Shown here piece after piece: positions 1 through 35,974 of a stretch of 35,974 nucleotides of DNA (position 1 is the first letter of the stretch; each line of letters begins with the position of its first letter). The position numbers were made by a program, and so were the translations under genes. The stretch covers positions 1 through 35,974 of IMG/VR virus record IMGVR_UViG_3300020185_002070. One strand, 5' to 3'. The notes beneath the pieces were generated by a model that was given only the letters and a program-made list of their open reading frames with translations, made no database searches and was not told where the DNA came from. This DNA is from a virus.

Positions 1-12
1 AAATATTGGTGT

Positions 13-43
13 CGGGGACTACCATCAAGTGTCCCCGTTTTTA
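13..43 (+). terminator. Rho-independent terminator upstream of the first gene
   Basis: A perfect 7-bp stem (CGGGGAC at 13-19, GTCCCCG at 31-37) with an 11-nt loop is followed directly by TTTTT and further T-rich sequence. It should end transcription arriving from the left of the window. The next gene starts only 18 nt after the T run, so that gene probably depends on partial read-through or on a very short leader. Confidence 0.8.
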
Positions 44-61
44 TTTTTATTTACTTTTATC

Positions 62-655
62 ATGGCAAATCCTGCTTATGATCAAGCCTTGACAACAGGC
101 AAAGTTGTCATCCGTAAGTGGTGGTTCAATACGAACAGCACCAAGAACCAGATGTCCTTGCAGTTCCAGCAAGCAGTCGAGAAGCCCACCTCTGAGGTGA
201 ACGTGAACTCGCTACTGATTAGCATGGAGCAAGGGACTGAACCTCTTGGTAACACCACTAATGTGACTGCATTGCGGTCAATTAATGCCGATAAAGCATC
301 GGTTATCCTTGGGTCACGTGAAGGTGACGCAACTATGGGTAGCCCTGTAATTGAGGCTAATGCGTTCTATGAGAAGCTGGGCTTCCCTGAAGGAACTGAG
401 TTCGCCATTCAGGTGACTGAGGACTTCGAGAAGAATCCTTACTCAAAGACGCAGAGTCCGAAGATTAACCCTTCGACAGGGGAAGTGGTTGTTGCCACTA
501 ACCCAGTGACTGGTACACAGATGCCTGTGTATCGTCACACTGAGCTTGTTATTGCAGAGACCTGCGAGCACACGTTCATTGCTGGGGAAGCTGCAAAAGC
601 TACCGCTACAGCAGAGGCCAATGCTATTAGCATTAGCCAAGGTATCACTAGCTGA
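62..655 (+). CDS. Conserved-looking phage protein of unknown function, 197 residues
   Basis: I do not recognise this protein. The start is placed at ATG 62 (MANPAYDQAL); an in-frame ATG at 29 lies inside the terminator hairpin and would add an unlikely hydrophobic leader. The product is soluble, with no signal peptide or membrane segment, and mixes short beta-prone stretches (KVVIRKWWF, ELVIAETCEHTF) with turns. The tail from about residue 178 is rich in Ala, Thr and Ser (AAKATATAEANAISIS). It sits alone between a terminator on its left and a strong hairpin on its right, an arrangement typical of a gene expressed to high level as its own transcript. A nucleic-acid-binding or structural role is possible, but nothing in the sequence decides it. 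Confidence 0.8.
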   Translation: MANPAYDQALTTGKVVIRKWWFNTNSTKNQMSLQFQQAVEKPTSEVNVNSLLISMEQGTEPLGNTTNVTALRSINADKASVILGSREGDATMGSPVIEANAFYEKLGFPEGTEFAIQVTEDFEKNPYSKTQSPKINPSTGEVVVATNPVTGTQMPVYRHTELVIAETCEHTFIAGEAAKATATAEANAISISQGITS

Positions 656-685
656 TACTGACAATTCCCGTCTATTAAAGTCCGA

Positions 686-733
686 GGATAAAGGTAAAAC
701 AGCGTGCATGACGGGTGCACGCTGCCTTTATCC
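686..733 (+). promoter_or_regulatory. Long bulged intergenic hairpin
   Basis: An outer 9-bp stem (GGATAAAGG 686-694 with CCTTTATCC 725-733) and an inner 9-bp stem (CAGCGTGCA 700-708 with TGCACGCTG 716-724) are both perfect. They are joined by a one-sided 5-nt bulge (TAAAA 695-699) and closed by a 7-nt loop (TGACGGG 709-715). It lies between the stop at 655 and the lipoprotein start at 751. No U tract follows (GTATAAATAAT), so it is not a classical terminator. A 3'-end stabiliser or RNase processing site for the upstream mRNA is the likeliest role. Confidence 0.75.
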
Positions 734-750
734 GTATAAATAATACAACT

Positions 751-1296
751 ATGAAACTTCTTATTTATTCGTCAATAGTAATTGCATTAACATCATGCGA
801 TACAGCATCAATGTATACAGATGTAGAAACATGTAATCTAGATATTGCACAAGCTGCAGAGTCTTTACATAGTTGGTTCATTGTATACGATCCAGTGTAC
901 CAAAAGATTGATTACCCTAATGGTGACGTTGACTCAAGACGTGGAGTATGCACTGATGTTGTCATTCGTGCACTTAGAGAAGTAGGGATTGATCTTCAAG
1001 TTGAGGTATGTAAACACCGTAAATCGAAAGGTTTAAAGGCAGATACAAACATTGACCACAGACGTGTTCCTAATATGTGTGCATTCTTTCGTGACTCTCC
1101 TAAGTGGGAGTTGGTAGAAGAAGCACAGCCTGGAGATGTTATCTGGTGGATTACACCACGTGGTAGTAATCATGTAGGAGTTGTAACATCTAATGGGAAG
1201 GTCATGCACAACTATGGCCTTGGTCAAAGAGCTAACGTTTATCCGAATGCATTTAGCATTCATAAAATATACAGGTACAAATGTGTGGTAAAATGA
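751..1296 (+). CDS. DUF1287-family lipoprotein, putative cell-wall hydrolase
   Basis: The 181-residue product starts at ATG 751 with a short hydrophobic leader ending in a lipobox (LTSC, Cys16), so it is predicted to be a lipoprotein. The rest matches what I recall of DUF1287: a DYPNGDV segment, then RRGVCTDVVIRA containing the candidate nucleophile Cys67, then the NIDHRRVPN segment, QPGDVIWW, and the histidine motif NHVGVV (His141) followed by VMHNYG (His153). DUF1287 is thought to be related to the NlpC/P60 papain-like peptidases. A role in peptidoglycan cleavage during lysis or entry is therefore inferred. The lipid anchor is unusual for an endolysin, which normally waits in the cytoplasm for a holin. 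Its stop overlaps the next start (ATGA at 1293-1296). Confidence 0.8.
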   Translation: MKLLIYSSIVIALTSCDTASMYTDVETCNLDIAQAAESLHSWFIVYDPVYQKIDYPNGDVDSRRGVCTDVVIRALREVGIDLQVEVCKHRKSKGLKADTNIDHRRVPNMCAFFRDSPKWELVEEAQPGDVIWWITPRGSNHVGVVTSNGKVMHNYGLGQRANVYPNAFSIHKIYRYKCVVK

Positions 1297-1511
1297 AAGA
1301 AATATTCGTCATCATGCAAGATGATGGAATGAGAGACCTTGATAAGAGTATCAAGAAGGCCGTTAGACTTAACTCTGACCTCATTAATTTCCGAGGCCGT
1401 ACCTATTCGATAATAGACGCTAAAAAGTTACTAATATTCATGAAGAATGAAGACGATAAGATTCGTAGGTCAAACGAGTTTGCTGAACGAGGTCCAGTCA
1501 GCAACGATTGA
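1293..1511 (+). CDS. Small protein of unknown function, 72 residues
   Basis: The ATG at 1293 overlaps the lipoprotein stop as ATGA, a classic coupled start and the reason it is preferred over the in-frame ATG at 1281. The product (MKEIFVIMQDDG...) is mixed-charge and soluble with no recognisable motif. Its last 65 nt overlap the start of the DNA polymerase gene in another frame. That is long for a coupled pair, so either this ORF is real and the genes are compressed or its 3' part is incidental. Confidence 0.6.
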   Translation: MKEIFVIMQDDGMRDLDKSIKKAVRLNSDLINFRGRTYSIIDAKKLLIFMKNEDDKIRRSNEFAERGPVSND

Positions 1512-3303
1512 TGAGTGCGTGTCATATTGTAAGGAAAAGTCAGTCCTCGGTGTCGATACAGAGACCGAGGGCTTTGACTTTACTTGCAAGAAATTGCTTA
1601 TGTTGCAGATTGGTGACAAGGACCGACAATACGTAATAGATGCAAGAGACACCTCACTTGAGCCCCTCAGAGGCATACTTGAAGATAAAGAAATCATCAA
1701 AATCTTCCACAACTCAAAGTTCGATTACAAGTTTATTAAGAGATGGGGAGGAATCGAGGTTGAAAACATATATGATACTTACTTGGCCGAGAGAGTTCTT
1801 CATTGTGGTAAACAGGACTACGGCTATTCCCTTCTCAAATGTGTTGAGAGGTATTGCGGTGACATTCTGGATAAGACGACGAGGAATAAATTCGTCAACC
1901 TTCATGGAACGCCGTTTACTGTCGATCAAATTACCTACGGCGCTAAGGATGTTGTCTATCTCATTGACATATGGAAAGCTCAAACAGAGCAACTACGTGA
2001 GGTTGGGCTTCAGATGGTTAGCGAGCTCGAAAACAAAGTCGTAAAAGTCTTTGCAGAGATAGAGTACGAGGGCCTCATGATTGATGAGGACAAATGGACA
2101 GCTATGGCAGAGAAAAATGTCAAGCTGGCACGAGAGCAAGAGTTACACTTAGATAAACTTGTATTGGAACATCCTTTGCTTTCAGTGAAGTATGCTACCC
2201 CTATACAAGCCGACATGTTTACTCCTGCAGAGGAATTGCGTAAGACCTCCATAAACTGGAGCTCACCTATGCAAACCTTGAAGTTATTTAGAAACCTCGT
2301 ACCTAAGCTTGAAGATGTCAACGGTAAGAAGCTCAGCAAGCACAGGTACAAACACAAACTTATTGATGAATATATATTGTATAAAGAAAGAACGAAGCTC
2401 GCCAGTGCTTACGGTACCAAGTTCTTCAACTACATTAATTGCGATGGGAGAGTCCACACAAATTTCTCACAAATCTTGGATACTGGACGAGTGTCGAGTT
2501 CCAAGCCGAACATGCAGCAGATACCCAGTGATAATACCTTTAGAAACTGTTTCGTTGCTCCGTCCGGATGGGTCTTTGTCTCTTCAGATTACGCTTCACA
2601 GGAACTAAACGTCATAGCTTATGGAAGTAGAGATCCAGTTTGGCTCGAGGCTCTTAGAAAAGGAGCCGATTTGCATGGAGTATGTGCAGATCTCGTATTT
2701 GAACAGAGATGGAGGGAAGCTGGAAGTGACCTTCGTAAGACCCTTCGCACAACAATCAAAACGATCAATTTCGGGTTGGCATATGGAATGGGGCCCTTTA
2801 AGCTCGCTGACACACTTAATATAAGTAAGTCAGAGGCTGAACAGCTGATTGAGAAGTACTTCAATGCATTCCCTAACATCAAGTCATTCTTACAGAAGCT
2901 TGGTGACTTTGGGAAACAGCACGGTTACATCATCACGATGCCACCGTTCAAGCGTAGAAGGAACTTTGATACTTGGTACCCAAAGATTTGGAATGACAAG
3001 AGTATGATGACTGAGCTCGGTAGTATTGAACGAGCAAGTAAGAATACCCCTATCCAAGGTTCAAGTGCTGACATGACTAAGCTTGCTCTCATATATATCT
3101 ATGATGAGATACAGGCTAACTATAAGAATGATGTAAAGATTGTAATGACTGTTCACGACCAGATAGATACTATCTGCAAGAGTGAGATAGCAGATGAGTG
3201 GGCAACTAAGATGACAGAGCTGATGGAAAAGGCAGCTCTTAAGATTATACCTAACGGTTTGCTCAAAGCAGACACTAACATATCAGAGACATGGGAGAAA
3301 TAA
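1447..3303 (+). CDS. Family A DNA polymerase with 3'-5' exonuclease domain
   Basis: This is the replicative polymerase, 618 residues, with the proofreading and polymerase domains of the Pol I family but no 5'-3' nuclease domain (a separate one is encoded at 15162). Exo I is VDTETEG (Asp37, Glu39), Exo II is HNSKFD (Asn89, Asp93) and Exo III is YGAKD (Tyr164, Asp168), so proofreading looks intact. Polymerase motif A is SSDYASQEL (Asp381, Glu386), motif B is RTTIKTINFGLAYG (Arg434, Lys438, Tyr446-Gly447) and motif C is VHDQ (His570, Asp571, Gln572). Family A enzymes normally have His-Asp-Glu in motif C; the Gln is unusual. No other in-frame ATG comes before the exonuclease motif, so ATG 1447 is used despite the 65-nt overlap. 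Confidence 0.95.
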   Translation: MKTIRFVGQTSLLNEVQSATIDECVSYCKEKSVLGVDTETEGFDFTCKKLLMLQIGDKDRQYVIDARDTSLEPLRGILEDKEIIKIFHNSKFDYKFIKRWGGIEVENIYDTYLAERVLHCGKQDYGYSLLKCVERYCGDILDKTTRNKFVNLHGTPFTVDQITYGAKDVVYLIDIWKAQTEQLREVGLQMVSELENKVVKVFAEIEYEGLMIDEDKWTAMAEKNVKLAREQELHLDKLVLEHPLLSVKYATPIQADMFTPAEELRKTSINWSSPMQTLKLFRNLVPKLEDVNGKKLSKHRYKHKLIDEYILYKERTKLASAYGTKFFNYINCDGRVHTNFSQILDTGRVSSSKPNMQQIPSDNTFRNCFVAPSGWVFVSSDYASQELNVIAYGSRDPVWLEALRKGADLHGVCADLVFEQRWREAGSDLRKTLRTTIKTINFGLAYGMGPFKLADTLNISKSEAEQLIEKYFNAFPNIKSFLQKLGDFGKQHGYIITMPPFKRRRNFDTWYPKIWNDKSMMTELGSIERASKNTPIQGSSADMTKLALIYIYDEIQANYKNDVKIVMTVHDQIDTICKSEIADEWATKMTELMEKAALKIIPNGLLKADTNISETWEK

Positions 3304-3605
3304 GACTGATTAAAATTCCAGCTGACATCAAGAAGACAATAGATGGGAGTGTAAAAGGTGCAACACGATGCCGTGATGATAAGAAAAAATACACCCCAGA
3401 AGAAGTAAAGAAGTACTTGCAGATGTATATCTCAGGATATACTACTCAAGAAGTTGCAGACTACTACGATGTAGTCGCTGGTAGAGTTAGAACAGCTCTT
3501 TCAGGTCATGTGCCCTCTAATCACTTTTACAGTAAGGTGTCTAGAGTGAACAAGATGCGCAGACTTAGTGGTAGGAAAGTTTTAGAAATAAAAGCATTTA
3601 CATGA
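3291..3605 (+). CDS. Small helix-turn-helix protein, probable DNA-binding
   Basis: The 104-residue basic product overlaps the end of the polymerase gene by 13 nt. Residues about 34-63 read as a helix-turn-helix: PEEVKKYLQMY, then SGYTTQEVADYYD, then VVAGRVRTALSGH. This resembles the resolvase/sigma-type HTH in which YTTQEVADYY forms the first helix and turn. There is no catalytic domain. A transcriptional or replication accessory role is inferred from the fold and from its place directly behind the polymerase. Confidence 0.7.
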   Translation: MGEIRLIKIPADIKKTIDGSVKGATRCRDDKKKYTPEEVKKYLQMYISGYTTQEVADYYDVVAGRVRTALSGHVPSNHFYSKVSRVNKMRRLSGRKVLEIKAFT

Positions 3606-3862
3606 AGAGAAACTATGAAACCCCTATGGGGATTGCTTGGCAGATTGAAGAAGAAGATCCTCAGTTAAAGAACGTTTACAATAGTATTGTAGAAGGTCTT
3701 AAGCATCCTCACTACACTAGACGTATAGGAGATAGCCAAGGTGATTGGATGAAATTAGAAGAGACAGAGATTAAAGGAGACAAGAAGTTCTACATAATCA
3801 CGAAGATCACCACGATTGATTACACTAAGTTTCAGCTTGAGACGAGGCTGAAGCCTAAGTAA
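3602..3862 (+). CDS. Small protein of unknown function, 86 residues
   Basis: Its ATG overlaps the previous stop (ATGA at 3602-3605), which supports translation in the polymerase operon. The protein has an acidic N-terminal half and a C-terminal beta-rich stretch (KFYIITKITTIDYTKFQLETR). No motif is recognised. The tRNA-Arg gene begins 8 nt after its stop. Confidence 0.7.
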   Translation: MKRNYETPMGIAWQIEEEDPQLKNVYNSIVEGLKHPHYTRRIGDSQGDWMKLEETEIKGDKKFYIITKITTIDYTKFQLETRLKPK

Positions 3863-3869
3863 TCAGGTA

Positions 3870-3943
3870 GCTCCCGTAGCACAACCGGATAGTGCAACAG
3901 CCTTCTAAGCTGTAGGTTGTGGGTTCGAGTCCCGCCGGGAGTA
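3870..3943 (+). tRNA. tRNA-Arg (anticodon TCT)
   Basis: A complete cloverleaf folds over 74 nt. The acceptor is GCTCCCG with CGGGAGT (first pair G-U). The anticodon stem is ACAGC with GCTGT around loop CTTCTAA, placing TCT at 3904-3906. The T arm is GTGGG-TTCGAGT-CCCGC, the discriminator is A3943, and CCA is not encoded. It reads AGA codons. Confidence 0.93.
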
Positions 3944-3957
3944 CAAAAATGTTTGTA

Positions 3958-3965
3958 TATATTTG
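3958..3965 (+). promoter_or_regulatory. Possible Bacteroidota-type -7 element
   Basis: TATATTTG matches the TAnnTTTG -7 consensus of Bacteroidota housekeeping promoters and lies 18 nt before ATG 3984. A convincing -33 TTTG at the usual distance is absent: the only nearby TTTG (3952-3955) is far too close. It is therefore a candidate only, and might serve the small membrane protein and downstream tRNA. Confidence 0.35.
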
Positions 3966-3983
3966 TACCTAAACAAATTTGTT

Positions 3984-4160
3984 ATGGACATTTCAGCATT
4001 TATCATGAATAACATTGCCGAGTTGATCGTCGGAGTAATGGCATTCGCAAAATTGATTGTTAACCTCACTCCAACGGAGAAGGATAACCAAGTATTTGGG
4101 TACATTGATTCACTTCTCAATATGATTATTAGAGATAGGATCAAGACTCCCAAAGAGTAA
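3984..4160 (+). CDS. Small single-pass membrane protein
   Basis: The start is ATG 3984 (MDISAFIMNN) rather than the TTG at 3963. The 58-residue product has one hydrophobic segment (about residues 10-28, ELIVGVMAFAKLIVNL) followed by TPTEKDN and a charged tail (IIRDRIKTPKE). Short phage proteins of this layout are common, and some lie near lysis genes, so a holin-like or other membrane role is conceivable, but the sequence does not prove it. It stands between two tRNA genes and is followed by terminator-like hairpins. Confidence 0.65.
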   Translation: MDISAFIMNNIAELIVGVMAFAKLIVNLTPTEKDNQVFGYIDSLLNMIIRDRIKTPKE

Positions 4161-4164
4161 AGGG

Positions 4165-4189
4165 TGGCGACCTACGCCAATAGTTTTTT
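4165..4189 (+). terminator. Weak terminator-like hairpin
   Basis: A 5-bp stem (TGGCG 4165-4169, CGCCA 4175-4179) with loop ACCTA is followed, after ATAG, by six Ts (4184-4189). The stem is short and separated from the T run, so its activity is doubtful. It lies directly upstream of a much stronger hairpin. Confidence 0.35.
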
Positions 4190-4202
4190 CAATACCCGAT
4201 AG

Positions 4203-4234
4203 AAGGCCGCTCAAAACGTTGAGTGGCCTTTTCT
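4203..4234 (+). terminator. Strong terminator abutting a tRNA gene
   Basis: A 12-bp stem (4203-4214 with 4219-4230, one G-U pair) is closed by the tetraloop AACG and ends in TTTTCT. It should terminate the transcript of the small membrane protein. The tRNA begins at 4237, only three bases later, so the hairpin might instead mark the 5' leader that is removed from the tRNA precursor. Confidence 0.75.
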
Positions 4235-4236
4235 AT

Positions 4237-4309
4237 GCGCTTGTAGCTCAGTGGTTAGAGCATCCGACTCATAATCGGCAGGTCGTAGGTTCAAGTCCTA
4301 CCAGGCGCA
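4237..4309 (+). tRNA. tRNA with anticodon CAT, probably tRNA-Ile2
   Basis: A full cloverleaf folds over 73 nt. The acceptor is GCGCTTG with CAGGCGC (one U-G pair). The anticodon loop CTCATAA sits on a stem whose first pair is a T-C mismatch. The T arm is GTAGG-TTCAAGT-CCTAC and the discriminator is A4309; CCA is not encoded. CAT can mean Met, or Ile2 after lysidine modification by TilS. The segments TAGCTCAGTGGTTAGAGCA and GGTTCAAGTCC are closest, from memory, to bacterial tRNA-Ile2, which would read AUA. That identity is an inference; the tRNA itself is clear. Confidence 0.9.
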
Positions 4310-4325
4310 CACATCCTTAAATTCT

Positions 4326-4820
4326 ATGAAGCATGTAGTACACCCTCAAACATTCGCCGGGCTCGGATACGAGCAGAGGCAAGAAATAGTCATGATTAAT
4401 ACTTACGAGAAAGGAGAGCTTAGCTGCATACTAGATGTAGTACTTCAATACACTCAAGTCACTGAAGAAGAGTTCTCCTCTAAGCATAAATCAAATGACA
4501 TAGTAACAGCTAGAATCATATTCTCCTCTGTATCCAGAGAGCTTTTATGGCACAGACTTAAGATGATAGGTAAGGTCATGAATAGACATCATTCTACTGT
4601 AATACATCACGTTAAAACCACCCAAGACTTGCTCAAAGTGGACAAGTCTTTTTACCAGATTTATCACAAATGCTTAGAAGAAGCAGAATCTAAACTAACT
4701 AAACATGGATTCGAACACAAAGGACTCCCTCCGAGTCTTAGAAGCCAAGTCAGAACTACACGAGGCTCAGATAGCAATATTACGCAAAGACTTGTCTTCA
4801 CTCAAACGACAAGTCGTTAG
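4326..4820 (+). CDS. DnaA domain IV-like DNA-binding protein
   Basis: The 164-residue product has a central region (about residues 55-100) resembling the C-terminal DNA-binding domain of the initiator DnaA: TARIIFSSVSRELL, then LKMIGKVMNRHHSTVIHHVK. The RHHSTVIHHV segment parallels the DnaA signature around its Thr-Val-His helix, which contacts the DnaA box. There is no AAA+ domain. Stand-alone DnaA-C-like proteins are known in crAss-like phages. Binding of a phage origin or of host DnaA boxes is inferred. The last 40 or so residues look less ordered and are overlapped for 116 nt by the next ORF in another frame. Confidence 0.8.
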   Translation: MKHVVHPQTFAGLGYEQRQEIVMINTYEKGELSCILDVVLQYTQVTEEEFSSKHKSNDIVTARIIFSSVSRELLWHRLKMIGKVMNRHHSTVIHHVKTTQDLLKVDKSFYQIYHKCLEEAESKLTKHGFEHKGLPPSLRSQVRTTRGSDSNITQRLVFTQTTSR

Positions 4821-4911
4821 ACTAATAGTAATTCAAAATGAGATTCAGAATGAAGCGAGAGTGGGAAGCTCAGTTAGACACAGAACTGGGACTGGGGACA
4901 TTGAAGATTAA
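4705..4911 (+). CDS. Small coiled-coil ORF
   Basis: The 68-residue reading frame starts inside the DnaA-C-like gene and ends inside the following ORF. Residues about 8-50 (LRVLEAKSELHEAQIAI and following) have heptad-like leucine and isoleucine spacing that suggests a coiled coil; the last 17 residues look random. Its long overlaps on both sides (116 and 74 nt) lower confidence, but the patterned N-terminal part argues for real coding. Nothing indicates a specific function. Confidence 0.5.
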   Translation: MDSNTKDSLRVLEAKSELHEAQIAILRKDLSSLKRQVVRLIVIQNEIQNEARVGSSVRHRTGTGDIED

Positions 4912-5101
4912 ATATGAATTTGACCCCGGAGAAGCAAGAGTAGACCATTACCCTGATGGTAGTGGTAATCCAGGTACACCTCCTAGCGTGACTATCATTA
5001 GTATGAAGTACGATCTAGAGGAACCTGATATAGATTTTGTTAAAGGTCTAGAAGAAGAAATATTAGATGGAGAACTTACAGATGAAAACCCAAACGATTA
5101 A
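4838..5101 (+). CDS. Small protein of unknown function, 87 residues
   Basis: The frame opens at ATG 4838 (MRFRMKREWE); an in-frame ATG at 4850 is equally plausible. A beta-prone first half (LGTLKIKYEFDPGEARVD) leads to a Gly/Pro-rich loop (YPDGSGNPGTPPSVTI) and an acidic C-terminus (EEEILDGELTDENPND). The family is not recognised, although the PGxPPSVxI pattern recurs in small phage proteins as I remember them. Its end overlaps the helicase start. Confidence 0.65.
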   Translation: MRFRMKREWEAQLDTELGLGTLKIKYEFDPGEARVDHYPDGSGNPGTPPSVTIISMKYDLEEPDIDFVKGLEEEILDGELTDENPND

Positions 5102-6260
5102 AATTAAAGATGCAGAACAAAGAAAAGCCCTCAACAAATGGTTCAATAACGCCTGCATTGGTTCTATTATTGCTGGTACTGGCTTTGGCAAGTCTCGCTG
5201 CGGGGTACTAGCAGTAAACTATGCACTGAAAGACAGTAGTAAGCAAGCTATTGTGCTTGTGCCTACTACACAGCTACAAGATCAGTTCGAACAAGAGTTT
5301 ATTAAGTGGGGATACGAAGACCTACTAGATCGAATTGATATTGTTTGCTATCAATCAGCGCATAAAATATATGGTAACGACTACAGCATTGTAGTCTGCG
5401 ACGAAGTCCACTTAGGACTATCTCCAGTTTATCGAGAGTTCTTTACTAAGAACACGTACGATAAGCTACTATGTATGACTGCTACTCTACCTGAAGAAGA
5501 GGAGTACAAAACACTATTGTCAGGGCTTGCACCTACAGCTTATACCATCACTCTAGATCAGTGTGTGGAACTAGGTCTTGTAGCCCCGTACGATATCGTT
5601 TGTGTCCCTGTGCAAATGACTGATACCGAGAAAGCCTACTACAAGGAAGCGAACAACCTCTTTGTACAAATGAAGTACAGACTAGGAGGTTTCGATGCAT
5701 TTAAACAAGCAGATGCTATTCTTAAAAAAGGCGCACCCGGAGATAAAGGTGCAGCAGCTCAGTTTTTCAGAGCTATCCGTGAACGCAAACAAGTTGTACA
5801 GCATGCATGGAATAAACTTGATGCAGCAAAGCAAATTGCTGATTACCACAAGGGCGGAAAGATATTGACCTTCTGTGGTTCTAATGCCTTTACAGACCTA
5901 ATGGCTGAGAGGCTAGAGGGTACAGCGTATCACTCTAAGAAGACAATATCACGACGCAAGAAGATTCTTGAGGCGTTTAATGAGTCTACTACGGGTATAC
6001 TATGCAGTACTAAAGCTTTGAATCAAGGCTTTGATGTACCTGACGTTGGTGTCGGTATCATCGCAGGTCTAGAGTCTAAGACGTTGTCAATGGTACAGCG
6101 TGTCGGACGACTCATTCGATTCAAAGAAGGTAAAAGAGGTAGGATATACATACTGTATGTACCTAACTCACAGGAAGAGAAGTGGCTAGAGACTGCTACT
6201 AAAACACTAAATAATGTAACAAAGGGCGAGAGCCTACAATCAATTCTAAACAATGCCTAA
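5082..6260 (+). CDS. Superfamily 2 DNA/RNA helicase
   Basis: This 392-residue protein carries the SF2 motifs in order: motif I AGTGFGKS (residues 31-38), motif II DEVH (107-110), motif III TAT (133-135) and motif VI QRVGRLIR (339-346), with ILCSTKALNQGFDVPD forming the motif V region. The arrangement recalls the compact RAD25/UvsW-type helicases that phages use for fork remodelling and recombination. The start is set at ATG 5082 (MKTQTIKI), which overlaps the upstream stop; an in-frame ATG at 5067 would add five residues. It heads the replication cluster. Substrate and polarity cannot be read from the sequence. Confidence 0.93.
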   Translation: MKTQTIKIKDAEQRKALNKWFNNACIGSIIAGTGFGKSRCGVLAVNYALKDSSKQAIVLVPTTQLQDQFEQEFIKWGYEDLLDRIDIVCYQSAHKIYGNDYSIVVCDEVHLGLSPVYREFFTKNTYDKLLCMTATLPEEEEYKTLLSGLAPTAYTITLDQCVELGLVAPYDIVCVPVQMTDTEKAYYKEANNLFVQMKYRLGGFDAFKQADAILKKGAPGDKGAAAQFFRAIRERKQVVQHAWNKLDAAKQIADYHKGGKILTFCGSNAFTDLMAERLEGTAYHSKKTISRRKKILEAFNESTTGILCSTKALNQGFDVPDVGVGIIAGLESKTLSMVQRVGRLIRFKEGKRGRIYILYVPNSQEEKWLETATKTLNNVTKGESLQSILNNA

Positions 6261-6603
6261 GTACACCCCTAAAATGTATCCTTTAATGTGTGAAACATTT
6301 TGGAATGCACGGTCTAAGTCTGATAAGAGCTGTGACGAAGCTGCTAAAACTGCATTGCGTGCTTTGCAGAAAGAGTACCCAGACTTGAAAGGTAATGCTC
6401 AAGGTGTTAGAGCTAAATGTTATGAGCTCAGACGCAATGGGTATGACTGGCAGACTGATAGCTTTAAGAAGAAGCCTGCAGAAGAGACTAAAGCTGTTGT
6501 GGAACAGGTAGTAAGTTCTACTGAGGCTGGAGCACCTAAGCAGATGACTCTGAAAATGCCCAATGTGGGTATTGAGATTACAATTATGTTTACAGACAAG
6601 TAA
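6253..6603 (+). CDS. Unknown protein, 116 residues, basic N-terminal half
   Basis: The ATG overlaps the helicase stop by 8 nt, so translation is probably coupled. The N-terminal 70 residues are basic and helical (CDEAAKTALRALQKEYPD, GVRAKCYELRRNGYDW) and could form a small helix-turn-helix-like DNA-binding unit. A charged linker follows, then a short hydrophobic beta-like tail (KMPNVGIEITIMF). No family is recognised. Its position between two helicase genes suggests a replication accessory role, which is only an inference. Confidence 0.7.
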   Translation: MPKYTPKMYPLMCETFWNARSKSDKSCDEAAKTALRALQKEYPDLKGNAQGVRAKCYELRRNGYDWQTDSFKKKPAEETKAVVEQVVSSTEAGAPKQMTLKMPNVGIEITIMFTDK

Positions 6604-7157
6604 TGCATATAGAAATTGATACAGATATTCTTAACGATCTTGGAATAAGTGCTGATGACTTTGTATATTTGTATCTCTTGCATGCCAAAGCTTATGATGT
6701 AATTAAGATTATATCTATCAAGCCAAACACCGAGGACCTTCAATCGAAGGGACTGATTAAGTTGGGAGAGAGGCCAGAAGACGACGTTGTACGTCAGAAG
6801 TTCATCGATACAATCGAAGATTCTTTTGACCGCATGTGGTCAGAGCTTCTCTCCCATTTTCCTCTCAAGGTATACACTAATGGTAATGTGCGTATTCTAC
6901 GTGCTAAAGATGCTGACGCTCGTAATAATCAAAAAGCGAAGAAGGCATACCATCGTGTTATTGGGAAAAATGTAGCAAAGCATAACAAGATTGTTGAGTG
7001 CTTGAAACACGAACTAGAGTTTCGTAAAAGCAACAACAGTCTTGGTTTTATGCAGATGCTACAGACGTGGGTGAATCAGCATACATGGGAACAATACGAA
7101 GACACCGATGTCGGAAAAACAACAGAACAAGAACGAAGAATTACCCGTAAACTCTAA
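6603..7157 (+). CDS. Unknown protein next to DnaB, candidate helicase loader
   Basis: The 184-residue product begins one base into the previous stop (TAATG). The N-terminal part (DILNDLGISADDFVYLYLLH, then DLQSKGLIKL) looks like a winged-helix fold in which a question of primary structure remains open. The middle (SELLSHFPLKV) and C-terminal parts (FMQMLQTWVNQHTWEQYED) resemble, from memory, phage proteins encoded directly before DnaB. Because its 3' end overlaps the dnaB start by 50 nt, a DnaB partner or loader is a reasonable guess. No ATPase motif is present, so it is not a DnaC-type AAA+ loader. Confidence 0.75.
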   Translation: MHIEIDTDILNDLGISADDFVYLYLLHAKAYDVIKIISIKPNTEDLQSKGLIKLGERPEDDVVRQKFIDTIEDSFDRMWSELLSHFPLKVYTNGNVRILRAKDADARNNQKAKKAYHRVIGKNVAKHNKIVECLKHELEFRKSNNSLGFMQMLQTWVNQHTWEQYEDTDVGKTTEQERRITRKL

Positions 7158-8088
7158 ACTGCTTCTGCCGTTAGGTCTTGAGCATATATCACATTCAGTA
7201 GACAAGTCTATCAAAGATGTAGTAGATGCAAAAGAAGGTAATCGTAAGGTATTCCCTACTAAGTGGAAAAGCCTAAACAGGAATCTTATGGGGGGATTGC
7301 AACCCGGTAAGATGTACGTCATAGCTGGTAGACCCGGTGTGGGTAAATCAGCCTTTTCTAACCAGCTCATATTCGATATACTAGACAAGAGCAGTAACAA
7401 TAATGTTGTTGTCTTGTACTGGAGTTTCGAGATGCCTGGTGAGCAGCAGATACTGCGTGCAGGTTCGAAGCATACTAAGCTTCAGACTGCAGAGCTGTTA
7501 TCAGTTGACAATAAACTATCTGAGGACAAGTACAATAACTATGTACAATCGGTACAGAAGTACAAGAAATACCCTATTTACTTTTGCTCTGTACCTAAGG
7601 ATGTCAACGAGATAGAACGTGCTGTGCACACTGTAAGACAGCAGTTGCACAAGCCTAGTATTATCAACTTGATTGACCACTCTCGCCTTGTACCCAGCAC
7701 ATTAGACATAGAGTTGCACAAACTCAACGAGTTGTCTAAGACCTGTATGTACATGCAAGCAGAGCATGGCTCTATCACTATCCTGCTATCTCAGCTCAAT
7801 CGTAACATTGAGCAAGAGTTCCGCGCCAAGAATCAATATCAGCCTATGCTGACCGACTTGTTCGGTGGCGATTCTATTGGTCAGGATGCACACGTCGTTA
7901 TGATGTTGCAGCGTCCATATGACCTCTATGGTATTACTGATAGTTATCTCGGAGAAGATCCACGTGGCCTAATGGCTATACACGTAGAGAAGAACCGTGA
8001 TGGATTACTCGGTATGATACCTTTCGAAACAGACCTATCTACATTCACAATTAATGAGCGAATTAACACTCCCAAAGAAGGTGGTTAA
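7108..8088 (+). CDS. dnaB: DnaB-type replicative helicase, C-terminal domain only
   Basis: The 326-residue product is a RecA-fold helicase. It has WKSLNRNLMGGLQPGKMYVI leading to Walker A GRPGVGKS (residues 74-81), the WSFEMP segment typical of DnaB, and late motifs LLSQLNRNIE and LFGGDSIGQDAHVVMMLQRP. Full-length bacterial DnaB is about 470 residues; the N-terminal primase-interaction domain is missing. The Walker B region reads IINLIDHSRL. It unwinds the fork ahead of the polymerase. The start overlaps the preceding gene by 50 nt, and no later ATG precedes the core. Confidence 0.92.
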   Translation: MSEKQQNKNEELPVNSKLLLPLGLEHISHSVDKSIKDVVDAKEGNRKVFPTKWKSLNRNLMGGLQPGKMYVIAGRPGVGKSAFSNQLIFDILDKSSNNNVVVLYWSFEMPGEQQILRAGSKHTKLQTAELLSVDNKLSEDKYNNYVQSVQKYKKYPIYFCSVPKDVNEIERAVHTVRQQLHKPSIINLIDHSRLVPSTLDIELHKLNELSKTCMYMQAEHGSITILLSQLNRNIEQEFRAKNQYQPMLTDLFGGDSIGQDAHVVMMLQRPYDLYGITDSYLGEDPRGLMAIHVEKNRDGLLGMIPFETDLSTFTINERINTPKEGG

Positions 8089-8761
8089 AGCATCACGCAA
8101 ATCACCTAAAAACATGATTATCTATGGTCCTCCGAAGATCGGTAAGACCACATCATTGTCACAGCTTGAAGGCTGTCTTATTATCGACCTCGAGGATGGT
8201 TCTGATATGGTAGATGCCCTCAAGATTAAAGTCGACTCTATCGCCGAACTCGGTCAGATAGGGAAGTCTATTGTAAAAGAAGGAAAGCCTTACAAGTATG
8301 TTGCTATCGACACCATCACACAGTTAGAAGTGTGGTGTGAAGAGGAAGCAAAGAAACTATACAAGGCCACACCTATGGGTAAGAACTTCGATCCTGATAA
8401 CAAGGGATTGTCTGTCCTTACTCTGCCCCAAGGTGCTGGTTACTTGTATCTGCGTAAGGCTTTTATGAAGTGGTTCTTCAATCTCTCGAAGCTTGCAGAC
8501 CATGTCATCTTCGTTGGTCACCTTAAGGACAAGTACCTTACCAAGAATGGTAAAGAGGTGAAGGCAAACGACTTATCACTGTCCGGTAAGTTGCGTGAAA
8601 TTGCCTGCGCTAACGCTGATGCCATTGGCTACATCTACCATGGAGAAGGAAAGACCAGAATTTCGTTTGATTCTACAAACGACGACACAGCAGGCTCTCG
8701 CTGTGAGCATCTACGTGGCCTAGATGCTGAACTTGATTGGAGCAAAATCTTTATTGACTAA
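8054..8761 (+). CDS. Sak4-like RecA-fold ATPase, single-strand annealing or recombination
   Basis: This 235-residue protein has Walker A GPPKIGKT (residues 25-32), an IIDLEDGSD segment and a Walker B-like YVAIDTITQLE. It fits the short RecA-like ATPases called Sak4, found widely in phages and usually next to an SSB. Sak4 proteins anneal or exchange strands during phage recombination together with their SSB. Here the SSB gene lies one small gene downstream, which supports the call. It overlaps dnaB by 35 nt. No RecA-type C-terminal domain is present. Confidence 0.85.
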   Translation: MSELTLPKKVVKASRKSPKNMIIYGPPKIGKTTSLSQLEGCLIIDLEDGSDMVDALKIKVDSIAELGQIGKSIVKEGKPYKYVAIDTITQLEVWCEEEAKKLYKATPMGKNFDPDNKGLSVLTLPQGAGYLYLRKAFMKWFFNLSKLADHVIFVGHLKDKYLTKNGKEVKANDLSLSGKLREIACANADAIGYIYHGEGKTRISFDSTNDDTAGSRCEHLRGLDAELDWSKIFID

Positions 8762-8771
8762 ACCCACAACA

Positions 8772-9056
8772 ATGTCTATTGACGCAAGAGTAGAGGTTGA
8801 GATTGACTCAACCAATGAGGAAACACCTCAAGAATTGACTATCTCACAGCTTATCAAACACCTCAAGGAGGATGGTATGAGCCGTGATGATATTCGCAAG
8901 AAGTACGGCTTGACTATAGCTGAGGCTAAGGATATCTTCTCACATCCTAAGCTTAAAGGACTTAGAGTAAAGAAGTACAAGAGCATACGTGTAACCCTGA
9001 TTGACGATACTCAGGACAATCCAACCGAAGACAACCAATCTGAAATTCAAGACTAA
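8772..9056 (+). CDS. Small acidic protein with HTH-like segment
   Basis: The start is ATG 8772 (MSIDARVEVE), 11 nt after the previous stop; an in-frame ATG at 8724 lies inside the ATPase gene and is less likely. The 94-residue product has a central region (TISQLIKHLKEDGMSRDDIR, KKYGLTIAEAKDIF) that reads as a helix-turn-helix, flanked by acidic tails. It lies between the recombinase and the SSB, so a role in recombination or transcription control is possible. No family is recognised. Confidence 0.7.
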   Translation: MSIDARVEVEIDSTNEETPQELTISQLIKHLKEDGMSRDDIRKKYGLTIAEAKDIFSHPKLKGLRVKKYKSIRVTLIDDTQDNPTEDNQSEIQD

Positions 9057-9811
9057 TGGCAATTCAATCAAATTCCTCTGACGTACAAGTATCTGGAGGT
9101 GGTATACCCTTGTTCACAGGTATCGCAGCAGTGCGTGTACTTGCAGTAAACCCTACTCTAGGAGAACTCGCAGCTATAGGTGTCTCAATGAGAGCTGAGC
9201 CTAACTATGCTGTCGATATGGGTGACAAGACAGGAAAATTGGTATTCTGGATACACAATGAAGAGAAGAACTTTACCACTAGACTTGAGATCCTTACTGG
9301 GGACAAGCATCGTAAAGAGTCAGCAACAGGTAAGTTCCAAATCACCAACAAGTACGGTCAAGTTACTTGGGCAGCAAAGCCAGATAGTGCTCCTGACTGG
9401 TTCAAACAGGAAGGTGTACGTCGTACTTATCCAGGTGAAGAGATTCTCATTGAGTTCATCAAAGCATGGGCCAATATTCCTAACGATGGTGAGTGTTCTT
9501 TCGATACAATCGATGACATCTTTAGCGGTAAAGTTGAAGAGCTTAAGAAGCTCGTCACCTCTCTGTCTGACAACAAACTCAGAGTTATGCTCGGAGTAAA
9601 AGATGGTAAGTATCAGCAGGTGTACAACAAATGCTTTGGCAGAATCAAGCCTAAGCGTGACGATGTCTTTGTGCGTAAACTGAACGATGAGTATGGTACC
9701 TTTAACGCTGAGTACAACTCTGACCTTCAGTTGCAAAGCTATTCACCTAGTGTAGTAACATCTAACGAAGAGGCTCCGGCTGCCGTAGAGGCAGACGATC
9801 CTTGGAGTTAA
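9056..9811 (+). CDS. ssb: Single-stranded DNA-binding protein
   Basis: The 251-residue product ends in an acidic tail with an aromatic near the tip (EAPAAVEADDPWS), the hallmark of SSBs whose tail recruits replication proteins. Size and composition are near those of phage SSBs such as T7 gp2.5 (232) and T4 gp32 (301). The body has beta-rich stretches compatible with an OB fold (GKLVFWIHNEEKNFTTRLEI). It starts one base into the preceding stop (TAATG). Its position between the Sak4-like ATPase and the primase fits. A strong hairpin follows and may protect or boost this message, as SSB is needed in large amounts. Confidence 0.82.
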   Translation: MAIQSNSSDVQVSGGGIPLFTGIAAVRVLAVNPTLGELAAIGVSMRAEPNYAVDMGDKTGKLVFWIHNEEKNFTTRLEILTGDKHRKESATGKFQITNKYGQVTWAAKPDSAPDWFKQEGVRRTYPGEEILIEFIKAWANIPNDGECSFDTIDDIFSGKVEELKKLVTSLSDNKLRVMLGVKDGKYQQVYNKCFGRIKPKRDDVFVRKLNDEYGTFNAEYNSDLQLQSYSPSVVTSNEEAPAAVEADDPWS

Positions 9812-9813
9812 TG

Positions 9814-9854
9814 ATGAGGGGGAGAGTAGACAAGTGCTCTCCCCCAATACTCAT
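9814..9854 (+). promoter_or_regulatory. GC-rich hairpin between SSB and primase genes
   Basis: A perfect 9-bp stem pairs GGGGGAGAG (9818-9826) with CTCTCCCCC (9837-9845) around a 10-nt loop. After a one-sided AATAC bulge, ATGA (9814-9817) can also pair with TCAT (9851-9854), which would bury the primase ATG at 9853. No T run follows. It could stabilise the SSB message, limit primase translation, or both. Confidence 0.7.
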
Positions 9855-10875
9855 GATCCAGTCAAGACAAAGCGAAGATGTACTCAACAAAGAAACGATA
9901 CTAGAGAAAGTCTCTGAGTATCAGATCTTTCAATACTTCTGCTCACATTTTGAAGAGCCAAACAAGAAGTTCAAGAGTGATCTTCGTGAAGACAACAGCC
10001 CTACAGTCTCAATAACTCAATATCAAGGCAGGTTATGGTACAAAGATTTTGGTTGCCCTGAGCATAGTTTTGATTGCTTCAGTTATATTGGTTTTAAATA
10101 CAATCTTACTTTTTATGATACCTTACGACATATTGATCGGAACTTTAGTCTTGGGCTCAGCGCTAGCAGTAGCATGCGCAAGCCTGTTAGAAAGCTGGAG
10201 AAGGAAATACGAGAGAAAACTCCGGCGAAGATCAAAGTCCGCACCAGAGACTGGACGAAAGAAGACCTAGATTACTGGTTACAATTCGGGATACCGAAAG
10301 AAGTTCTCATTATCTTTGATGTGCTACCTATTACACATTATTGGATCAATGAACAGCGTTTTTCGTGTCCTAGTATCAGTTATCGCTACAGGTTTGACTG
10401 CGGTTATAAGATTTATCGTCCTCTTGAAAAAGAGTTTAAGTGGGCTTCGAACGTGGACAGCCAGTGCCTTCAGGGGTTTCGATTACTTCCTAGGAGACAC
10501 AAAGTTGTATATCTCACAAGTTCCCTTAAGGATGTCATGTGCCTTCGAGTGCTTGGCTTCCCCGCCTTCGCGCTTCAGTCGGAGATGCTCATGCCGTTAC
10601 AAGAAACTATCTCCGAAGTCAAAGAAAGATTCGAAGAAGTCATAGTACTCTATGACAACGACTTTGATAAGAGTCGTAATCCGGGTCAAGAAATGGCAGA
10701 AAAGATATGCCGTGAGTACAATCTATCTAATCTAGTTATTCCTTCGTATTATCGCAGCAAGGATATCTCTGACTTAGTCAGGGACCATGGACTAGAAGAA
10801 GCAAGGAATGTCATCACGGGGAAGAGCAACAGGAGCACGGAAGTCTCGAGGGAAGATTCGCAATGCGAAACCTAA
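9853..10875 (+). CDS. DnaG-like TOPRIM DNA primase
   Basis: The start is set at ATG 9853 (MIQSRQSEDVL) because the earlier ATGs at 9811 and 9814 would translate the hairpin as MMRGRVDKCS. The 340-residue product has an N-terminal region (about 36-76) like the primase zinc-ribbon domain (KFKSDLREDNSPTVSI, LWYKDFGCPEHSFDCF). The TOPRIM domain follows, with VVYLTSSLKDVMCLRVLGF and IVLYDNDFDKSRNPGQEMA, the latter holding the metal-binding DND. The usual first TOPRIM Glu is replaced by Ser in TSSLKD, a variant I recall in other phage primases. It makes primers for lagging-strand synthesis with the DnaB encoded upstream. Confidence 0.85.
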   Translation: MIQSRQSEDVLNKETILEKVSEYQIFQYFCSHFEEPNKKFKSDLREDNSPTVSITQYQGRLWYKDFGCPEHSFDCFSYIGFKYNLTFYDTLRHIDRNFSLGLSASSSMRKPVRKLEKEIREKTPAKIKVRTRDWTKEDLDYWLQFGIPKEVLIIFDVLPITHYWINEQRFSCPSISYRYRFDCGYKIYRPLEKEFKWASNVDSQCLQGFRLLPRRHKVVYLTSSLKDVMCLRVLGFPAFALQSEMLMPLQETISEVKERFEEVIVLYDNDFDKSRNPGQEMAEKICREYNLSNLVIPSYYRSKDISDLVRDHGLEEARNVITGKSNRSTEVSREDSQCET

Positions 10876-11281
10876 AGAGGTAGATGGAATTAAGTTCCGT
10901 TCGTTATTGGAAGCACATTGTTATCGGCAGCTCAGAGATGCAGGTATCAAAGCTGACTACGAAAAGCACAAGTTTGTGTTGCTTGAAGGCTTTTACTATG
11001 AGAACTCTAGCTATGAGGACAACGGTAAAACTGGATTCTTGGACAAACAGAAATACAAAGTCCGAGATATTACCTACACCCCTGACTTCGTTGATCCCCA
11101 AGGTAGGTGGATCATAGAATGTAAGGGGTATGCAAACGAACGTTTCCCACTTAAGTGGAAGATGTTCAAGAAGTTATTGATGGAACGCGAAAACCCCCCG
11201 GTACTATTTGTACCGAGGAATCAGAAGCAGAACATCGAGACAATAAACAAAATCCTAGAACTAATAGCCCCGACAAAATAG
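10808..11281 (+). CDS. PD-(D/E)XK nuclease of the DUF1064 type
   Basis: The 157-residue product has the nuclease core in order: Glu35 in FRSLLEAHCY, Asp93 in YTPDFV and Glu104-Cys-Lys106 in WIIECKGY. This matches the small phage nucleases grouped as DUF1064, thought to act on branched or foreign DNA. The N-terminus is strongly basic (RGRATGARKSRGKIRNAKPK), suited to DNA binding. The gene begins 68 nt before the primase stop, in another frame. Its TAG stop lies at the loop/stem edge of the terminator that ends this operon. Confidence 0.85.
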   Translation: MSSRGRATGARKSRGKIRNAKPKEVDGIKFRSLLEAHCYRQLRDAGIKADYEKHKFVLLEGFYYENSSYEDNGKTGFLDKQKYKVRDITYTPDFVDPQGRWIIECKGYANERFPLKWKMFKKLLMERENPPVLFVPRNQKQNIETINKILELIAPTK

Positions 11282-11293
11282 TCGGGGTTTTTT
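11268..11293 (+). terminator. Rho-independent terminator between the replication and rII operons
   Basis: CCCCGAC (11268-11274) pairs perfectly with GTCGGGG (11281-11287) around the loop AAAATA, followed by six Ts. The nuclease stop codon TAG (11279-11281) is built into the hairpin, and the rIIA start at 11298 is only four bases beyond the T run. Confidence 0.88.
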
Positions 11294-11297
11294 CATT

Positions 11298-13997
11298 ATG
11301 AGTATCAAAACAATTGGTACCTCTGTTGTTAGCAATAACGCAGGGGTTAAAAAGCGGATCAATAAAGCCGCTGAAAAACTAGTCTTTGATGTTCTTCAAT
11401 CCACACAATATTCTACACCTATTTCTTCAACCGTACGTGAGCTGGTAACTAATGCCTGCGATTCACAACGCGAGAAGGAGATTGCACTAGAAATAATTAA
11501 CGGGGAGAAGAAAGTAGAGGACTATTACATAACAAGGACAGAGGAAGAATACATTGATTCAAACTTTAAGCCTAGTTACTATGACCCAAATTATCTTAGC
11601 CAAGAAAACTTAGTTGAAGTAAACTATTATGAACGAGAAGGTACTGGCTATTGCGATGTGTTTGATGTTCTGGACAGGGGCGTGGGTATCGGACAAGAAC
11701 GTCTGGAAGGTTATCTCGAACTGGGTTTCTCAACTAAGAGAAACACTTCGGAGAACTTTGGGGCGTTCGGTCTAGGTGCTAAAGTACCTCTGTCTACTGG
11801 TGTAGATTTCTATACTGTAGAGACAGCCTATAACGGCAAGCTGTTTAAGTTCAACTGCTATGCTTACAAGACTGACTTCTTGATCAGTAAGTGGGATGCA
11901 GATGGTAGCATAGATCTTTCTGATGGTACTAAAGTATTCTACAAGAACGTAGAGGTTCTGAACTACACTAAAATATCATTTGGTGTCAAGCGTCACAATC
12001 GTAGAAAGTTTGTAGATGCAGTACAAGATCAGCTGTGCTACATCCCTAACGTGAAGTTTTACTACACGTATGAGGACGGTCATAGGAGTAACAAAACAGT
12101 TGAAAACACTGTGTTGTACAACTCTGACAACCTGATTCTAGGTAATACGTATGCATGGTCTAAGCCACATATACTGCTAGTTAAGAACCAAGGAGCCACC
12201 ACGGGGATTAACTACGGCTATGTGGATTTTAGAGAGCTGGAAATGGAACAGCTGTGGGGTTCGGTCGCTATTAAGTGTCCGGCTCGTCAGGTGTACAAAG
12301 ACAGCGAAACAGGTGAGGAGATCATCGTCCAAGACGGCGTTGATGTCACACCTTCGAGGGAGAAAGTTATATGGAATGACCATACAAAGAAGTTCATACA
12401 AGGAGCAATTGAGAGGGCAGCTCAAGACGCTACTAATATGATCGAGGAATCATTAGATGAGAAAGACTTTATGACATGGGTCAGAAAGTGCAGAGACGTT
12501 CTCTACAAAGGGGATGGACACAATTCTGTACTGTCTAGCCTAGGTCGTATCGTTGATAGGGAGAAGCTACAGCCACGTTTCCCTGGTAACCGAGATATTA
12601 AGTACGCTGGGCCCAGTGTATTGCTCAGAGGTTACAAGGTTAGGAACGTAACTAAGGTTGTTAAGGCAGGTAAGATGACAATACAGAGAGAAGAAGTTGG
12701 GTGGAGTCAAGTTAATTTCGATAACTTGTACTTCGCTAACAATGTCTCCAAGGAGAAAGACATGTTCCTACTGCAGAATGGAACATTATCCATCATATCA
12801 GAATACCAAACAAGTATACCAGACTTCGTCACTAAGACCCAGCTAGCTGCATTCGACGCCATAGATATGGCTAGAGAATCAAACTGGGAATTAATGGAAG
12901 ATTCTGATATTATCAATTGGGGTTATGATGAGGTGGAAGTACCCTCGGAGTTCATTGAACAAATTGAGACCCTCGAGAAAGCAGCAGTTAATAACATTGC
13001 GTTCTATAACATGACCGCTCAAGAGCGGAGAGCTGCTAGTGGGACTGATGTGTTGTACACTTTACGTCGACCTTATTCTGGAGAGAATAAGTACTCAGTG
13101 GATATAGAAGACTGGGTATTCGACAAAGTAGAAGCACCTCTTGACAGTATCAAGAATACAGCCATAGATACCTACTACGGTACTAAGGAGGATGAGATAC
13201 TTATTAAGTTGGCTGCGACTATATGTGCTGCACAAGTTCCTGCTTGGACTGATGTATATCCTTTAGCTGATTCCTGGGACATGACGTATCGCAACGATAC
13301 TGCAGTTCATGGGCAGGCTTGTTTCAGTACGTTTAATCCGCATCGCTTCCATAAATGGAATGGAGGCTGGCCGGATAAACTATCACCACTGGATGCAATA
13401 AATCAGACTGATATACAACTATTCAGAGTCTCAAAGAAGACAGCTAAAGCGCTTGATGGTAGTTCTGCCAAGCACATTAGTGAGTTCTTCTCTGTTATTA
13501 AAGATGATAAATGGACTATGCACGAAAAAGCTAAACAATGGCTAACGGGTGTTATGCTAACTAACATCCCACAGTGGTTAGGACAGCTTCGATATATGAA
13601 TCCAAAGTTTGGAGAGGTTTACGACAAATTAAGTGCGTACGATAAGTTTCATTACTACAAAAACCAGCTGTCAACACAGTCTGAAGATGCTCAGCAGATC
13701 ATAGATTTGATGAAGAAGATGCATGTTATGCAAACCTTCTTACTATCAACAGATGATCCTGAGCAAATCAAGGCTAAATCGTTGGAACTGTTTAAGGTAG
13801 CTGACATTAGCTGTACTATATTTGATGAGGAAATCCTTCAGCTTAGTGCGTATTTGGAGGAGTTCTTAGAGCCACTTCGACCATTGTTTAATTCTATTAA
13901 TTTCTACCACGGCGCACAATTGCATAGTGAGCTGTGGAAAGAGCTAGAAGCTTATATGACTTTGAAAAACAGAGACAATTTTAATCCACCATTATGA
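11298..13997 (+). CDS. rIIA: rIIA-like protein with GHKL ATPase domain
   Basis: This 899-residue protein opens with a Bergerat (GHKL) ATP-binding fold: N-box RELVTNACDS (Glu48, Asn52, Asp55), G1 box DVLDRGVGIG (Asp126) and G2 box NFGAFGLGAK (155-162). It matches the T4 rIIA type of protein, whose partner rIIB follows immediately here. T4 rIIA is about 725 residues, so this one is longer at the C-terminus. rII proteins protect the infection against host or prophage exclusion, and their molecular role is still unclear. The rest of the sequence has no other motif I can name. Its stop overlaps the rIIB start (ATGA at 13994-13997). Confidence 0.88.
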   Translation: MSIKTIGTSVVSNNAGVKKRINKAAEKLVFDVLQSTQYSTPISSTVRELVTNACDSQREKEIALEIINGEKKVEDYYITRTEEEYIDSNFKPSYYDPNYLSQENLVEVNYYEREGTGYCDVFDVLDRGVGIGQERLEGYLELGFSTKRNTSENFGAFGLGAKVPLSTGVDFYTVETAYNGKLFKFNCYAYKTDFLISKWDADGSIDLSDGTKVFYKNVEVLNYTKISFGVKRHNRRKFVDAVQDQLCYIPNVKFYYTYEDGHRSNKTVENTVLYNSDNLILGNTYAWSKPHILLVKNQGATTGINYGYVDFRELEMEQLWGSVAIKCPARQVYKDSETGEEIIVQDGVDVTPSREKVIWNDHTKKFIQGAIERAAQDATNMIEESLDEKDFMTWVRKCRDVLYKGDGHNSVLSSLGRIVDREKLQPRFPGNRDIKYAGPSVLLRGYKVRNVTKVVKAGKMTIQREEVGWSQVNFDNLYFANNVSKEKDMFLLQNGTLSIISEYQTSIPDFVTKTQLAAFDAIDMARESNWELMEDSDIINWGYDEVEVPSEFIEQIETLEKAAVNNIAFYNMTAQERRAASGTDVLYTLRRPYSGENKYSVDIEDWVFDKVEAPLDSIKNTAIDTYYGTKEDEILIKLAATICAAQVPAWTDVYPLADSWDMTYRNDTAVHGQACFSTFNPHRFHKWNGGWPDKLSPLDAINQTDIQLFRVSKKTAKALDGSSAKHISEFFSVIKDDKWTMHEKAKQWLTGVMLTNIPQWLGQLRYMNPKFGEVYDKLSAYDKFHYYKNQLSTQSEDAQQIIDLMKKMHVMQTFLLSTDDPEQIKAKSLELFKVADISCTIFDEEILQLSAYLEEFLEPLRPLFNSINFYHGAQLHSELWKELEAYMTLKNRDNFNPPL

Positions 13998-15160
13998 TCA
14001 GCATTAACGTGATAGGTGAGATGATATCCGGCAGTTACGGCAACACCCCGTACTCTCGTTCATTCGAGAAGGATATCTACGAGCAGATGGTTTCGCTTGC
14101 TAATCAAGCGGACTCTGCTGATTCTGTGGAAGAATACAACAAGATACTCTCTGAGTTTTCTTTGTTGTGTGCTGAGGATCTGAATGAGAGGGTACTACTA
14201 AGCAACTTTGGTGGTGCTACACTCTACAAGGATCCTGCGGGACGTTACTTTGTCCAGTTTAAGGAAGGAGGTATCATTGACATTGCAGTGCCTAAGTCAT
14301 TTGTAGAAAGGATCTACGAATCACAGGCATTGGGTTCAGATGTTACTCCCTTGTTTAAGCTTTGGATGAGGTGGTGCCGCAACCCTATACTTCGTAAGAA
14401 ATTACGAGATGGAAAAGGTGAAGAATTCACCAAGAGGTTCTGTGAGTTTGTAGACATGAAGTATGTGCACCCTACCCTTAAGCAAGAGCTTATGGAGGAT
14501 CACGGACTGAGTGAAGAGCTTGCAGAGCAGCGTGCTACTATGTACCAAGTAAAAATCACCAAAGAAGGTCTTATCAATGCTTTCAAAGTATCTCGAGAGG
14601 TACTGCATAAGTATGATACAGAAACTGGGGAAGAACTCCCTCGTTATACTAGAACCTTCAACCCTGATACAGGAGAGATTGACAGTGATGGATTCCCAGA
14701 TATTGTGGAAGACAGACTGTTCGAGCCTTCTGTCTGGGGTAACCGTGGTGATGCCTTTTACTGTGAGGGTGCTAACGGATATGCAGAACCTACACACTTT
14801 ATTAAAGTTGGTTGTACACACAGACTCCCGTTATGGGATATGGTGAACACTGACGATAATAAAAGTTGTGTCAAGGGTTTGCACGTTGGTGGACTCAAGT
14901 ACATAGCATGGTACAGCGGTGAAATTCACAATGTATTCGTTGACCCAATGCACATAGGTGCTGTCCCTGATTCAGAGGATGGTGCTATTCGTTGCCTGCA
15001 ATACTTCATACACTCCAGCTTAGTTGGGGTGAACGGTAGTATGTATCATTCTTCGTCTTACGCTGCTCTAACTGATGAGCAGTGGGAAGAAATGAAGGAA
15101 GATATCATAGCAGATTACAACAAGATTGCAGACGAAACAGCGGAGATAAAGGTACTGTGA
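13994..15160 (+). CDS. rIIB: rIIB-like protein
   Basis: The 388-residue product follows rIIA with an ATGA overlap. The C-terminal half holds the segments that identify rIIB proteins to me: CVKGLHVGGLKYIAWY, NVFVDPMHIGAVPDSED and GAIRCLQYF. T4 rIIB is 312 residues. A mid-region with charged helices (about 130-200) could carry the extra length. The conserved pairing of rIIA and rIIB suggests that they act together, probably near the membrane. A start at GTG or elsewhere is not needed. Confidence 0.85.
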   Translation: MISINVIGEMISGSYGNTPYSRSFEKDIYEQMVSLANQADSADSVEEYNKILSEFSLLCAEDLNERVLLSNFGGATLYKDPAGRYFVQFKEGGIIDIAVPKSFVERIYESQALGSDVTPLFKLWMRWCRNPILRKKLRDGKGEEFTKRFCEFVDMKYVHPTLKQELMEDHGLSEELAEQRATMYQVKITKEGLINAFKVSREVLHKYDTETGEELPRYTRTFNPDTGEIDSDGFPDIVEDRLFEPSVWGNRGDAFYCEGANGYAEPTHFIKVGCTHRLPLWDMVNTDDNKSCVKGLHVGGLKYIAWYSGEIHNVFVDPMHIGAVPDSEDGAIRCLQYFIHSSLVGVNGSMYHSSSYAALTDEQWEEMKEDIIADYNKIADETAEIKVL

Positions 15161-15161
15161 C

Positions 15162-15929
15162 ATGAGCAGTATCGAGAGACTACCCAGAGATGGGAACATC
15201 TGTCTTATTGATGCCGATTCTTTGATGTACTATGAAATGGACAAGCCCTCTCTAGAGCTTGCTATGGATGGTATTGATCAAAGGATCGCATCAATGCTAT
15301 CAGAGTGTAATACTTCTAAATACGTTGGTTTCCTTACAGAGAAGAGATGCTTCAGATATGATGTAGCTCTAGACTATAAGGGTAACCGCAAGGGAAAGGC
15401 TAAGCCTCCTATATTTTATGCACTGCGTGAGCACCTCAAGCAGAGATACAATATGTGGAGTATGCCTGAACTTGAGGCTGATGACCTTGTGAGCTATTAC
15501 TCGTATACGGATAACCGTAGCACGATCATATGCTCACCAGACAAGGACGTCTTGTACCAATGTGTTGGAATGCATTACAACTATGGTAAGGCAGAGTTCC
15601 TTCATACTTCACCTGATGAAGCACTTAAGTTCCTATGGAAACAAGTGCTCATGGGTGACAGTACGGACAATATACCAGGAATACCAGGAGTAGGAGCTAA
15701 GACCTCTGAGAACTGGTTGAAGGATAGAACGAAAGACTATGAGGCATTTGCCTTGAAGAAGTTCGTTGAGAAGTTTGGAATGGTGGAAGGTGTGATGAAG
15801 TTTCACGAAACCTTCAAGCTCGTCTATATGTTAAAGACAGATGACGACATGAAGCGTGAAGCAGGTAGAACACCACCTCCTTTGGAGGTATCACAGCTAT
15901 CAGAAGGCCAAACAGAGGAGCTATGGTAA
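15162..15929 (+). CDS. 5'-3' exonuclease (FEN/Pol I 5'-nuclease family)
   Basis: This 255-residue protein has the metal-binding acidic residues of the flap/5' exonuclease family: LIDADS (Asp17, Asp19), ELEADD (Glu105, Asp107, Asp108) and SPDKDV. The helix-three-turn-helix motif GDSTDNIPGIPGVGAKT (about 165-181) binds the DNA backbone. It would remove RNA primers and flaps, supplying the activity missing from the phage polymerase at 1447. It starts 2 nt after the rIIB stop and overlaps the next gene by 7 nt. The length is near that of T7 gp6 (300). Confidence 0.92.
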   Translation: MSSIERLPRDGNICLIDADSLMYYEMDKPSLELAMDGIDQRIASMLSECNTSKYVGFLTEKRCFRYDVALDYKGNRKGKAKPPIFYALREHLKQRYNMWSMPELEADDLVSYYSYTDNRSTIICSPDKDVLYQCVGMHYNYGKAEFLHTSPDEALKFLWKQVLMGDSTDNIPGIPGVGAKTSENWLKDRTKDYEAFALKKFVEKFGMVEGVMKFHETFKLVYMLKTDDDMKREAGRTPPPLEVSQLSEGQTEELW

Positions 15930-16699
15930 ACTGTCCGGACATACAATTCACCCCGATTAATGGGAGAACTGTGCGTCTGACTGGGAATCTCTCTAAGTGT
16001 GTAACCAAGAAGGTTGACGATGTAATAACAGGTATTAACTGTGAGTTCAATGACTGCAAGATAGAGATTAAGCTAGGTTCGACTATCAGGCCAAGGCCTA
16101 AGTCGCCCTACCGCGTAAATCATATCACTGCATGTCTTGGGCCTCACAACGGTACAGTATGCTACGACTTATCAGTTGAACGACTTACAGATTCAAGCAT
16201 ATTCCTTCTCCCTATGATGGGTGGGAATAGAAAGCTGATGCTGTGGGATTCACTATTTGTCAATGCGTTCATGGAAGCGCCTGACTTCCCTGAATGTGTT
16301 GCATTACTGTACCGTTATTCAGGCGATACCTTGTTTACAAAGTTTGAATCAGCTTTATGTTCGTTCAGGAATTTTAAAGTGAGAAGGGATCCAGATCCTC
16401 ATCACGTACTATTTGTGTTCGGAGTACCGGATGAAGCCAAAACTTCATATGCAGCATTCAAAGATGGAAGATATTCAGAGATAGAAGATGATTGGAAGCT
16501 AAGAATATTGGAGTTTCATGGTTTTGACTTTGACGGACACACTGGGAAGATTCTCTTTAAAGACCCAGGACTAAAATCTCAGATCGAGAACAAGCTTGAC
16601 GTACGACTCCCAGATGATGCGGAGTTGCACAGTAAGCCTAGTCTCGAGCTTGAGGTATTTAGACCGGAGCTTTATTCTCCCAGTAAAACAGTAATATGA
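15923..16699 (+). CDS. Unknown protein, 258 residues
   Basis: I do not recognise this protein. It begins at an ATG overlapping the exonuclease stop and ends in an ATGA overlap with the UDG gene, so it is firmly part of the operon. Several beta-rich stretches (EIKLGSTIRP, HVLFVFGVPD) and a conserved-looking core (YRVNHITACLGPHNGTVCYD) point to a folded globular domain. There are no membrane segments and no obvious catalytic motif. The DFDGH near residue 211 resembles a metal-binding loop but is unsupported by neighbouring motifs. Its neighbours suggest a role in DNA metabolism. Confidence 0.75.
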   Translation: MVNCPDIQFTPINGRTVRLTGNLSKCVTKKVDDVITGINCEFNDCKIEIKLGSTIRPRPKSPYRVNHITACLGPHNGTVCYDLSVERLTDSSIFLLPMMGGNRKLMLWDSLFVNAFMEAPDFPECVALLYRYSGDTLFTKFESALCSFRNFKVRRDPDPHHVLFVFGVPDEAKTSYAAFKDGRYSEIEDDWKLRILEFHGFDFDGHTGKILFKDPGLKSQIENKLDVRLPDDAELHSKPSLELEVFRPELYSPSKTVI

Positions 16700-17481
16700 A
16701 CGATAAAATCAAAGAACAGGTTGGGGACTGGTGGCCAGTTCTCCAGCCGATCTTTGACTCACAGAGATTTGCGAAACTGAAGAAAGAATTAAGTGCGGAA
16801 TACAAAACTAATCGATGCTTTCCTGTGGCAAGGAACGTATTTCGTGCTTTTGACTGGACTCAGTTTCGTGATCTCCGTGTAGTCATACTAGGGCAAGACC
16901 CATACCATAATGGTATAGCTACGGGCCTTGCATTTGCTACTAACAACGGTAAGCTCAGCCCAAGTCTTAGGAACATTGTAAAAGAACTACATGAAAGTCA
17001 TGGTAGGGATGTGAACCCTGAGTTCGATACAAGTCTTGAGCATTGGGCTAGACAAGGTGTACTTCTAATCAACACGTCTTTGACTGTTAGACAGAAGGAA
17101 CCTAACTCTCACAAGAAATTGTGGGAAGGCTTTACTTTGGAAGTGCTCAAACGTATCCGGGCCAAGCATAACAACATCGTTTTTGTTGGTTGGGGTAAAG
17201 ATGCGCAGTCTTTGTTAGAGCAGATACAAGTTACTAGTGCGACTGCTGAAGATAGCCTGACCTTATTCCCTGAAGAGATTGGTAGTCATTGGGTGCTAAC
17301 TGCACCCCACCCGGCTGCTGAATCTTACTCTGGGGGTAAGGCAGGTTTCTTTGGTTGTAAGCACTTTGTGCAGATTAATGAGTACCTTGACCGTCCTATA
17401 AACTTCTTTAATTTACCAGAAGATGAGCGACGGGATATGGTTCCAAGAGAACAACATGAACACTACCATAGACAAGGATAA
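16696..17481 (+). CDS. ung: Uracil-DNA glycosylase, family 1
   Basis: The 261-residue product has the UNG signature GQDPYH (66-71, Asp68 catalytic), the uracil-binding motif LLINTSLTV with its Asn, and the second catalytic motif with His205 in APHPAAES, followed by GFFGCKHF. It removes uracil from DNA. In canonical UNG the second motif is HPSPLS, whose Leu inserts into the minor groove; here Glu209 stands in that place and about three residues are inserted before GFFG. UDG genes are common in crAss-like phages. A tail after about residue 232 (PINFFNLPEDERRDM) is extra to the family core. Confidence 0.93.
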   Translation: MNDKIKEQVGDWWPVLQPIFDSQRFAKLKKELSAEYKTNRCFPVARNVFRAFDWTQFRDLRVVILGQDPYHNGIATGLAFATNNGKLSPSLRNIVKELHESHGRDVNPEFDTSLEHWARQGVLLINTSLTVRQKEPNSHKKLWEGFTLEVLKRIRAKHNNIVFVGWGKDAQSLLEQIQVTSATAEDSLTLFPEEIGSHWVLTAPHPAAESYSGGKAGFFGCKHFVQINEYLDRPINFFNLPEDERRDMVPREQHEHYHRQG

Positions 17482-17764
17482 AGAAAGCCCTGAGCTTGAT
17501 ACTTTGCGCAAAGCGTATTATATTCTTGACAGTATAAAGGTTTTACTTAGAGAGAAGAATACAGCCTACGGAGATTCAGCATTGAACCCGCTTAGATTGT
17601 TCTCTCGAGCGGACGCTATCTCAGCACTTGAAGTGCGGATAGACGATAAGCTTAGTAGAATCCAAAACATGGGTATTCATGACAAGGCCGAGGATACAAT
17701 CCAGGATCTTATTGGCTATCTAGTGCTACTGCAAGTAGCTAAGAATAAGGAAGGGGGGCAGTAG
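17456..17764 (+). CDS. Nmad1/DUF1599-like nucleotide metabolism protein
   Basis: The start is ATG 17456 (MNTTIDKDKE), overlapping UDG by 26 nt; an earlier ATG at 17423 is possible. The 102-residue product has the pattern LLREKNTAYGDSALNPLR, FSRAD, VRIDDKLSRIQ, then EDTIQDLIGYLVLL. This matches my memory of DUF1599, renamed nucleotide modification associated domain 1, a helical MazG-like family with acidic residues that could bind metal. A dNTP pyrophosphatase or nucleotide-modification role is inferred. The TAG stop (17762-17764) is built into the following terminator. Confidence 0.72.
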   Translation: MNTTIDKDKESPELDTLRKAYYILDSIKVLLREKNTAYGDSALNPLRLFSRADAISALEVRIDDKLSRIQNMGIHDKAEDTIQDLIGYLVLLQVAKNKEGGQ

Positions 17765-17778
17765 CCCCCCTTTTTTTT
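17753..17778 (+). terminator. Terminator at the convergence of the two gene blocks
   Basis: GGGGGGC (17753-17759) pairs with GCCCCCC (17764-17770) around the loop AGTA, followed by eight Ts. On the minus strand the same stem is followed by the weaker tract TTCCTTATT, so it may also end the giant-gene transcript. Only 21 nt separate the two converging stop codons. Confidence 0.88.
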
Positions 17779-17785
17779 GCCCTTC

Positions 17786-20700
17786 TTATGAGAACCAACG
17801 AAGTTTGTCTTGTACAGCTTTTGCACTACCGTCTGCCCATGGTACTGTCTTCCAAGTCCTGAGCAACGGCATCACTTTATTGATTCTTCCAGCCAGCTTG
17901 TAATCACCTTTCTCATAAGGTCCAGACCTACGCTGGTACAGTGCTCCCTTAGTTACTTTCTCTTCGTTGAAGTATATACCAGTCTCATACTGAGCAGTAT
18001 AGAGTACAGACTCTGCAAGCTTTAAGTAATCTTCGATGAAGTTGACAGTAGCCATAGGTCTTGCTGCCATTCTAACTGCTTCTACAGGATTAAAGAAACC
18101 TGTAACTTCAGTCTGCAACCTCTTAGCTTGGTAAGCTATAAACGATGCAGTGTAATCTTCATCATCATCGTCTATCAAGCCTTGCATCAGAGTGTACAGC
18201 AACATTGTACCTGCTATTGTTGCTACATCAACAGCTACACGCTTCATATTCTGCTTGTCAATCTCACTTGAACCCAGTGCAGCTTTAAGATCACCTGTTT
18301 CAACCAAAGTTCTAAGTGAGTTAGCAAAAGTCTGATAGTATCCTTTGGTTACTTCCCCTAACTCATGGTCTACTTGGTACATATCACCATGACCATAGCG
18401 TCTCCTAAGTCCAGGTATAAAGTAGTTACGGAACAACAGCAATAACTTACCAGTAGTAGTACGTTGCGCCATAGCAGAGTCAAAGCTTCCCTTGACCTGG
18501 TTTGTACGTTTTGCAATACCATGGATCTTAGCTATTACCTGACTCTTATTAACGTTAGCTACTCTAGGATCAATAGTAAGCTGACCATTTTCCTTCTCTA
18601 CGAGCATATCCCACAGGTTAGCCTCTGAGCCATCCTCATTAAGAATTGGCTCACCCTTCTTGTCCTTAACCTTAGTAGAAGTCATCACTGCAAGCATTCT
18701 AATACCAGCAGTTTCATGCTCAACACCGTGCTGCAAAGCAAACAACGTGTCTTTACTGAAAAGCTTTCTAGCCTTATTTCCTCCTATATTCTGCCCAAGA
18801 GAGTCAGTCACTTCATTCAAAGCATCAAACATCTGCATAGCCTTAGCAAGCTTACCCTTAGGTACAAACGATCCAACATCTCTTAGAGCTGCACCCTCTG
18901 ATGTGTAGATAGCAATAGCTTTACCCCAATCCTCTGGAGTAAAGAATTGTTTAGCAAAAGCTTCCTGAGCTGTCATCAGGTTGTCAAGTATAGCTTGGTT
19001 ACCAATCTGCAGTAAGTTACCAGCAAGACCAACTACTGCTGTAGCACCTACTAGTTTCCCAGCAGTTTTAGCTTGAGATATAGAACCAAGAGTGGCTGAA
19101 GTATCAGATACTCCATAGAATACAGACTCGATAAAATCTCTTAAGTGCTTAAGATCATTGTTATCTGACTCATCTCTACTCACAACGAGCTCATTAGCTC
19201 TACGAGACATACCAGCAATTTGGTCTCTAATTGGGAGTCCTCCTTGGTGCTTTATCACTCCTCTCTTCTCGTGTATAACAAGCATGCTGTGAACAAGACC
19301 AGCTATAGATGATTTCTGCTGGTAGTTGTTAGACATGTGTATGAACTGAGTCATACTAGCAGCTACATCTCTAGATACATTCTTCTCATCAGCTACCTGA
19401 GTGTAGTACTTAGGGATACCACGTATCTCCTGACCATCTACTTCAGTCATCAAACCAAATTCAGTATCTGTATCAAGCCTACGGAAGTCTCTGCCTTGCT
19501 CTTTTGCAAGTTCTTTCCATCCGTCTTCAAAAAGTGTACCTAGCCCATCCTTACGAATAGTTGGCATCACATAGCTGTACTTGTCCCAGTTATTGACTTG
19601 CTGCTGAGTATTTCCAAGCTTAGCCTGAGCTTTATGATATTCACTGACTATGAATTCATAGTACTGCTTAAGCTCTGGAGTGTTCATGATCTTCTCGTAC
19701 TTCTCACTGAGGTACATTCTGTTACCACTCTCATCTTTAGCCTTTGGTTTAGCCAGCTCTCCCATAGCAATGAACTTAACCTGTCCATCTACTAGCTGTG
19801 GGGCATAGTAACCCATCTTCTTACGACGAGCTTGCAGCTTATAGAAATCAGACCTCAATATGATAAGCTGCTCTCTGTTCCTAGGATTGTTTTCTACCTC
19901 GAGCATCTTCATTTTATCCTCGATAGCGTTCATCTCCTTAATAACAGACTTGAACTTTTCTTCAGCACCCTCTACAGGTTCTGTGTTCTCAGCAAACCAT
20001 TCTTGCTTAGCCTCTGCCCAATTCTTACCGTCAGAAGACTTGTACCACTCTTTCCAAACTTCCTGAGAATCTTCATTCGAAGGCTTGTTGTACTTAGTAC
20101 TGATACTATCAAGGAAACTGTAATAGTTTGAATAGTACTTATCTATATCAAACTCCTGCACCAGGCTAAGAGCCTTTATTGTTTTATCTCCCTTCCTGAC
20201 CCTGACAGTAGTCAAGATGTCTTCATTCAACTTATCTTGGTTGAACTCTGACCCACCTTTCCATTCTTTGAAATCATTGTACTTACTCTCAAGGTCGTAG
20301 GTAAAGTTTATAGTGTCCTCGTTGGCTCTATACAATGCGTCTTTCACAGCCAATGCAAACAACTGTAAGTTCTGTTGACGAGAGTAAACAATAGGATCTA
20401 ACCAGTAAGAGAATTTACTCTTAGACTTCTGAGCTTCAGTAAGTTCCTGAGTAATTTGAGCTGCCCCAACCATCTTGTTCTCGATGTAGCGGAGCTTAAT
20501 CTCCATAGCCTTCTCGTTGAACTCTTCCCTACTCATAGCAGAGTCTGTGTTCTTCCTGCTATAGTATTCAGAATTCAAAGCTTTAAACTCTGGTATACTC
20601 ATAGCTCTACTAGCTCCAACTCTCATTGGGCGGAAGCCAGAAAGATCATTGGACTCTATTATCCTTTTCTTCTCAGCTTCTATTTGAGCTGCAGCTTCAG

Positions 20701-23700
20701 GACTAGCATAAGAGAGCAAAGCATTGGTGGTAAGAGGTACAACAGTATCCATGTACATCTTATTCAAATCTCTGAGATTCTCCATGCTCTCTGACAAATC
20801 AAACAAGAGTTCCTTAACCTCATCATCAAGGTTTTCAAGATCTCCTTCATCACGCAGAGTACGCAACAGACCAGTCATCTGAACCACAGTGGAAGTTGAC
20901 TCATCTTCAGTGTACAAGCTCTCAAGAGTCTGACGTATAGAGTCAATTTTGTTCAACCTACTGAACATCTCATCTCTAGTAAGAGGTACTCCGTTCTTGA
21001 CCTCTTCTAAGAGGTCCTCCATCATGTTGTTTAGTATCTCTGTTCTCCCAACTACATACTCATAGAAGTCATAGAACTCATTGAGGTCTGTAATCTTAGA
21101 CTCTGCCTTCTCATTTAGCTCGTCAATGTTTTGTATCAATCCATCTAGCTCACGAATCTTTGCCTCTCTGTTCTCAGTCTCAGCAAGTTGGTTGAGTCTA
21201 AACCGCTGTCTAGCCAAGCTATCTCTAACTTGCTTGTACACTGTCCCCATCTTCTCTTTAAGATCCTTAGACTTCTGAATCTTAGGGTTGAACTGACCAG
21301 ACAATCCTTCTGCCCTCATATCCCCAACAAACATCTTCTCTGCAAGCACTGCTGCTACATTAGGACTTACTCCAAAGACTTTACCTAAAGCGCGAAGTAT
21401 CTTGTTGATGATTACCCTAAGCTTGCTAGGCTTGTTGCGCTCAATCTTAGCTCCTTGTAATCCAATGGCAGTTACAAGTATCTCTTTCCCAAGCTCACGT
21501 CCTTCTAGCTCTGGGTATTTAGATTGTACAGACTTTGCAAGAGATGGCTCAGCTTTTATTACCTGCTCTACAAATGCATCAACCTGATCCTCAGGCATCA
21601 TATCTATCAGTATGTGCGCAAACTCGTGATACACAGTATCTGTTTCCATCTGTGATGGATCTACATATACAGTATCTCCTTGAACTTGACCTTTAGTACC
21701 AAGAGGAAGCTCAGTCTCAACAACCTTTACGTCAATCCCAGCCGCAGCAAAGTTCTCTCTCAGTCTAGCTACCTTTTCTGCAGCTCCTTTAGGAGTTTCT
21801 CTCTGACCTGTACCAACACGTTGAGAAGAAACCTTCCCATCGTATGGGGCGCTAGGACGAGGTAGCATTATAGATTGCTCGTTATCGAACAGACTGCCTT
21901 TTACCTTTTTTCCTGTCTTAGGCTCTCTTAAGTAAGCTTCGTACAATACGTACTGCTTGCCTTTTGTAGCTACAGGAATGTACTTGTAGTTTTTAGTATT
22001 TTTAATACGGTCTGACCTCTGGTAAAGAATCTTCTTGTTGCCTTCTAGTGATATCCTGAAGGCATCGTTCGCTGGGCTTATGTAATCTTGTATCTTATTG
22101 TCTGCCTCAAGAAATCTCTCCTTGAATCTGCCTTTATCTCTTGGGAACAAGGTTTCTCTTCGTGCACTATGAGTTCCATAGTTCATAAGGAACTCAACTT
22201 TGAAATCATCAAGAGCTCTCTTGTTAGTGTTAAGCTTACTAATCTCCTGATTGAGGTGCTCAGTAACTCCAAGCTCTCTCCAGAAGCTTACAGGTATAAG
22301 CTCAAAGTAACTCTTCATACCTGGAGCAAATCCACTGGTTATGATAGAGTTAGTTATTATAACACGAATACCATCCCTAATTGTATCCCTATTTTCCTCA
22401 CCGTACAGTCCAGAATTGTCCATCATGCCCTGCATGGTGTAAGTAAACCTATCCTTCTCCTCCTTAGTAGACAGTTTAGTCTTGTCTACTTTAAGGTAGT
22501 AGAATGGGAAACCATTGACTTCTTCCTGTTCTAAAGTGAAAGCGTCGAATACAGGATTTACAGTCTCACCAGCAGCCTTTTTGGCATTATTCATAACAGA
22601 CTCAAGCCCTCCTCTTATAGTAAACCTATCTCTTATATAAGGAGCATCAAGAAGACCTTTCTCAAATATCGGAGATCCAGGCTTAGTTACTAAGTGGTGC
22701 AGTATAGCTCTGTTGATGTCTCTGTGCTGAACATCATTTAAGTAATCTAAACCAGACAGCTTTTTGACATCTTCTTTAAATGACGTAACTGCTGGTTGTG
22801 TACCTATAAAGCCAAGAGCTGTAGTCAATTCTACAGAGCGGTTTATTGCAGCATAGTAGGCTTTGACTATAGGATAAGCTTCTCCTTCTGTAACATTCTT
22901 AAGAGCCTCTCTTCCCCCGAATACAATATCATCAGCTTGCTGTGTAATAGTTAGAGCTCTCTCCACTTTAGCAAGGTGCTGTGGAGTAGTACCAGCTTGG
23001 TCAATGTTGTCAGGAGATAGTATTGTATACAGATTACGTAGCTTCTTTGCTTCCTCATTAATGAAAGAAAGCATCTTCATGTAATCAGATTTGTTGTATT
23101 CGGTATTAGCTCCTGAAGCTATAGCTTGCATTTCAGCTAAGTTCAAGTTCATTGCAATAGGCTTATATCCTATAAGACCCTGCTTTATACTGCGGTTATG
23201 CTTAACACTGCTATCAATAACTTCTTTAACTGCTCCTACATTCAAGAATGCTATTGCCTGTTGAGGAGTCATACCTATAGACAGCATGTAAGAAGTGAGA
23301 GGTGCTGTGAGAGAGTTGTCATTCATCAGTCTCTGCACAGGATCTTTCACAGAGTCAACAGACTTTGACAAGTACCCTGACATGTAATAGTCTGTAAACC
23401 TGTATACTCCTAGCGGATCTGGAAATAGTGACTTCTCTACTAGGTTTCCTACAGTTACTCCATCGACTTTGAACTGCGGTCCTGTAAACGTGAACCCACC
23501 TATAGACATAGCAGTCAGAGCTACGTTACGTCCAGCAATAGTGTTCGCATATATTCCACGCAGCGCCATGCTAAGCATGTTGTCTGTTGCACTCCTAATT
23601 CTATCGTGAGGATTGTTAATGTCTATCTCTACGTGAGGATTCTCATATCCTATTCCTACAATTCCCTGTAAGATTGGGTCTACACCTTCCTCAATATCTA

Positions 23701-26700
23701 GAGGAGTCATAGTCTCATGTATGTGATTGACGTTACTTCCAATAGCCATGAATGTGTCAAACACAATATTGTTTAGCACTTTCTCATCAAGCTCTTCAAA
23801 CTGCTCCTGAGTTGAATTCTTCAAAGCGTTGTAGTCAGGCTTGACCTTAGTTACTCTGACTTGCTTCTTTCCTTCGATGTTTACTTCAGGGAAGATCACA
23901 AACATTTTGTCAATGTCGAAGTCAGAACCCATCATGGTAGTAACAGATGGTGGTATACGCACTGCCTTAGAGTGAGAGTTTGGAAGAACCTTGCGGATCT
24001 TCATCATCAACATAGATGATTTACCCTGCTGAGGTATACGATACCCAAGCATCTTATTGACTGACTCTTCTATCTCAGATATGCTAGCATCAGGGTCAAC
24101 ACCCATAGCCTCAAGCACATCTCTACGTATATCTACCTCTGCTGCAGCTACTTTGCTGTAAGTATTTCCTTCAGAATCTGTTGCCTCTTCAATAGAATAG
24201 AAATTTAGGTTCTTATCAGTTTGGGACTCCCCGAACTCAGCAAACTGAACCATCTCTACACCCGTCAACTTCTGCAGGTAAGCAGAGCTGCGGAACAATC
24301 CCATTATCAAGGAATCAAGTTTGTTCTGTACAGTAGGGAATGAAAGTGGTACTTCAGTAGTTATTACACCATTAGCATCTACTATGACATTCACAGAATC
24401 CATGATATTCTGTGGCAAGTCTTTCTCAATACCAAGCTCCGTAAGTGCTTCTCTAAGCTTTGGAAGCATAGCCTGCATAGCTTGTGCTTCTTTATTGGTA
24501 TCTCCTTTCTCTCTGGCTTCCAGTACTTTATCGTATCCTAGACGGCTAAATACACTAGCGTGACCTTTATTCAGCTTAGCTATTACAGCTTTCTGATACA
24601 TATTTATAAGATCCCTACCAGATACCTCCATACCCATGTCCTCCAGGTAGTAACTGGTTTCTGGGTTTATGTTAGCGATCATGTTCTTCCTAGGCTGACG
24701 ACCGAAGGTTATCTTCTGTGCTTTCTTACTAGGAAGTATCTGCGGAAACTTAAGTCCTCTACTTGGTACAGTCTGTATTGTAGCACTTGCAAGATCTGTG
24801 ATATCTACAGGTTGGAATGATGCAAGCTTCTTGGCAGATATAGTATTTGCTACATGTACATTGTTTGTTTCAAAGTACTGAGCTAAATTCTGGAGATTAG
24901 GTATGCCCTCAGCAAGCTCATCAGTCAGTACTACGTAGGAGTTCTTATGTGATATTGGGAGCAAGTGCCTATGTCCTCCCATCGTATGTTCAACCCTGTA
25001 GTCATACGAAGGCTTGAGTGGCATAATGGGTGATCTAGTACCATCCCACTTCCTTTGCCCAATAGGTGCAGACATGTACTCTTTGTAGACTTGTTCGTCT
25101 ACTGCAGTCCATTGCCCAAGACCCATACGAAGCCTACGGTACATGTCTATGCTTATAACTGCCTGAGCATCAGTACCATTGGATCTATCATATGCAGATA
25201 TGATACCCTCTGCAGCAGCTTCCCCTACTTGATCCACAAGCTTCTCTTTAAGATCAGCTCTATCCTTAGAAGGAATAGATCCAAAGATGTCGTTTAGAGT
25301 TATCTCTTTGAACTCATCCAACATACCATAGTCAGCATTGTTGGGGTCATTGTTCATACTGATTGTAAAGAGCTGAGTTCCAGGAGTACTACTAAGAGCT
25401 GAACGCTTTACATAGTCAGCCCCATTCTTTACGTAGTTGACACCTGAACGAAGTATCTCTCTAGACATCATGCGACCAAGCACAGACATCTCAATGAATT
25501 CATCTATGTAAGCTATCTCCTCACCTTTAATGTATCCACCGTAATTGCCTTTAGAACCTCCTTTGATAGTAGAGGTAACAAATAATTGAAGAGCTCCCTC
25601 ACCACCCAGCTCAGCTACTATGTCTTGGCGATACTGAGTCATCCTCTTCTTAGTATCAGAGACATAAGACTTAACTGCTTTCTTAAGCTCTGGAGACATA
25701 GGAGTTCCCTTCTCTAGATGCACATAGGCTTCAACCAGCAGGTTACTCTCAGGATCCATATTAGGGCCCCCAAGCTGAAAAGCTAAGTACCTATCTCTGC
25801 TATGATAAGTCTCTACAGGAGATTCACTCTTAGCCTTCTCAGCTACGTACATCCTGTGCAAGTCAAGCAAATATGTACGTTCAATACCTGCTGCTATTGG
25901 ATCACTCTCTTGACCAATATCAAACCCATACATAGCAGCTACATCAGAGTTTCTGAAGTTAGGTACAGGCATGTACGTAAGCTTAGAGCGGTCACCTTGA
26001 GTGTCCACTGCTATGTACCTTACTTTGTTGCTCTGAGCAAACATAACTAGGTCTACTGCTAGGCCGTCTTTGTATGTAAAGCCGTCAAACTCTTTAGCTG
26101 CATTCTCGTCTGCTGCAAATGAGTCTATATCTACAAGCTCAAATAGCTCCTTACCATTCTTATTGGAGATAAACATGTGAGCCAAGCTCCTTGTATCTCC
26201 GTCTGAACCTTTTACTACACTTCCTACTACTCCTCCCTCGGTTTCCTTACCATACAGTACTGCTGCAAGGTTGTCCTCACCTTCACTCTTAATCAACTCC
26301 GTAGTGATGTTCATATCACTCTTGAGATTGATTGGGTATACAAGGTTACCAGTACCATTAAAGAATGACGTAGAGCTAGGAGCCTCAAACTTTGACATTA
26401 TGATCTGTGATACAGCATTCATAGTGCTGCTCTCAGTCTCAAATATGTTGCTGTAGTTGTTCAGTATCTTCTTGGTCATCTTACCGTTGCCGGTAAACAT
26501 GCTTCTAATCTTTGTATCCTTTGTAAGGAAGTTGTACATCCCTATTTTATCCTTCTCGAAGGCTATCTGAACTCTTCTACCTGCCTCTTTTTTATTGCTG
26601 GCAATGGTAATTCCCATTTCAAGAAGCAGCTCACCCAACAACTCGTACTGCTTGACACCATCAGGAGTCTTTTGCATAGCTGTCTCAAGCTCACCGTAAA

Positions 26701-29700
26701 GAGATTCCGCTTTAGCTCTACGCTCTTCATCAATCCTAAGGTCTAGCAAGTCACCACTAGAGTTAATTCCAGGAGTATACAATCCACCAGATCCTGTAGA
26801 CTCATCTTTCCACTTCTGTGCAAAGTATCTCTGAATACTGTTCTCACTGCTATTGATGATTTTGACAACCTTGTTACCGTTATCGTCAATCTCAAGCTTG
26901 ATGAGTTTGTAGGGAGTCATAGCTTGTGCAAACACAGAGTACATAAGAGCTTTCTCTTTTGCATCTAGCTTGACCATGAAATCATAAACTTCTTTCAGTG
27001 CGCTTATCTCATTGGCTTTCTCCTCAAGAGCGCTAAGCATTTGTACCCAGTCTGTAGCGTCAACTACAGTAGCTGCTACCTGTTTGTATACATCCTCAAT
27101 AGGTATAAACGTTTGGAACCCAAGTCTGCTCGCCTCTGTATTCTGCACAGGTATGCGAGACAATGCTCTACGTGCTTTGTCCCCAAGAGTCTTAGCAGGG
27201 TCTTCCTTAGACCTGCTTACACTATATACTCTATCAGCACCTTCATCATTATCTGCTATATCTTCTGCCTTCCTAGTTAGCTCAGTATCATAGGTTTTAA
27301 GTCCATAGTCCCTAAGCCTATCTCTAATCTCAGACCTGTAACCTCTGACTTCAACTCCCCCAAGCTCACTGCGCTTGTCATGCCAGTGCTCGTAGACCTC
27401 TAAGAATAGTTTAGAATACGCTGCAGAATTATCCCCAACAGTCATCTGGTCAGGCATAATCTCATTATCAAACGTAAGATCAGGAGAACCGAACTGTACG
27501 TGCATGACATTCATAGCTCTTACCATCTTCTCAGGATCTGAGTACACCTTCTTGATGATCTCAAACTCCTTGTCTTTCAATGCTCTTGATCCTAGTGGAG
27601 CATTTACTTTAAGAGCTGACCTAAGGAACCAGTCAGCTATAGCAGACTCTCCCCCTTTTACGTTTGCTGTTGCAGGACTACCAAGCAAGTCTTGTATGTC
27701 TACTTCTGAGTTAGCATCTAAGGACTTGATGACCTTATATACAACGAGGTCTCTTATCTCCTTACCCAGCTTAGGGTCAGATACAAAGTGCTGCATCAAG
27801 AACGCAGTACCTCCTGGTGAGAATGTCTGGGCAGTTCTAGAGTATGACTTAGGTATCCTGTTAGACTCTATCATACTGAATGCACTGCGGACAGTCATTG
27901 GATATCCAGCAAGAGCTTTGATGTATATAAGTAAGTCCTTAAAGAACTTAGCAATACGTTTACCCATAGTCTTAGGCTTCTGCTCAGTAAGAACAAAGTC
28001 CCTAAACTCCTCAGCAAGCTTCTCCTCCAAAGCTAGATTCCTAGCTTCCTCGTCAGTCATCTCTCTCTGACCTCTTCGAGCTTTAGCTATGTCTTCAGCA
28101 GTAGGCTCCCCGAACATATCTGCAGCGTCTTGATACAAGTCAGCCCTCTGCCTATTAGTAAGCAGTGTGCGGAAGAACAGGTGAAAGCCTTCATGGTACT
28201 CAGTACCTACCTCAGCCTGAGAGAACAAGTGCACAGCACCATTCTCCATATAGCCGTGGACAATATTGTCCCCAACCATTTTAAGCTGGTCGTAGATGGT
28301 AACAGCATCATCTCCGAATCTTTTTCTCAACCAAGCTATAGCTCTCTCCTTGTCTATCTTCTCTTTTGCAGCAGATGCAAGCCTAAACGGAGAACCACCA
28401 TAGTCTTTACCAGTAAGTTTCTTGTATTCAGCCTCAGCCTCCTTTTGCTCAGCCAAAAGCTTATCAGCCTGCTGAACATCTCCTTCCATAAATGCCATCT
28501 CGGCCAATATGGATAGATTTTCAATCTTTGCGGCGAATCTCTGATCGATAGCTGCAGACTCAGTAGATGTCTCAGATTGTTTACCAGGTTCTAATCCTTT
28601 GATAGTCAGAGGCTTCTGTACTATAGGGTTTATAAGAACTGCACTAGTAGCTTGTGTATTAGATGCTTCTTCGACAGTTTTATTTTCAGGACTTGGATAC
28701 CTTACATCAACTGGTACTACAGATATCTCAGATACAGTAACACCGAACTTGTTTTCAGCTAAAGCTTTGTATATGCTAAGCTGTTTCTGGTATGTAGAGC
28801 GTTGCTGCTCATCCATCCTAGGACCATACTTACCCTCTGGTGTAACTCTAACACCTTTAGTACCCGTAGACTTATTGTTCTTATAAATTGCCTTAGATAC
28901 TGTAGCTTCACGAAGACTCTTGATATCGTAGATACGGAAATTGCCGTCCTTATCCTGAGTCATAAGATCCACTGTACCAGCAACTCCTACAACTGCACCA
29001 TCTTTACTAGTAGCTTCTGCAGACTCGAATGACAAAGTAATGTCATCTTCAAGCACTTTCTCTCCCCTTCCCTCAAATAAAGTCTGCAAATTCTCAGCAG
29101 CTGCACTGAGTTCATCCTGTGCTTCTTGAGAAAGATTAGGATAAGAGTTAGAACCTACTCTACCTGCAAAGTAATCTCGTAGGAACTGGTCAACACTGTT
29201 TCCTATAGCAGTTGCAGATGCACTCCACTTCGGATCAAACGTTTCTTTACTACCAATAAAAGTAGTAGCACGCATGTACAGTTTACCTGTCTTTTTATTT
29301 CTATAGTACTTACCATCTTCTGTGAGCTCTAGGTTGTTACTATTGTCAACTATAGCATCTACAATAGACTCATATACATAACCCTCTTCGTCGATATATG
29401 GTTTACCTCCCTGCGCAGCAGCAGACTCTAACTCCTCTTGTGATGGCTCTCCCCTCTCTTCTACTACTCCTTCTTCAAGGCCCAGCTCCGCTTCAAGAGC
29501 AGCCAGTTCTTCATCACTAGCTTGTCCTGTAGTATTACTCCCCTCAGTACTAGAGTGAATTGAACCCTGACCTACACCAGGTTCTTCAGGAGCTGCTTTA
29601 TTCTCAGGCTTACCCTTAGGCTCAGGTTCTACTACAGCTGCAGCAACAGCTTGCTTAGGCTGTTCATTTTGTATTGAAAGATCTATGGAGATCTTGTGAT

Positions 29701-32700
29701 CGAATGTTGGGAGCCCTTTATGAAATCTAACTTGAGTTGAGAGTAACTCTGATTCAATAAACTCAGCATATCCTCCAGGGTATACCTTCTTTGTCACAGG
29801 GTCTGTGTACGCTCCTTCGATAGCTAGGAATGTAGGATCAACTTGCCTCTTTGTAGACTTTACAGCTTCCTCAAAAGAAGCTCTCATACCATCCTTAAGA
29901 GCTAGGTAATCAGCAGTAGAAGCATTTGTATCGTTTTCAAATACTACTACCTCTTGGCCTTCTACTGTCCTAGTTACAAGAGTTCCTATAGAGAACTTGC
30001 CTACAGGCTTGTCTTCCAGCAAGTTACGCATCTCCTGAACAGAAAGCTTAACTGCTTTGTCTTTGTGGAAGAAGCTGATAAGAGGTACACCCTGCTCAGT
30101 TACTTCTACAGTAAACTTAGAGAATCCTCTTTGCCATATCGGGAGACCCGCTACTGCCTTTATGTTGTTCTCAAGATTAGATACATCAGAATCAAGTATG
30201 TATTGCCTTATTGCTGCAAGACCTTCTACACCTGTTTCTTTAGTAGTAATAGGTATAGCTGTGTAGTCCCCGTTAGGGAGCTTAAAAATCATTACAATCT
30301 GACCAGTGCCTAGATCATTTTTTGGTCTACGCAAAGAGACAGCATTAGATGCTGCATTCAATACTTCTTCAGACACACCTTCCCCTACAATCTCTACACC
30401 CTCCTCAGTTACATATCCGTATGTTACAAATCCTTCAGGCTTGCCGTCTTTGAACAGCTCAGACATAGGCTTGAGTACAGGTACCCCATCCTTAACCTCA
30501 TTGATAAAATTACCAGAGCCAGCATATCCTATGTCAGATATCCTACCTGTTGTAGGATTACCCTCCATAAGAGACATATAAACTCTAAGGCTTTGTCGAT
30601 TACCCTTAGGACCATGCGGAGAAGGAAGTATACCTATGTATCTACCATCTAGCTTAACGTATATGACAGCTTCAGTAACTGTCTTACCGTCTTTCTCAAA
30701 AGTCTCATTGTTAAGCACAAACTCAACTTCTGAGGTCAGGGCAGCATCATGACCTTCTTTGGTCTTTAGGTACTCCCTGTCAATCTTGAACTCCCTGTTC
30801 TTATCGTTACCCTCTATAGGGAAACCATTGTCATCAAACTTTACAGTTTCTTTGTCATCCTCTGTTGCAAGCTCCCCGTTCTGTATTTGAGCCTTTTGTG
30901 TTGTAGACTTAGGAGCTCTACTATCTCCAGTATTCTCTGAACCAGCAGTAGTAGTTCCTTTAGAAGCATCTTTAGTTTGATCCTCTTTCTTGTTCTTGTT
31001 TTCTTCTGCAACGTCTGCAGCAGCTGCAGCCTCAGCCGCAGCCTTCTTATCCTCCGCTGCCTTCCTCGCAGCTCTCCTAGATCTATTGCCTTCTATAAGT
31101 CCTTCCTTGGTGCGATGCTTTATAGTCTCACTTAAGACATGTCTTTCCACTATTTCCTCAGGAGTAAGTGGTGTTCCTGCAGCAGCTTTCTTATTAAAAG
31201 CAGCTAATGCTACTTCAAGTACAGAAAGGTCATCTTCATTCAGCCTCTGATTAATAGCAGCTTCATTTAATTTACGCTTGTCGCGCTCGTCAGTAAGCTT
31301 CTTCTTAGCTTTTGGTGATAATTTCTTGTCCTGTGCTACTTTCAGAACAGCTTTAATTTCCGCAGAAGTATTAGTATTTTCTATCTGCTCCTCTGCGTAC
31401 TTATCGATCTCATCCTGTACAGCTTTTTCGTCTGCAGCTCTCTGCCTATTAATGTAAGATGCACGCTCTTCAGGATCTGTTAAGAGTTCTTCCAGCGCAA
31501 AAGAAGTATAGCTTCTAGAACCAGCAAGGCGAACAAGATCCTCTGCTATTACAAGAGCCTGAACCTTCTTTATAGGATCAGATATAGAGTTTACAAGTGT
31601 ATATATCCTCTCTGCAACCTGTTGCTCGAGCAATGAGGTTTCTTCGGATACGAGTGACTCGGGGTCAGTAGATCTCTTTTTGAACTGCTGCTTATCAGCT
31701 TCAAGCTCTTGAGTTTCTATAGTCTCTGCTGCAAGTGAGTCCTTGGCCTGATTAAGCTCAGCATACAGATTGTTAAGAGTTTGCTGGTCTTCCTTGTTGA
31801 GTTTACCCTCAGGACTGTTTCTTTTCTTCTTTTCAAGTCTGCGAATCTTACTGGAATTGTACTGCAGTCTCTTTACAAGCCTCTCAGCTTCAACACGTTG
31901 CTCTTGCTCTAGAGGTGTAAACAGCTGGTTCAGTTCTGCTGTAAGCTTTTCAATACGAGAATCATTATCCTCTAGACGAAGACTTTCTAGGATAAGTCTG
32001 CTTTTATATTTATGCTCGTCAATAGCCTGCTGCTTTTCTTCTTCAGTAACTTCTTTTTTGCTGAGCAGCTTTGCAAGCTTTGTCTTTTGACTCGAAGGGA
32101 ACATAAGCTCAACCTTCTCCTTCATTTCCACGAACTTCTTGACGTCTTTAGTGAGGTCACTTGCTATACGTGCTTGGTCAAACTCAACTCCTTCAGGTAT
32201 ACCAAAAGCTTTTGCAAACTCTGCAGGCTCCATACGTTTAGCATCATCTATCTTTTGCAGATACATGTCTATAGTACCAGCTCCGTCATGCATCGCAATC
32301 TGAGACAGAACCAGACTAAACTGTGCATCCCTGTATGCTTTATGATCCCCATCTTCTAGGGCTTTCTGCATTGCTTGGGAATACGCCTCTTGCTTTTTAG
32401 ATTGCTCTGCTTTCTCAGCAAGAGTATACATCTGCTCACTGTTCAGAGCCTTTATAATCTTAGCTCTTCCTTTGTCTTCCTCAGCTTGGTTCCATCTACT
32501 CCTAGCAGAACCAGCTCCTCCCATAAATCCTCCAATGATGAAACCAAGCATCAAGGATTCTATACCTTCTTTATCAGTTAGGGTGTCTTCCCATCCCCCA
32601 ATTACTGATGATGAGAAATCTAAAAGGCCAGAAGGACCTCCTTTCTCTAAAGAAGATTCACCTGCACGCTGAATAGCGTACTGAGTACCTTCCTGAAATG

Positions 32701-33826
32701 TCTCACTAATTGCATTTTCACCAGGCTGCCTCAAGTACCTAGATGCGGTTCTTTTCCACATAGGGCTATCTTCCTTAGCCCAGGTATCTCTCCACTTACC
32801 AAGTTTGTCTTGCCTATAACCCTTGGCCTTTGGTCTCATTTTACCATACTTAGGAAATAGACCTTTGCCGAACATAAAAAGGTTAGTGGGAGCAAGCACT
32901 GCCATGTTAAAGGCATAACCGTAGTTACCAATACTAGATGCCAAGTCTCTAGCTTCTTGTTTTTCAGAAGCTGTAAGCTCTTGAACAGTTACACCTCTAG
33001 ACTCTGCAATATCTAATGCTGCTTCAGCGTATGCATGGTTCAGCATCTCACGAGCTTCCACAGAAGCCTCAGCGTGAGACATTGCAATACCTACCTCTGC
33101 TGTTTTAGCAGCGTTAATAACCGAAGCCCTTCGAGCACCTGAAGATATTTTCTGCCCAATCTTAGCACCTGTAGCCATAGACTTTGCAGCATTGTACATG
33201 CTTAGGCCTTTACTAGATGCTTTAGCGGCTTTAGCAGCAAGTCCTGCTCCTCTGGCTATCAGTCCAACACCACCCGTCATTGCTAATGTAGCTACACTAG
33301 CTACAGCATATCCAAGACCATTAGCTGCCTTATCTCCCCAGAAGTTAGCATAACCTAAGTTCTCAAGACCTATTGCGTTCTGTTCTTCCTTAGTGTAGTA
33401 GTTTGGATAGTTCTCCTGCATCCAAGCATTCATACTATCTATTGCTCTACCAGTCTCGTTGTCATAGATTTTAGTCCAGTCTCCTTGAACTATAGCTTCA
33501 CCAATACCGTCCATCAAACCAACGGTATTCTCAGCTACTGCACCTGCCATAGTAACACCAGCCTTCATCAATCCTCTACCCCACTTCTCAGCTTTGCTCT
33601 GACGCTGAGCACGCATCTCATCTAAATCAAGTCCTGGAAGTGTCGGAACACCGTAAGACTCATAGCTGCTTGGTGTACCTCTGAGATTTAAGAACTCAGG
33701 ACTACTCAAATAAGGAGCACTACTACGTGTAGTACCTGTATCTTTTTTACCAGTAAATGGATCTATCTTATCCTTTACAGGTTTGTCAGGTAACCCTGTA
33801 AAAGGATCAATTGTATCGTTAGCCAT
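17786..33826 (-). CDS. Giant virion RNA polymerase polyprotein, crAss-like, 5346 residues
   Basis: One uninterrupted frame encodes about 600 kDa. From the N-terminus: a repeated DPFTG start; hydrophobic segments near 165-198, 299-320 and 419-439; charged coiled-coil-like helices (about 450-915); an Ala/Lys/Glu linker (917-950); a low-complexity Pro/Glu linker (1390-1474); a RecB-like nuclease (1475-1745); a zincin-like domain (1827-1955); a long region with the RNA polymerase motif DFDID at 3302-3306, preceded by RIP at 3263-3265; a second zincin-like domain (about 4033-4133); coiled coil; and a C-terminal part with hydrophobic helices near 4912-4945 and 5193-5217. DFDID resembles the NADFDGD of multisubunit polymerases and the motif of crAss-like virion polymerases, which are injected to transcribe early genes. 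The start overlaps the upstream stop (TAATG). Confidence 0.92.
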   Translation of the reverse strand: MANDTIDPFTGLPDKPVKDKIDPFTGKKDTGTTRSSAPYLSSPEFLNLRGTPSSYESYGVPTLPGLDLDEMRAQRQSKAEKWGRGLMKAGVTMAGAVAENTVGLMDGIGEAIVQGDWTKIYDNETGRAIDSMNAWMQENYPNYYTKEEQNAIGLENLGYANFWGDKAANGLGYAVASVATLAMTGGVGLIARGAGLAAKAAKASSKGLSMYNAAKSMATGAKIGQKISSGARRASVINAAKTAEVGIAMSHAEASVEAREMLNHAYAEAALDIAESRGVTVQELTASEKQEARDLASSIGNYGYAFNMAVLAPTNLFMFGKGLFPKYGKMRPKAKGYRQDKLGKWRDTWAKEDSPMWKRTASRYLRQPGENAISETFQEGTQYAIQRAGESSLEKGGPSGLLDFSSSVIGGWEDTLTDKEGIESLMLGFIIGGFMGGAGSARSRWNQAEEDKGRAKIIKALNSEQMYTLAEKAEQSKKQEAYSQAMQKALEDGDHKAYRDAQFSLVLSQIAMHDGAGTIDMYLQKIDDAKRMEPAEFAKAFGIPEGVEFDQARIASDLTKDVKKFVEMKEKVELMFPSSQKTKLAKLLSKKEVTEEEKQQAIDEHKYKSRLILESLRLEDNDSRIEKLTAELNQLFTPLEQEQRVEAERLVKRLQYNSSKIRRLEKKKRNSPEGKLNKEDQQTLNNLYAELNQAKDSLAAETIETQELEADKQQFKKRSTDPESLVSEETSLLEQQVAERIYTLVNSISDPIKKVQALVIAEDLVRLAGSRSYTSFALEELLTDPEERASYINRQRAADEKAVQDEIDKYAEEQIENTNTSAEIKAVLKVAQDKKLSPKAKKKLTDERDKRKLNEAAINQRLNEDDLSVLEVALAAFNKKAAAGTPLTPEEIVERHVLSETIKHRTKEGLIEGNRSRRAARKAAEDKKAAAEAAAAADVAEENKNKKEDQTKDASKGTTTAGSENTGDSRAPKSTTQKAQIQNGELATEDDKETVKFDDNGFPIEGNDKNREFKIDREYLKTKEGHDAALTSEVEFVLNNETFEKDGKTVTEAVIYVKLDGRYIGILPSPHGPKGNRQSLRVYMSLMEGNPTTGRISDIGYAGSGNFINEVKDGVPVLKPMSELFKDGKPEGFVTYGYVTEEGVEIVGEGVSEEVLNAASNAVSLRRPKNDLGTGQIVMIFKLPNGDYTAIPITTKETGVEGLAAIRQYILDSDVSNLENNIKAVAGLPIWQRGFSKFTVEVTEQGVPLISFFHKDKAVKLSVQEMRNLLEDKPVGKFSIGTLVTRTVEGQEVVVFENDTNASTADYLALKDGMRASFEEAVKSTKRQVDPTFLAIEGAYTDPVTKKVYPGGYAEFIESELLSTQVRFHKGLPTFDHKISIDLSIQNEQPKQAVAAAVVEPEPKGKPENKAAPEEPGVGQGSIHSSTEGSNTTGQASDEELAALEAELGLEEGVVEERGEPSQEELESAAAQGGKPYIDEEGYVYESIVDAIVDNSNNLELTEDGKYYRNKKTGKLYMRATTFIGSKETFDPKWSASATAIGNSVDQFLRDYFAGRVGSNSYPNLSQEAQDELSAAAENLQTLFEGRGEKVLEDDITLSFESAEATSKDGAVVGVAGTVDLMTQDKDGNFRIYDIKSLREATVSKAIYKNNKSTGTKGVRVTPEGKYGPRMDEQQRSTYQKQLSIYKALAENKFGVTVSEISVVPVDVRYPSPENKTVEEASNTQATSAVLINPIVQKPLTIKGLEPGKQSETSTESAAIDQRFAAKIENLSILAEMAFMEGDVQQADKLLAEQKEAEAEYKKLTGKDYGGSPFRLASAAKEKIDKERAIAWLRKRFGDDAVTIYDQLKMVGDNIVHGYMENGAVHLFSQAEVGTEYHEGFHLFFRTLLTNRQRADLYQDAADMFGEPTAEDIAKARRGQREMTDEEARNLALEEKLAEEFRDFVLTEQKPKTMGKRIAKFFKDLLIYIKALAGYPMTVRSAFSMIESNRIPKSYSRTAQTFSPGGTAFLMQHFVSDPKLGKEIRDLVVYKVIKSLDANSEVDIQDLLGSPATANVKGGESAIADWFLRSALKVNAPLGSRALKDKEFEIIKKVYSDPEKMVRAMNVMHVQFGSPDLTFDNEIMPDQMTVGDNSAAYSKLFLEVYEHWHDKRSELGGVEVRGYRSEIRDRLRDYGLKTYDTELTRKAEDIADNDEGADRVYSVSRSKEDPAKTLGDKARRALSRIPVQNTEASRLGFQTFIPIEDVYKQVAATVVDATDWVQMLSALEEKANEISALKEVYDFMVKLDAKEKALMYSVFAQAMTPYKLIKLEIDDNGNKVVKIINSSENSIQRYFAQKWKDESTGSGGLYTPGINSSGDLLDLRIDEERRAKAESLYGELETAMQKTPDGVKQYELLGELLLEMGITIASNKKEAGRRVQIAFEKDKIGMYNFLTKDTKIRSMFTGNGKMTKKILNNYSNIFETESSTMNAVSQIIMSKFEAPSSTSFFNGTGNLVYPINLKSDMNITTELIKSEGEDNLAAVLYGKETEGGVVGSVVKGSDGDTRSLAHMFISNKNGKELFELVDIDSFAADENAAKEFDGFTYKDGLAVDLVMFAQSNKVRYIAVDTQGDRSKLTYMPVPNFRNSDVAAMYGFDIGQESDPIAAGIERTYLLDLHRMYVAEKAKSESPVETYHSRDRYLAFQLGGPNMDPESNLLVEAYVHLEKGTPMSPELKKAVKSYVSDTKKRMTQYRQDIVAELGGEGALQLFVTSTIKGGSKGNYGGYIKGEEIAYIDEFIEMSVLGRMMSREILRSGVNYVKNGADYVKRSALSSTPGTQLFTISMNNDPNNADYGMLDEFKEITLNDIFGSIPSKDRADLKEKLVDQVGEAAAEGIISAYDRSNGTDAQAVISIDMYRRLRMGLGQWTAVDEQVYKEYMSAPIGQRKWDGTRSPIMPLKPSYDYRVEHTMGGHRHLLPISHKNSYVVLTDELAEGIPNLQNLAQYFETNNVHVANTISAKKLASFQPVDITDLASATIQTVPSRGLKFPQILPSKKAQKITFGRQPRKNMIANINPETSYYLEDMGMEVSGRDLINMYQKAVIAKLNKGHASVFSRLGYDKVLEAREKGDTNKEAQAMQAMLPKLREALTELGIEKDLPQNIMDSVNVIVDANGVITTEVPLSFPTVQNKLDSLIMGLFRSSAYLQKLTGVEMVQFAEFGESQTDKNLNFYSIEEATDSEGNTYSKVAAAEVDIRRDVLEAMGVDPDASISEIEESVNKMLGYRIPQQGKSSMLMMKIRKVLPNSHSKAVRIPPSVTTMMGSDFDIDKMFVIFPEVNIEGKKQVRVTKVKPDYNALKNSTQEQFEELDEKVLNNIVFDTFMAIGSNVNHIHETMTPLDIEEGVDPILQGIVGIGYENPHVEIDINNPHDRIRSATDNMLSMALRGIYANTIAGRNVALTAMSIGGFTFTGPQFKVDGVTVGNLVEKSLFPDPLGVYRFTDYYMSGYLSKSVDSVKDPVQRLMNDNSLTAPLTSYMLSIGMTPQQAIAFLNVGAVKEVIDSSVKHNRSIKQGLIGYKPIAMNLNLAEMQAIASGANTEYNKSDYMKMLSFINEEAKKLRNLYTILSPDNIDQAGTTPQHLAKVERALTITQQADDIVFGGREALKNVTEGEAYPIVKAYYAAINRSVELTTALGFIGTQPAVTSFKEDVKKLSGLDYLNDVQHRDINRAILHHLVTKPGSPIFEKGLLDAPYIRDRFTIRGGLESVMNNAKKAAGETVNPVFDAFTLEQEEVNGFPFYYLKVDKTKLSTKEEKDRFTYTMQGMMDNSGLYGEENRDTIRDGIRVIITNSIITSGFAPGMKSYFELIPVSFWRELGVTEHLNQEISKLNTNKRALDDFKVEFLMNYGTHSARRETLFPRDKGRFKERFLEADNKIQDYISPANDAFRISLEGNKKILYQRSDRIKNTKNYKYIPVATKGKQYVLYEAYLREPKTGKKVKGSLFDNEQSIMLPRPSAPYDGKVSSQRVGTGQRETPKGAAEKVARLRENFAAAGIDVKVVETELPLGTKGQVQGDTVYVDPSQMETDTVYHEFAHILIDMMPEDQVDAFVEQVIKAEPSLAKSVQSKYPELEGRELGKEILVTAIGLQGAKIERNKPSKLRVIINKILRALGKVFGVSPNVAAVLAEKMFVGDMRAEGLSGQFNPKIQKSKDLKEKMGTVYKQVRDSLARQRFRLNQLAETENREAKIRELDGLIQNIDELNEKAESKITDLNEFYDFYEYVVGRTEILNNMMEDLLEEVKNGVPLTRDEMFSRLNKIDSIRQTLESLYTEDESTSTVVQMTGLLRTLRDEGDLENLDDEVKELLFDLSESMENLRDLNKMYMDTVVPLTTNALLSYASPEAAAQIEAEKKRIIESNDLSGFRPMRVGASRAMSIPEFKALNSEYYSRKNTDSAMSREEFNEKAMEIKLRYIENKMVGAAQITQELTEAQKSKSKFSYWLDPIVYSRQQNLQLFALAVKDALYRANEDTINFTYDLESKYNDFKEWKGGSEFNQDKLNEDILTTVRVRKGDKTIKALSLVQEFDIDKYYSNYYSFLDSISTKYNKPSNEDSQEVWKEWYKSSDGKNWAEAKQEWFAENTEPVEGAEEKFKSVIKEMNAIEDKMKMLEVENNPRNREQLIILRSDFYKLQARRKKMGYYAPQLVDGQVKFIAMGELAKPKAKDESGNRMYLSEKYEKIMNTPELKQYYEFIVSEYHKAQAKLGNTQQQVNNWDKYSYVMPTIRKDGLGTLFEDGWKELAKEQGRDFRRLDTDTEFGLMTEVDGQEIRGIPKYYTQVADEKNVSRDVAASMTQFIHMSNNYQQKSSIAGLVHSMLVIHEKRGVIKHQGGLPIRDQIAGMSRRANELVVSRDESDNNDLKHLRDFIESVFYGVSDTSATLGSISQAKTAGKLVGATAVVGLAGNLLQIGNQAILDNLMTAQEAFAKQFFTPEDWGKAIAIYTSEGAALRDVGSFVPKGKLAKAMQMFDALNEVTDSLGQNIGGNKARKLFSKDTLFALQHGVEHETAGIRMLAVMTSTKVKDKKGEPILNEDGSEANLWDMLVEKENGQLTIDPRVANVNKSQVIAKIHGIAKRTNQVKGSFDSAMAQRTTTGKLLLLFRNYFIPGLRRRYGHGDMYQVDHELGEVTKGYYQTFANSLRTLVETGDLKAALGSSEIDKQNMKRVAVDVATIAGTMLLYTLMQGLIDDDDEDYTASFIAYQAKRLQTEVTGFFNPVEAVRMAARPMATVNFIEDYLKLAESVLYTAQYETGIYFNEEKVTKGALYQRRSGPYEKGDYKLAGRINKVMPLLRTWKTVPWADGSAKAVQDKLRWFS
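21430..21730 (-). other. Second zincin-like metallopeptidase domain within the giant protein
   Basis: Residues about 4033-4133 contain HEFAH (His4067, Glu4068, His4071) in TVYHEFAHILIDMM, preceded by the strand DTVYVDPS, and followed by GRELGKEILVTAIG, whose Glu4115 is a candidate third zinc ligand. The HExxH is canonical. It lies between the polymerase region and the C-terminal coiled-coil and hydrophobic region. Confidence 0.72.
23909..24040 (-). other. RNA polymerase catalytic segment (RIP to DFDID)
   Basis: Arg3263-Ile-Pro3265 in GYRIPQQGKSSM is followed 37 residues later by Asp3302, Asp3304 and Asp3306 of GSDFDIDKMFV. In two-barrel RNA polymerases the three Asp residues hold the catalytic magnesium, and an Arg-x-Pro lies a few dozen residues upstream. 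Ile replaces the Gly of the cellular DFDGD, as in other crAss-like phage polymerases. Confidence 0.85.
27962..28348 (-). other. First zincin-like metallopeptidase domain within the giant protein
   Basis: Residues about 1827-1955 contain HEGFH (His1878, Glu1879, His1882) in EVGTEYHEGFHLFFR, preceded by a beta-like NGAVHLFS strand. An acidic helix follows (EEKLAEEFRDF, near 1935-1940) that could supply the third zinc ligand. This is the layout of HExxH zincins. Confidence 0.65.
28592..29404 (-). other. RecB/Cas4-like PD-(D/E)XK nuclease domain within the giant protein
   Basis: Residues about 1475-1745 carry the ordered nuclease motifs: Asp1620 in AGTVDLM, Asp1634-Ile-Lys1636 in YDIKSL, and Gln1682 to Tyr1686 in KQLSIYKAL, the QxxxY motif specific to RecB-family nucleases. 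All catalytic residues are present. A low-complexity Pro/Glu linker separates it from the upstream part, as if it were an inserted or separately folding module. Confidence 0.75.
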
Positions 33827-35970
33827 TATCTAAGAGTAATTTTGTGGTCGTTCAACTTAGCCTGAAGCTCAGCACTCCGCAAACCCATTTTATGTTTCTT
33901 ACCTGTAGGATCAGTAATAGTCACTGTACCTCCTTCTGCTGTTGTTAGATCCGCAGATATAGTACCTCTCTGAGATGGATCGTTTTTGGAATACCAAGGT
34001 ACCTCATCTATAGTTTCCATTCCCTCAACCTGATAAGTAAGGAATTCATTTATGATACTACCCCCGAATCCATTATAGTATTCATTCAAAGATGGAATTT
34101 CCTGCTGGCTGCTCGGTCCCACTGGTATTATAATAGATCTTGCTCCCTTAGAAGTACTTATTCCAATACGCATCATAGGGCCTGTAGCAAGAGTAGCACC
34201 TTCTGATATACCATGGTTAGCATATTCTAAATCACTAATACCCTCTACCCCATCAAACTCCTCAGTCTGAAGAAGTTCTTCCAATGTTATAGGTTCACCC
34301 GTGTCTCTATTGATAACCATCTGCATAGGACTAAATCCAGCACTGAAGTGATTTTTAATCTCCTTGTTAACATTAGGATCTGCACCAAGAGATGTTGGAT
34401 CAACAAACTGTACTGTTCTAGTAGTAGTACCCCCAACAGGACTTTCAAGATTAAGGTTTGACATGTAGTCCCTAAGTTCTCTCTTAGCTGCATTCAGTTT
34501 CATAGTTCGAGTTAATGCTGCTCCTTCTTCCATCTGGAACTGAGATGCACTTGTGGCTGTAACTGGGGATATAGAGGTCAGGCTCTCAATCCTGCTCTGC
34601 AGTTCTCTGTATTCATCTGTGTCAAAAACTACTTCAGGTGAAGTTTTGTACAGGTCCATGAAGAGGTTGTGCATCATATCTGACTCTCTCGTAGCATCAC
34701 GAACCTGTTGAGCAAACTCCATCTTACCCTCCTGGCTCATGGTATTGAACTCAGGACTATTGTAAGTCTCCATGAGTGAGGATAGGGTAGTATCAGCTTC
34801 TTCTATTTTAACATATAAGTCACCAGCGTCTTCACCCCCAAGCCTGTTATACGTTATTGCGTTATCTCGTATTTTAAGAGCTGTACTTTCTGATGCATCC
34901 TTCAGGCGCTGCTTGTACTGAGCCATCCACTTCTGGTCATAGCCCTGCTTGGAAGAGTCTACAACGTTCATGGAAGTCTTAGCATTGATAGCTGCCATGA
35001 TTGGGGTATTGATAAGCTGATCACGTTGAGCTTGAACGAGCTTAGAGCGCATATCATCTATTTTACCACCTTCTACCATAGACTGAAGATCACCTGCATC
35101 TTTAGTAGCTTGGTCTATCCTGTTCTGCAGTGCAGCTTTCTCCTCAGGAGTTTTAGCATTTGCCAAAGCTGATCTAGCAGCATCTGCTCTACCAGCTTGG
35201 ACTTTAATCATTTCACCTACACTCTCAGCAACTTCCTCATCATCCATTTGAGCAGTACGTATCTGACCCTTACGAGTGTAATACCCTATTACTGCAGGGT
35301 CATTGGTAACTCCAGCAAGTGCTGCTGATACTTTGTCTGCAGAAATATACTTCTCTCCCTGCTCAGTCTCTACAGTCAAGCTTCCATCAGGTCCAGCCCC
35401 AAGTACTTTACGTACCTCTTTCCAACTATCTGGCTCAACATTAGACAATGCCTTGTTTATCATGTCCTGAATCCCAGGATTCTGGTATACAGTCTTACCA
35501 CTAAAGTATCCTGTAGCCTCCCCGTTTTCATCGTATGACAATCCTTTGTACCCCATAGTAGACAGCAGAATATTACCACTAGCATCTTCTGCATCAATCT
35601 TACCTTTCTCAAGCAGATCACCTACTGTAGTTTGGTATGCAGTGTACAGCTGTTGGTTTTGAGATATAGGAGCAGCTTTCTTTTGAAACTCTGTAGAAGC
35701 TCTATTTACTGCAGAAGTAAAGTTTGACAAGTTCCCGTAGGAAGCTTTCCCAACTATAGCTTGAAGTGCTTTGTCAGAGGTAGTAAGCAATTCTCTCCTA
35801 AGCTGTTGATCTCCTTCAAAAGGAGCAGCCTTAAGTTTTGCAGCCTCTTGCCTAATAGCTTCGGAGTTCATAAGATTATCCATATGGCGTTGATACGCCT
35901 TGTCCAAGCCTTCAGGGGTAGGATCTACATACCCGCTAATGACTTGACCAAACTGAGCTTTCTTTCTCAT
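33826..35970 (-). CDS. Probable virion cargo or structural protein, 714 residues
   Basis: The gene lies directly upstream of the giant gene; its stop and the giant start share a base (TAATG), so the two are translationally coupled. The product begins MRKKAQFGQVISG and is mostly alpha-helical and charged. It has coiled-coil-like stretches (about 255-325, ARSALANAKTPEEKAALQ) and a beta-rich C-terminal third (about 510-714). No signal peptide, membrane segment or catalytic motif is seen. In crAss-like phages, genes next to the giant polymerase encode proteins packaged with it in the capsid, so a cargo or ejection role is inferred by position. The start ATG is 4 nt from the window edge, so its promoter is not visible. 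Confidence 0.82.
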   Translation of the reverse strand: MRKKAQFGQVISGYVDPTPEGLDKAYQRHMDNLMNSEAIRQEAAKLKAAPFEGDQQLRRELLTTSDKALQAIVGKASYGNLSNFTSAVNRASTEFQKKAAPISQNQQLYTAYQTTVGDLLEKGKIDAEDASGNILLSTMGYKGLSYDENGEATGYFSGKTVYQNPGIQDMINKALSNVEPDSWKEVRKVLGAGPDGSLTVETEQGEKYISADKVSAALAGVTNDPAVIGYYTRKGQIRTAQMDDEEVAESVGEMIKVQAGRADAARSALANAKTPEEKAALQNRIDQATKDAGDLQSMVEGGKIDDMRSKLVQAQRDQLINTPIMAAINAKTSMNVVDSSKQGYDQKWMAQYKQRLKDASESTALKIRDNAITYNRLGGEDAGDLYVKIEEADTTLSSLMETYNSPEFNTMSQEGKMEFAQQVRDATRESDMMHNLFMDLYKTSPEVVFDTDEYRELQSRIESLTSISPVTATSASQFQMEEGAALTRTMKLNAAKRELRDYMSNLNLESPVGGTTTRTVQFVDPTSLGADPNVNKEIKNHFSAGFSPMQMVINRDTGEPITLEELLQTEEFDGVEGISDLEYANHGISEGATLATGPMMRIGISTSKGARSIIIPVGPSSQQEIPSLNEYYNGFGGSIINEFLTYQVEGMETIDEVPWYSKNDPSQRGTISADLTTAEGGTVTITDPTGKKHKMGLRSAELQAKLNDHKITLR

Positions 35971-35974
35971 TTTT

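Follow-up and report, generated by a model that had tools for sequence, protein, structure and literature searches.

A 5346-residue reading frame in a crAss-like phage contig joins two cargo units to a predicted virion RNA polymerase core

The minus strand of the window, by which we mean the whole 35,974-base stretch of DNA analyzed here, carries a single ORF of 5346 aa (17786-33826) with an ATG start and no internal stops, which, with a probability of roughly 0.8, encodes an N cargo unit, a two-barrel-type polymerase and a C cargo unit within one injected transcription chain (Table 1). The fused gene is a real fusion, one of four interchangeable layouts, and it brings no new enzyme. The window is a complete IMG/VR contig that is classed as linear and is probably a fragment. 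An earlier note on this DNA had described an open frame of 5346 residues without naming its strand, and had listed hydrophobic segments, a RecB-like nuclease, a zincin, the DFDID motif, a second zincin and a hydrophobic C-terminus; the frame was recovered, and all of these features were found in the order given. The opposite (+) strand across 17786-33826 is stop-rich.

Table 1. Features of the giant ORF and its surroundings (residues of the giant protein; positions in the window)
Feature	Residues	Positions	Strand	Basis or remark
Giant ORF of 5346 aa, comprising the N cargo unit, the catalytic vRNAP and the C cargo unit		17786..33826	-	ORF calling, relatives, codon constraint
Upstream ORF, 714 aa		33826..35970	-	one-base overlap with the start of the giant
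Conserved N-unit domain	63-545	32192..33640	-	common to crAss001 gp47 and phi17:2 gp39 (phrog_32390)
Hydrophobic Ala/Gly-rich stretch	171-192	33251..33316	-	weakly conserved
Predicted PD-(D/E)XK (RecB-like) nuclease domain	~1535-1710	28697..29224	-	patchy accessory domain
Putative zincin 1 domain	1786-2010 (HEGFH 1878-1882, E1935)	27797..28471	-	invariant in 20 phages
Predicted catalytic RNA polymerase core	2705-3580	23087..25714	-	homology to 6vr4
DFDID active-site motif	3302-3306	23909..23923	-	aligned with DFDID of phi14:2 gp66
Putative zincin 2 domain	3982-4200 (HEFAH 4067-4071, E4115)	21227..21883	-	invariant in 16 phages
Conserved C unit	4690-5346	17789..19759	-	homologous to crAss001 gp49, phi14:2 gp65, phi17:2 gp36
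C-terminal hydrophobic stretch	5197-5215	18182..18238	-	hydropathy
Terminator hairpin (bidirectional)		17746..17779	.	between convergent modules; DNA similarity to L074/L088 ends there

One gene in place of two or three

The contig is metagenomic and the named relatives examined carry two or three genes, and thus an assembly or frameshift artefact that fused separate genes might be suspected. However, such an artefact is extremely improbable, because fused ORFs collinear with the giant are present on independent contigs (5515, 5555 and 5329 aa) and because codon constraint spans both junctions: in a comparison with the relative L004, the third codon position is less conserved than the first two in each block of 400 codons. 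The collinear 5515-aa frame of an independent relative is 45-53% identical to that of the window, and, together with the constraint in all blocks, it rules out both chance and assembly error as the origin of the giant frame. The proposal that separate crAss-like genes are joined here was borne out by BLAST with the whole chain, in which the genes of crAss001 and phi14:2 mapped collinearly onto the giant: pieces of crAss001 gp47 at residues 12-1946, nuclease and zincin 1 included, crAss001 gp50 and phi14:2 gp66 at residues 2705-3545, and crAss001 gp49 and phi14:2 gp65 at residues 4721-5305. The N unit takes the position of crAss001 gp47 and phi14:2 gp67.

The units lie in separate genes in Steigviridae (crAss001, DAC15, cr85_1, cr128_1, frurule and phi14:2), the catalytic and C units are fused and the N unit is separate in Intestiviridae (crAss002, cr11_1, cr110_1 and jaberico), and the N and catalytic units are fused and the C unit is separate in Suoliviridae (cr50_1 and cr4_1). 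The full three-unit fusion was found in none of the named genomes examined, which are a sample and not a survey. Metagenomic relatives cover every layout, with full fusion in L004/L007 (5515 aa), L010 (5329 aa), L014 (5153 aa), L074 (5555 aa), L006/L009 (~4640 aa, without zincin 1) and L063/L064. The suggestion that the giant is among the largest phage proteins was therefore overstated, since relatives reach 5515 and 5555 aa and polymerase genes of up to ~6000 aa are a known hallmark of crAss-like phages (PMC10136315). A tree built from 54 cores grouped the window first with L004 (support 100) and then with L012, L006 and L010 (99). At least 7 changes of fusion state between the N and catalytic units and at least 4 between the catalytic and C units were counted on this tree, numbers that are approximate, as the tree came from a quick search and has some long branches. 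The junctions also vary among phages (~1802 or 1971, and ~3968 or 4061, in the numbering of the giant), and therefore zincin 1 is at the end of the N gene of both crAss001 and crAss002, but in L012 it lies near the start of the catalytic gene. The boundaries of cargo genes in crAss-like phages appear to be evolutionarily free, the same units being encoded as one, two or three chains.

Among the closest known systems, phi14:2 gp67-gp66-gp65 (Steigviridae; the structure of gp66 is 6vr4) has the same three units in the same order and on the same strand as the window. Its genes abut (1797+2180+1421 = 5398 aa, compared with 5346 aa in the window), and it shares the DFDID active site and an HExxH motif in the C unit, but the units are in three genes, gp67 has no HExxH, and identity in the core is only ~24%. 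The crAss001 proteins gp47/gp50/gp49 likewise comprise an N unit that contains both the nuclease and zincin 1, a catalytic unit and a C unit, but from three genes, with gp47 on the opposite strand and with no zincin 2. Unlike in the window, the third unit is separate both in crAss002 (Intestiviridae; gp32 + gp33, catalytic and C units fused, 4245 aa) and in cr50_1 (Suoliviridae; N and catalytic units fused, 4774 aa). A polymerase packaged within a single giant ejected chain is also found in the vRNAP gp50 of N4 (Schitoviridae, 3500 aa), which has a zincin as well, and in the TMP-vRNAP of P23-45 (5002 aa); however, the N4 core is a T7-type polymerase, and the P23-45 polymerase is fused to the tail tape measure. 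Polyvalent proteins (Iyer et al. 2017) similarly carry a number of enzymes, zincins among them, on a single transferred chain, but at the Pfam level the window matched neither their zincin nor their LPD domains.

The polymerase core and the flanking units

The core of the giant ORF can be identified by homology as a Crassvirales virion RNA polymerase of the gp66/gp50 type, in agreement with the crAss-like polymerase that had been recognized earlier. The core sequence of the window alone matched phi14:2 gp66 (PDB 6vr4) at E 2.2e-24, and a profile built from eight cores had 6vr4 as its sole match in PDB (E 1.4e-89, profile positions 26-659), with the DFDID at residue 3302 paired with that of 6vr4 and supplying the DxDxD catalytic motif. 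Two double-psi barrels would be expected in the window core from its homology to the solved 6vr4. The phi14:2 vRNAP has been reviewed as active in vitro and as having a role in early transcription.

That the chain is injected, as the earlier note had suggested, finds support only in homology: crAss001 gp47/49/50 were detected in virions (PMC10172136), and the records of phi14:2 gp65-67 bear an MS/MS virion annotation. The units of the chain follow one another as phi14:2 gp67-gp66-gp65 do, with a predicted zincin on each side of the core and the RecB-like nuclease beside zincin 1. By analogy with the relatives, it would be packed inside the capsid and pass through the tail N-end first, with the N and C units serving as ejection proteins, and it would then refold in the cell and transcribe early phage genes, while the zincins may either cleave the chain at its linkers or act on proteins of the host. 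Equal amounts and ordered delivery of the units would be ensured by the fusion.

The nature of the flanking units is illuminated by the cultured Cellulophaga phage phi17:2, where the N unit has a homologue in gp39 (E 1.2e-65) and the C unit has one in gp36 (E 2.5e-40); both are annotated as structural proteins and are in the same order as the units of the giant. In the phi17:2 genome (L128), these homologues are located at 19725-25598 and 27485-33229. The core profile recovered every one of nine crAss-like controls (E <= 1.5e-22) and had no match in this genome. Neither zincin profile had a match in a search of six large phi17:2 virion proteins. A search of phi17:2 with PF00940 also gave no match, but this is uninformative, because the control genomes were equally without a match. 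Yutin et al. placed phi17:2 in the Epsilon group and described this group as having no transcription block (PMC7886860), and a very divergent polymerase has been reported in an Epsilon phage (PMC11054128). A polymerase of great divergence might also be encoded elsewhere in the phi17:2 genome. Since phi17:2 has both units and no detectable core, the N and C units are more likely to be virion or ejection proteins than polymerase subunits, and the label "RNAP-associated" for gp47 and gp49 may be misleading. Which of the two they are is made directly testable in laboratory phages by phi17:2. It could further be imagined that the N and C units were originally a transcription-independent ejection apparatus, as in phi17:2, which took up the polymerase and two zincins directed at the chain itself or at the host, such that the one chain of the window would help to form an envelope channel and transcribe the entering DNA, after which the zincins would free the polymerase; we regard this scenario as distinctly improbable. 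The N unit, the C unit and the zincins had no significant match in Pfam or PDB sequence searches. Membrane-like regions, which had also been claimed, are not established: both hydrophobic stretches exist, but they are modest (Kyte-Doolittle 1.63 for the first and 1.42 for the C-terminal one), and the hydrophobicity of their counterparts in relatives is not dependable.

The zincins and the nuclease

Both zincin copies have the HExxH motif and a downstream Glu ligand, and the H, E and H residues and this Glu are invariant in 20 (zincin 1) and 16 (zincin 2) aligned diverse sequences, as expected for active gluzincin-type peptidases. The AlphaFold models (pLDDT 80 for zincin 1 and 73 for zincin 2) are zincin-like in predicted topology, with a helix, strands and the HExxH helix in the expected order. 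Foldseek returned no significant PDB match for either model; some of the non-significant ones were zincins, the best of these being MATCAP (E 0.4), PprI (E 0.34) and jannalysin (probability 0.84, E 0.84). Across phages, zincin 1 is about 1200-1660 residues upstream of DFDID, and zincin 2 is about 750-1190 residues past it or, where the C unit has its own gene, ~110-640 residues from the beginning of that gene. What is new here is that a putative zincin with an invariant metal site lies on either side of the core and that these domains are often kept when the genes are split. Two conserved domains with putative roles are thus singled out beside the polymerase.

One such role would be the processing of a polyprotein precursor, in which zincins 1 and 2 cut the adjoining linkers (~1999-2020 and ~3982-4009) and free the N unit, the polymerase and the C unit before packaging or after injection. 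Consistent with this, the zincins are close to the gene junctions of other phages and next to low-confidence linkers, their metal-site residues are invariant, and zincin processing was proposed for polyvalent proteins by Iyer et al. (PMC5512222). Furthermore, zincin 1 is commoner where the N unit and the core are fused (21/26) than where they are separate (5/20); however, this association was not significant on independent pairs of the 54-core tree (median p 0.625, with too few pairs and thus underpowered), and zincin 2 showed no association with gene fusion. It also speaks against a precursor that zincins stay in the split genes of crAss001, crAss002, phi14:2 and L013, that the fully fused L014 has no HExxH anywhere and L006/L009 have no zincin 1, and that the zincin-bearing N4 vRNAP is packaged uncut (PMC5512222). 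We consider proteolytic processing of the giant chain possible and the precursor scheme unlikely. A restriction of zincins to fused genes was rejected, since they occur in split genes and are missing in the fused L014.

Residues ~1535-1710 are identified from sequence as a PD-(D/E)XK nuclease domain. The motif residues VDL, DIKS and QLSIY supply the D...D-x-K and Q-x-x-x-Y-type signature, and the domain matched the N gene of DAC15 at E 1.2e-21 and PF12705 at E 3.3e-4 with 21.1 bits, slightly below the cut-off of 22. PDDEXK domains in large transcription proteins have been described before (PMC7886860). The domain is mobile: it is in the N unit beside zincin 1 in the window and in Steigviridae (DAC15 and crAss001), whereas cr4_1, L036 and probably L100 have it on the C side, in the gene there. 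A candidate homologue in L004 was sought by alignment, which gave nothing convincing, and the variable linker region of relatives had no further accessory domains by Pfam. Alternatively to processing, the zincins and the nuclease may be effectors that are injected to act on proteins or DNA of the host and that fusion merely co-delivers with the polymerase. This tentative reading agrees with the combination of zincins, a nuclease and an RNAP on a single injected chain, which is the pattern of polyvalent proteins, with catalytic residues conserved whatever the gene layout, and with the switching of the nuclease between N and C units; against it, the nuclease was not found in the nearest relatives L004, L010, L012 and L015.

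The replication arm and the terminator

The left arm of the window encodes a DNA polymerase, SNF2 and DnaB helicases, Sak4, a primase, a resolvase, rIIA/rIIB-like proteins and an exonuclease, and is convergent to the giant gene, which is the Crassvirales arrangement of a replication block (DNA polymerase, SNF2, DnaB and primase) convergent to a transcription block. Capsid and portal genes were found nowhere on the 36-kb fragment of the window; the sister genome L007/G002 (89 kb, with the 5515-aa orthologue) has capsid (E 5.5e-18) and portal (E 1.5e-53) genes of the crAss type. A promoter scan gave no excess.

The DNA of the window is 92% identical to that of L074/L088 over 11,253 bases (6535-17776), a similarity that breaks off sharply where the terminator hairpin lies. 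Past the terminator, the giant proteins, fully fused in both, are 33-40% identical, and the upstream neighbours of the giant gene are 25% identical. In the comparison of the window with L004/L072, there is no such identity step, and identity between the giant proteins is about 45-59%, depending on the segment. Because the 92% identity stops at the terminator and the giants beyond it are only 33-40% identical, the giant gene and at least its upstream neighbour were probably exchanged as a block at this position. The 714-aa ORF sits where the upstream cargo gene gp46/gp68 belongs; it has no sequence match to gp46/gp68, and close relatives alone match it (25-41%). The replication arm also contains genes for tRNA-Arg(tct) and tRNA-Met(cat) at 3870-3944 and 4237-4310, and its rIIA- and rIIB-like genes are located at 11298-15160.
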